From positions 29,387,903 through 29,451,902 of the forward strand of contig NC_063152.1 in assembly GCF_020921035.1 (NCBI RefSeq): a stretch of DNA of 64,000 bases, in the 5' to 3' direction. Shown in pieces: positions 1 through 64,000 of the stretch; within the stretch, counting starts at the first letter, position 1; every line of letters starts with the position of its first letter. The notes beneath the pieces were generated by a model, which was not told where the DNA came from, ran no database searches, and saw only the letters and a program-made list of their open reading frames with translations. The translations under genes and the position numbers were made by a program. The DNA is from Rhodamnia argentea (Eukaryota > Streptophyta > Magnoliopsida > Myrtales > Myrtaceae).

Positions 1-470
1 GCGAGGCCGAGCTTTGCCCCACCACTATGGGGTGGCTCGGCCTCACCAAATCTGGGTGAGGATGAGCTCGCCCTGCGATGGCACCGCCGGCCTTGCCTAG
101 GGATACCGGCGCTGGTGGCCCTCGCTTCCAATCTTCTACTTCAAGTCTAGAGGAAGAAGGAGCAAGGAGAAAGAAGAAGAAGATGAACAGTAAATGAAGA
201 AAGAAAGAAAGGTAAAAAAGAACAAAAATTGAAAAAAATAAATATTATTAAAAATTACCACGTCACGTGCGCCGGCCAATCAAAGTTGGCCGAATGGATT
301 GAAGTAGCGCAAATGCAAAAGATTTAGGACTGAATGGGTACGAAAAAAGATTTAGGACTAAATTAGAACAAATATAAAAGGTTTATGATTGAATTTGCAA
401 AATTAAAAGATTTAGGACTGAATTGGTAAAAATACAATACGTTTGGGACTTTTTTGGTAATTTTTCTCAA
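1..470. repeat. Dispersed repeat, cut by window start
   Basis: GC-rich first part (about 1-130) followed by an A-rich tract and then several degenerate copies of a phrase of the form 'gatttaggactgaattggta' between about 325 and 450. The same two-part structure (GC-rich 'ccctcgcc' block plus 'taggattgaattggta' phrases) occurs at 24060-25330, so this is a repeat family rather than a gene. No coding capacity is visible. Family class is not certain; it could be a non-autonomous LTR or DNA element. Confidence 0.6.
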
Positions 471-1989
471 CTCACACGTGGATCTCAATGATGCATCTCT
501 CCACTAAATAAGTCCTCAAATGGTCTCGAAAACTTCATTGTCGGTGAAAAAAAAAATTGAAAAAGGATATCCAATCAAATGGAGATCGACATGGACTCGT
601 ATGTTGCTTCGTAGGAAAGAGAGAAACTAGTCACGATTTATTACATTCTAAAGAAGACAAAGAGAGGAGGAGAAGTAAACGAGATCGGGGCGGTACCAAC
701 AACGTCCTTTCGTCCTCATTGTTGTACATTTTGCAAGCTATCTTACATTGCACCTACCATACATTTATCATTGTCCTTTTATCCGTGCCGAAAATGAATA
801 TATGATTGACATTTAAATTAGTGAAAAAAAGCCATAAAAAATCCTAAACTATGCTCACTGTAACATTTTTGCCATGAACTTTTTTTTTTACATTAAAAAT
901 CTCAAATTATGTCTATTGTGATACATTTATCCAATTTTTCGTGACATAAAAAAAACCCAAACTAGCACTTTTATGACGCATTTACCCTTCGTCAAGGTTT
1001 CGTCCGATGATTTTTCAAAAAAAAACAACGTCGTTTTTATTTTACCTAAACCGTGTGGACACCATGTCTACACTGTTTGCTTTTTGATATCCATGTAGAT
1101 AGAATTTTAATGGCGCTCGTTGACGAAACCTTGAGGAAAGTAAAATATGTCACGCAGGTACAAATTTGAGATTTTTGATGTCATAATTTTTTTTTTTTTA
1201 GAGTAAACGTGTTACAATTGACATAATTTGGAATATTTGGCGGGCGACTTTTGCCCTTTAATTTATTTGCTAGACAGATGGTTATGGATGAGCTTTTTCA
1301 TTAATCAATCACGTAGCCAATCTAACAATTAAAATGCGGATGTACGCGTATGCATCTCATCAGATGGGCAAGCCGCTAAGTGGATCACAATCTATGTTGT
1401 TGACATTTTCAACATGTACGACTCCATCGTCTTCAAATTATTTTGAACTTAGTAAGTAAATATAAAGTCTACGTCATGGATGATATGATATGATATGATA
1501 TGATATGTAGAAATTGAAGAGGAAACACCAACGGCAAATCCAAAAGCGCTCCATGACAAGAACATGAACCTTCGCATCGTCGCACGTAGGACGGCTTCCG
1601 TGCATGTATATAGCGCCGGATCGACAAGACAACGGGACAATGAATATAACCTAATTTTGTATTATTGTTCATCAGATGACATTATGTCTAGGGCTTCAAT
1701 CCCATTATTTTTATTCTTCCGGCTCTTAAATAATTTATCACTAATAACCCAAAACGCACATCAACAAGGAGCAGCATATTCTGAAGAGAATAGGTTTTAA
1801 TACATTGAGGTGTCATTGAGTGTGTACACATCCAAATCAAGAACTTAGGGTTACGACCAAGAGCCGTTGGAGGATTTATCACGCCATGTAAGAAAATAAT
1901 CATAGTTATAGAAAACAATTTATTAAATTAGTTCACAAAGTTTCTACCTTTGGACCTTTTTTCCAAATGGGTGCTTGTGCGTTTCGTCT
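471..1989. other. Intergenic, no gene seen
   Basis: AT-rich sequence downstream of the SAUR gene. It contains the foldback element at 822-1262 and a five-fold 'gatat' microsatellite near 1483-1507. Short open frames here have no recognisable protein features and are treated as chance. Confidence 0.6.
822..1262. mobile_element. Foldback / MITE-like non-autonomous element
   Basis: The two halves are long imperfect inverted repeats. The left end (about 822-880) and the reverse complement of the right end (about 1200-1262) share blocks such as 'tcc(a)aa-tatg' and 'tgtaaca', and inner blocks match too: 'atctcaaattatg' near 893 against the reverse complement near 1165, and 'caaggtttcgtc' near 993 against the reverse complement near 1120. 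Arms are about 200 bp. This resembles non-autonomous Mutator-like elements. I could not find a clean target duplication. Confidence 0.6.
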
Positions 1990-2379
1990 CTAGTTTTCTT
2001 GAGCGTAGAAGTCGATGACCTCCTCCACGTTCAGCTGAAACAGCGACGGGCAGTCGTTGTGCATCAGCCACAGCATGTGCTCGAACAGGATCGCGTCCAC
2101 GTCGACGAAGATCACCCTCTCCCTCCGCTTGCCCCGCTTCCTCGTGCCGCCAGGACCTCTCCGCCCTTCTTTCCTCGTGCTGGCGTCGATCAGTACCCTG
2201 AACGGGTTCTCTTCGAGCACGCACGAGTCAACCAAGAACACCCTCTTCTCCTTCCCAACAACCACGGTCACCGGGCTGTCAGGCTCACCCAGCCCGTCCT
2301 CGACAAGTTGCCGGTAGCCTGGCCGGGATCCCGAGCACCCCCGCCTCAATAGCGCAACCGGCAGCACCAAGCAATCCAT
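1990..2379 (-). CDS. SAUR-like auxin-responsive protein
   Basis: Single-exon gene for a 129-residue protein of the small auxin up RNA family. In Arabidopsis these small proteins are induced by auxin, and several promote cell expansion by restraining PP2C.D phosphatases that inactivate plasma-membrane H+-ATPases. The SAUR core is clear: VTVVVGKEKRVFLVD, VLEENPFRVL, then a basic loop rich in Arg and Lys, then VFVDVDAILFEHMLWLM-type sequence and a C-terminal FYAQEN. The N-terminal MDCLVLPV and SRPGYR motifs fit the subgroup related to At4g12410/At4g22620. I chose the ATG at 2379; the frame is open three codons further upstream but without an ATG. The extended basic loop (about residues 70-88) is longer than usual. 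Intronless structure is normal for the family. Function is by family only. Confidence 0.88.
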   Translation of the reverse strand: MDCLVLPVALLRRGCSGSRPGYRQLVEDGLGEPDSPVTVVVGKEKRVFLVDSCVLEENPFRVLIDASTRKEGRRGPGGTRKRGKRRERVIFVDVDAILFEHMLWLMHNDCPSLFQLNVEEVIDFYAQEN

Positions 2380-2469
2380 TAATATCAACAGGGGGATGAT
2401 TTGAGCGTGAGGGCAAGGAGCTTTTGAAGTGGGATTTAAGAGATGCGCATGCGAAATCGACTTATGTAT

Positions 2470-2471
2470 AC

Positions 2472-2513
<42 letters not shown>
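2470..2513. repeat. (GA)n microsatellite upstream of SAUR
   Basis: Run of GA dinucleotides about 90-135 bp upstream of the SAUR start codon, reading as a CT-rich tract on the gene's strand. CT-rich tracts are common in plant promoters and 5' UTRs and may bind GAGA-binding (BPC) factors; that role is inference. Confidence 0.8.
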
Positions 2514-2515
<2 letters not shown>

Positions 2516-3797
2516 CTCTGGAAGGAATTATATTAATCAGTAGAGCTTGACGAGGTCGGATATTGAATTGGCCAGCTAACGGCTAGAGAGAGAACGTAGG
2601 TAAATGTTATGTGTCGTTTTCCATTGTATGTGTTGTTTTGCAGATTGTTGGCCGAAGAGGGACGTTGGAGTGAGGCTTAAGAATATGCTGGAGAGGAAGG
2701 TAGGAATTAGAATAAGACTGATGACCATGGGATCATTAGTCCCATAAGACTCAAGCCGACACCGCGAATCACGCCAGCTATACCGAGAGATGTTGAGATC
2801 ACAGAGTTACCGCGTTAAGAAGTAGCAATCCGCGTTCGATTCCTTACTGTGGATGTCAATAGTTGGCATAGTCGGTACGCGAGAAAAAGATTGACCCGAA
2901 CCGCGCAAACCCTCAAGAAACTAGGGATGCCCGAGGCAAACTTAGAGCTCCACATGAGTAGGCAGTAGTAGTTGAAAGATCATGTTTTCAAGTACTGTAT
3001 AATCTTCCCATCTCTTTTACATGGCCCCTGCTTCGCGTACTTTGGAGTCACTACACCAAGAAGCAATCCTTCTGCTTTGGTGAGACATTAACTCTTTGAT
3101 TACTTTAGAAAAACCCTAACGATGGCTTCCTACAAAGGGAGTAGAATGTCACATGCAAGTTTATCAGTCACATTAGACCCGCCGAAACAAGTATACTTCC
3201 ACAGATTCAAACTCGGAACTCTCGCTAATCACCTGACCGGCAAATTCCTCGTTCTTTCACTCTCATACACTAGTAACAGCATGCGCGCTGCAAGTCTTCA
3301 GTGCCTCGGTTATGTCTCTTCAGGACCACGCTAATCGGCTACTGAATGTATGTAACTATTGATTCTCAGCTCAACAAACTTCTAGTGCTAAAGCTATGCA
3401 TGACGACAGATTACCAGAAGCCATCTCTGAGAGTACCTAGAGCAAGAGATTGACAAAATCCCAACACAACTCCACCCATTGAAACAAGAAACCAGAGATG
3501 CGGAGTAATTGCCGAAACAAGCATAGATTCCTCAAGAAAATGCTTCCCATGGTATCAACTATCAACAACAGCACCATGTTCCGATAAGATTCAAGTTCAA
3601 AAACCCAGTAACCAAGTTCAGAAAGAGAAAGAAGGCTAAACAAGAAATAAGATGGAGTCGATGAGAGGATGTCTCACTAAATCGTCATTCGGGTGATGCC
3701 TGCCAAGTTGGCCTAAATGTATATATTTCTGCGGCTACGATAACTAATGATCTCAACTTGAGTACCCAGAAAGCCGGTTATATCTGAGTTGACTTCT
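2514..3797. other. Intergenic and 3' flank of the AHL gene
   Basis: No gene recognised. The part nearest 3797 should include the 3' UTR of the AHL gene on the minus strand. Sequence around 2720-2960 has a mixed composition unlike its neighbours and may be old transposon debris, but I cannot assign it. Confidence 0.5.
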
Positions 3798-6700
3798 TCA
3801 GTGAGGAGTTTGGCCAGCCCACAGGTGGTGGTACATCTGCATATTGTGGATCGGCTGGCTAGTGTTGTTGTAGTGTCCGGAAGGTCGGTGGTTAATTGGG
3901 CTATTACCGTTTTCATCAGAAGATTCACCCGATGCTCCATCAGAGGGGGGACTCACTGCCGTCCCAGTCGCACCAAAGTTCAACATATGGGATTGTGGAC
4001 CCTGTGGCGTCGGAGAAGAGTCAGACTTGAGAGCACTCGAAGATGCTTTCTTTGTACTTGAAAGGAAGCTTCCAACAATAACCTGTCACACAATTTGGAA
4101 AGAAACAATGAGAGAAGTCTGTATTGACGACATGGTTTCTCCGTTGCAGGGCATTTTCTAAGTTTCATCCCACCAAATTTTCAACAGGGCAGTAAATTCT
4201 CCCCATCTCCTGATTCCTTTTTAATGATCCAGGACAAGATAATAAAATTCCCTGAGTTTTGTGGCACCCAAGAGGCAGTGATAAGTTCTTCAAGAACTGG
4301 TGGTTAACTTATAATTTTTTTTGTGGGACCTTTCCACAAGAAATGCCCCTGTTCTGGAATCAACAGATTACACAACGATAACACATGGATGGCACTTTTC
4401 CGCACTGAGACAATGCCATCTTTAATTAAAGAGAGGGTCTTTAATGTATATTGACCAACCTGTACAGGTGTAGCGGCTATTAGCAATCCTGCAACCCCTC
4501 CACCCAACACTCGACCATCTGGACCTGCTAATGATATACTTAATGCGCCAGCTCTGCTGCGACCAGTTTCATTTTCAGGACACAGGAAGGACCCAGATAG
4601 ACAGATTATCTCAAATCGGCCCTGTAAGGTGTTAAAGAGAGACGGGAATGTCATATGTGATGCTAAAAGAAATTTAAAGTCTAAGATGCTTTCCGAATAG
4701 TCCAGAAAACATTCTACTCTGGACCAAGGGTTACTCGATCATTTAAGAGTCAACAACACCAGTGACAATGAGGAAATTCTCACATCATGAATTGACATTG
4801 AAGTTGCTCTCTTGCAGCTTTAAAAGAAAATCCTTAACTCAGTACGAGATCATCACTTACGATGCTTCAAAAGGCGCAAGGAATAAATTTTAGGCATCAA
4901 CATGAAGAGTTCATCATATTGGCGAAAACAATGCTTGAAATACAAAGAATATTCACTTAAATTATCTAGTCCTCCGGCAAATAGCGACTAAAACATCTAT
5001 AGTCTTAAAGCCAATGTACAGTCAGGAGACAAACAGCACGCTAACATTAGTCAGAAAGGCCTGCTTGACGAACTATAGAAACAATCAACAAAGTAACAAG
5101 TAGAATTGTCTAGAAATCTGATTCAGAAAGACAACTGTCAGTCATATGGAAGATCTCCCCTGTGAAGACAGAGCAAGTACTCTTTTGATGAACTGACCAG
5201 AAACAGATAGGATACTAGATAGCAAAATCTCAGTCAAAACATCTAAAATTCTCAAAGCCACTGCTTTAGACATCAAAAGCTTGTCGGATTATAATGTCAA
5301 TAGGTATACAACATCCACCATACATCCAGAAAAGTACAGTGCATGTTGTGCAGAAGCACCTCAAGAATTCCACAAGATGCAAGATCAGATGGAAATGAAT
5401 TATTAAAATGTTTGGAGCAAATAGCATTGACCTGCATCAACTGATTATGCAACGATGAACCACCAATCATTGCATCGACTGCTCTAAAAAGTCCGGTCAG
5501 CAATTGCACATACAACAGAAAGCAAACTTTAGAGAGAAAACATTGCTAAAAACCACATTCAATCCTTCTCATATCCTCACCTATTTCGTCTATTCAACTT
5601 TCACTAAAAGCCCACAAATATCTGATCCCCGTAATGCTTACGACTATTATAACCACTTGCCTCCATCTCCTAAGGCAATGTATCAGTTCAAGTCAACTTC
5701 TTAGCGTGTTCGATAATTTTTTCAATTGAAGCATATATTTCATCCAGCAATGCGAAGATATTCGCATGCTGTGGACCAGAAATTACAACTACATATATAT
5801 CCGATTTCAGTATCTTTAGATTCTTTACTAGCCAAGAAACCATCATGAAGAAAAGGGCATCACACCTAGCAAGTTACTGGCCACTATAGATAATTGACGC
5901 AAACACGCATAAAGATGGCAGTTTAAGTCAAATAAGTCAAGAAACGAAACAAAAAGATACCTTCTTCCTCAAAGCAAGCATTCAGTTAAAAATGCTACAT
6001 GAAAAAAGCGATTCCTACTAGAGAATCGTCAAATACTGGTGGAAACACCACCAATCATGAAACACTTTGACATGTTGTACATACTTGACTTATCCAATTT
6101 TTTTTACCTACTTTGCAAAAAAATTCTTATCCTTCTTCAAAAGACCATCTACAGCATGCACAAATATGTTGCTAAATAAAGTGTTAACCATATCTAGAAA
6201 TAATCCATCAAATAGTCTTTCCCAACAGAACCAAAATCAAATCTTATGCATCATTTCCTAATTCTGATTCATTGGTAAGACTTCAGACATTTATAATTCT
6301 CCCATCATTTAGCTCATCACTACTCAAGGAACTTCTGAGTGAGGATTTTGGGTTCTCTCACCAACCCACAATCTACGCTCTTTCTCATCATTACTGAAGT
6401 AGCAACATCTCTAGTGTTGAAAGAGTTTTCTTTTACCCATGTAAACATTTAGAAACTAAAACAAATGTACTCTACGTTGCGTCTATATCATTCTACTTAT
6501 GAAAGACTGGCTAATTAGGCAAGAACACGAAGATCACCTCATATGTCACAGTCCCACCATTCAATGCTGGCTGCCTGAGGGTTACATTGCAGATAGCTCC
6601 ACTTGCTGAGAGAATACAAATTGTACGAGGTCCTTGCAGAGAAAAGGCCATAATTTTGGAGGCTACGTCCTGCAAATCCAGAAAGATATAGCTGAGGACC

Positions 6701-8692
6701 AGAGCATCTCTACTTGGAACTACAGATTTCTGCTAACAACAATGAGAAGGCGAATAGGTACTTATTGCAAGCATTCTTTATGCAAAATTAATTGAGGAGA
6801 TTCTACATTGCATTGGAAAAAGGGAAAATGAGCATAAACGAAGTCTAAAATACTCCATTTATGATTGAGATTTCATCAGAAAACAAATCTAGCAAAAACT
6901 GTTCAGCTAATCAGCTGTTAAGACTGAGTCATAGCATGATCATGTCAGTTAGAAAGTGTTTTTCTAAAGTCGGAGAAGCATTAGAAAATAGTATAGCGGC
7001 GATCCTCCAATATCAAAATGCTATCAACAAGTCTAGTGTCCAATTAGGAACTAATAAAAAGCATACATTACAAAATCCCACTACGCCATCCAAGAGCACC
7101 TAAACAAAGGCAGTATACACGCTCAAGTGTATGGGCATGCACGAGAGAGAGAGAGAGTAGTTATAAACGAGAACATCATTTATGCTATCTAATAGCTCCT
7201 ACATGAAGGTACAAGAAGTGTTCACCAGAGCATTCCCCATACACGAGAGAGAAAGAGAGACTAACATGAGAACCTCATATATGCCAACTAACAGCACCTA
7301 AATGAAGATATCCAGCACTCACGAGCGCGTCGGCAAGCTCTGAGAGAGGCATTTACTATGAAAAGAGGACCTCATTTATTCTAGTGCTGTTCGAAACAAT
7401 ATATAGCAATTCTTCCAAGAAAAGAAAAGATAAACTCTAAATGAAGTTCATTGAAGATGATCTATAGTAACCGTGCGTTCATATGATTAATCTTCATTAT
7501 TGGCACACGATCCATCAATTACACGGTGTTTCATCTCATCTAAGTGACTGGAGAAAGATACAATTGATCAATCAAAGAGCAAGTATACCGATTGGCATCC
7601 CTATATAGACAAAGAAAAACGAGCGAAACTTCAGGCTTCTCAACCAAGCGAATTACTTTCATTCATCTAAAACTCCAAATTGAAAAACCAGGACAAACGT
7701 TGAACTAAAGAAACACTCTTCGCCGAAGACACAGTAGTTAAAAAACTCCAGAACGATCAGTACGCATCAGCACAAACAATAGAAAGATTACTGTTTGTCG
7801 TGCTTAGAACTACACACCATCAAGAAACTACATGCTAGAACCCTAATGCAGCTGAAATTCAGCGACCACATTCTTCTCTATTCAAAACCATCCAAAACAA
7901 AAACAAAAATTCACATACCTCACCAGCGTCAACATGGATCACATGCGGAGTAAAACCAACTCCACCAACTCCTGCCACCATAAAACAAAACTCAGCTCGT
8001 CATTCCTCAAAATCACACCTTTGCACTTACAAACCCCAGAATCTACCAAAAACAGCAAAAGAAGAAAAAAAAGCTTCGTCTTCATTAAAAAAAAAAAAAA
8101 AGTCACCTAAAGCATCCATTTGCTTCTTTCCCAACCCAGGTGGCCTCCCTCTGTGCTTCTTGGCCTGATGCTCAGACGAGCCCGTGAGGTTCCCATCACC
8201 CCCGCCGCCACTGGTTCCACCGCCATGGTGATGATGATGATCCCCGCCAGAGGAGGAGTGCACTGAAGTGGGTCCGAGCCCTAGGGCAATGTTGCCCTCG
8301 GGAGTGTACTTCCTGGGCCTCCCACGCTTCTTTTTGGCCGGCTCGATGGAGAAACCGCCCGGCCTCAGCCCCGCCTGCGACGATCCGTCGTAAATGCCGC
8401 CGGCATTATTGAGGGAATCCATGCCCTCCGGCTGCTGCTGCTGCTGCTGGTGCTGGTGCTGGTGCTGCTGGTGCTGGTGCTGGTGCTGCTGCGGCGGGGG
8501 TGGCGGTGCGGCGCCCACCATGGAGTTGAAGGGGAACCTGTGCTGCATCATGACCGCAGACGAATTGGGGTTGATCAGGTGCGGCGGCTGCTGCGGCGGC
8601 GGTGGCTGTGGTGGGCCGGCGTTGGGGTAGGAGCCGGTGGACCCCACAACCCCCACCATCCCCGGTGGCGGTGCCGCGTCCCTTGAGTCCAT
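3798..8692 (-). CDS. AHL13: AT-hook nuclear-localised protein, AHL13-type
   Basis: Five exons on the minus strand: 8692-8107, 7971-7919, 6669-6538, 4621-4460, 4082-3798; phases agree and give 405 residues. AHL proteins bind AT-rich DNA in the nucleus and form trimers through the PPC/DUF296 domain to control transcription. Visible parts: Pro-rich N terminus, a Gln/His tract at about residues 68-87, first AT-hook RGRPRKY at 123-129, a second AT-hook RGRP at 181-184, then the PPC domain from about 202 (GFTPHVIHVDAGE, ILSASGAICNVTLRQP, GRFEIICLSGSFL). Two AT-hooks plus introns make it a type II AHL. The MDSRD start and the tail (MLNFG, SSDEN, MQMYHHLW) resemble Arabidopsis AHL13, linked to jasmonate and immunity. 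Intron 3 is about 1.9 kb. Orthology to AHL13 rather than a close relative is inferred from remembered sequence. Confidence 0.93.
8431..8495 (-). repeat. CAG/CAC trinucleotide tract coding Gln/His
   Basis: Imperfect triplet repeat within AHL exon 1; on the plus strand it reads as CTG/GTG units. It codes the alternating Gln and His tract. Such tracts change length readily, so this should be polymorphic between alleles. Confidence 0.85.
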
Positions 8693-8940
8693 TTTGCTTC
8701 CCCCCCTGAATCCTCTTGATCTGGGGAAAGGTTCACCTCTCTTTCTGCTTGTGGGGTGGGGGTAAAGGCGAGATTTTTATTGTTGGGAAGCGAAGAGAGG
8801 GAAATGAGAAGCGTGAATGCAGGTGGGTTTGGTTTTGTTTTGCGAACTCTGAGCTCTTTTTTTTAATCAAAGTTCAAAGTAGAGACCCTACTTTCGATGG
8901 ACAGAGAGAGAGAGAGACAGAGAGAGAAACATGGGGCTTG

Positions 8941-8950
8941 CTTATATAGT
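8941..8950 (-). promoter_or_regulatory. TATA box of the AHL gene, with GA tract downstream
   Basis: Minus strand reads ACTATATAAG about 250 bp upstream of the AHL start codon. A GA/CT-rich tract at about 8900-8932 lies just downstream, where the 5' UTR would begin. Position and sequence fit a core promoter; the transcription start is inferred at roughly 8910-8920. Confidence 0.65.
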
Positions 8951-9176
8951 GGGGGAGACCATGGTGAATAGGTAGGGTTTTAAATTCTTTGCCAATTTTA
9001 GGGGTTTTGGTGGATTTTCTTTTGCGGGATTTGGCTTTTGATCCAAGGTAAATCAGCATCCCTTTTGGTGTTTTAATACAAAATTGCCATTGTTAAGGCA
9101 TAGATAGAGAGGGATATAAAAATTAAAAAAAAAAGGTCAATTTCTTGGCATCACTGGTATAAACCACAAAAATATT

Positions 9177-10145
9177 GTATGCATCGAACTCGTTCGTGAT
9201 CGCTCGATCCGACTTATTCGGAAAAAATTTTACATGCATCGAACTTGTGCGTGCTTTTTTACCAAGGATCGTTAAATTCAAACTTTTTTCTCGTCATTCG
9301 ACATTACCTAGTTGGAAAAATCTGCATGCATCGAACACAAACGTAGGCGACTGTTGGTTTCGGATTTTTACCCGTTCGACGTGACTTATTTGGAAAAAAA
9401 AATGGCATGCACCGTACTTGTATCGGGCTCAATAATTAAGGACCGTTGATTTCGATTTTTTCCCCTACGACACGGTTAATTTAGAATTATCTGCATGCGT
9501 CGAACTCATACGTGCGCAATAATTAAGGACCGTTAATTTCCATTTTTCCTCATTTGACAAGGCTTGTTTGGAAACATTTTCGTGCGTCGAACTCGTACGT
9601 GCTCGATCATTGATGATCCATAATTTCGATTTTTCCTCGTTCGATAGCACTTATTTGCATAATAATTTTGCCTGCTTTTAGACTTGTACGTGCTCAAATT
9701 GTCAAAGAATTTGCAATTTCAAATTTTTCCCCATTTGATATCGCTTATACGGGAAAAAAAATTTGTTCCGTATACATCGAACTCGTAAATGCTCAATAGA
9801 TAAGAATAGTTAATTCCTCGTTCGATATCGCTTATATGGAAAATTTTCGTATACATCGAACTCATACATGCTCAATAGGTAAAGACCTTTAATTTCGATT
9901 TTTCCTCGTTCGACATGACTTATTTGGAAAAATTTGCACGCGTCCAACTCGTGTGCCCAATCATTACCAATCGTTAACCTCGTTTTTACCTCGTTCGACA
10001 TAACTTAATTGGGAAATACTTTTACATGCTGCGAACCTGTTCATGCTCGATTGTTAATGAATCGGCAATTTCAATTCTCCCTTATTTGATGCTTGCTCAT
10101 ATGGAAAAAATTTCGAATGCGCCTGACTGGTGAGTGCTCAATGAC
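9177..10145. repeat. Degenerate minisatellite, about 87-bp unit, ~11 copies
   Basis: A phrase of the form 'catgcatcgaactcgtacgtgctcaat' recurs near 9181, 9234, 9326, 9405, 9491, 9580, 9670, 9772, 9851, 9937 and 10025, followed each time by 'ttcgatttttcctcgttcgac' and 'acttatttggaaaaa' versions. Units range from about 53 to 100 bp and are considerably diverged, so the array is old. No coding potential. A further half unit continues at about 10379-10425, beyond an insertion. Confidence 0.85.
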
Positions 10146-10378
10146 ATAAAAGATGGAAATGGATCCTCTAACATTGCCAATTCAATGTTAGGGGTAACAT
10201 TGATCAAATCGGGCCGTCCAAATCAAAATGGACGGCTTGATTTGACCCATATTACCTCTTGAAAAAGGAGGGAAAATCTTGGATGGGAATTTTTAAAATT
10301 TTTGAAGAGGTGACATGGATCAAATTAGGCCGTCCATTTTGATTTGAACGGCCTAATTTGATTATAAAATATATATAT
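10146..10378. mobile_element. Small inverted-repeat insertion in the minisatellite
   Basis: This block breaks a minisatellite unit: sequence before about 10145 and after about 10379 reads as the two halves of one unit. Inside are two related palindromic blocks, each with 'ggccgtcca...aaatcaaaatggacggc'-type hairpins (about 10197-10248 and 10310-10362), themselves arranged as diverged inverted copies. It looks like a non-autonomous MITE-like element. Exact ends and target duplication are not certain. Confidence 0.55.
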
Positions 10379-10425
10379 TATTCAATTTTTCCTTCTTCAA
10401 CGTTGCTTATATGGAAAAAGCTTTT

Positions 10426-12562
10426 TTTGCAGAAATTCCAAAATACATGCTTTATGAGTAGGAATTCATAAACTTTTCGATGAATTCCACATTAGACGTA
10501 ACCCATCCAATGATTCACACTTATCCTAATCACGTGAAATTTGGTCTCGTCGATTCCGATACAAGTTATGAAATTACAATTCCCGATCCTTACCATTCAT
10601 TCGCGAGGTTATGAAGTAATATTTTAATTACTTATGATCTTTTTTTAGTGAATTAGATCGTCGCAATATTAACTTGTACGAAAGATTTAATCCGTCATTT
10701 CGAAAAAAAATAGAGATAGTCACTTGGAAAATCTAAAAGGGTACTTGTTTTTTAGTCACGTACTGTACTTGGGTGGCAATGTCCCTTCCTAATTGCAAGT
10801 TTGGATTATCCCAAAGATCACAATGTAAAAATTGCTGTCAAACTTCTGATCAAAGAAAGAGTAACTGGAATAAACATTAGTGAGAAAGATCTTACCTCGT
10901 CGGATATAGCTAGGAAGAACATTAATATATCGCCATATTTTCGTTTGTGAAAGATACAATGGTATTATTTTGAAAAATTCGAAAGGGTTACTTGTTTTGC
11001 CGTTACATACTGTACTTGGGAGGCATTGTCACTTTTTTTTTTTGTATAATTTCTAGTTTGGGGGTTTTTTTTTTTTTGGTAATAAAGATCACGATTTAAT
11101 AATGTTGTCAAACTGCTCACTATTTAAAAGATTATCTAGAAAGAACGTTAACTGGAAAGATGTTACCTTTTGGGATACCAATAACTAGGATGAAGTAGAG
11201 CCTCAAGACAGAGCATGAGAGGAGAAATGAGCGATTCTAGGGAACTTGAATGCCAGGTCGGACATTTCCTAGCGAGCCTTGTTTCGAGTCCAAGAGCCAT
11301 GAGTTTTTACCACATCCATATCTACTAGTGAAAAGACCACGTCGATATTGTAAGTACTAAATTATCAAGGAAATACGAAATTCTTAGATTCCTATGGAAA
11401 AACCACGACATCTCTCCTGACAACCAATCACACGAGTACAAAGATATGGTGGATGGCTAACAATTTTGGAGTATAAATGCATGGTACTTACGCTTTGTTT
11501 GTTTCATGAAAAATGATTGGTTCAAAGAATCTTTTTTTAGAAAATAATCTCTTACGAAAATAAACTAACAAAAACAAATTTAAATTGTTGTTCATAATAA
11601 AATGCTTTTCATCAACTAATTACTTTGAACGATCAAATCTTCAAAGAAAATGTTTTCTAATGATAAGTTGTTTTATTCAATTTTTTTGGTTACTTTTCCT
11701 CTTAATGTTTTTGGAGATCTAGTTTACATCTCATGTCCCTCCGCACCCGTGTATACTTGTAAACAGGGCAGGGAGACTGGAGGAGGGCAGGCAGGTAAAA
11801 AAAAGTGAATCCAAAGCACAGATCTCGCCCTGACGACTGCTTAAAAGCCACCATAAGTCAAACTTGTCATGCCAAATTCAAACATAAAGGTGAGAAGTCA
11901 CTCAGAACTTTTGGCCTCCCCCAGTCACCGCTTTTTCAAGATTCTGGTTTGCATTAGGACGAGGGTGGGGGGACCCGATACTCTTTTTTCTCCTTCCGTT
12001 TCACATCGCAAGGAAGAATGAAATGTGGACCGTCCAAATCAACTAAGGCCCAAGAACCAAAGCTATAGTTGCTGAACATATGAAAATATCAGCAAGCACG
12101 TAGGAGAAACGAGGAGATGAAAGAACTACAAGAACTTCAGGAAACAATGTCACCACACCGAAGCCTTGGGCAAGTGAGGGTAGATGAAACAGCGCCGACA
12201 ACACAACCGATTCTCCGATCCCATACATGAATAAACCAATGTACAATTCCAAGCTCCAGAAGTTAATAAGACCTGACCTAAACGCCGCGATTCAAAATGT
12301 CCATGTGACGAAAGATAAAGCCTTTACAACCACGAATTAATGACAGTGACCACAATTTAACCATATTTGACAGGCTCATGTTTTGAAAAAAATGGAGAAT
12401 TCCTCCGCAAGACCATGGAGCAAAAGGCAAGCTAAATCGTATTCGTCTGCTCAAGGATAACCAAGCTTTCCACTCTCGACAGCACTGGACTTGACACTTT
12501 CTCGTAATAAAATTCAGCTGCTACTCCGATGATTACGAGCTCCAAGGCAGCAATACAAATGC
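10426..12562. other. Intergenic; includes a ~245-bp diverged tandem duplication
   Basis: No gene seen. Two related segments, about 10725-10935 and 10968-11190, share 'tactgtacttggg-ggca-tgtc', 'gtcaaact' and 'aaagat-ttacct' in the same order. Sequence near 11490-11700 ('gctttgtttgtttcatgaaaaatga') looks like a common plant interspersed repeat. The stretch just before 12562 should hold the AP2M 3' UTR. Confidence 0.55.
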
Positions 12563-15500
12563 TTAGCACCTAATCTCGTAAGACCCTGCTTTTGTTATGT
12601 AGCGGACCCATTCAACCGTGTTGTATCCACTCTTTTCCCACACCTGCCACGAAGATAATTTTAGCAACCATCCTTGGTCACACTGACAAAGGTACATCAT
12701 ACACATGGCAACAATACCTTCAGAAAGCGGACACGTAATCCAGATGCTGTGAACATAGGAACCTGCCAGCAAGATTGATGAGATCACTTAAGAACAGGAG
12801 GGATGATGAAGACATGGCAGTGCATGTCAAAATAGACATATCTGAGCCACGAGATTGCAAGCTTCAAAATGAACTACATCTAGTTGAAGACTTCATGTTC
12901 AACTATTGTTTACGCCAAGCGAGACTGCCATAATTACTGCAGGCAAACTCAAATTGACAGACAAATGGACAGCGACAAACAAGCCAAAGAAAAAAAAAAC
13001 GACTTTATAATGTCAATATTTTTTTAATGATTTTGGCCCCATTTTAACAAAAGGCTAGAGAGAGATATTGGAACCAGCGGGTGGGCAATTGTAATCCTCT
13101 AGTGGGTGTATTGGAGGAAAAACTGCCTAAGCACAGGGTTGCAACATGGAAGGATACTCCACAAAAACACTGCTAGTGGATAACGGAAGGAGCAATCAAG
13201 CTCAACCAAGGGCAGGTAAAATCAGTGGTCCAGGATATCGGCATCCTGAAATGAGATGCGAAATTTGTCGAATAAACAACAAACCTTTCATCCCTAATGG
13301 CAGAGAAAGTGTTGATAACTTCTTTGCTCACCAATAAATTTGGTGAAGAAACGGCACCACAAAGAGTGAATATGACACTATACAAACTTTAGAAAAGTTT
13401 ATCCACTCATATTATCATTCTTCCAGACAGAAGATTACTTATCATGCATTAATCTTAAATATTCAGCTAAGGAAAAGGAAAAAACTGAAGAGCGGGAAAT
13501 TCAATTTTAGAGAAGCTTAATTTCATGAAAAGGGAACCATGTCCTATATATTCGATTTAATCCCACAAAATATCAGTAAAGTTTTCACCTGAAACTCCAT
13601 CTGAATCGGTGGCCTTGTCCAAGATTTCTTTTCTCCCATTGTTGATATTAACTCAACATCTGCACTCATAGTTGGTTCCGTTTGTCCAGGGAACTTTCTT
13701 ATCCTGAGGAGCCACAACACATGATGAGTATGAGTTTCTCAACCAAAACACAATCTAAAGAGAGAACCTTTTTGTCTGAATATCAGTCCAGGAAAGTGAC
13801 CCAACAGAATTTTTTTCAATTAACCTTACGTAACTATGTGTTGTTTCCCTGAAAAATACCAACCACGCAAAAGAAGAATGATTTTCACCGAGATGGCTGA
13901 TCTGATACAGTAGTACCAAGCTCCAGAACCAACCATACAAGCCTTGATGTTTTACCGCTCACTCTCCACGATGTGGCAGTCTGTTAGATGTAACTCTCTC
14001 CTCAGAAATTCCAATTTCAAGTCCAACCAAACACAAGCCTTGTTTGTACTCCAGTTACTTATGATATGACCAAATAATCAAAATGAGAGTCTATCAATCC
14101 TATATCATGTGCTTTCGTGAAGCGTTGAGGGGCTTGGGAGAACAACAATGTCTCATCATGGATTCAAAACGGAAGTAGGTATTAGAGTTAGACCATGTGC
14201 TTGAAAGGAGAAACCAAAACAGATTCCAAAACTATATAGTCCATTGAATTAAAACACTCACTTCCAAACCAAGCAATCGATAGCAGCATTATACTTCGCT
14301 CGTCCTGTTGAAACCTGGAAATTGGTCTTCGCAGTTTGCTTTGGTACAGGAACTTTAATGACAACCCCCAGAGCAAACATTTTTGGGCCGAAAACACTCT
14401 TTACCTGGAGATTAACGTGGGTGAGAGAACCAAATGACCATAGCCAAGGCATAAATAACTATCTTCACTAATAATCATTACCAACCTTGACATTTACTTC
14501 CATTCTTGTTCGACCTAGTTCCTTTATCGTCGGCAACACTCGAAATGGAAGATTAACACCCTCCGTTATTCGATACCTATAGGATATAAGATGACTCAAT
14601 TAAAAGAACACATGATTACTAGCATTAACCCTAAAATAAGCAATTATTTGTATTGTTCAAACAATAAGCAGATAATCCAAAAGAGGAAATCATAAGCTTA
14701 CTTCATCAGTTCAAATTCACCATCAGGAGGCACAAAGCTAACAGTCTTTTCTGAGTTAAACCTCGTCAAATTTACACATTGGTGGAATGTGACATCATCG
14801 AGCTCGATAGTTTTGCCACTGCAAAAACATTTGACTGTCACAGAAGAGAACACCAAAACAAACATATGATAGCACAAATAATTAATGAAAACTTAAAGGC
14901 CAACATCTAACAGGCATAAAGTGAAGTACATTGAAGAAACACAATGCCGGAAGGGAAATGACGGCTTAAATGAGCTGGGAACGACTAGGTATTAGCAAGG
15001 TCACACGCAATTTGCATTTCCATGCATAAGCAACTTGAACATCATCAAGCACAAGAGCAAGAGTCTTTCAAATTTGAATGAACTTACGGGTGACAAACTA
15101 CCTTTTAATAGGACGAGATTTAATCTGCGACTCTTTCTCGAGGCCAATTTTATCATTTAAACCCAACTTAAGATCAGGCATTCCGGAGAGAAAGCATTTC
15201 ATAAGAATCTTCCCCGTCACATCACAACGCAGGACACTTCCTGTATTTACCAAATTGTGGTGAGCAACAAAGGAAATGAATATGGTACTTTAGATCCAAA
15301 ATATTGGACATACCTTTTGAAGACATAAGAAGATTCACACTTTCCACGATATCAAGAAAAACCTGTAGAAATGAAGTTCGTGATCACATAAACGGTGATA
15401 TCATGGACAAGAGCAAAAGCACAAACTCAAAGTCACCTCATTCTTCTTGTAAACCAGCCCTTCCCTCCGCCAACCAACAGCACCAGTGACTTGTAAGGTA

Positions 15501-18021
15501 GCATTTGGCACAGGTTTATCTGAAGGCTGTTAAACTCATAGGAAATAGCACGATTCGAAATCACCAAAGAAGAAGACGAATCATTCAGGGAACACTTTGG
15601 AAAACCACGTCTGGATTAATTTAAGCAATATGATACTAACCTTGGAAGAAAACGGCGAGCGCACTCCTTCCTGAGTAATGTACAGCTTCAGGATTTCAGG
15701 GGAAAGATTTTGAGGATAGCCAAAGTCCATAATCTCTGAAATGAATGTTATAATGACGAATGTAAAAAATCCATTCCTGTATTGGCTAGCCAAAGTCCAT
15801 AATAAGCATGTGTATTCTACATAGTGTAGCGTATGCACCCCAAGCACAAGCATGCAAGCTCCAAACGATCTTCACACTCTGAGAAATAACTAAAACTAAA
15901 CTATGTAGAATACACATGGTTAGATATATATTTCTAAGAATTCTGTATTTATGCTTTCCCGCTTTGCTTTGACAGCAGTACACTCGACCATCCTACATCC
16001 AAACATCCACACCCTAAAAGACAATTAGATAGAGGCTCATGTCCTGCATCAAGTTAGCCTAATGCTGCATTTCGCATCCTCTTAAAACTCATCAAAAGTG
16101 CTGTTTCAAAAAGGGGAAAACTCATGTAGTTGTTGTATTAGCAAGACATGAGAGTCTACCATCATACAAGCTGAGTCGTGACAATTGATCAACATGAACG
16201 GTAGTGGTATGAGGTAAAGTAGGCATATCTCTAGAAACTTTTATTCTCGCTTGCTCCTCCGGTACAAAAACCAGAATCTTGTCTAACACACAGGACCTTT
16301 TGCCCCATATTATTTACGCTATTCTACCTTATCGAAGCCAGAAACAAACAAATCACCGATTAAAGCCCCTAACTTACCATCCAAAAGCTCATAAATAAGA
16401 ACAAAATTATTACGAATAGCATCTTCATCAAAGGATCCTCCAAAATAAGATTTGAAAAGGGAAACAGCCTGCAAGAAAGAGAAATTCTATCAGTCATTCA
16501 CAGCAATCCTTTCCAATGAAATATGATTGCACCACAATGACACTTGTCTAAGAAAAAGAAACTTGCTGCTTTATTAATTTCACCATTCATCCTGACCCTC
16601 TTATTCTTCCATAATCATGTATATTTTCTGATGCATGCAGCAGTTATGGTTCTGGTTCTATGAAAGAAACTAAAATGTTTTGGCGGAAGAAAGTCCAGAG
16701 CAGTCTATTCACATGTCCATTGAGACCACATAAATAGAAAGAGACCAAGTCAACAGCTAATGAGAGCACAAACTATAAGTGTGAAAATAAAAGTTGGTGC
16801 AACTTGTCCTAACAATAACCTAGCAGCGTGGCGGCATTTCACAATGAAACCAAACAAGTAATCTATGCACTAAACAGGAATTCAGGGTTTGCTGACTTCA
16901 AAAGAAGATGACATACTGCAGAAGAAGCTTACCTCCACAACGAATTTAAAAGCACAAGCTACATTAGCGTTGCTGCTGACAACTATCACAATGTAGACAT
17001 TGCTAATTCTCATGTAAAAGAATGAGCAACCACCAATCTGGCGCACAGGGCAGGTACCGAGCTCTTTTGTCTGCATGATATGCATGCGGAAAGCATCCAC
17101 CATATTTCCCCTAGAAGAAACTACCCATCAGAATAATAGGAGAGATCAAGAGAGATATGATAGAGGCAGTGCTAAGGAGTTTTGCAGCGAACAACTAGAG
17201 GGCCTATTATGGGAAAGTGTTATCTTGAGTTAACTAAAGGAATGCAAGGGTTTGCATGATGACAACCAATTAAACGAATAATACATTGGCATGATGTATA
17301 CGCATGGGAAACCTCCATCCAAATAGCATCTGGATTTACATTTGTAAAAACACTACAATCAAAGGCCATAAAGCTGTCATGTTGCATACGCACTATGTAC
17401 ATAGATCACGACAAAAGCTTTGGCAGCACCACCTCCTCCAATTTCATGGTGGTGGCAACCATCTTAGCAGTTTTAGTACGGAGCAAATGGCAGCAAAAGT
17501 ATATCCCTTCAAAGCAACACAACGCTGATGCATCGCATCAAAATTTTCCCCAACACCATCCAATTCTCACAAGTTTGCTACGTTCCGAACACCTAACCCC
17601 GATTAAAAACAGCCCCTGTGGTTAACCCGGTAACCAGAGACATCCACAAAACTCAAGCTATAGCAACGATACTTAAGATAGGCAGCTCAACTCACGTCAA
17701 CAACAACAACAGCACAAGTCATAACGAAACCCCTCCAGAAACTTCAACTTCACTTAGCTTCCAAAAGGGATCGCGTAGAAAGGGATCACGTAGTTTGCTT
17801 ATCGGAAGAAATCGATGGCGCATTGAAGCCCACCAAAACGAAGAAACGAGGAAACAATCGACCTAGCTAACACGAATTAGCGGGATCGGAGTCAAATTCA
17901 GCTATGTAACGTCAATTAAGCAGCGGATGGACTGTTACCCGACATCATCGCGATAAAGGCGGTTGATGAGAACGTCGCCGCGGAGGTTCAAGAAGTAGAT
18001 AGCGGAAGCAGCCACCGGCAT
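12563..18021 (-). CDS. AP2M: AP-2 complex subunit mu
   Basis: Thirteen exons on the minus strand: 18021-17939, 17110-16933, 16468-16378, 15735-15641, 15526-15437, 15362-15314, 15240-15102, 14818-14702, 14576-14486, 14404-14262, 13703-13589, 12762-12718, 12643-12563. Phases agree and give 438 residues, the length I recall for Arabidopsis AP2M. The medium subunit of the AP-2 clathrin adaptor recognises Tyr-based sorting signals of cargo at the plasma membrane and drives endocytosis. The N-terminal longin-like half starts [19 protein letters not shown]; the mu-homology domain includes [53 protein letters not shown], and the end [15 protein letters not shown]. No breaks. A single-copy housekeeping gene by appearance. 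It is divergent from the gene at 19588 with 1.57 kb between them. Confidence 0.97.
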
Positions 18022-19587
18022 CGTCGCCGATCTCCCCCCGACGATCCAATCAACCGAAGACCTTTTTCCCCCTGTAAAATCCAGAGATCTGCGCGAATGC
18101 TCTTCGGAGACTCGCGAGTGGGTGGATCGGCGAGTGAGTGATTACCGCATTGAAATTTCAACAACAATGAACGATGTGAATTCGCCAAAGGGATTGAATT
18201 TGGAGAGAGAGAGAGTGAGGAATTGGGGGAAATGCTGAGCTGCGGTCAGCGAAATTGGATCGGTTTTGTTGAATCTGCTTCGCACGTGACCAAGGCTTCC
18301 GGCACGTGCTCTTCTTCTTGCTTTTGTTTAGAATAAGTCTACAAAATAACTCTAAAATTGGTCGAAAAAGTGCCATTGAATACTATTTTTTTATCCGATT
18401 AAAAAAATACAATTAAAATGTAAAACTTATCAAATTGATATAATCAAATATTTCTATGCGATGGAGGGTTCGATCGTTTCCCTATCGATGAGACCTTGAC
18501 GACCTTCATTGGCCCTTTCAAACAACAACAATTTTCCAATGAGAGCCCTGTTGCTTATTTTTTTTTTTAATGGGGTAGAAAATAATAAAAAATGTCTTGT
18601 CGGTATTTTTTGTTAAGCAAATTGACAAAGTTAATGAAATGACTTGATTATATTAATTTGATAAATTTTTTGACTTGATTGCGCTTTTTAAAAACTTTAG
18701 ACTCGATCACACTTTCGCGATAAGCTTTTATAATTTCCAGTACACTTGTCTACTCTGTTTTTTTAACAAATTTTGCCTTTTCCCTTTTTTATTTAAAAAA
18801 GTACCCGAGAGAGAATATGAATCTATAAAACTTTTCGAGTAATATGAAATAATATATGGGATGCATTATTTTTTCTTTAGAAAAATGTAGCCCGACGAAG
18901 AAAAGTGTACTTTTTATAAATCCATGCGATTATTGACTCACAAAAGTGTGAAACCCACCATCTTTTCGTTGCAAAGGATGAATTGATTTGATTTATCGAA
19001 ATCAATTTGTTGTTCATACTCTTCAAAAAAAAAAAAATCAATAGGCAATATTTCGCTCATCATTATGATCCTTAAAACGTCATATCGGTAATTGGGATTA
19101 GGACTAAAATGACGATTTGACATGTAATATAAAATTGTTGGTACGACGTCATTCGTCCTGTGGTTTTTTGTCAACGCTACAATTTATAAAACAAAGATGT
19201 TGAACACTTTGACACGACCAAATTTGCATGCAATGTGACTAAAATCTAACATTTACTCGAAACTCATTTTTGGTCGAAAAGAAGAATGTGGGATTAAAAT
19301 GGGTCCATAGATCAAAAAAAAAAAAAACCATCTCAATATTTTCTTCAATGAGAAAAAGCGAGAAAATGAAGGAAAAAAAAAAGAAATAGAGAAAATAACA
19401 AGAATCCATCGCCATCTTCTTCTCCTTCTTCTTCTTCCCAAAGCGAACAGAATTTTACGATATTCCCCGTATATTCCGCCCAAGCTCCCGAGCTCAACCT
19501 CCATCGACGCTTTCGCAGCTCACCGCACCCACTCCACGACACCCTCTTCCCCATGATCTGAGTCCGGATTCACGCAGGCTCGGAGCA
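18022..19587. other. Divergent intergenic region, AP2M / 19588 gene
   Basis: Contains the 5' UTRs of both neighbours. On the AP2M side, a possible 5' UTR intron acceptor ('ttttacag' on the minus strand near 18072) is visible. The middle (18350-19260) is AT-rich with degenerate 'gacttgattatattaatttgata' phrases of dispersed-repeat type. A CTT-rich tract near 19417-19436 lies upstream of the 19588 gene. Confidence 0.5.
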
Positions 19588-22500
19588 ATGGGGCTGTTCA
19601 GGCGGATAGCGGGGATTCTAGGTTTTGGCCGAGACGAAGTCAACAAGGACGACGAGGATCGACGGCAGCATCGGGGAGGCGGAGAAGAGCGAGGAGGAGA
19701 GGAAGAGGGAGACGAACCTCCGAATTCGGCCGGCAGAAGTAGAAGCTACCAGGAGACCGGCCTTCCTCGCAGGGGCTTCAGCGTCCCGGTCAAAGTCGCC
19801 GTCGAACGGCCGAGCGCCGGCCCCGTCCTCGTCCCCTGCGATTCCGGCGACGGCGGAGTTCAGGTCATCTCTCATTTTCTCTATCCGGGGTCGGTTTCTT
19901 TCCTCGTTTGTCCGAGCTTCGGAAGCCTAGGTTCGAGTTATACTACCCGCGTGTGGTTTGTGCTGCTCAAATGATCTCTTTCAGCTATATCGTGGTGTTT
20001 CTCCGTGATTCCGAGCTAGGGCGGCGTGGCTCTATCTTGTGTTCGTTCCCTCGCGTCAATCGGGACTCTTGGACTTGGATTTGTTTTGAAGCAAATGCAG
20101 ATTTGCAATTGAAATTGACATGCGGATTTACTGGTCCAGGATGCTAGTCTTCGAAAGATGGACGTAGCATACGTCTTCATAAAGATGTAGGAACTCCATT
20201 TTACTGGGAGCTGATTAGCTTATAGTAGCTTGCCAGGAGAATTTCCGGATATCTGCAGATACAGAACTGACCTTCTTTTGATTATGTAGAGTTGTGATGT
20301 GGATTTTTTTCTAGGGAGGTGTTGATAGAAAGGAGGAGAGTGAAAGAGAGAAGGAGCATTGCCATGGCAAAATGGCAGTAGATTGACAATGCTTAAATAT
20401 GATTAAACATGGACATTAAGTTTCTTTTTCAGAACCTAGTTGATTAAAGTCATCATGGGGGTGTTGATGGAGTCTGCCGACCATTTCAGCGACAAATTTT
20501 CCATCATTTTTCAATTCACGATGCATTTCCATTGGTTAGATCAGTTATAGGCGCTACTAGTAGATTGCTGTTGATGATCTGAGCTTATGCTTCATCTGGT
20601 ATATTTTTAGGTTTATTCTATAATGTTGTGGAATACAATCCAGCCAAGATTGATTCCCTTCATCCTCTTTCGTCAAGGGATGCATTCAAATATCATTCAT
20701 TGATTAGGAGCTGTTCAGTGATGTTGAATTAATTTCGTGTCTTGTTTTCCTCTTGCATTGCCATGTCAAGGTCTCTTAGGTTGCAGCATCTTGTCTAGGA
20801 CACCTGTGTTTAACTCTTTATCGATTAGGTGACACTCTAATCCCCACCACCTGCGGTTTAAAACTAAGTCCTTTACACCACATGAGCACAACATGTCTGA
20901 ACACTAGATATGCTGAAAGATGAGAGCCTTCACTTAAGTTCCTATGGGTCATTTGTCCATGAAAAGGGCCCGTGTCTAATTGTTTGATATTTTAATCCAC
21001 TGAATGGCTAATTAGACCAGCCACTGCATGTATAACGGTCTTTTTGTGAGGGTTTGACTATAAGGTTGGGAAATGGGACGTGATTTGGGATTAGCCTGAG
21101 ATAATAATTCTTCATTAGCACCACAGGGTCATTTGTCCATGAAAAGGGCCCATGTCTATTTGTTTGATTTTGACATCCACTGAATGTACAATTAGACCAG
21201 CCACTTCATGTTAGCGGTCATCTTGTGAGGGGTTGACTAAAAGGTTGGAAAATGAGACGTGATTTGGGATTAGCCTGAGATAAGAATTTTTCATTACCAG
21301 TGCTATTGCAGGCTCACTGTCTAAGCTTAGAGTATCTATTGCAGCATCACACTTTAAGAAAAACCGGTGTCGATACAAAGATGCAGCATAAATGACAATC
21401 TCGCTAAGTCCCTTAGGCTATTGAAGTTGTCATATGTGAAAGCTAATTCCAGGAACTTGATTGTTGTGAATAATTTGCATCTGGTGCCTTGGCAAATATG
21501 ATCATATTTTGGGGACTAAATCAGATTTTACCGGGTCCTATAATTTTGTCGGAATAACATAATGTCCTGAACTTGGCATTAAGATCATGCCTTTGTTTAG
21601 GTTTCTTATATTATTTTATGGTTGGCTCCTGCAGTCAATTAGTTGTTTTCGCAAGAAGCTGAAGCTTAGTTAGCTAACTTTACCTTTGGGATAGAGCTGA
21701 AACCATATTACAAACGAAAGATATTCCTGCCGCTATGAATTGTGGGAATCTGTTGCATATAATTTCTCTAGAGAAAGAAGGATGAGAGTGGGCTACTGGC
21801 GGAGCTGCATCCTTGGGCCATTTCTGTAGGAACTCCACATCCGAGCCTTTGGATTAGAGAAATTTTAGATGCCAGGAGATATCAGGAAGGAAGAGTTTGT
21901 GATGGACAAACATATATTAACAAATATCATGCAACTCATGGATCAAAGATTTCTGTAAATTTTCTGGAGATCATATCTCCATTGAAATTGTAATGCTAGT
22001 TGTATCTAGTCATTTTCTATTCTTTCCTATCCGTGTTCTCCTGTCTTCGAAAAGTTTTGATTGCATCAAATAATTTACTTCATGAACTCGCTATTTGCAC
22101 AAGTACTGTGACCTTGCTTCTTATTCCTTGGAATGGATGAAAGCCTTTCTAAGCATACAGACAACATACAATGTTTCACCCCCTAGGTGTTATTTTTTTT
22201 TCCCCTTGAATTATTGAAAGAGCCAGTGGATTTTGTAGTGAACCTGATGAGTTGCAGTTTGAAAGGTCGGAGGAGAATTGCTAGTTTTGAACCCAACAGC
22301 CCATGTTGGCGGACAGCTATCTTTCAGGATCTTACATGTGATGTCAATCTGTGCTCATGAACTAGCAGCTAAAGTTCTTTCTAATGGCAGGCCAAATATC
22401 TCAGGCTTCGTTGGATTTGTTCGCATTCCATTTTTGTGCAGTTTTCGTAGCAGCACCCTTTTCCCCACCTTGGTCTACAAGATTTCCGTAGCCTAACCTG

Positions 22501-22749
22501 TTGAGTTTGTTCTGTCTTTAGGGTCTGCGATGGTGCGCAAAACGACTGAGGATAGACGAAGACGGGGATGTGGCTCATGAATTTCTTGATGAGGTTTTGC
22601 TGGAGGCTTTGGAGCCAGAGGAGAAGCCGCAGCTGAAGTTTGCTCCGCGGCACGGTACAAGACCAGCCATGGTCAAGAATCAGGTAATTTCCCACGACGG
22701 CAAGGTTCAACACTGTGTGGAACACCATGGTAGGCTAGAGTGGGTATAA
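19588..22749 (+). CDS. Conserved plant protein of unknown function
   Basis: Two exons, 19588-19863 and 22522-22749, phase 0 junction at CAG|GT...AG|GGT, giving 167 residues. I do not recognise a named domain, but the sequence looks like a conserved plant family: N-terminal MGLFRRIAGILGFGRDE, acidic/basic low-complexity middle (about residues 20-50), then GLPRRGFSVPVKVAVERP, GPVLVPC, GDGGVQGLRWCAKRLRIDEDGDVAHEFLDEV and a C-terminal VQHCVEHHGRLEWV. No signal peptide or membrane segment stands out beyond the short hydrophobic N terminus. The 2.66 kb intron carries a tandem duplication (20946-21293). A possible donor within exon 2 (CAG|GTAATT near 22683) was set aside because the reading frame continues into what I take to be a conserved tail. 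Confidence 0.8.
20946..21293. repeat. Tandem duplication in intron, 180-bp period
   Basis: Two copies, about 20946-21112 and 21126-21293, of a segment beginning 'gggtcatttgtccatgaaa' and ending 'gggattagcctgagataa'. They are roughly 85-90% identical by eye. It lies in the long intron of the 19588 gene and has no coding role. Confidence 0.9.
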
Positions 22750-23276
22750 CACTAGCAAGGACCCGCGGAAGAATGTTCTCCCCGCTTCTAGGAACTTTAA
22801 TCCTCTCGTCACGGGAATCCTGCATGATTTTTGGCGATTCATTGCGAATGATTCTTGCAACTGTACTGATAGACAGAAACTCCCATATTGCAGACATTCC
22901 TGTATCCTTATTGAAAGGGATAGTGTACATTAACTTTAAACTTTCCCATATGAAAGTGTCTTCCTACTTTGCTTGTCCTTTAACTTTTGCTGCTGAATTT
23001 TTATGACATGGAAGCATATGCCCTGTCCTGGTTAAGAGTCGATTAGCGGTTAAAAGTTGTTGGTTTGCTTGCTTGCTTGTATGCCTCCCCAATATTGCAA
23101 TTCATTGTAAACCATGAGGAGCGAGACAACTCTGCACAGCTCATTGTGCTCTAAATAAGCTCACTTTTAGTAAAAAGAGCCCCAAAACAAACCACAACGA
23201 ACTTAAAAAAAAAAAAAAGGGCTAATGTCTAGGCAAAAGCAAGTCTTGAAACACAGAACACTACTAGTTTCTATGG
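22750..23276. other. Convergent 3' flanks
   Basis: Short space between the 3' ends of the 19588 gene (plus) and the LEA gene (minus). No further gene. An A-rich run at 23205-23219 is present. Confidence 0.5.
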
Positions 23277-23784
23277 TTACATATGTTTGTGTGTGTGTCC
23301 TGAGTGGGGTCGGTGCCCTCCTAAAGGGTAGGTCGGGACGGTGGTTCCAGTCATTGTGTCTGCAGTCCCGACGGGCTGATGCCCGGTTTGGTGCCCCGGG
23401 GCTCCAACCACTGGCTGGGTTGTTGTGTGGTGAGTCACCGGCTCGTGGACATGGCCTGCCAAGGTGGAATGCTTGGTGGCGAACTTCTCACCTACGTGCT
23501 TCGCCTTGGCATGGTGCAGCTCCATCTTGGCCTTGGCCTCCCTCGCCTTCCTTCGCTCATGTGCCATCTCTTTCTCCTCTGGCGTCCTCGCCGCCGCTTT
23601 CTCCACCTGCAAAATCTCAATCTCGGTTACTGAATCCTTCCCTGCAACGCCAAGTTAAAGAGCGCAAGTGTTTGTGCAATCATGTGTATGGGGGGACCTT
23701 CTCTTCGATTTTGGCTTTGGCTTTGTTGATTTGCTCTTTGGTAGAACTGGCCACGTTCTTGAGCTTCTCTTCTGCGGATTGCAT
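23277..23784 (-). CDS. Group 1 late embryogenesis abundant protein (LEA_1)
   Basis: Two exons, 23784-23698 and 23606-23277, phase 0, giving 138 residues. LEA_1 (PF03760, D-113 or group 4 LEA) proteins are disordered in water and protect membranes and enzymes during seed drying and osmotic stress. The N-terminal half is amphipathic and helical: MQSAEEKLKNVASSTKEQINKAKAKIEEK, then ARTPEEKEMAHERRKAREAKAKMELHHAKAKH. The C-terminal half is rich in Gly, His and Thr and ends near TVPTYPLGGH...HTHKHM, as in Arabidopsis LEA4-5/LEA46. Cys is absent, as expected. The intron after the conserved EEK is usual for the family. ABRE motifs lie upstream. Confidence 0.93.
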
Positions 23785-23931
23785 CTTCGCTCGCTTGGTC
23801 TGAGCCTGAGCTTTCCTTGCTCGGTTATGGCTTTGCAAATGCTGTGTGTGATAACGAATGCGATAGCGAACTACGTTTAAGGTGCAAAAGGCCGACGGAG
23901 GTATGCCTGTGAAGTGGATCCTCTGTCCGCT

Positions 23932-24021
23932 GCCACGTAAACTGCCATGTGCCCAACATGCAATTTTAACGTCGGACGCGCCGCCACGTTGGATCTCAGA
24001 AGAGGCGACAACGCTTATATA
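23932..24021 (-). promoter_or_regulatory. ABRE motifs and TATA-like box of the LEA gene
   Basis: On the minus strand two ACGTGGC motifs are present (23932-23938 and 23983-23989), matching the abscisic-acid response element core bound by ABF/ABI5 bZIP factors. A TATATAAG box is at about 24014-24021. Both ABREs fall between this TATA box and the ATG, so they would lie in the 5' UTR if that box is used; a different start site is possible. ABA or dehydration control is inferred from the motifs and the gene family. Confidence 0.6.
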
Positions 24022-24059
24022 ACCCCAACGGTCATAAGGAGAAAAATATTGAGAAAAGT

Positions 24060-25330
24060 GTCGAAAAAGTTATTAAGTTTTTTGTATTGGTACTTCATAA
24101 AAATGATTTATTAATGTAGCTCAAACAGCTAATCATTTGGCCAGAAATTATTGACATGAACGCCGGACATCCAATGTGTATGGCTAAGGCTTATGTGAAC
24201 AATTTTTCAGTTCTTTTAATCTAAACTTTTTATTAAGTTTTTCTTTTTTTGTTTATTCTTTTCTTTCTTTCTTTTTGCCCCAACTATGAGCTGGAGATAG
24301 TCGGCCGGCCATAGGAGAGGGTAGCAATGGCCCTTGCCAGCCAACTCGCAAGGGTGTTGGCCCTCGCTTGATTTTGGGCGAGGGCCACGACACCCTCACC
24401 TATGGAGTTGTAAAAAAAAAGGAAAAGAAAAAATGTTAAAAAATTCAGAGAAAACATGAAAAAATGTTACATTTGTCTACATTAGTTCCGGTGGTGTCAC
24501 GTAAAACGACCGACATCATTGTTAGTGGTTTCCGATCAAAATTAACCGGATGTATTACATTGACAAATCATCAAAAGGTATAAGACATTGACAAATCGTC
24601 AAACGATTTAGGATTAAATTAGTTCAATTAAAAAATTTAGGATTGAATTGGTATCAATGAAATATATTTATGGCTTTTTTTATATGTTCTTGGCAATTTT
24701 TTAATTAAGTTCTAGATCTTTCAATTGTGCAAGTTTAGTCTCTAACCTTTTGAAGATTTGTCACTTTAGTCATTCCTCTTAATTTTGGCTACAATTCACT
24801 GAAGTTGTCGTCTAGTTGGCGCCGACATGGTAATTATTTTAATAATATTATTTTTATTTTTCTTGACACGGTGGTGGGGCCGCGATGCCCTCGCCGGCGG
24901 TCGATAAGGGCTTCATGACCCTTGCCTTAGGGTGCTGACCCCGCTTAATGGCTGGCGGCCTCATTGGCCTTGTGAAGACAAATGGGAAAAAAAGAAGGAA
25001 AAGTCAATATTTTTTTCACAAACAAAAAAAAAATTGACATTGCCACATCAGCGCCGGCTACACTTCGTAGGATGGCTAATGCTGATTATACCACAACATC
25101 ACCGATCTCTGGCTAAAATTAGCCGAAAGGGCTATAACAATAATTCATTAAAAAGTTTATGACTAAATTGGTACATTTTCAAAAGGTTTTATAATTAACT
25201 GACCCAATTGAAATGTTTAGAATTGAATTGAAAAAATTATTAAAAGGTTTTAGGACTGCATTGATATAATCAAAAAGTTTAAGAACGAGTTGGTTGCCAT
25301 ACGGTAGGTTTTGGACCTGTACAAAACCCG
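24060..25330. repeat. Nested or adjacent dispersed repeats
   Basis: At least two units of the family also seen at 1-470. Each has a GC-rich block with 'ccctcgcc'-type sequence (about 24290-24405 and 24865-24965) flanked by AT-rich sequence with repeated phrases such as 'taggattgaattggtatc' and 'aaaggttttaggactg'. No coding capacity. Boundaries are approximate. Confidence 0.6.
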
Positions 25331-26089
25331 TGCCTAAGTCGACGTTTGTCTCTTCCTTTTTCTTTATTAAATCACTCTTTGCTATGTAAGTTTGTTATCC
25401 ATTAAACATACCATATACTTTCTTTTATATGCATGTATTATCACCCTTTAGTCTAACTTTTCAATTAGTGTTCGATAAGAGTTGGGGAGATTGTCATCAT
25501 TGTATGGATGCTCAACCTATGTTTTCATATCCGGTGGTTCATCCCAAAAACAAAATCACCAAGTAAAATTAGTAAATAGAATTTACAATACCATCTAAAA
25601 CTACGTCGTGAGATCTAGTCACTGTTGATGACAATTTTCGATGCATCGTTATTACTACTTTAAATTTCTTCGCGACTTAATATTTTTCCTATTTTTAAGT
25701 TTGTAATTTCTAAAAAAATTATTTTTAAATTTTCAAGTCATGATTAGGCGCCACATCGCGGCTAATATGATAACAAAAAAAAGCCACGTCTGCAATTTTT
25801 TGACAACAAAATTAGACAGAGTTAAATGCATGAACTCGATTGTATTAATAAGACAATTTTTTTGGATTAATCAACTGGTCTGGCCGCCAACGTACCTCTA
25901 GATTTCGTTGCCGAGCAAGATTGTCCGTATAGATGGAGACAAGGGGTCAACGGAACGCACGCTGATCAGCTCGATCACACCAAGACACGGTCCGAGCAAA
26001 AAGGACTGAATTCTCTCAGAGCCCCACGCTATCTCTTCCTCCTCACCACTCTGCAGCGCATAAGCTCGCTCTCGCTCTCCCTCTCTTCG
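25331..26089. other. FdC2 upstream region
   Basis: AT-rich up to about 25860, then a more balanced stretch leading to the FdC2 start. A pyrimidine-rich 'ctcgctctcgctctccctctct' type tract lies just before the ATG, typical of plant 5' UTRs. No clear TATA box. Confidence 0.45.
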
Positions 26090-29000
26090 ATGGACATTTC
26101 ATTAACCTTCACTCCCCCCACCTCCCTCAGCCGCCATCGCCGCCTCCTTTCTCCCGCCGGGAGCAGCCGCCACCTCGCCGCCGCGAGATGTCGCCGCGGA
26201 AAGACGTCCGGCGAACTCCAGACGGCGGCCGGGCCCAACGGCCGGAGCGGGAGCCACGCGGCCTCCGTACCGGTCCACAAGGTCACCGTCCACGATCGGC
26301 AGCGAGGCGTTGTTCACGAGTTTTCGGTCCCTGAGGTGAGAATTCTGCGCAGAGGTAATGTAGACGGACAAATGCTTTCTTTCTGCCTCTAGCGATTAAG
26401 TCGTTAGGATCTCAGTCAGAGATAATGTAGAGCGAGCACATATGCATCCTGTGAATTGCTTCAGTGGCACTCTAATCGATCAAACTGACCTGCAAAACTT
26501 CGACTGAGTTTGTCTGCGAATTTCTTCATGACATTATATCTCCGGCTGCTTATTGCTCAACACAATCGAAGAGAAAAGGAAAAAAACGCGGGAGGTGCCA
26601 GGAAAGAGCATTATTTAGTGGCTTATTATCATGGTATCGGTTCTTCCTTGTCTAATGTCGGTGCATTTGAATCTGGATGCAGGATCAGTATATACTGCAC
26701 ACGGCTGAGTCTCAGAACGTCTCCCTTCCTTTCGCTTGCAGGCACGGTATTGGTTTGTGCTGTAATTTGAGAATATGTTGGTCCACTGTGCATAGATTGT
26801 GCATGGTGCAGATTTTGCTTTTAGTGTTCAGGACAAGCGTGGGAACGACCAGCATTTTACTCTACTAACAGTCCATATACTATTTTCCTATGATTTCCTT
26901 ATTGTGGTCTTCAGCTTGTATCTCAATAGTATCACAGAATCCACTGAGCCGATGGACCAAATATGAGAAATTCGTCTTCTATTTTTCCAATTTTAGGAAT
27001 GTAAGAACCTTGTTGAACAGAGTATAAAAGGTTCACAGCGAATGCTCCCTTGGTGAGCCAAAGAATGTAGTGTACATGCACCTACTATATGATATGCACC
27101 TTCAAGTTGCAACCTTGGCAAGAGCTGTCGGTTGCTGTTACGAGAAAATCAGTCCTTGCAAAACATGTCCTTTAATGTCGATGACTCCTAGATCAATGTG
27201 GTTGTCTCAATTGCTATGGACCACCCTTCTCATGCACTGGTCCTGCCTTTGGATCTCACCATTGTGTCACCGCTTTTTTGTAACCTGAAAATGACAAATA
27301 GAGAGGCCTATTTTGCTGGCTCGAGAAGCTTTTGGATTTTTATCATCTCATGCATTACTTTTACTATCTGAGTTACTACTGCTAGTGCTATAAGTATGTA
27401 GAAATACACAAACAAATTTGCTGAGAGCTACTGTGACAGGTTGTTGTACTAGCTGTGCCGTTCGAATAAAATCAGGACAAATCAGGCAGCCTGAAGCACT
27501 GGGGATTTCTGCTGAATTAAAGTCTAAGGTAATATATATTCGTATTCCGCTTGGTAAAAAACGACGGCTGGATGTGGACAGTTGCACATTTATGTGATAC
27601 TAAGCTTCTCTTAGACTTCTGTAACCACATAGCATAGGACATCTATCTTGGTATTGGGAAGGGACACTTCTTTGAACCGTAGATTTTACCTACTGCTTCC
27701 CCTGTAGTTCATAGTAAGGACAATAACGGTAGCATCTTTTGATCCTGTGCAGTTAGATAGTAAAGAAATTCAGTTTAGGAAGGGGCGTGTTGTATTGACA
27801 TCTGTAATGATACTGTTTTAGTGCCATGGACGGGACTGGTGGAATGGACTATGCAGGTCCTCTGGTTAATCTGCAGTTGGTCCAAACAATTCAGTTCCAG
27901 TTCCCAATTTGGTTTATCTAGCTGACCGGGAGGCTCCTTTGGCAAAGTGAATTTTTGGGAATTCACAGTTGTTTCTCATTAGATGTGATTCATTGACTGG
28001 GAAGAAATTTTACCTATCTGATGGTGATAGTCACAAAGATCAATAATCTGAAATTGAAGTAACCCACTGCTCAGTTGATGAAAGTGACAAAAGCTAACTT
28101 TCTGGTAAGTCTGGAGATATTGTTGGACTCTTGGAAGCAAATATGGCTTGATAAACACGTGGTTCATGACATACAAACTTAATTCCCTGACAGTTTGAAG
28201 TTTTGGTTGAAATCGGATAGGTTTTACATTCTTAGTTCTCTGAATATCTACTTATCAGAAGCTCAAATTCAGCTAACAAACCTTGTAGATGTGGGAGATA
28301 TCATTTACTTGCCTATTCTGTTGTATGAAAGTTTTAACTTCTTAGATAATTTGTTCTTTCTTGGCAATCCAGGGGTATGCACTACTCTGTGTTGGCTTTC
28401 CTTCCTCTGATATTGAAGTAGAAACACAAGATGAAGATGAGGTAATGTGCTTAATGATGTCTATCCATATATCATCTACAAAAGGAGGTCTCTGGTTACG
28501 AGCTTACGATGTTCTGTAGAATAACACTCGCTACTTCGAGTTGAGTGTAACTTGTGCCCATAATTTGCGAGGGAGGCTGTACCTACTCGTGCACTATTTC
28601 GGAACCAATTTACTTCATTTGACAAGGATTAGATCTTTTCAGTTTAGTTTTTCCTCTCTTTGCTAGTAAAAAGTGTGCCATCACTTCTCCTTAAGGACTT
28701 GGTGCTTGGCTGGGGCATCATATCGCTTACACGCATTCTTTTAGCTCAAGTAAATGTTTTGCTCTTGGTAGAACCTTTTGGTCCAGAAACATGTCTAATC
28801 TGTGAATGTGATGAATTGGGAGGCATAGATTTTCATTCTGGATGAAGTAAATCTGTCAAAGAAGTTTGCCACAGATTTTTGTTCCTATTTTTGAAACGTC
28901 ATTCATGTGACTCGCAGGTCTATTGGCTTCAATTTGGAAGATATTTTGCACGAGGACCTATTGTGAGTTCTAGATACCTTGTCATCAATACAAAACTTTA

Positions 29001-29186
29001 CAGATTGAATGAGAAATGTAAAGATACGGAGTAGCAGTTAATTTTATAAAGCATCATACACCAACTGCCTAGGGAGGATTTGGGATGTTTAATGTTCTGT
29101 TCCTGAAACATTGCTTGTTTTTTCTGTTTGTGTTGCTGCAGGAAAGGGATGATTATGCTCTAGAGTTAGCAATGGGGGATGAATAA
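26090..29186 (+). CDS. FdC2: Ferredoxin C2, plastid 2Fe-2S protein
   Basis: Six exons: 26090-26335, 26683-26746, 27440-27528, 28373-28441, 28918-28962, 29142-29186; phases agree and give 185 residues. FdC2 is a chloroplast ferredoxin-like protein with a C-terminal extension, needed in Arabidopsis and rice for normal photosynthesis and chlorophyll levels. The first ~55 residues are Ser/Arg/Ala-rich and fit a plastid transit peptide. The mature part starts near VPVHKVTVHDRQRGVVHEF. Cluster ligands are C101, C106, C109 and C139 (C-x4-C-x2-C-x29-C). The C-terminal extension EVYWLQFGRYFARGPIERDDYALELAMGDE is the FdC2 signature and separates it from photosynthetic ferredoxins. Its last exon has been copied three times at 59190-59430. 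Confidence 0.96.
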
Positions 29187-30038
29187 GCTGGCCAGATGCG
29201 CAATCAGAGACGATAGTTTGAGATGATTCCTCCTTTCCCGAGTTGGACTTTTTGCTTATGAAACATCATTCTATAAATAACAGTTAATTCTCTCAACAGT
29301 AGCCTACTGTACGCGCTCTTATTGTTGGCAAATGAGCTCTTATTATTGGCAAATGAGATGGTCTTCCATGGATACATTAGATGCAAAATATCCACAATCG
29401 ATTGAATGATCTGCCGATGCATCCCAGGATGAAGCCATCGTGGTGTAGTCTATGAATCTGTTAGTATCATCCTGGAGGTTGTTCAGTTTGTTGTCCTAGC
29501 CTAGATCAAACTATTAAATAACAAAGGGTGATCATAATGGAAACACACGAGTGTGTGCACGAAAGCACGCAGCCTTGTCCAAGCACAACCACCCTTGCTG
29601 CACTACCCTCGCGCACGCTCATGCACTTATGCATGTGGACCCGAGCACTCACATGCTAAGTTAATCAAAGAATTGGGATTTACCATGACGGAAGATCACT
29701 AGAGGTTATCCCATTCATGCAATTGTATCCTCTAGCAATTTAATCAGTTCTCATAACCAGACCACTTAAACTTTGGCTCTTCATAGATATGGCATTTGCT
29801 AAAAATGTTACAAAGATCGGTCTGCTCTAAAGAAGAAGAAACTGTACAAGTAACATCAGGAGAGTGAATAGATGTAGCCCTTCACACGCAAACTCTTGCA
29901 TCCTCGAGAAAAATACACATGAAGAGATATGAAATTGACAGTCATGGTGAATCAAATTAACTAATTTAAACAGGAATTTCCACCTGAGACATGGAACGTG
30001 TTATTTCGTCTAGACTGCTTTCTTAGAATGTAAGTCAC
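29187..30038. other. Convergent 3' flanks of FdC2 and EYA
   Basis: No gene seen. Contains the FdC2 and EYA 3' UTRs. The short phrase 'ctcttattgttggcaaatgag' is directly repeated at about 29317-29350. The whole span has been copied to 59430-60270. Confidence 0.6.
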
Positions 30039-31957
30039 TCACTCTTCGGGTTCATCAGTCGCAGCACCACGATTCCCATACACAATGGAGAAATAAAATC
30101 CCAAGGTTCTCAGTGTAAGGCCAGGAAACCTGTGAGAATTGTTCGGTCGAAAATCGATCTGGACGAATGGCCATCTCATTGCTTCTGCTGCTTCGCACTC
30201 CTCCCATCCGTCTCCAATCACGCAGAACTGGACATTGGGACCACCGAAACGCCCCTTAATCCACTCGAAACATTGGAGTTTCCCCACTTCCCATGAGCTG
30301 TACACTGAAAAAAACACAGTGCATTTCAACTCGCAATCCTGACCACAGCTATCTTAAAATCTACAAGACAACTCACAAGTTTTTTAGTAGAGTGTTGGAA
30401 TTGTCACTTGTATATATGCCATCACCGGTCCAATAAATTGATAGATTGACATCAAGAGGACCAAGACCCATCACTTACCATCTCTGTGCTTTATCAAACT
30501 GTCAAAGCGAAAGAGCAAGCATTTTGCGAGGCTGGGTATCAATGATCCTGAGGTCACTAGAACGTTTATGCAATGAGAATTATTCCTTTCGGTCATCCCT
30601 TTGGCTGAGTCGGGAAACGGAATTGGGTCCTCCATCCCACTGGAACACTGATTCAGGAAGGACCTGGCTGCAGTCAGAATAAGGATGTTACCTTCAAAAT
30701 AAGCATTTAAGACAACAAAGTAACGGTAGCAAGAAACCATACCTGAGGAAAGCCAACCGTCCGTGTACTCATCGGTCATTTGGTATAACTGATCCCACTT
30801 TTCTGTTATGTCTTGGTTAAAGATATTGTGCAGACCCTGAAATCCAAAAGAACTCTCTGAGTAGTACTACAACCGAGCAGGATCTCTATACTTCTACCCT
30901 TTCACGGCATTGATATTTAACAAGCTAAAGTTCTCTAGGACTTCATGAGGTTATATTGTTCCACACAACGACACAACTAAATTATCATGCATAGGATATT
31001 AGGATGCCTAACCCCCAACTTGATAAAATGATTACCGTATAGAGCAGTCTGACTAAGATCCGTCAATCATCCAAAGCAGTTTGAGAGTCTACACCTAAAT
31101 GTAATGTTTTCCTGTGACATCCCGGTAAAGAAACTATTGCACTAAGACAGAGAGTGAACACGTGTACATCTATTCACGCATTGGATATGTCCACGGTCAA
31201 TACCATTCTCTCAAATCTCATAACGTGAATCGGGATATGGGATTACATGCTGGCCTGCCTATATATAAGGGGAAACACGGATCATAATTAGAACAAGGCT
31301 TGCTTAAGCTGCATCACACTCGAAGAAGCTCGACTTTATATCAGAACAAGCATAAAAAACCAATTTAACCCAATAAAGATGGCTAAGGAACTAAGAAAAT
31401 GTTATAGACAATACCTTTTCATACGCACAGGCTGCGGCTCTGAGTCTGTATGCTAGTTTCCTTTTATTCACATCATCTTTTGGAGGACCAAATCCATCTT
31501 GATCAAAGTCGTAATCAGAAAGATCTCGCCCATCGTCGAATTTGTTCAAAGAATCAAGAAAGGGCTCATTAAAGTTCTCGATCTACACGACCGAGATCTG
31601 ATGTAAGTTGAAAGGAGCAACCGCGCCCGAGAAATGATGCCGATATTTGTTAGAATTCAGTATTATACATTTTTCCCTAACAGAACATGCCAAAAGAGAG
31701 TGGAAGCTCACTTGCTCATAATGGAAATAATTGTCGCACAGATCAAGTATGAGCTTCTCCCACATCTTGCCAATTTCTTTACCCTTCTCTACATCCTTGG
31801 AACCGCCGTGCGCCTCCGCATACGTCCCGTTTAGCAAAGACTTGAGCAGTATAAGAGTCTCATCCATGTCCCAAACATATACACTCACTTTGTGATCCTC
31901 GATCTTCGCATCTGTATTCTTGGCCCTTTTGCTAGGAAATCCAGATGTGTCATCCAT
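30039..31957 (-). CDS. EYA: Eyes absent homolog, HAD-family tyrosine phosphatase
   Basis: Five coding exons on the minus strand: 31957-31712, 31582-31415, 30836-30743, 30667-30479, 30304-30039; 320 residues. Plant EYA is a metal-dependent protein tyrosine phosphatase of the haloacid dehalogenase superfamily. Motif I is VWDMDETL with nucleophile D30 and acid/base D32; the C-terminal acidic motif is IGDGWEE (D264); LVTSGSLIPSL fits motif II. Plant forms lack the long N-terminal transactivation region of animal EYA, as here. I start at MDDTSG (ATG 31957); the frame is open further upstream, but 'ttgaaacag' before it looks like a 3' splice site, with a noncoding first exon ending near 32212 at 'ttttgag|gtaggc'. 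Its 3' end is copied at 60272-60415. Confidence 0.94.
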
Positions 31958-32783
31958 AAATTCTGTCTGTTTCAACAATGAATTTGACAAATTTGAAATT
32001 TTCGGAGCCGAAGAGACCCTGACAATCAAAGGACCAAACACCAACTCATAAAGACATATCTGACATAAACAGAGCAACTTCATAGTTCATCAGCAAGCCT
32101 GAACAGCGGATTTTTTGCTGACCCATTGGTAAAGAAGGAAAAAAAAAAAAACAACCCCAGAAAAATCTGAAAAAGGGTAACATCTTTGCCTACCTCAAAA
32201 CAGAGTTCGCCAGCATCATACAGAAAATACAAATAAGACACCCATTAAAGAACCGATCAATTTGAGTGCCAAAGCCTGAACCTTTTCGAGAAACGGCAGC
32301 GAAAAAGAGGCAACCGCATGACATTTCATCCACCCACCAAGATTGAGTAGGTCAAGATTACGCTAAGGCTCCAATTTTTACCTGTTTGGGTCGGTCACTG
32401 GCCAGTCCGATGGCGGAAACGCGTGCCCAGCTCAAATTACCTCCTTCGAGAGCTCTGACTTGTGAAATTTGGAGAGACTTCGTTTAGGGTCGGAAGCTGA
32501 ACTTGAAGCGAAGCAAGGCGGTCCGGTCGTCACTTCGATGTTGGGGAGGTGGTCCTGGGCTATCGGGTTCGGGTTCGGGTCACTGAATGATTGGTTTCGG
32601 GTCTGGTCGTCACTCGTAACTCGTAAGGCGGTCTGGTCGTCACTCGTAACTTTGGCACCTGGGCTATCGGGTTCGGGTCACTGAATGATTTTATAAAGGA
32701 AAAATATAGATGAAGTTACTAAAAAAAGGAAAAAGAAAAGGAAAACAACTAGAATTATCAAATCCGGCCCGAACAATCGGCCC
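31958..32783. other. EYA 5' UTR and divergent promoter space
   Basis: Holds the inferred EYA 5' UTR intron and noncoding first exon (about 32190-32400). At 32525-32695 there are short direct repeats: 'tgggctatcgggttcgggt' plus 'cactgaatgatt' twice, and 'tctggtcgtcactcgtaac' twice. These lie between EYA and the RING gene promoter. Confidence 0.55.
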
Positions 32784-32980
32784 GATGGGCCGAGAGTTTT
32801 ACCCAGAGCCCGCCCATTGAGCCCGCTCTTCCTCCTTAGAAACCTATATAAGTCTCGACCCAAACCGACTCATCTCCCTCTACCTGCCATTCTTTTCCCG
32901 CTCATGCTCTGTTCAAATCAACTGTCATCGCAAGATCGAGCCAGTCTCCAAGGTCACGCTGTCTCTCCAAACCCTACCCA
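32784..32980 (+). promoter_or_regulatory. Core promoter of the RING ligase gene
   Basis: In order: a site II-like GATGGGCC motif near 32783, a TATATAAG box at 32844-32851, and a telobox-like AAACCCTA at about 32969. Site II plus telobox pairs are typical of plant genes expressed in dividing cells (TCP and telobox-binding factors). The start site is inferred at about 32875-32885. Confidence 0.6.
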
Positions 32981-33038
32981 TTTCTCGATTTCACCTCTCT
33001 CTCTCGATCGTATGAACAATCCTCTGTTTTGGCAGTGA
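32904..33038 (+). CDS. Upstream ORF, 44 codons
   Basis: ATG at 32904 to TGA at 33036-33038, in a different frame from the main ORF and ending 19 nt before its ATG at 33058. It lies downstream of the TATA box, so it should be in the mRNA leader. A second in-frame ATG is at 33012. It begins MLCSNQLSSQDRAS. It may lower translation of the main ORF. Whether the peptide is conserved is unknown. Confidence 0.5.
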   Translation: MLCSNQLSSQDRASLQGHAVSPNPTHFSISPLSLDRMNNPLFWQ

Positions 33039-33057
33039 CATCAACCGCACAAGCTCA

Positions 33058-35887
33058 ATGGGTAAGAGTGCAAGAAACAAGCAAAAATCCAAGAACCGAC
33101 GACAGCAGTCGCAGAACCCGCAACCCAAAACCCGCGATCAACCGGGTCAAGCGCCGAGCTCCATAACGGGGACCGGACCCAGCTCAACCCCTCAGAGCGG
33201 CTGTGAGGATGGTGCCAGCCGAATCCCGAGTTCCGATCCTAACTGGCTCCCAACCCCATCCCCTGCTATTGGCCCTTTGGCCGAGCGTTTCTCGCAAGAA
33301 GATTTCAAGAAGTTGCCGGAGATGCAACTGTTAGAGAAGATACTGCTGGGAGCTTTGGAGGAAAAGTACATAGAGGCATTGCGTAGGCTTGTGGAAATGG
33401 GGTATGATGAGGATGCCGCGCTGAAGGCGGTCCTGAGGAACGGGCATTGTTATGGGGACGAGGACGTGCTGTTGAATATATTCAATAACGCGCTCGCTTA
33501 CTTGACTGGTGATTGCCGTAGTAGGAACCTGATTTTCGAGGCGAATGGGATCCTGTTCACAAGCTTGGCGCAAATGGCGGAGCACTCGCTGGGTTGCATG
33601 GTTCACGTGCTGCAACAGGTTCACCACAGTAGAAGGAAGGCGATGTGGTCTCTCGTTCTTTCCAAACTCCATATAGGTTTGGCAGTTGCAATGCCTCCAT
33701 CTGAGGGGAATTGGGAATCGGATAGCAGTGACGAGGATGCAGTCGATGTTGATCTGCCACCGTGCTGTAGGTTCAACCGTTGTCTGGGGATTTGGTGGTT
33801 AGTAGAAGAGTCAGGGGTTCCTTCAGATATGTTAGCTGTCGGCAATGAACGGAACAAGCATCAGCCAAACGATGAAGAGCATTTGCAAAGCGATATCGAG
33901 GTCCCAGAGAGCTTTGGTTTGTCACCGGAACTGAAGTCAATGCTGAAAAAGAACGTAGCTAAGGTTGCTGCTGCTGTTCGGGCAAACTTGATGCAGAACT
34001 TCATGCACTCAAATGCTTCTGTGAAGGGGGATGCCCCGGCGGTTTCGCAGCCTGAAGCTTGTGGCGAGTCTAGTGTTTTGAGGTGCAAAGAGTGGGTGAA
34101 CTCTGTGGCGGATACACTTCCTGGTAGACTTAGCAATTTAAATCTTGATGGGAATTTGGTTGGCTTGCCAGAAGAGAGAAAGGATGCCATTATTCTGCAC
34201 TTGCAGAATCAAATTGAGGATCACGAGAGACAAGTGAAGGAGAGAGAGGCGTGGGCTCGCCAGAAGGCAGTTCAGGCAGATAAAAGCGTTGAAAGCGCTT
34301 TGCTGGAACTTGAGACTTTGAGAAAGGAGATGGCGGAGAGTCGTCATGTGTTGAAGAAAGGTAAACCGACTCTTGATGCGAGTACCAGGATGAAACTCTC
34401 TGATAAGGAAAGTGCTTTGAGGAAGATGGGTGCCCGAGCGGAGGCTACTCACGCAGCTATGACCCGGGTCGAGAATGAGAATGCCAAAATCAAGGCGGAA
34501 ACGGAGGCTTTTAACCTGAGTGCGTCGGAATCTGCAAATGCCTGTCGGGAGGTTGCAAAGAGGGAAAAGAAGAACCAGAAGAAACTCTTGGCTTGTGAGA
34601 AACAGAAAGTCGAGTTACAAGAGTCAATTGCAGAGGAGAAACAGAAGATCACGGAGTTACAGCAGCAGTTGGTTGAGATACAGAAAGCCCAGAGGGAAGC
34701 TGAGGTCTGTTAAATTCATAGTCCAAGAGTACACAACTTATTGTGCCTGAATCTTTATCTGTAATTATGTTTGTTTGTGGTCTGGTCAGATATGATGTCT
34801 CTGATCATACTTGTTGAAGTTTAGCTTCTATATCTTTGAGTTCATACAACAGGGAATTTCATGTCTATCTGGCAATTCATCGGCAAGTTGGACATAGAAT
34901 GAATTCAGTACTGTGATAAGAGGACCTGCTTCTATATTTTGATGGGTCTGAGACAAGATGACCAGTGGAAGGCATGAGTAATCTGTAGATATCTGATGTT
35001 AGCAAGTTATGATTGGTTTTTCGTGCATTGTCGACAACCTATGAAGCAGTCCTGTTGTTTTCTGATGCTGTAGAAGGAAAAAGAGGGAACTGTCAATATA
35101 CTAATCATGAGATAGCATTCCAAATCTACCTTGACATTGTCAGACATTTCTTAGCTGATCCGTTTCTTTTATCACATTAAGTTGTCATGATCATTATCAG
35201 GAGATTCTGTGCTCAAGAAGTATATCCTTTTTAGCTTAATGTGAAACATCTTCAAGGGAACGAAAAGAATATTCGATTGAGCTTAACCGGCAATTTCTCT
35301 TGATTACTTTTGTGGCAATCAGAGAACATCTGGTTTTTGCCCATCCGATACTCTTATGCATCTGGAAATTAGCTAGAGCTATAACATTTTTCATGTCAGT
35401 CTGTTTCTTTTAGAATTTCCTTGTTTGTGATCGACGTCCTATCCATCTTATTGAACTGCAGACGAAGTGGAGGCAGGCAGCAGATGCAAAAGAGCTTGCC
35501 AATGCACAGCTGAAGGAAGAAAAGCGAGCATTGGAAGCAGCAAAGGCCGACAGTAAGAAAAGGCTAGAAGATCTGCGCTTAAGAACAGAGACAGAGATGA
35601 AGCTATACAGGGACAAAGTCCTGAGACTGGAGCAAGAGCTTTCAGATCTAAAAATAGCGGCTGGGAACACCGAAGCAACACCTATGCATGAGTTGGACGT
35701 ACAGGATCATAGAAAATGCATAATCTGCTGGAAAAATGAAGTCCGCATTCTCTTCTTGCCATGTGCCCATGAGGTTCTGTGTGCCGACTGCAGCGACAAA
35801 TACGGGTATAAGGAGAAAGTCTTATGTCCTATGTGCCAAGTTCCAATTGAAGAGGCGATCCGGGTCTTTGGAGGTAGCTTGAAATAA
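33058..35887 (+). CDS. MIP1/RF298-like RING-type E3 ubiquitin ligase
   Basis: Two exons, 33058-34704 and 35462-35887, phase 0, giving 690 residues. The family (MND1-interacting protein 1, RF4, RF298) is predicted to transfer ubiquitin from E2 to unknown substrates. Parts in order: basic N terminus (MGKSARNKQKSKNRR), a UBA-like segment near residues 103-145 (ALRRLVEMGYDEDAALKAVL), the family domain with MVHVLQQVHHSRRKAMWSLVLSKLHI, a long coiled coil from about 375 to 620, and a C-terminal C3HC4 RING with C635, C638, C650, H652, C656, C659, C671 and C674. Length is close to MIP1 (about 711). All RING ligands are present. The 3' half was duplicated and decayed at 60455-63100. Confidence 0.92.
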
Positions 35888-36660
35888 TCGATGCCTTTGT
35901 CTGCATTTGTCCCATTTGGTCCTTGTTACTGAGCAGGTCTCAAATAATCTTTCTGGAACTGGATCAACAATGTCAAAGGTGTATATAGCTGTAAAGTGAT
36001 ACTAGAGTTACTCAGTCTAGCTTACAAAGTGACGTTACAGATTCTAATCTGGGTGAACCCTAGGAATTCCCCCTTTGAACAAATTTTTGTATGCTTAGCA
36101 TTGTTGTTGGTGTTAATAGGAAGCAGCCTTCTCCAGGCCTGCTCCATGAGATTGAAATGTGGGAGTTACGCTGCAATTTGTCAGCAAAAATTTCAGACAA
36201 GTTTTTCAAGCAACCTTACAATTACAACGAACGACATTATCTAATTAAAGGAACTCAGATGGCGATTACGTTACGCCATGGCAGTTATGCAAATTAGTCT
36301 AGCTAGCATGTCAAGTATATTATATTTCTTTTGACAGTAGCTGAAGGAACGTCGTTTTGCCGTCTCTCGGCTTTGCATGCATCTGTACTGTTTATCGAAT
36401 TAGTAAACACCAATAACCAACCTATGCAAATTCCTTTCATGGTTCCTTGGACGTTTTGTCATCCAGCCAACAACAGGTTCAGACAATCTAACGGTCCATG
36501 AGACACCCTCTTCAAATCTCATATTTGAGACTGGTCTGTTCAATATTGCCAGAAAATGCAAGTTACTACTTTGCCACCATCTTGGTTTGCTCTTTTGTAT
36601 TATACAGAGCCACCATCTTGGTATCCTCTTTTGTCTTGTACAGAGTCAGAGTGCGAGTAG
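35888..36660. other. 3' flank of RING gene
   Basis: Includes the 3' UTR. No further gene. Around 36590-36645 a short phrase 'ccaccatcttggt-t-ctcttttgt' is directly repeated. The block to about 36477 is duplicated at the far end of the window. Confidence 0.5.
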
Positions 36661-36663
36661 TTT

Positions 36664-36673
36664 CTATATAAAT
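36664..36673 (+). promoter_or_regulatory. TATA box of the kiwellin-like gene
   Basis: Sequence CTATATAAAT about 45 bp upstream of the candidate ATG at 36713. The spacing leaves only a very short leader. Confidence 0.55.
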
Positions 36674-36712
36674 ACCTTCATCTGATTCATTTTCTTGCAT
36701 CCAGTCACTTTC

Positions 36713-37233
36713 ATGCTTCTTGTTCTTGTGGTGACCTATGTGCAATTCGCGGAGGTTGAAGCACAGAGTTGCTGTGCAAGCCAGAGGGAGGGAACCGCTG
36801 CCCGGCCAATGCCACACGGGTGTCGAGTCGGATTGTTGCATCGAAGGCAAAATGTACCCCGTTTATCGGTTTTCGCCGCTGGTGTCTTGCCACACTAGAG
36901 CCCACCTCACTCTTAATAGCTTTGAGAAGGGAAAAGACGGAGGAGGTCCCTCGGAATGCTACAAGAAGTACCATTCTGACGATTTACCAATTGTGGTACT
37001 GTCCACGGGGCTGGTTCGACAACATGAGCAGGTGTCACCACAACATAACCATTAACGGCAACGGGAGGAGCGTGGTGGCCGTGGTCGTTGATGAGTGCGA
37101 CTCGACTTTGGGGTGTGCCCCGGACCATGATTATCAACCTCCGTGTGATTACGACATCGTTGATGCATCTAGAGCCGTGTGGGAAGCCTTGGGCGTGCCT
37201 AAAGACAACTGGGGATGGATGGACATAACATGA
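36713..37233 (+). pseudogene. Kiwellin / ripening-related protein, frame-disrupted
   Basis: Kiwellins are small secreted Cys-rich apoplast proteins; a maize member inhibits a fungal chorismate mutase. Family motifs appear across all three frames: a signal peptide (MLLVLVVTYVQFAEVEAQSC), then ESDCCIEGKMYPVYRFSP and TLNSFEKGKDGG and YHSDD in a second frame, then WFDNMSRC, TINGNGRSVVAVVVDECDS, DHDYQPPC, IVDASRAVWEALGVP and the tail WGWMDIT in a third. At least two frame changes separate these, so as it stands the gene cannot make a full protein. No intron that would rescue it is evident; an assembly error is the alternative. A TATA box sits just upstream. The gene was single-exon, as usual for the family. 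Confidence 0.8.
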
Positions 37234-38787
37234 TCTGATGCTTAAGGCTAGTTTTTCCATCTAAAGAAAATATTATGTCGGTCAAGTTGTTGTCTTCGCG
37301 TTGTTCTTGGTTTTTTCGCAGTTTCTGTTGTGTGTGGGGGCTTATGGCAGTGTAATTATTTAATGTACCTTATGTAATGTAAATTAGAGAAATCAAGTGG
37401 TCCCCATCATCTAGATGTGGTAACTCGTGTCGCATCGATTTGTGTCGGCTTCGAGTTGATTGTTACCGGCCCGTGTCCTATTCGAATTTCCCTTCCTGAA
37501 ACCTCCGTGGCAGCTTCATATTGAGTCCCATTATTTTTCAGGTCAGAAATTGCAACTCCCGACCTCCAAATGTTTTCCCTGTTGCTCGATAAATCTAGTG
37601 GCTGTGCCAGAGCTAGATTTCAAAAATTTTGTGAGGCCAATGCAAGTGCCACATGGTACAACCTGAGCTTCCTGTTCGTTAGGCTATGCCAGTGCACGGG
37701 ATTGTCTGATTCTTGCATACCAGAACATTGCATTTCAAAAGATGAAGCAACTAGCTGTCTTAAGGAAGTCACAGACAGCGTTGAAAAATGTTTTCGAGGG
37801 TGTTTGATGTTAGGTCAGCGATCCAAGGTCTCTCCCTTTTCGTGTCTTTCCTTTTCTACCAAGTTGCAAAAACTTTTCTCAGATCTTTTTGCATGGGGCT
37901 TTTTTAGCTCGTGACTCTTCCCAAGTGTGTGCATCATTGCAGCTGGGCGGTTCCAGTTGTCTCTGTCCTTCACCATCTCCAGTCTTCAACGTTGCTGCAC
38001 TTTTTATTGTTGTTGGTCAAAGCGCAAAGACATCGATTTCGCAACGCAAACTCATGTACAGCAGAATTATCTTAGCTAAGAAGACAAGATTAGAAGCGAA
38101 AATGAAGAAACCCCACTGAGAAAATTCGGCAAAAAGGCGCCGACAACATGATATTAAATAATATTAACATGCATGATAACAAATGGAATCTCCAATATCA
38201 AAGTTTAAGCTGAGATCATGTGCTTCTTCAGGAGGTACTAATTCGATTGTTCGCACAAACTGCATGTTCTTCTGTGGCACAACCTTGCTTTTGCTAATTC
38301 TTGTGCATGACTGTGATGGAGCATAAAAAGAGGTCTAATATTGCTTCTCTTTTCTTGAACGCCTTTTCCGGATTCAATAGGGCTCCGACCTTATTACTCT
38401 AATTAAATCCTACACAGAAAAGCAACAAAAGTGTGAAAGCATGAGGAAAACAGAAAAAGAAGTTCTCCGTGCCATGAACCGGATTCAGTTAAAGATTGGT
38501 GGGGCGGCATTTGTTATGAGAGGTTGCGATTTTCAATACACTAACATTTCTGATGACGCGAATGACTAATGCTTTCAAAGTCGCATATTTCTTTTATTAA
38601 GCATGCTTACCGAGTTCCCATGCCTTAGGGTTACCCATCACCGGACACTCGTTTTTGCCGTGAGGATTGGTGAGCAAATCTGCCTACGTTGCGGGTAGTG
38701 TGCTGTTCCCATAAAGTTATATGGATTTTCTTCTTGCATTTGACTTCTAGCCGAAATGAAAGCTACCATCTTTAATAGTCTGAAAAA
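37234..38787. other. Intergenic, no recognised gene
   Basis: Contains modest open frames (for example around 37570-37914) with several Cys residues, but no family I recognise and no start context or splice structure to support a gene. 38160-38640 is AT-rich with nothing evident. Confidence 0.45.
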
Positions 38788-39041
38788 CTTTAGTGGGGAG
38801 AGACATGTGAATTCCAGGTAGAGCATCAATCTCTTTGAGTCTCTCTTTCCCTCCTTACCTCAACCTCTCAATAAATAACTCTACCATGGCAGAGAAGACA
38901 AGGAGGAGTTTGCCACCAGAAGCCCAACCTCCCTAATATCAAACCAAAAGTGGAATGTGCCTGCATGATCCCACTGCCTATTACTGAATCACACATAAAC
39001 TTCCTGAGAGAATCAGAACCATTCTCACATTTTGCGCTGTT
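38788..39041 (+). promoter_or_regulatory. ALMT copy 1 promoter-proximal region
   Basis: This stretch ('agtggggagagacatgtgaattcc' onward) is closely repeated at 57341-57575 upstream of the decayed fourth ALMT copy, showing that duplication carried the promoter. It is not present upstream of copy 2. No clear TATA box; 'caataaataac' near 38869 is the nearest candidate. Confidence 0.5.
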
Positions 39042-41754
39042 ATGTCTATCTTTCTCAGAATAACTCTAGCTTCAATTGATCATACACTCCAGAAGATATT
39101 CTCTAAAGTTCATGCAGGCAAGGATATGGCGGCGTCTGCAGACCGTGAGGCTTCAGGGAAAGTTGTAGAGAACGCTCATGAGGAGAGGTTTTCTGGAAAA
39201 TATGTTGAGAAAATCAAGAGGCTTCCAGAGAAAATCTGGGGGATGATGTGGAAAGTGGGTAAGGAAGATCCCAGGAGGTTCATCCATGCTTTGAAAGTTG
39301 GGTCATCTTTGACATTGGTCTCTTTGTTGTACTTGGTGGAGCCGTTGTTTAAAGGGATCGGCCAAAATGCCATTTGGGCTGTGATGACTGTGGTCGTGGT
39401 GCTGGAGTTCACTGCAGGTTGATAGCTAGAATTTTCCAGTTCCTTCGGATTTGTAATGAGATTGTTTTAGCCTAACCGATCATTTTATTTCCCTCATTGA
39501 CAGGTGCAACTTTGTGCAAGGGACTTAATAGAGGATTGGGCACTCTTTTGGCAGGGTCTTTGGCATTTCTAATTGAGTATGTTACAACGAATTCTGGTCA
39601 AGTTCTTCGAGCCGTTTTCATTGGAGGCGCAGTTTTTCTGATTGGTAATTTTTGTCACTCTCTAGTGATGAAACAAATTGTGTTATCCATTTGCAAATTC
39701 CTCTCCAAACACCATGGTCAGATTTTCTCATCACGAGTCTGCTTACAACTTTTCTGCCCTTTGTTGCAATATTTACAGGAGCTACAGCTACCTACATAAG
39801 GTTCTTTCCGTATATAAAGAAGAACTTTGACTACGGAGTCGTGATATTCCTTTTGACGTTTAATTTGATCACAGTGTCGAGCTATCGCGTTCAAAATGTG
39901 TTGAAGATAGCCCACGAGCGCCTCTCCACCATTGCCATTGGGTGCGCCATCTGCCTTTTCATGGCTCTGTTGATATTTCCCAACTGGTCAGGGGAAGATC
40001 TGCATAATTCTACTGTATCCAAGCTAGAAGGCCTGGCAAGATCAATTGAAGGTAATTGGGACACCTCTTATCCTTTTGCGTTGATGCGCTAACAAACACG
40101 TACTCTTCAGCACAAATAACTGAAATTAGACTTTAGTCATAATTATAAGAAGTGTGGTTGACCTTTCTGATCGAGTAAATATTGCTTGCAGCATGTGTTA
40201 ATGAATATTTCAGTGAGGTGAAGCCAGCAGAAGAGGGGAACGAACCAACGGAGGATCGCATATACAAGGGTTATAAGGCCATCTTGGACTCCAAGACTAG
40301 TGATGAGACTCTGGTAATGGTCTTTCAAGGAAACTATATTGATCTTGGATTGACATGAATAAGATGAGACTTTACACGACTATGTGCCGTGAAATTTTCA
40401 GGCACTACATGCAAGTTGGGAACCGAGGCGTAAAAGACACTGTTATATCTCCCCTTGGAAGCAATACATTAAATTGGGAGCCGTTCTGCGCCACTTTGGT
40501 TACACAGTCGTCGCACTACATGGATGTTTGAGAACAGAAATACAGGTATCCTTCAATATGATCACTATTGTCCACCAATGTAGACACCAACCTGGTTATT
40601 AATAGGAGCAGTTTGCAGGTGTTACTTCAATCCTTATCAGATACAAGGTCACTTTTTAACTTTTTTTGCTCCAACACCATTATAGATAGTTGACCTGCAA
40701 AAGTTATTGCTTTCTTCTGTGAAGTTACCTTCCCTTGATCAGTGAAACTTTAACCAATTTCCGAGGAAATGAGACGTATGAGCGACCCTCGATGTATTCG
40801 TCACACATTAAGAAGTGTTAGGAGGAAGTTTTCACTATTGAGATAAAGCATGCCTTTCTAGGTATAATTTTTCTGCTCTTATAAGCAGATTGCAATTTTC
40901 ACTTCATAATTATTCCCAGATCCGTTTACTTGAAATAGTACCAGAGGAACAATAGCAGATCTCCAATTTGTCACATTCATGAGAAAAGAGACAAAGATAC
41001 TATGTTCCTTGTTATTCTCTAGAACTATGGTCCTGTCAATGCATATTGTACGTTGCGATTCTTGTAGTGAACACAGTTTCATGATTCTGAGGATATCTGG
41101 CGGAGGACTAATCTAAATAGTCTTTGGTCTGTTGATTTCTAGACCCCGCTTGCAGTTCGTGCACTCTTCAAGGACCCATGCATTAGACTCGCCAAGGAGG
41201 TACAAAAGGTCTTGATGGAGCTCGCCGACAGCGTGAGGCACCGCCGCCAGTGCTCACCCGAGATACTGTCCGATCATCTCCACGAGGCCTTGCAAGACCT
41301 AAACATCGCAATCAAATCCCAACCGAGGCTCTTCCTAGGTTCAAATGATAACCAAACATCGAACATGCTTGCCCTGGCAGCTGCACAGGCCAGCCAAAAG
41401 AACCACAAAGTCTCATTACCCAGTGTAAAGACGGACAGTTCTGCCTTACTGGAGTGGAGGACCAAAAGGGCTTCCGAGCAATCGAGGGAGAATGAGAGGA
41501 AGTGCCTGAGGCCGCAGCTGAGCAAGATTGCCATCACGAGCCTGGAGTTCTCGGAGGCTCTCCCATTTGCAGCTTTCGCCGCCCTGCTGGTCGAGACGGT
41601 CGCAAGGCTCGACCTAGTGATCGAGGAAGTCGAGGAATTGGGACAGGTTGCATGCTTTAAAGAGTTTAGACCCGACGATCAGATCTCTATCACTTGCGAG
41701 CGCCTTCCCGTGGATGTCTATCACAATCATTTGCCTTCCCATGGAGCAGAATAG
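39042..41754 (+). CDS. Aluminium-activated malate transporter, copy 1
   Basis: Six exons: 39042-39417, 39504-39644, 39779-40051, 40192-40313, 40402-40545, 41143-41754; phases agree, 555 residues. ALMT (PF11744) proteins are anion channels of the plasma membrane or tonoplast that pass malate and sometimes chloride; members act in root Al tolerance, guard cells and vacuolar malate storage. Visible marks: [22 protein letters not shown] and [18 protein letters not shown] in the membrane half (about six helices), [22 protein letters not shown], the WEP motif in [10 protein letters not shown], and a long soluble C-terminal half with [18 protein letters not shown]. Start chosen at 39042; an internal ATG at 39126 is the start left in copy 2. 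Intact. It cannot be placed in a physiological class from sequence alone. Confidence 0.93.
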
Positions 41755-42346
41755 TTAGACGGTCATTAAGACGGAGACGCATAGAAAATTACGTATTAGA
41801 GAGCTGGCCATGGATGATTTGGCTTGGTATCATATCTTTACCTAGAGTGAGATTCATTTATTGGGATCATGTTCTTCGTGGATCACTGATATTGAAAACC
41901 TTTTCATTAGCACGGAGTGCCTAGAGAAACTATTTCGGGGGAACGCGGTTGCTTTCACCTGGCAAAACGTCCGACAATTCTAAATCTACCTTATTTTTTA
42001 AATGTATCGATCACTCATAATCAACTAGATAACAAAGTTTGTCGATCCTATTACGGGTTCGCACTTGGGTGCACCCTGTTAGGTCCTCGGTGAGCATGGT
42101 CATGGATTAATCTAATCACGTCATGTCGATGCTAGCAATTAATCTAATCCGTCATAATTGGTGATAGATGGGCGCACCTTCGATTGGACCATCCAAGCGC
42201 CGGTCCTTCCGTATAGCCCCTTTTACCAACATCACACCCTCTTTCTAATTTCAACATTTGGGGTATTTCATTCGGTACGATTTCGACACCACTTTCGCAG
42301 ATTCATGTCTGCAGCATGGCTTAAAAATCTCACCAAACCAAAGAAA
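41755..42346. other. 3' flank of ALMT copy 1
   Basis: Noncoding. The same sequence follows ALMT copy 2, but there it lies beyond the Copia insertion at 53024-53650. By eye the two differ by about 4%. Confidence 0.7.
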
Positions 42347-42349
42347 AAC

Positions 42350-42720
42350 TTGATGGCGGGCTGATTTGTATGCCGTATATTTCAAGTGATGAACAGGCTA
42401 CTGATATTCTGACCAAGGGACTGCAAAGAAGGCAATTTGACCACCTTGTTTGCAAGCTGTCTATGGAAGATATCTTCAAGCCAGCTTGAGGGGGACTGTT
42501 GGAATGTGTAGAAATAGCTGTCATAGCTATTAATTACTGTTAGAGTTAGCTACAGCTACTAATTAGTGATTAATTGTCATCTTGATATAATCCATTTGTT
42601 AGGTGCCAACTACCTATTAAATATGTCTTATCTCTTATTGGGTTCCTGATATATATAAATAGAGACTAATTGTAACTTTTGTAAACAAATGAATAAATAC
42701 ATCTGTTCTTTCTCCTACAA
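42350..42720 (+). mobile_element. 3' end of a Copia element with one LTR
   Basis: A fossil fragment in plus orientation. It has the end of a Copia RNase H region (reads DEQATDILTKGLQRRQFDHL, then stops), a polypurine tract near 42487-42496, and one LTR of about 223 bp starting TGTTGGAATG at 42497 and ending near CTACA at 42719. The rest of the element is missing, so it is heavily truncated. Its family differs from the 45356-53018 element. It sits exactly at the junction between ALMT copies 1 and 2. Confidence 0.85.
42652..42661 (+). promoter_or_regulatory. TATA box inside the LTR, facing ALMT copy 2
   Basis: TATATAAATA within the LTR, 105 bp before the ALMT copy 2 ATG and in the same orientation. 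LTRs carry their own promoter, and copy 2 has lost the promoter seen in copy 1. Use as the copy 2 promoter is inference. An ATG at 42689 opens a short frame that overlaps the copy 2 start in another frame and could reduce translation. Confidence 0.5.
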
Positions 42721-42765
42721 CATACACTCCAGAAGATATTCTCTAAAGTTCATGCAGGCAAGGAT

Positions 42766-45479
42766 ATGGCGGCGTCTGCAGACCGTGAGGCTTCAGGGAA
42801 AGTTGTAGAGAAAATATGTTGCAACGCCCATGAGGAGAGGTTTTCTGGAAAATATGTTGAGAAAATCAAGAGGCTTCCAGAGAAAATCTGTGGGATGATG
42901 TGGAATCCCAGGAGGTTCATCCATGCTTTGAAAGTCGGGTCATCTTTGACATTGGTCTCTTTGTTGTACTTGGTGGAGCCGTTGTCTAAAGGGATCGGCC
43001 AAAATGCCATTTGGGCCGTGATGACTGTGTTCGTGGGGCTGAGGTTCAATGCAGGTTGATAGCTAGAATTTTCCAGTTACTTTGGATTCGTAATGAGATT
43101 GTTTTAGCCTAACCGATCATTTTATTTCCCTCATTGACAGGTGCAACTTTGCGCAAGGGACTTAATAGAGGATCGGGCACTCTTTTGGCAGTGTCTTTGG
43201 CATTTCTAATTGAGTATGTTACAACGAATTCTGGTCAAGTTCTTCGAGCCGTTTTCATTGGAGGCGCAGTTTTTCTGATTGGTAATTTTTGTCTGTCTCT
43301 AGTGATGAAACAAATTGTGTTATCCATTTGCAAAATTCCTCTCCAAACACCATGGTCAGATTTTCTCATCACGAGTCTGCTTACAACTTTTCTGCCCTTT
43401 GTCGCAATATTTACAGGAGCTACAGCTACCTACATAAGGTCCTTTCCGTATATAAAGAAGAACTATAACTATGGAGTCGTGTCATTCCTCTGGATGTTTA
43501 ATTGGATCACAGTGTCAAGCTATCGTGATCAAAATGTGTTGAAGATAGCCTACAAGCGCCTCTCCACCATTGCCATTGGGTGCGTCATCTGCCTTTTCAT
43601 GGCTCTGTGGATATCTCCTAACAGGTCAGGGGAAGATCTCCATAATTCTACTGTATCCAAGCTAGAACGCCTGGAAAGATCCATTGAAGGTAAATGGAAC
43701 ACCTCTTGTCCTTTTTCGTTGGTGCGCTAACAAACACGTACTCTTCAGCACAAATAACTGAAATTAGACTTTAGTCATAATTATAAGAAGTGTGGTTGAC
43801 CTTTCTGATCGAGAAAATATTGCTTGCAGCATGTGTTAATGAATATTTCAGTGAGGTGAAGCCAGCAGAAGAGGGGAATGAACCAATGGAGGATCGCATA
43901 TACAAGATTTATAAGGCCGTCTTGGACTCCAAGACTAGGGATGAGACTCTGGTAATGGTCTTTCAAGGAAACTATATTGATCTTGGATTGACATGAATAA
44001 GATGAGACTTTACACGACTATGTGCCGTGAAATTTTCAGGCACTACATGCAAGTTGGGAACGGAGGCATAAAAGACACCGTTGTATCTCCCCTTGGAAGC
44101 AATACATTAAATTGGGAGCCGTTCTGCGCCACTTTGTTTACACAGTCGTCGCACTACATGGATGTTCGAGAACAGAAAAACAGGTATCCTTCAATATGAT
44201 CACTATTGTCCACCAATGTAGACACCAACCTGGTTATTAATAGGAGCAGTTTGCAGGTGTTACTTCAATCCTTATCAGATACAAGGTCACTTTTTAACTT
44301 TTTTTGCTCCAACACCATTATAGATAGTTGACCTGCAAAAGTTATTGCTTTCTTCTGTGAAGTTACCTTCCCTTGATCAGTGAAACTTTAACCAATTTCC
44401 GAGGAAATGAGACGTATGAGCGACCCTCGATGTATTCGTCACACATTAAGAAGTGTTAGGAGGAAGTTTTCACTATTGAGATAAAGCATGCCTTTCTAGG
44501 TATAATTTTTCTGCTCTTATAAGCAGATTGCAATTTTCACTTCATAATTATTCCCAGATCCGTTTACTTGAAATAGTACCAGAGGAACAATAGCAGATCT
44601 CCAATTTGTCACATTCATGAGAAAAGAGACAAAGATACTATGTTCCTTGTTATTCTCTAGAACTATGGTCCTGTCAATGCATATTGTACGTTGCGATTCT
44701 TGTAGTGAACACAGTTTCATGATTCCGAGGATATCTGGCGGAGGACTAATCTAAATAGTCTTTGGTCTGTTGATTTCTAGACCCCGCTTGCAGTTCGTGC
44801 ACTCTTCGAGGACCCATGCATTAGACTCGCCAAGGAGGTACAAAAGGTCTTGATGGAGCTCGCCAACAGTGTGAGGCACCGCCGCCGGTGCTCACCCGAG
44901 ATACTGTCTAATCATCTCCACGAGGCCTTGCAAGATCTAAACATCGCAATCAAATCCCAACCGAGGCTCTTCCTAGGTTCAAATTATAACCAAACATCGA
45001 ACATGCTTGCCCTGGCAGCTGCACAGGCCAGCCAAAAGAGCTACAAAGTCTCATTGCCCCGTGTAAAGACGGACGGTTCCGCCTTACCGGAGTGGAGGAC
45101 CGAAAGGGCTTCCGAGCAATCGAGGGAGAATGAGAGGAAGTGCTCGAGGCCGCAGCAGAGCAAGATTGCCATAACGGGCCTGGAGTTCTCGGAGGCTCTC
45201 CCGTTTGCAGCTTTCGCCGCCCTGCTGGTCGAGACGGTCGCAAGGCTCAACCTAGTGATCGTGGAAGTCAAGGAATTGGGACAGGTTGCATGCTTTAAAG
45301 AGTTCAGAACCGATGATCGGATCTCTATCACTTGCGAGCGCCTTTCCATGGATGTTGAAGGATGCATAATCCGATCTAATACATACTCAACAAACAGCGG
45401 AAACATGCCCAATAGATCATCAGATTTACCGATCGACGAAGATACATCACGAGAACGTACCTTATTGAACACCGATTAG
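42766..45479 (+). CDS. Aluminium-activated malate transporter, copy 2, altered ends
   Basis: Tandem copy of the gene at 39042. Exons: 42766-43054, 43141-43281, 43417-43689, 43830-43951, 44040-44183, 44781-45479; frame stays open for 555 residues. Homology to copy 1 begins at 42721, so the first 28 codons and promoter of copy 1 are missing. Exon 1 has a small in-frame insertion (KICC) and a five-codon deletion before NPRRF. Exon 3 carries many replacements, including new Trp and Arg in membrane segments (FLWMFNWITVSSYRDQ). The last exon is interrupted by a Copia insertion after codon DV: the native 11-residue tail is replaced by 40 residues read from the LTR, ending at 45479. Whether it makes a working channel is doubtful; the WEP motif remains. 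Confidence 0.8.
45351..45355. repeat. Target-site duplication, left (GATGT)
   Basis: GATGT immediately before the left LTR; the same five bases follow the right LTR at 53019-53023. In ALMT copy 1 the site occurs once ('ccgtggatgtctatc'), confirming the insertion point. Confidence 0.93.
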
Positions 45480-45737
45480 ATGCCCTTTGCGATCTCGGAG
45501 TTTTTCTCTGTCAAACGACAATCGACGATGGGAGGAGCGTTCTGCGTTTTCTATTTTCTTGAAATGACATAATGAAGTAACAGGGGGAAGAACGAAGGAG
45601 AGTACGTCGGTTATTGACGTAAAACCAACCAACGTGATTCTTCACGTTTGAGCGGATAACTGCTCACCGGGGTGTGGTTGCTTGCATGGGCGCACACCGT
45701 ATCTCCTGTGGACCCCACTTTAATATTTAGTCTAATA
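45356..45737 (-). repeat. 3' LTR of the Copia element
   Basis: 382 bp, matching 52637-53018. On the element's strand it starts TATTAG and ends CTTCA, so its ends are TA...CA rather than TG...CA. It supplies the new 3' coding end of ALMT copy 2. Confidence 0.93.
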
Positions 45738-45751
45738 CCTCCCACTCGCCC
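45738..45751 (-). other. Polypurine tract of the Copia element
   Basis: On the minus strand a purine-rich GGGCGAGTGGGAGG directly precedes the 3' LTR. This is the expected plus-strand primer position and supports the LTR boundary at 45737. Confidence 0.85.
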
Positions 45752-46840
45752 ATGTAGGGCAAACAACTCCTATTTGTCCACGGAGGACTAATAACTAAAC
45801 TTTTTATCTTCGCAAAATTCATATTGGCAAATAACCCGTGCGACCAAGATACATCGAGAGCTCATTGTCATATATCCGTTGGGAGTATATGACAGCTCTA
45901 AAATTGGACATAAAAAGAAATGAATTGTATGTTGTACCCTAGATCGATCAGTCACATATAAATTTCTCATTAGATCTCATTTTAAAATTGACATATTATA
46001 TTCACAATTACGATCACACCAAATAATCATAATTGACCGGTCTGTGAATATAATTCATAATGTGACTTAAAACTCCAAATCAATCTTCCTCATTCATTAG
46101 ATCTCTCAATCTCGGTTCAGCTCGCTTTTCTAGAAATGTCCCTTTAGATCGAATCAATTTCATGACCATAGGCCACACCCTAAGATAGCAAACACTAAAT
46201 AGAGACCTTGAGAATAATGAAGAGTCATGAGGGTACAAAAATGAGGAATTTTATCCTCGAGAGTCTCACACGGCACGAAGGAGTTGAGATCAAAACTCTT
46301 GCCTACTCTCATTGGTCGATAGTGCATACGTAATATGAAATACGTATTACGGTATGTTCTCCTTCCCTATGGAGCGTATATCTTTCTATTTTAATACCGT
46401 ACGGATGCTCATCTTGACACACTCAGTGTCCAACTTGAGTTCACGTAACAACTCCAGCCAAGAGTTTTCCATCAGAACTCTCATCTGGCATTTAAGACAG
46501 ATAAAGCGAAATGTGTGGGTTATTTCACTTCCGGACATTTTAAGTAATAAGTCCTCATCTTAACATCATGTTAAGGCGGTATTAGTATTTTAAGCTTGAG
46601 CTCTCAATTATCACCTAGATAATAAGCTTAAAATTGTCTCATCTCTCTTTACTACATAATAAATAGAGGCGGTTACCCGTGTGAGTGGGCTAACCTCTCA
46701 TCCGTCCGACATATCTTTTCAACGTATAGTGCACCAAGCATTAATATGCATGAATATCAAATAAACTTATAGACTTTAATATTAATAAACAACATCATCA
46801 ATTATTGACGTTCAGGGAAAAATTACAAATATTCAATACA
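45752..46840 (-). other. Copia 3' untranslated internal region
   Basis: About 1.1 kb between the RNase H region and the 3' LTR without recognisable coding sequence in either strand. It is longer than in typical Copia elements. Confidence 0.6.
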
Positions 46841-49800
46841 TTAACCTCTACGCAGTCCTAGAGTTTTTATATGACCAAAGAAAGCATCTCTAGGAATTGG
46901 CTTTGTCATGGGATCTGCTAACATTCTATGCGTATATATATACCGTAGGTTCACTTCCTTTCGTGCTTCCATGTCCTTGACATAGTTATACTTAATGTCT
47001 ATGTGTTTGGTCTTACTATGAAACTTAGGATCCTTAGTATAAGCCATTGTTGCTTGACTATCACAATAAACCTTCACAGGTTTTGCAGCATCTCCCGTAA
47101 CACCCAAATGATCCATAAATCTTCTAAGCCAAACACCTTCTTGTGCTGCCCCCGATAATGCCACGAACTCGGCTTCCATGGTGGATAAAGCTATACACTG
47201 TTGTTTCTTCTTGCTCCACGATATGGCGCCATTATTCGGTAAGAATACATTTCCGTAAGTGGATTTTCTCTCATCCAAATCTCCTCCCGGTCAGCATCGG
47301 TGTAGCCCTCTAGGTGCGGATCACTTCCTTGATAAGTTAGCGAGTAATCGGCAGTTCCTTTCGGATACCTCAAAATTCTCTTAACGGCAATTCAATGTGC
47401 TTGACCTGGATTGGATTGGTATCTACCGACCAATCCAACTGCATAACAAATATCAGGTCTTGTACACATCATAGCGTACATAAGACTTCCAATAGCACCG
47501 GCATATGGAATTTTTTCATACGTTCTTGCTCTTGTGGAGTCTTAGGACACATTCTTCGGCTCAACCCATTACCTTTTGCAATAGCAGTATCAATGGGTTT
47601 GCAATCTTGCATACAAAATCGTTCGAGAATTTTATTGACGTATGTCTCTTGCGAAAGAGATAATGACATTTTCGAACGATCTCTCGAAATCTTAACTCCG
47701 AGAATGTATGTAGTTTCACCCATATCTTTCATTTCAAAATTAGAAGATAGCCAACTTTTGATTGTCTTCACAAACTCCATATTATTTCCAGCAATCAATA
47801 TATCATCAACATATAATGATAAAATTACAAAGTGACCTTTGGACCTTTTGATATATACGCAATTATCTTCATTAATTATTTCAAAATCATATGTCACTAT
47901 GGCATTATTGAAGCGTATATACCATTGTCTTGAAGAGCGCTTAAGGCCATATATCGATCTCAAAAGTCGACATACTTTTTGTTCTTGGCCCTTTTTAACA
48001 AACCCAACGGGTTGTTCCATGTAAATCTCTTCATCTAATTCTCCATTGAGAAAAGCAGTCTTTATATCCATCTGATGTAATTCAAGATCCAAACTAGCCA
48101 ATATTGTTAGAATGAGGCGAATCGAGGTAAATCTTACCACAGGAGAAAAAGTATCTTCATAGTCGATTCCTTCATGTTGGTTATATCCTTTCGCCACAAG
48201 GCGTGCCTTATATTTCTCAATTGAGCCATCAGCCTTGCGCTTTATTTTGAAAACCCGTTTGTTCCCAATGGCTTTGCGTCCTTTTGGAAGATCAACCAGT
48301 TCCCAAACTTGGTTTGATTTCATTGACTCCATCTCTTCTTTCATCGCTTTCATCCATTTTTCCTTATCGGGGCAAGATAGAGCCTCATTCACATTTCTTG
48401 GCTCATCTTCATCCAATGGAGCGATCATGAAAGCTTCCCCTTCAATTTCAAAGCGTCGTCGAGGAATGCTTTTGCGACCGGTTCGTCGTGGAGAAGATTG
48501 TACCAAGGGTACTTCGTCCTCTAATACGCTCCCACTCGGACTAGATAATGGCATTGATTCATCAAGTGGTTGCAATGGAGATTGGTTTGTTTTCAACTCC
48601 CCACCTCTTACATTGCTTCCACTTGGATCATTATTTCCAACAATCTCATTATCTTGATCCAATGTCTCAAATAGGGAACAATCTTCACCTATTTTGCCCT
48701 TTCTTGGAAATTCATTCTCTAAGAATGTGACATCTCGTGATTCAAATTCGGTCACATTTCCACTTTCTTGCTCATCTATGAACACATATCCTTTTGAGTG
48801 TTCTGAGTACCTTATGAAGATACTCTTTTTGCCTCTTGTCCTAATTTTCCATATTTATGTGAGGACTCATGAGTATAGGCAGCACAACCCCAAGGTTTGA
48901 GAAAGCTTAAATCGGGTTTTCCACCTGTCCACAATTCATATGGGGTAGAAGTGACTGATTTGGAAGGCACTCGGTTAAGTACATAGACAGCAGTTAATAA
49001 AGCATCGCCCCAAAAGGCAATCGGTAAATTAGCTTGTGCCATCATGGACCTAACCATTTCAAGTAGGGTTCTGTTTCGTCTTTCGGCAACACCATTTTGT
49101 TGCAGAGTGTATGGAATAGATAACTATCTATCTATTCCCTTTTCATCACATAGATTTCTGAACTCATCGGATAAATATTCTCGACCTCGATCGGATCTCA
49201 AAGCTTTTATTTTCTTATCTAACCGATTTTCCACTAAGGTCATAAATTTCTTGAAGCAACTAAATGCTTCTAATTTATGAGATAGCAGATAGACATATCC
49301 ATATCGAGTATAATCATCAATAAATGTGATGAAATAAACAGCACCATGCCTTGCCCTAACATTCATCGGGCCACAGATGTCGGTATGGATTAATTGCAAT
49401 GGGAATTCAGCTCTTGTCTCTTTTCCAAATGGCTTTCTAGTTGTTTTTCCCATTAGGCAATGCTCACAAGTAGGCAATTCAACTTTCTCAATATTGCCTA
49501 ATAAGCCATCTTTGGCTAATGTATTCATTCTTTGTTGGCCAATATGACCAAGTCTAGCATGCCATGTATTCAAATCATTCTCATTGGAACTAGAAGATGC
49601 AAATAGGGAATAACATACATTCACACTAGCATGTTCAATATCTAATACAATAAAGCCATCCGTGAAATAACCAGAACCATAAAACGTTGTTCCTAACAAC
49701 AAATCCACACCATTATTGTGAAAATTCATACTAAAACCAAGTTTAACTAATACCAACACAGAGACAAGATTTCGACGAATCTCCGGAGCGTAGAGAACAT

Positions 49801-51257
49801 CATGTAGAAATAAAGTGCATCCACCACGCATGATAAGTTAGCAAGTGCCAATTCCTTTCACTTCTGCTCTGGAATTGTTTCCTACATAAATCCATCTCGC
49901 TCCACTTGGAATTCGTCGAAATTCCACAAACGTATTTCGATCTCTGGCTACATGGTCTGTGGCTCCCGAGTCTACAGTCCACGAAGGATGAGATTCGCTT
50001 AAAAATACAGAACTTGATACATAACAAACACTTTTAAGTGTGTTAAGGGTTTCTACCTTCTTCGGCTCGCCACAGTCGCGAGCGAAGTGACCCTTCTTAC
50101 CACGGTTGTAACATTTCATCCTCGAAATGTTCTTCTTCATGGGATGTTTTCCTTTTCCATGCTTCTCAAACTTTGGTTTCTTGCCGGATGGTTCGACTCT
50201 TTTGCCTGTCCACTTCTTGAACTTTCCAAGATGCTTGCGCTTGAAGCCCGAAGTTCCATGTGAGCTAGATCCAGTAACATATACATCGGATTGTATCTTA
50301 GCCGCCGGAAGGCGGTCCTCCTCTAGCTCCAAATGGCGCACAACATCCTCAAAGGTTGTGACATTCACATTGTGGGTCGGGTTCACCTTCATGTGTTCCC
50401 AATTGTGAGGCAAAGAGCGAATTACAGCCTGCACTTGTTGTTCATCGGACAATACATGTCCAGCATCCTTTAGCTCACTAATCATGTTCGACATCTTCCT
50501 CAAATGTTACTTTATATTCTGCCCATGTGGCATTTTATAAGTGTCGAACCCGATTGTAAGCCGCCTCGGCTTAGTGACAGAAGTCCGACCAAATCTAGCC
50601 TTCAATGCATCCCACATGTCTTTAGCGTTTTCATGCTGCCTGAACTCCCTCATGATGTCATTATCCATACTACTCAACAACGTAATGCGAGCAGTTGAGT
50701 TCTTTTTCTTCCAGGCAGCGAAGGCTTTTTTGTCTCTTATGTGCTGTGCAGTATTACCATCCTCTGGCTCTGTCATGGTCGGGTTAAGAGCTTCCAGTGC
50801 CTCTAGTTCTTCAAGCACATACTGGATTTTCATACTCCAGATTTCATAATTTTCGCCATTCAATTTCTCACCCTTGTTGAGCTCAGCAACAATATTCTTA
50901 GATGCCGTTGTCATAGTATCTTAGTATAACATTTAGCACGTGTTTAAAGTCTATTTGTATGCAACAAATGCAATCATATTCATGCATCTTGATTATACTG
51001 GTATATAGTTTCAAAAAAGAATCTAAAATCAACAGTTTACTAAGTTCCCCATCATCGTCCGGATTTTCTTATCTAAAACCAATACCAATACAATCATCAA
51101 TTTGTGTTCATCGTAGAGTTACTAAAACTTGTTAACACTCCCACTCGAAATATATACACATAACATAATATATATACAGAAATCATTAATACAACAATCA
51201 CAAGTCCCTAAAAGTCTCCTAAGATATACGGAAAAGGAACTAGCTAAAAATAAAAGT

Positions 51258-51812
51258 CTAAATATAATAACGTGTGATCCTCCTAGCTCCAGTTACAACA
51301 TGAGCATATGTAATTTCCTTGGCACAAGGAAAAGAATAATTAAGGTCTCGAGGAGGATTATGAATTAAATCGGAGGCCAAAATCAACTCCTTTGGACAAA
51401 ACCTTTGAGGACCCTTGCCTTTACGCCAGGGCGCATTCTGTCTGCGCCAAGACACATTCATTGCAAGCGATGACGTCTTCATCGCTCCGATCCTTATAAA
51501 ATCGTGTAAGAAATGTAGCACGGATTTCTTATATGTGGCAACATCATTCCACCACGCGCTATTCATTAAACCATGCCATTCTACGGGTATAGTGTTCTGT
51601 AGTGCATAAAATGCATCTACTGGAGTCATTTCTTGTCTAGCCCATACGATTTCTTGGATCATTTCGTTGACCTTAATAACATGGGTTATAATGTCAGAAG
51701 TATTATCCCATTTATAAAGACCCAATATTGTAATCTTTTCCCTTAGAGCTTGCCGAGCTTCAGCTCTCCTTGGCCTTTGGGGTGTTCTCGCATTTCGTCT
51801 TACCCATTGCAT
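51258..51812 (-). other. Extra open frame in the Copia leader, 184 codons
   Basis: An uninterrupted ATG-initiated frame between primer site and gag. It starts MQWVRRNARTPQRPRRAEA and includes YKWDNTSDIITHVIKVNEM, IPVEWHGLMNSAWWNDVATY and SVLHFLHDFIRIGAMK. Composition looks protein-like, with regular hydrophobic spacing and many Trp. I do not recognise the family; a distant gag-like or movement-protein-like origin is only speculation. It is part of the fossil element and not part of its usual gag-pol set. Confidence 0.5.
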
Positions 51813-51956
51813 TGTTCTCGCAACGAATGCAGAATACAAATGGATTACGAAAATCCAATTATTTTGTAACTATTATGAACATATCATAACAAATAAAATA
51901 ATAGGTAAAACAAGACCCCTTAGTATTGACCAACAATACCTTTTTTTTTTTTTTTT

Positions 51957-52016
51957 TGGGTCAACGATCAAAGTCAACGGGTCAACGGTCAACCGGCGCG
52001 GGTCAAAGGTCAAACC
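51957..52016 (-). promoter_or_regulatory. Cluster of W-box motifs in the Copia leader
   Basis: Within about 60 bp the plus strand has five GGTCAA and one AGTCAA, which read TTGACC/TTGACT on the element's strand. These match the WRKY-factor W-box. A similar cluster is in the leader at 63115-63180. Confidence 0.6.
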
Positions 52017-52623
52017 GGGTCGGGTCCGAAACGGGCTCGGGTCGCATGCCGGTTTTAATAAAAAAAAACGAAATGGGCTGGGTTTATTAAAGAAAGTGGG
52101 TCGGATCATTTTTTTTTTAAACAAAAGTGAGACTGGGCTGGGTGTTGGGCCGGATCTGGCCCAACACGCTGCGGGCCGCGGGCGCGCGCAGCCCGGGCCC
52201 TCCACGTGCGCCGCACGCAGCGCCCCCGGCGGCGCATGCCGGCGTGTGGGCCGCCGTCCGGCATCCTCCGGCGACCAAATTTTCGCCAAAATTTTCGTCT
52301 CTTCGAGACGAACACGATGATATATTCATAACTCAAAAATGGCGAACAAAAATGGCATAAAAAGGGACGAAACGCCACGACCTCGCGAGACTCCGCCCCG
52401 TCGCGACGCGTGGCGCGCATGCGGCGGCATGTGGCGGACCCTCGGGGCCGGCGACCACTCAAAACGATCGTATCGACGAGCCCGTTTTAATGGTATGTTC
52501 AATTTACTATTTTGACGAACAAATCATAATCAAAAGGCTATGAACAGTAACTTCGCGATTAGGGTTAAAAATCTTCAAAACGTACCATATCAACACAAAA
52601 CGATCGGGAATCAAGTAACACAT

Positions 52624-52636
52624 GCTCTGATACCAA
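52624..52636 (-). other. Primer-binding site (initiator tRNA-Met type)
   Basis: Minus strand reads TTGGTATCAGAGC next to the 5' LTR, the usual Copia primer site pairing with the 3' end of initiator methionine tRNA. This fixes the element's orientation. Confidence 0.9.
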
Positions 52637-53018
52637 TGAAGGATACATAATCCGATCTAATACATACTCAACAAACAGCGGAAATATGCCCAATAGATCA
52701 CCGGATTCAGCGATCGACGAAGATACATCACGAGAACGTACCTTATTGATCACCGATTAGATGCCCTTTGCGATCTCGGAGTTTTTCTCTGTCAAATGAC
52801 AATCAACGATGGGAGGAGCGTTCTGCGTTTTCTATTTTTTTGAAGTGACAGAATGAAGTAACATGGGGAAGAACGAAGGAGAGTACGTCGGTTATTGACG
52901 TAAAACCAACTAACGTGATTTTTCACGTTTGAGCAGATAATCGCTCTTGGGGGTGTGGTTGCCCGCATGGGCGCACACCGTATCTCCTGTGGACCCCACT
53001 TTAATATTTAGTCTAATA
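52637..53018 (-). repeat. 5' LTR of the Copia element
   Basis: 382 bp, same length as the left LTR, about 94% identical. It is followed by the GATGT duplication at 53019-53023. Confidence 0.93.
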
Positions 53019-53650
53019 GATGTCTATCACAATGATTTGCCTTCCCATGGAGCAGAATAGTTTAGACGGCCATTAAGCGGGAGAGGCATAGAAAATTACG
53101 TATTAGAGAGCTGGCCATGGGTGATTTGGCTTGGTATCATATCTTTACCTAGAGTGAGATTCATTTATTGGGATCATGTTCTTCATGGATCACTGATATT
53201 GAAAACCTTTTCATTAGCACGGAGTGCCTAGAGGAACTATTTTGAGGGAACCCGGTTGCTTTCACCTGGCAAAACGTCTAACAATCCTAAATCTACCTTA
53301 TTTTTTAAATGTACCGATCACTTACAATCTGCTAGATAACAAAGTTTGTCGATCCTATTACAGGTTCGCACTTGGGTGCACCCTGTTAGGTCCTCGGTGA
53401 GCATGGTCATGGATTAATCTAATCACGTCATGTCGATGCTAGCGATTAATCTAATCCGTCATAATTGGTGATAGATGGACGCGCCTTCGATTGGACCATC
53501 CAAGTGCCGGTCCTTCCGTATATCCCCTCTTACCAACATCACACCCTCTTTCTAATTTCAACATTTGGGGTATTTTATTCGGTATGATTCCGACACGACT
53601 TTCGCAGATTCATGTCTGCAGCATGGCTTAAAAATCTCACCAAACCAAAG
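53019..53650 (+). pseudogene. Displaced 3' end of ALMT copy 2
   Basis: Sequence from 53019 continues the last exon of ALMT copy 2 (native tail codons, stop near 53059) and its 3' flank, matching 41739-42346 after copy 1. It is separated from its gene by the 7.66 kb Copia insertion and is no longer translated with it. Confidence 0.88.
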
Positions 53651-54266
53651 AAAACGCGTACTCGATTGGAAGAAACAAGTCAACAAAGATAATAATTAGA
53701 GATCGTGAACCTTGCGAAGTAGTAAGCACCCACCCCAGACAGATTTTGGCGGCCACTTTTCTGGTCCCAAAACCTCGGTCCAGTTTGACCTCCCTAAGAA
53801 ACACCACTGCTGTTACCAAGGTCAAAGAACGTGTAGACTTGTCTTAAGCAGCCATCTGTCCCGCGCTTGCTGGGAAAAAGCAGTACTCTAGGAACCTGTC
53901 CCAGGTAAAATTGCTTCAGATGCGTTTTAGTATGTTCCACGATCATTGACCCGTGTCTTCCCACTACATGAAGAATATTAACAGTCTTCTCGAAATGCTT
54001 GTTAACGTACAATCAGTACGATCTGTAGATTAAAAAAAAAAACGGGGCTACTTTGGATTTTAAATTGACCAATGAGGTATGAATATGTTGAACATTTTTT
54101 TCCATTTAAGTGTCGGCGAAATAAGGGTCTCTAGCTCCTTTACATATGAGTGCAACAACAGATGTTCAAAGAGAAATCGAATTAGTCTTTTGACCAGCTG
54201 GGAAGTTTTCTCAGAAAAAAAGTGGAAAAGAACATTGTGGGTAAATCAGTGAGTTTCAGATTGCAA
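53651..54266. other. Upstream region of ALMT copy 3
   Basis: Single-copy-looking sequence after the end of the tandem duplication. No gene and no convincing TATA box. It should contain the copy 3 promoter. Confidence 0.5.
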
Positions 54267-57091
54267 ATGGCAGGGAGTTTCTGTTATGAGAAATCAAATC
54301 TCAGAGTTTTTGCTGAGAAAGTGCTGAGATTTCCAGGTGAGGTGGGTGTTACGATGTGGGAGATGGGCAAAGAAGATCCAAGAAGAGTGATCCACTCAAT
54401 CAAAGTTGGTTTGGCTTTGACATTGGCTTCATTGCTGTGCCTGTTGGAGTCACTCTCTCAAGGGATTGGCCAAAATGCCATCTGGGCTGTCATGACTGTT
54501 GTTGTCGTCCTTGAGTTCACTGCAGGTAACTTCAAACTTAGCAAAACATAAAATACAATGAAATGATCATTGCTGATCTGGGCATTCGAATTTTTGTGAA
54601 CATGTGTGGGGCTCTTGCAGTTGAACTTTCTTCCCATTTATCTTGTTTTTTTTTTTTTTTTATACCTTCAGTTGAAGAGAATGTCTATATGCATCTGAAA
54701 CGCCAAGATCAGAAAGATTTTGTACCAGTAATACATCTAGGACAGATTCTGGAAATTAAGTTCTTCACTAGTTATATACGACATTAAAGCCGGGAATATT
54801 GTTGTCACTCTTTCCATTGAATCACTTGACTTATTGTTGGTATGACAGGGGCTACACTATGTAAAGGGCTGAACAGGGGCGTTGGGACGCTGTTAGCAGG
54901 ACTATTCGCACTCTTTGTTGAGTATCTTACGGCAGATCGGCCTATGCCCAGAGCAGTGGTCATGGGATGGACAGTTTTTGTCATTGGTGAGTGCCAAGTA
55001 TAAGGCATATTCTGAGTCATTGTCGAGTGGCCTCAAACTAAATTATGCAGTTTAGCAGATCCCAAGCTCAGTCGTCACTTGTTAACATTTCAAATTAGAC
55101 ACTAAACCAAAGGATTTGATACCGATTATAGATCATCCTTTGTTACTCAGGTATTTCATCAAGTCGATGTTTAACATGCTAGCAAAACAGCCCATGCAAT
55201 TTACTAGGGGTCTATATTGCCCAGTGCAATCTTTTTCCAATCTTCTTTTCCTGTTTCGAGCCAGAGTATGTCTCTTTTCTCACTAAGCAGGGGTGCTGCG
55301 TTGTGAATGTCACAGGAGCTGCAGCTACCTACATGAGGTTCATTCCCATTATAAAGAAGAATTATGACTACGGGGTCATGATATTCATTTTGACCTTCAG
55401 TTTGATACTAGTGTCCAATTACCGCATCGACAATACAACAAAGATGGCGAGAGACCGCTTCTACACTATCGCAATTGGTTGTGGAATATGCCTTTTCTTG
55501 AGTCTGCTCGTCTTTCCAACCTGGTCAGGTGATGACCTCCATAAATCCACAATAGCCAAGCTTGAAGGACTAGCACAATCTGTAGAAGGTATGATATGCA
55601 TCTTTTGGTTTCTGCTTGCATTCTTGCGAAATGGTTCAATTCAACTGAAGTGGGTTCCTCACAGCTTGTGTTGGGGAGTACTTTGGTGATGACCAGATGA
55701 AAGAAATCCAAGACGAATTGTCGAAGGATTCCATCGACCAAAACTGCATCAAAGTATTGGATTCCAAGTACACTGATGAAACTATGGTAATGATCACTTG
55801 GTTTCGTGACCCTCAATTCGGGATCCAAAAAAACCAATATTTAACTTTTCTTGTTGCAATTTTGCAGGCCTTATATGCAAGTTGGGAGCCGAGATACCGA
55901 GGGAACTGTTACAAATCTCCGTGGCAGCAGTATGTGAAGTTCGGAGTTGCTCTACGCCGTTTTGGTTACACGATTATGGCTTTACATGGTTGTTTGCACA
56001 CCGAAATCAAGGTATTGATAATCAATTCCTATTGGAGCTATCATCAATATGACAAATGTTTTCTGAAGTAGCCGTGGCTATGACATCACATGCGCAAATC
56101 TGTGTCCTGTAGAGTTAACGGTCAATAGCCCAACAATTTAGATGTTTTTTTAAAGAGCTAGGCAAATCATTGATAGGGATATTCACTCCTACAAGATGCA
56201 ATACTTGCATATCAGATCAAAGTAAAGAATTTCCACTTTCTTGTTAGAGACCCTAGTGTAGATTATTTGACAGAAGTTCTACCAAATTGTTACCTATCAT
56301 TGTTGCGTCATTTCTGCCTTGAATAAAATCGAAAACTAAACTCAAATTGTTAGTCTATCTCTTCTTAGGGAGTCTGTTGTATACATTCTTTTCTCTAACT
56401 AGAGCGCACTTCTAGACACGTAGGATCATTTTCGTCCCGTTGAAGGAACATTCCCTGATTATTAGATTTGATTATGTTTCTTCCTTGATAATAAACTCTT
56501 GAAATGTAAATGTAATGTTGCTAGACTCCACCATCTGTACGTGCTCTCTTCAAGGACCAGTGTACCAATTTAGCTGGAGAGGTATCGAACGTGTTGGTGG
56601 AACTTGCTAATAGCATGAGGAATCGCCGCCATTTTTCTCTGGAAATTCTCTCGGCTCATCTCCATATAGCTTTGCAGGACCTCAACACCTCACTACAGTC
56701 CCAACCACAGATTCTCTCAGACTCGATGAACAGAAAGGACTCCAGAATCTCTCATACGACAAGCTTCGATGCCAATTCTTCTCCATTGCTTGAGTCAAAA
56801 ACTGCAAGACCTCCTGAACAAGTGCATGGCATTCAGAAGGTGTTAAGGCCACAGAGGAGTAAACTTGTTATAGCTAGCCTCGAGTTCTCCGAGGCACTTC
56901 CTATATCTGCATTTGCTTCTTTGCTAGTAGAGGCCGTGGCTAGGCTTGATCATGTTATTGAGGAAGCCGAAGAACTGGGGAGAATAGCTCAGTTCAAGGA
57001 GTATAAAGCGGGTGAGGACGTTGTTGTGACACTTGAAAGAACAAAATCGAACTTCGTTGAGAATCATTTCCCTCCGTCGGGAACAGAATAG
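54267..57091 (+). CDS. Aluminium-activated malate transporter, copy 3
   Basis: Six exons: 54267-54525, 54849-54986, 55316-55588, 55665-55786, 55868-56011, 56525-57091; phases agree, 500 residues. It shares the exon plan and family motifs with copies 1 and 2: [94 protein letters not shown]. Protein identity to copy 1 is moderate, so this is an older paralog, with a shorter N terminus and C-terminal half. I start at the ATG in MAGSFCYEKSN; the frame is open upstream but without another ATG. It appears intact and is the best candidate for a normal, functional member of the cluster together with copy 1. Confidence 0.92.
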
Positions 57092-57185
57092 TGCATATAT
57101 TACTTTTTAGGATGAGTGCCTTGATGCTATTTTCTTCTTCTTGTAACACATTTTAGGCATATTGTCTTCTCAACAGGACTATCCC

Positions 57186-57341
57186 TAATGATGATATTCA
57201 ATCTTCATAGATTTCTCTAGCTATTTTCTTACAAACTTTTGTTATAACATCTATAATTACCTCTGGTTTAGTTCCCATCAAGTTATGTGCAATGTTCGTG
57301 CAAATATCTGGTATTATGTGCAATGGTCGTGCAAATATCAA
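57186..57341. repeat. Direct repeat, left copy
   Basis: About 155 bp, beginning 'atgatgatattcaatcttc' and ending 'caatggtcgtgcaaatat', repeated with some differences at about 58146-58300 inside the fourth ALMT copy. Within it 'gtgcaatggtcgtgcaaatat' type phrases occur twice. Confidence 0.8.
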
Positions 57342-57575
57342 TTCAGTGGGGAGAGACATGTGAATTCCAGGTAGAGCATCAACCTCTGTGAGTCTCTCTC
57401 TCAACCTCTCAGTAAGTAACTCCAATCTTGAGAGGGCAAAGAGCAATTTTCCAAGAAGCCAAACCTCTTCAATAACAAACCAAAAGTGGAATGTGAAGAT
57501 TCAGCTTAATATAGCCCTTCACAGTCCCACTGCCTAATAATGAATCACATATTAACTTGTGAGATATTAGCTTCA

Positions 57576-59072
57576 ATGGATCATGTCCTTCAGAGAATGT
57601 GCTATGAAGTTCGTGCAGGCGAGGATATGGCCGTGGCAGCAGACCGGGGGCTTTAGGGAAGCTGTAGAGAACACTAATGAGGAGAGGCTTCCTGAGAAAT
57701 CTGCTGTGAAAATCAAGAGGCTTCCAGGGAAAATATGGGGATGATCTCGAAAGTGGGTAAGGAAGACCCCAAGAGCATTCCTTGAAAGTCGGGGCCTCTT
57801 TGACATTGGTCTCGCTGTTCTGTCTAATGGATCCATTGTCCAAAGGGTTTGGCCAAAATGCCATTTGGGCTGTGACTACGGTGAACTTGGTGCTGGAGTT
57901 CTATGCAGGTTGGTATCTAGAATTTTCCATTTACTTTGGATTCGTATTGAGCTTGTTTTCACCTCACAGGTAATTTTGTTTTCCTCATTGACAGATGCAA
58001 ATTTGTGCAAGATAATAGATTATTGGGCACTCTTTGGCAGCATGCTTGGCACTTCTAATCGAGTATGTTACAAAATATTTTGGTCAGGTCGAGTGATTTC
58101 GTTGGAACTGCAGTTTTTCTTATGGGTAATATTCAATCTCTTACTAATGATGATATTCAATCTTCATAGATGTCTCTAGCTATTTTCTTACCTAGTGTTG
58201 TTATAGCATCTATAACTGCCTTTGCTTTAGTTCCCATCAAGTTATGTGCAATGGTCGTGCAAAATATCTGGTATTACGTGCAATGGTCGTGCAAATATAG
58301 GAGCTACAGCTACCTACGTGAGGTTCTTCCCGTATGTAAAGAAGAACTTCAACAATGGAGTCCTGGTATTCCACTTGACCTTTAATATGATCACAGTCGC
58401 AAATATAGGTATCCTTTTGATATGATCATTGTTTCCCACCCAAGAAAATATCCTCCTAGGCCTTAGGACGAGCAATTTGCAGGTTTTATTTCAATATAAT
58501 CTAAACTGTCTTCGCTGTCTATTTCTAGACCCCACTCGCAGTCCGTGCACTCTTCAAGGACCCATGCATCAGGCTGGCCAAGGAGGTAGGCACCGCCGCC
58601 ACTGCTCGCCCGACGTACTATCTGATCATCTCCACCAGGCCTTGCAAGAACTCAAGACCATGATCAAATCCCAACCTAGGCTCTTCCTAATTCAAATGAT
58701 AGCCAAACACAGAACACGCTTGCCCTGGCAGCTGCACAGGCCAGCGAAAAGAACCAAAAGGCCTCTGATGTCTCATTGCACCATGTAAAGTCGGACACTT
58801 CTCTGGAGTTGAGGACCAAAAGCGCTTTGGAACAATCACGGGAGAATGAGAGGAAGGTCCAGAGTCCGCAGATGAGCGAGATTACCATCACATCCCTGGA
58901 GTTCTCAGAGGCACTCCCTTTCGCTGCTTTCCCCACCCTGCTGGTTGAGACGGTCACCAGGCTCGACCTAGTGATCAAGGAAGTCAAGGAATTGGGACAG
59001 GTTGCAGGCTTTGAAAAGATTAGACCCAATGATCAAATCTCTATCACATGCAAGCGCCTGCCGTCCCACTGA
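57576..59072 (+). pseudogene. Decayed ALMT, copy 4
   Basis: A fourth copy, most like copy 1, including its promoter region (57341-57575). The start MDHVLQRMCYEVRAGEDM is soon followed by a stop, and exon 1 has frame changes. Recognisable pieces: [31 protein letters not shown] (about 57782-57870), a degenerate second exon near 58000-58100, a fragment of exon 3 (TYVRFFPYVKKN frame near 58310-58350) and part of exon 6 (RHRRHCSPDVLSDHLHQAL, later [23 protein letters not shown] to 59072). Exons 4 and 5 and most of exon 3 are missing. The direct repeat copy at 58146-58300 interrupts the exon 2-3 region. Not functional. Confidence 0.88.
58146..58300. repeat. Direct repeat, right copy
   Basis: Second copy of the 57186-57341 segment, placed where the ALMT exon 2-exon 3 intron should be. 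It joins directly to 'ggagctacagctacct', the start of exon 3. This suggests a duplication into the decaying gene. Confidence 0.75.
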
Positions 59073-59174
59073 TCTGCCTTTCCATGGAGCAGAATAAGTA
59101 GATGATCATTAAGCAGGAGAGGCAACGATTAGGTATTAGAGAGATGTTTTGCACCTTGTCATCAATGGTGCTTG

Positions 59175-60415
59175 ACTAGGGGAGGATTTGGGATGTTGAA
59201 TGTTCTGTTCCTGAAACATTGCTTGTTTTTTCTGTTTCTGTTGCTGCAGGAAAGGGATGATCATGCTCTGGGATGTGGAATGTTCTGTTCCTGAAACATT
59301 GCTTTTTTTTTTCTGTTTCTGTTGCTGCTGGAAAGGGATGATTATGCTCTGGGATGTTGAATGTTCTGTTCCTGAAACATTGCATGTTTTTTCTGTTTCT
59401 ATTGCTGTGGGAAAGGGATGATTATGCTCTAGAGTTAGCAATAGTTGATGAATAAGCTGATCAGATGTGCAATCAGAGACGATAGTTTGAGATGATTTCT
59501 CCTTTCCGACTCGGACATTTTGCTATGAAACATCGCACTATAAATAACAGTTAATTTAGCCTACTTTACGCACTCTTATTGTTGGTGAATGAGCTAATCT
59601 TCCAATGATATATAGATGCAACAATGTACACTGTCAAATTCAACGATTTGCCGATGCATCCCAGGATGAAGCCATCACGTGTAGTCTTTGAATCTGTTAG
59701 TATCATCCTGGAGGTTGTTTAGTTTCTTGTCCTAGCTAGATTGAACTATCAAATAACGAAGGGCGATCACAATGAAAACACAGAAGTGCTTGTGCGAAAG
59801 CATGCAGCCTTGTCCAAGCACGACCACCCACGCCGCACGCTTATGCACTTACGCAGGAGAACCCAAGCACTCATATACTAAGTTAATCAAAGAATTGGGT
59901 GGGATTTACCATGAAGGAAAATCACTAGAGGTTGTACCATTCATGCAATTGTATCCTTGAGCAATTTAATCAGTTCTCATGACCAGACCACATAAACTTT
60001 GGCTCTTCATAGATACGGCATTTGCAAGAAATGTTGTAAAGATCAGTCTGCTCTAAAGAAGAAGAAACTGTACAAGTAACATCAGGAGAGTGAAGAGATT
60101 GTAGCCCTTCACACGGCAAACACTTATATACACAAAGAAAAATACACATGAAGAGATACGAGATCAACAGTCAAGGTGAATCAAATAAACTTATTTCACC
60201 AGGAATTTCCACCTGAGACATGGAGCATGTTATTTCGTCTAGACTGCTTTCTTAGCAAAGTAAGTCACTGACTCTTCGGCTTCATCAGTCGCAGCACCGC
60301 GATTTCCCACACATAATGGAGAAATGAAATCCCAAGGTTCTGAGCGTAAGGCCAGGAAATCTGTGAGAACTGTTCGGTCGCAAATCGATCTGGACAAATG
60401 GCCATCTCATTGCTT
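59175..60415 (+). pseudogene. Copied FdC2 3' end, intergenic and EYA 3' end
   Basis: Duplicate of 29065-30184. It has the FdC2 last exon region, repeated in three tandem units of about 80 bp (starting 59190, 59270 and 59351), the FdC2-EYA intergenic sequence, and the last part of EYA exon 5 in antisense (60272-60415), where the EYA stop codon is changed. No complete gene. Identity to the source is roughly 90% by eye. Confidence 0.9.
59190..59431. repeat. Three tandem 80-bp units with FdC2 exon 6
   Basis: Each unit begins 'gggatgt-gaatgttctg' and includes the intron end and exon sequence 'ggaaagggatgat-atgctct'. The source at 29085-29163 has one unit. The expansion took place in the copied block. 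Confidence 0.92.
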
Positions 60416-60437
60416 GATTAGGGAGGGTTTGGGACAA

Positions 60438-60450
60438 CAAAAAAAAAAAA
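60438..60450. repeat. Poly-A joint between two copied blocks
   Basis: A run of about 13 A separates the FdC2-EYA block from the RING-gene block. Just before it, 'gattagggagggtttggg' resembles the sequence at the left edge of the first block (59175-59191). Confidence 0.7.
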
Positions 60451-61837
60451 GAGCAAGCCCAGAGGGAAGCTGAAGTCTGTTAAAAATTCATAGTCCAAGT
60501 GTAGCGTACACAATTTATTGTGCCTGAATCTTTATGTGAAATTATTTTTGTTTGTGATCTGGTCGGATTTGATGTCTCTTATCATACTTGTTGAAGTTTT
60601 AACTTTCTATATCTTTGAGTTCGTACAACAGGGAATTTCATGTCTATCTGGCAATTCATCGGCGCCTTGACATGTAATGAATTCACCACTGTGATAAAGA
60701 GGACCTACTTCTTCTATATGTTACTGGGTATGAGACAAGATGACTAGTAGAAGGCATAAGTAATCTGCAGATATCTGCTGTTAGCAAGTTATGAGTGGAG
60801 CACCACAAGATACTGAATGTACAAGATTCGGCTTTCCTTCTTTGTCAACAACCTATGAGGCATTCCTGTTGTTTTCTAATGTTGAAGAAGGAAAAAGAGA
60901 GGGAACTGTCCTTGTACTGACTATGAGATTGTGGATAATATATGTACCTTGTAATTGAAGCTCACTTAGTCACTTACAGACTTATGGTTATCAGACCGGC
61001 ATAGGGGTCTTGATTCAAATTCTTGTACGCACAAAACTCTAGCACGGACAAATAAGAAGAGAAACTTTGAAGTTACCTATGAAGTGGTGTGCCTAGCTTA
61101 AACATTCCTCCTTTGAATATCAAACAAGTTCTCCTGCAATTTACTTGGGGTATTTTCTTTTCTCTGATTTCCATGAAGTGGGAAAACATTCTTCGCTTCC
61201 CATCTTCACCCATTTCTTTAGTCATCGTATAGTTCATTGTACACTTCTAGCATTCCAAATCTACCTTGACAGTGTCAGTAATTTCTTAGCTGATTCTGTT
61301 TCTTTATCACATTAAGTTGTCAGGTTCGTCATCAGGGGATTCTGTGCTCAATAAGTCTGGCCTTTTTAGCTTAATGTGAAACATCTTCAAGGGAACAAAA
61401 AGAATATTCAATACTCTTGCATCTGAAAATTAGCTAGAGACACTATAACATTTGTCGTGTCATTTTGTTCTTTTAGAATTTCCTCGTTTGTGATCTACTT
61501 GTTATCCATCATATTAAACTGCAGATGAAGTGGAGACAGGCAGCAGATGCAAACGAGCTTGCCGATGCACAGCTTAATGAAGAAAAGTGAGCATTGGAAG
61601 CAGCGGAGGCTGATAGTAAGAAAAGGCTAGTAGACTGCGCTTAAGAACAGAGATTGAGTTGAAGTTATACAGGGACGAAGTCCTGAGACTGGAGCGAGAG
61701 CTTTCATATCTAAATGTAGTTGTTGGGAACACCGAGGCGACAACAGTGCTCGAAACTTTGCTTCCGCTAATGCATGAGTTGGATGAACAGGATCGTAGGA
61801 AATACATAATCTGCAGGAAAAATGAAGTCTGTGTTTT

Positions 61838-62463
61838 CTTCTTGCCATGTGGCCATGAGGTCATGTGTGCCGACTGCAGTGCAGAGACAAGTACGGGCAC
61901 AAGGATAAAGTCTTATGTCCTATGTGTAAAGTTCCGATTGAAGAGGCGATCAGGGTCTTTGGAGGTAGCTTAAAATGATTGATGCCTTTTTCTGCATTCA
62001 TCTCGTTTGGTTCCTAGTTACTGGATAAAGCAGATCTCAGATAGTCTTGCTGGAACTGGATCAACAACATCAAGGTATGTATAGCTGTGAAGTGATATTA
62101 AGGTTACTCGATCTAGCTGACAACCTGATGTTACAGATTCTAATCGCGTGCTTCTTGCCATGTGGCCATGAGGTCATGTGTGCCGACAGCAGTGCAGAGA
62201 CAAGTACGGGCACAAGGATAAAGTCTTATGTCCTATGTGTAAAGTTCCAATTGAAGAGGCGATCAGGGTCTTTGGAGGTAGCTTAAAATGATTGATGCCT
62301 TTTTCTGCATTCATCTCGTTTGGTTCCTAGTTACTGGATAAAGCAGATCTCAGATAGTCTTGCTGGAACTGGATCAACAACGTCAAGGTATATATAGCTG
62401 TGAAGTGATATTAAGGTTACTCGATCTAGCTTACAAACTGATGTTACAGATTCTAATTGCGTG
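61838..62463. repeat. 313-bp tandem duplication of the RING end
   Basis: Units 61838-62150 and 62151-62463, both starting 'cttcttgccatgtggccat' and ending near 'cagattctaat-gcgtg'. They differ at only a few sites, so this is younger than the block duplication. Confidence 0.92.
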
Positions 62464-62689
62464 CTTGAACAAGTTGGAGATCCCCTTTGAACAATTTTTG
62501 TACGTCTAGCATTGTTGTTGGTGTTAAATAGGGAGCAGCCTTCTCTAGGCCTGCTCCTTGAGATTGAAATGCAGGAGTAATGCTGCGATTTGTCAGCAAA
62601 AATTTCAGAGAAGTTTTTCAAACCACCTCATCTCATCATGGAACGTATCCTGAATGTTTAGTTACTCAAATGAAGTTTGAAGAAAGGGG

Positions 62690-62717
62690 GGGGAGAGAGA
62701 GAGAGAGGGGCAATACT
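62690..62717. repeat. G/GA-rich microsatellite
   Basis: Run of G followed by GA dinucleotides in the 3' flank of the copied RING block. It is absent from the source at about 36200, so it arose or expanded after duplication. Confidence 0.8.
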
Positions 62718-63102
62718 TATTGCTAGCAAGTCAATTTGTTTGAGCAAAGATCTGGATGACGCAGTAGCAGTCTGCAAGAGTTGTCTTCCAACTTATTCTT
62801 GAATTCCCTTTCGATTTTACTATTTCGTATCGCGAACCATCGATGCGGTTACAACGAAGGACGATACCTGATTAAAGGAACTCAGATTACGATTATCGCT
62901 ACTCCGTGGCAGTTCTGCAAGCTAGTCTGGCATGTCAAGTACGTTGTATTCGTTGGACAGTAGCTGAGGGAACGTCCTTATTTCTGTCTCTCGGCTTTGC
63001 ATGCATCTGTACTGTTTATCAAATGAGTAAACACCAATGTCCAACCTAAGCAATTCCTTCCATGGTTCCTTCGAAGCTTTGTCATCAAACTAACAACAGG
63101 AT

Positions 63103-64000
63103 CTGCGGCACGCGCCGGTCAACGCAGTCAACTGTCAGCGTTGACCGCTCAACGGTCAACCATTGACCGTCGACTGGGTCGGGTCTCGGGTCATGTTTGC
63201 CACGTTAGCAGCCAAGTCCTTCGCCATGTCAGCGCCATGTGGCACTCGCGTGATGCCCACGCCCACGCCCACGCCCACGCCCACGCCCACACGCACCGCC
63301 ATCCCTCGTCGCATGTGGCATCATGTGGTCTCCTCCGGCAACTACTTCCTAGACTCGTATCGACGAGCACATTCCAACTATGAAATCACATTTTAATTTC
63401 CCTGAACCCATTTTTTGTAAAACGCCATAAATAGTACTGACTTCGAACTTAAACAAGGCAGAGTTCGTAATTCCCAAAAACAGTCCGCAAACAAGTCAAA
63501 ATTGGTGCAAAACATGGCATAACAATCAGGAAAACAAGTTATCGAGCTCTGATATCAATGAAGGAAACGAATTCCTATTCTATAATACAACAAATGTGTG
63601 GAAAATATACGAAAACATACCCGAAACGGAACAAACTTGTATCACCAATTAGAGTATGATAACACGAGGGAACGTACTCGTTGTCCACAGATTAAGAGCC
63701 TCCGACCACGATCTTGCGAGAATCTATCGTCTGAACGAGTTCGAGGGAGATCGTTCTTGAGAGCATTTGAAAGAGAGGGAAAACTGACGTAGGGAAAACA
63801 GACGTCTTTAGGAACTAACGCCCGTTCCTTATCTCCACTTGTCTTTTATTCAAATAAAAGATAACCACTTCTGATGATAACCATCGGTAATCGCTCTCCG
63901 GAAACTTCCATTTGATATCCACCTCATCGGTAACCTCCGTTAACCGCCGTCGATAACCGCCATACGATTATCAGCCCATCATGGGCGTATGTCATGAATT
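63103..64000 (-). mobile_element. Leader and LTR of a second Copia-type element, cut by window end
   Basis: A fossil fragment on the minus strand. 63103-63545 resembles the GC-rich, W-box-bearing leader of the 45356-53018 element and includes a CCCACG repeat at 63256-63290. A primer site reading TGATATCAGAGC on the minus strand is near 63547-63558, followed by an LTR starting at about 63559 on the plus map and running past the window end. No coding part is in the window; the downstream part of the element is missing at 63102. It is related to, but not the same family as, the larger element. Confidence 0.7.

What the first reader, a model, noticed from the sequence alone, without database searches (positions are those of the whole stretch)
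39042..45479. ALMT tandem pair: exons diverged, introns 4 and 5 nearly identical
By hand alignment, intron 4 (88 bp) is identical and intron 5 (597 bp) differs at one site between copies 1 and 2. Exon 5, lying between them, differs at about 7 of 144 sites. Exon 3 differs at about 24 of 273, exon 4 at about 6 of 122 and exon 6 at about 31 of 572. Silent changes in exons are also far above the intron rate, so selection on the protein alone does not explain it. Possible causes: exon-directed exchange through a cDNA of another paralog, a mosaic of conversion tracts, or an assembly artefact such as polishing with RNA reads. Introns 1 and 2 and the 3' flank show about 3-4%, so the contrast is sharpest in the second half of the gene.
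Basis: seen in the sequence. Interest (0 to 1): 0.72.

Follow-up and report, generated by a model that had tools for sequence, protein, structure and literature searches.

The report
Gene-conversion patch in duplicated plant gene
Two neighbouring copies of a plant malate-channel gene differ by about 5% almost everywhere except one intron that is practically identical, most simply because a short stretch was recently copied from one gene to the other; this is an ordinary process that happened to fall on an intron.

Summary
The interpretation has to be turned round: exons are not unusually diverged. Exons (82/1570) and noncoding parts outside introns 4 and 5 (41/995) do not differ significantly (p=0.22), and the copia element in copy 2's last exon has LTRs 23/382 apart. 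The pair is an old tandem duplicate at about 5%; intron 5 is the outlier. A scan finds one significant identical block, 40542-41087 (0 of 1000 shuffles); the intron-4 block is within chance (375 of 1000), though other tests leave a weak signal. The most divergent block crosses the exon 3/intron 3 border by 33 bp. Of 19 ALMT sequences compared, 18 are nearer to copy 1 and 1 ties, so no exon donor was found. Copy 2 looks decaying: upstream region replaced, exon 6 cut, polarised amino-acid changes 27 against 6. Best explanation: one recent gene-conversion tract of about 0.55-0.63 kb over intron 5. Primate L/M opsin genes are the known parallel for exon-sparing conversion.

The parts
39126..41755 (+). 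ALMT copy 1: six exons 39126-39417, 39504-39644, 39779-40051, 40192-40313, 40402-40545, 41143-41755; 527-aa intact ORF
   Evidence: Pfam ALMT 2.1e-166
42766..45355 (+). ALMT copy 2: exons 42766-43054, 43141-43281, 43417-43689, 43830-43951, 44040-44183, 44781-45355; reading frame open up to a copia insertion in exon 6 and continuing in it to a stop at 45479
   Evidence: Pfam ALMT 1.2e-136
40542..41087 (+). Copy 1 side of the identical block (546 bp, 0 differences); up to 41169 (628 bp) if the single difference at 41088 is a later mutation. Starts 4 bp before the end of exon 5 and covers most or all of intron 5. Inferred gene-conversion tract
   Evidence: 0 of 1000 shuffles; 0 of 20000 permutations
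44180..44725 (+). Copy 2 side of the same block (to 44807 for the longer version)
40302..40423 (+). 122-bp identical run over intron 4; within chance expectation for the background
   Evidence: 375 of 1000 shuffles reach it
39827..40084 (+). Most divergent block (28/258), from exon 3 into the first 33 bp of intron 3
   Evidence: 13 of 1000 shuffles reach it
45356..53018 (-). Copia-type LTR retrotransposon inserted in exon 6 of copy 2; LTRs 45356-45737 and 52637-53018, 23/382 differences, K80 0.063; 5-bp duplication GATGT on both sides
   Evidence: LTRs and duplication; RVT_2, rve and copia gag matches on the minus strand
53019..53655 (+). End of exon 6 and 3' flank of copy 2 beyond the insertion, aligning to about 41713-42345 downstream of copy 1's coding end
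42346..42720 (+). Tail of another LTR element (end of a copia-like polyprotein plus LTR) that stands in place of the upstream region of copy 2, 45 bp before its ATG; identity of this element read by eye, not searched
   Evidence: sequence; copy 2 homology to copy 1 starts at 42721
57342..59146 (+). Degenerate ALMT copy M, used as outgroup; keeps only the two ends of intron 5
54267..57091 (+). ALMT copy 3, a more distant tandem relative; ends set by eye

Best explanation
Copies 1 and 2 are an old tandem duplicate (~5% apart) of an ALMT gene. Shown: copy 2 carries most of the polarised amino-acid changes and is cut in its last exon by a copia insertion; its upstream region is replaced by what reads as a retrotransposon tail. 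Inferred: copy 2 has been a decaying gene for much of its life, so its exons diverged at close to the neutral rate. Inferred: recently, a double-strand break repaired from the neighbouring copy transferred one stretch of about 0.55-0.63 kb between the copies by non-crossover interlocus gene conversion, erasing intron 5's differences; the one difference left arose later or marks the tract's edge. Intron 4's identity and exon 5's seven differences need no separate event: both fit the background. That the tract lies on an intron is either coincidence (about 2-4% of placements) or reflects purifying selection, if copy 1 was the recipient, against tracts importing copy 2's damaged exons. The direction of transfer is not shown.
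For: Exons 82/1570 vs noncoding outside introns 4 and 5 41/995, Fisher p=0.22; intron 5 has P about 3e-10 at that noncoding rate. Only one significant low-divergence interval, 40542-41087 (gain 23.3; maximum of 1000 shuffles 13.1); the second, over intron 4, is reached by 375 of 1000 shuffles. Copia LTRs inside copy 2 are 23/382 apart, which argues against copy 2 being a recent duplicate (LTRs may mutate faster than the gene; not measured). Where the outgroup M retains the ends of intron 5, each copy differs from M at 30 of 119 sites, against 82 and 95 of 561 in exon 6, so that part is not intrinsically slow. Polarised by M, silent changes are 6 on copy 1 and 6 on copy 2, amino-acid changes 6 and 27; 37 of 82 exon differences could not be polarised. 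Tract size fits published estimates, most 50 to several hundred bp in non-plant data sets (PMC3924818, passages seen).
Against: A label-rotation test of the exon/intron contrast over the gene gives 54 of 2614 (0 of 2615 with the reversed map); from exon 3 on, 53 of 1976 (0 of 1977 reversed). With intron 5 removed it is still 56 of 2017 (77 of 2018 reversed), so a weak residual contrast remains; from exon 3 on without intron 5 it is 115 of 1379 (162 of 1380 reversed), and with introns 4 and 5 both removed 306 of 1929 (216 of 1930 reversed). A two-state HMM is preferred to one rate by AIC (1027.1 vs 1055.2) though barely by BIC (1057.6 vs 1061.3), and it calls intron 4 low (mean posterior 0.88). 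Segments other than intron 5 are themselves heterogeneous (chi-square p=0.021; 0.30 without exon 3), so older exchanges may underlie the background. Only 60 of 2130 gene-body placements of a 546-bp tract (109 of 2720 with flanks), and 32 of 2048 of a 628-bp tract, are as intron-pure. Copy 2's reading frame has no stop or frameshift before the insertion, more intact than expected for a long-dead gene.
Confidence: 0.78

Rival explanations
1. Selection-shaped conversion of the opsin type: several conversions hit the gene, and selection removed those that homogenised exons, leaving introns 4 and 5 identical and exon 5 as an island of divergence.
For: Exon 5 differs at 7/144 between 0/88 and 1/597; all 7 differences change amino acids; residual contrast without intron 5 is 56 of 2017 rotations. 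The same pattern is documented for L/M opsins (PMC3213168 and PMC3924837, passages).
Against: Intron 4 is not significant by itself. Seven of seven amino-acid changes is unremarkable when 111.5 of 144 sites are nonsynonymous (sites; by hand about 0.17). Copy 2 has lost residues that are the same in every paralog aligned there, such as W214 and P284, and its upstream region, so a protected second function is doubtful; selection would have to act through copy 1 alone.
Confidence: 0.13
2. Assembly or polishing artefact: true intron 5 divergence was erased, or exon differences were written in, by read mis-mapping.
For: No reads could be examined; the method of this assembly is unknown.
Against: No N in the window; exon differences include states shared with outgroup M on both sides; exon-like divergence continues into intron 3 and into the 3' flank beyond a 7.66-kb insertion, which RNA reads would not be expected to cover; the whole-genome search with intron 5 returned two full-length matches, the two copies themselves.
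Confidence: 0.06
3. Exon-directed exchange: copy 2's exons were overwritten from a cDNA of another paralog while its introns stayed those of a young duplicate.
For: [quoted passage not shown]
Against: Of 19 ALMT sequences compared, 18 are closer to copy 1 and 1 is tied. Polarised silent changes are shared equally between copies. The divergent block crosses into intron 3. LTR and 3' flank divergence speak against a young duplicate.
Confidence: 0.02
4. Recent duplication followed by accelerated exon evolution, as reported for snake venom genes.
For: Ka/Ks 0.87 overall; amino-acid changes concentrated in copy 2.
Against: Silent sites (5.8%) and 3' flank (29/590) are as diverged as amino-acid sites, and LTR divergence is 23/382, so the duplication does not look recent; many changes strike conserved residues, which looks like decay.
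Confidence: 0.01

Closest known systems
Interlocus (non-allelic) gene conversion between tandem duplicates
   Same: One sharply bounded near-identical block of about 0.55-0.63 kb in a pair otherwise about 5% apart; size within the published range (most estimates 50 to several hundred bp, PMC3924818, passages).
   Different: Seen in one assembly only, so direction and population frequency are unknown.
Intron homogenisation in primate L/M opsin genes
   Same: Introns nearly identical while exons stay apart; in gibbons conversion tracts lie mostly within introns (PMC3213168, abstract and discussion passages; PMC3924837, passages).
   Different: There both genes work and selection keeps the exons distinct, across several species; here one copy looks decaying, one tract suffices, and no selected difference is known.
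Accelerated exon evolution in snake venom toxin genes
   Same: Exon differences exceed intron differences (listing and abstract starts of PMC2711939 and PMC2474615 only; intron conservation there is recalled).
   Different: Here silent sites and 3' flank are as diverged as the amino-acid sites, so exons are not shown to be accelerated above background.

Membership tests
ALMT (aluminium-activated malate transporter) gene family | Match to Pfam PF11744 over the whole domain | tested here: met
   Copy 1 E 2.1e-166 over profile 1-471, copy 2 E 1.2e-136 over 7-471
Interlocus gene conversion tract | Identical run longer than chance between paralogs, flanked by normal divergence | tested here: met
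   546 bp; 0 of 20000 permutations, 0 of 1000 in scan
Interlocus gene conversion tract | Block is not intrinsically slow-evolving | tested here: inconclusive
   Where M retains intron 5 (119 sites at its ends) each copy differs at 30, so the ends are not slow; the middle of the intron could not be tested
Interlocus gene conversion tract | Orthologs in a related species are more different in the block than the paralogs are | not testable with these tools
   No related plant genome was on hand (the genome has no relatives here)
Opsin-type exon-sparing conversion | More than one intron homogenised, exons between them not | tested here: inconclusive
   Intron 5 significant, intron 4 not; residual exon/intron contrast 56 of 2017 rotations without intron 5
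Opsin-type exon-sparing conversion | Both copies functional with a selected difference | tested here: inconclusive
   Copy 2 lacks the upstream region of copy 1 and the end of exon 6, and shows 27 vs 6 polarised amino-acid changes; expression and transport not testable
cDNA-mediated exon exchange | Divergent tracts end at exon borders | tested here: not met
   Most divergent block runs 33 bp into intron 3
cDNA-mediated exon exchange | A donor paralog closer to the altered copy | tested here: not met
   18 of 19 ALMT sequences closer to copy 1, 1 tie; an extinct or unsampled donor cannot be excluded

The most novel reading that the evidence does not exclude
Introns 4 and 5 were each transferred as units between the copies, for example because one copy had lost them by recombination with its own cDNA and regained them from its neighbour when the loops in a heteroduplex were filled in, leaving exon mismatches untouched. 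That would give intron-exact homogenisation with diverged exons.
Probability: 0.03. Interest if true: 0.7.

Novelty: new member of a known kind. Interest (0 to 1): 0.22.

Why it matters
It is a clean example of a single conversion tract in a plant tandem pair, and a warning that 'introns more alike than exons' can arise from one tract landing on a long intron in a pair whose second copy is decaying. If relatives showed repeated exon-sparing conversion, it would be a plant counterpart of the opsin case, with a dying copy threatening its working neighbour.

Tried and rejected
Exon-specific donor: 19 ALMT sequences from this genome were compared with both copies: 16 rows, one of which (C3b) mixed two neighbouring genes; one search split those two and added the two short fragments on C2 and C5 first left out, giving 19. 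Coverage varies from 162 to 1402 coding sites. None is nearer to copy 2; 18 are nearer to copy 1 and one (C8c, 252 sites) is tied. The genome search that found them reports lower bounds. Intrinsic conservation of intron 5: not seen where testable, by comparison with M. A mobile element in intron 5: the whole-genome search with intron 5 returned only the two copies (that search skips very common words). A separate tract at intron 4: not supported by the scan, though HMM and rotation tests leave a weak signal. Recent duplication with accelerated exons: disfavoured by LTR and 3' flank divergence. The 1.48-kb array on contig C7 as donor for exon 6: its pieces are closer to M (92-94%) than to copy 1 or 2 (about 81-88%), so not a donor. 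Species identification by a paper search for assembly size gave nothing usable (8 of 57 papers listed). A paper search combining ALMT and gene conversion returned one paper, on another gene family judging by its title and abstract start; another, asking for three of four terms among tandem duplicate, gene conversion, 'introns more' and ALMT, returned one paper on MATE transporters.
Full report
Setting. The window is a stretch of contig C3 of a 346.66-Mb, 74-contig genome. It carries a cluster of ALMT genes: copy 1 (39126-41755), copy 2 (42766-45355), copy 3 (54267-57091), a degenerate copy M (57342-59146), and copy 4 about 3 kb outside the window. Copies 1 and 2 both match Pfam ALMT over nearly the full profile.

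Observation. Copy 2 also has a 12-bp insertion and a 15-bp deletion in exon 1, both in frame; M has the copy 1 state for both.

What is the background? Copy 2 continues beyond a copia-type element inserted in its last exon (45356-53018, 5-bp duplication GATGT). Its 3' flank at 53019-53655 aligns to that of copy 1 with 29/590 differences (34/639 over the longer alignment). The element's LTRs differ at 23/382 sites, K80 0.063. Silent exon sites differ at 20.5/352 and amino-acid sites at 59.5/1169. Exons together (82/1570) and noncoding parts outside introns 4 and 5 (41/995) do not differ significantly (p=0.22). The pair is therefore best read as an old duplicate at about 5%, and it is intron 5 that is out of line, not the exons. 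The background is not quite uniform: without intron 5 the segments still differ (chi-square p=0.021), which disappears when exon 3 is set aside (p=0.30).

How many unusual blocks? An interval scan finds one significant low block, 40542-41087, with no difference in 546 bp; no shuffle of 1000 reached it. With that removed, the next low block is 40302-40423 over intron 4, which 375 of 1000 shuffles reach. The highest block is 39827-40084 with 28/258 differences (13 of 1000 shuffles); it runs from exon 3 into the first 33 bp of intron 3. Results against the single-tract view: rotating the exon map over the gene reaches the observed contrast in 54 of 2614 positions (0 of 2615 with the map reversed), and from exon 3 on in 53 of 1976 (0 of 1977). 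Without intron 5 it is 56 of 2017 (77 of 2018 reversed), from exon 3 on 115 of 1379 (162 of 1380), and without introns 4 and 5 306 of 1929 (216 of 1930). A two-state HMM beats one rate clearly by AIC (1027.1 against 1055.2) and slightly by BIC (1057.6 against 1061.3), and calls intron 4 low with mean posterior 0.88. So intron 5 is certain and intron 4 is at most suggestive.

Is intron 5 simply conserved? M retains only the two ends of intron 5; over 119 aligned sites each copy differs from M at 30, while in exon 6 the copies differ from M at 82 and 95 of 561. The intron evolves normally where this can be seen; its middle could not be tested. The genome search with intron 5 returned only the two copies.

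Which copy changed? With M as outgroup, silent exon changes are 6 on copy 1 and 6 on copy 2, amino-acid changes 6 and 27; 37 of 82 exon differences could not be polarised. Against the paralogs, 46 codons with an amino-acid difference leave copy 1 with the commoner state, 6 leave copy 2 with it and 4 are tied (sums of the per-exon tallies); copy 2 has lost residues that are the same in every paralog aligned at that position, such as W214 and P284. Copy 2 starts 45 bp upstream of its ATG directly after a retrotransposon tail (the tail was recognised by eye). Its reading frame nevertheless has no stop or frameshift before the copia insertion, so it may have decayed only slowly or been under some constraint early on.

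Is there a donor of exon sequence? Of 19 ALMT sequences compared, 18 are nearer to copy 1 and 1 is tied; none is nearer to copy 2. A tandem array on contig C7 carries pieces of about 100 bp like exon 6, but these are M-like. Together with the block that crosses into intron 3 and the equally diverged 3' flank, this speaks against cDNA-directed exon exchange and against polishing with RNA reads. An extinct or unsampled donor cannot be excluded.

Mechanism. The best reading is one recent non-crossover conversion of about 0.55-0.63 kb between neighbouring copies, over intron 5. Of gene-body placements of a 546-bp tract, 60 of 2130 would be as free of exon (109 of 2720 with flanks; 32 of 2048 for a 628-bp tract). 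That is compatible with coincidence, given that the case was picked for this pattern, and equally with selection against tracts bringing copy 2's damaged exons into copy 1. Direction is not shown and remains open.

Comparison with what is known. Tract sizes of 50 to several hundred bp are usual in the data sets reviewed in PMC3924818 (passages). Introns homogenised by conversion with exons kept apart are established in primate L/M opsins (PMC3213168, abstract and discussion passages; PMC3924837, passages). In Tigriopus GOT1 paralogs, islands of divergence persist amid conversion; in the pair with a partly broken copy the divergence lies in the introns, the opposite of the pattern here (PMC3728101, passages). 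The plant RPP8 family shows intergenic exchange, though only at a low level between its tandem duplicates (PMC6771003, passages). No paper on ALMT gene conversion surfaced in two searches, which does not show that there is none. This is a new example of a known kind, of modest interest.

Noticed in passing
contig C7:274000-350500 (L062, L063, L064): Tandem array of about 1.48-kb units, roughly 90% alike; 10 pieces of about 100 bp in the fetched parts resemble ALMT exon 6 and are 92-94% identical to degenerate copy M.
   Followed up: partly
29081-30184 with 59350-60415; 34682-36480 with 60452-63103: Older segmental repeats, about 80-90% alike in pieces, on either side of the ALMT cluster, suggesting that a larger unit including an ALMT gene was duplicated before copies 1 and 2 arose.
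   Followed up: no
57185-57338 and 58144-58298: A 155-bp stretch downstream of copy 3 recurs at 92% inside intron 2 of degenerate copy M.
   Followed up: no
42766-43054: Copy 2 exon 1 has a 12-bp insertion that resembles nearby sequence and a 15-bp deletion, both in frame.
   Followed up: partly
43417-43689: Copy 2 exon 3 shows three separate leucine-to-tryptophan changes (TTG to TGG), at codons 170, 174 and 209 of copy 1 numbering.
   Followed up: no
36769-37230: Open frame with a kiwellin (KWL1) match upstream of copy 1, covering only the end of the profile.
   Followed up: no
33058-34710: 551-codon open frame with a PIR2-like helical domain match.
   Followed up: no
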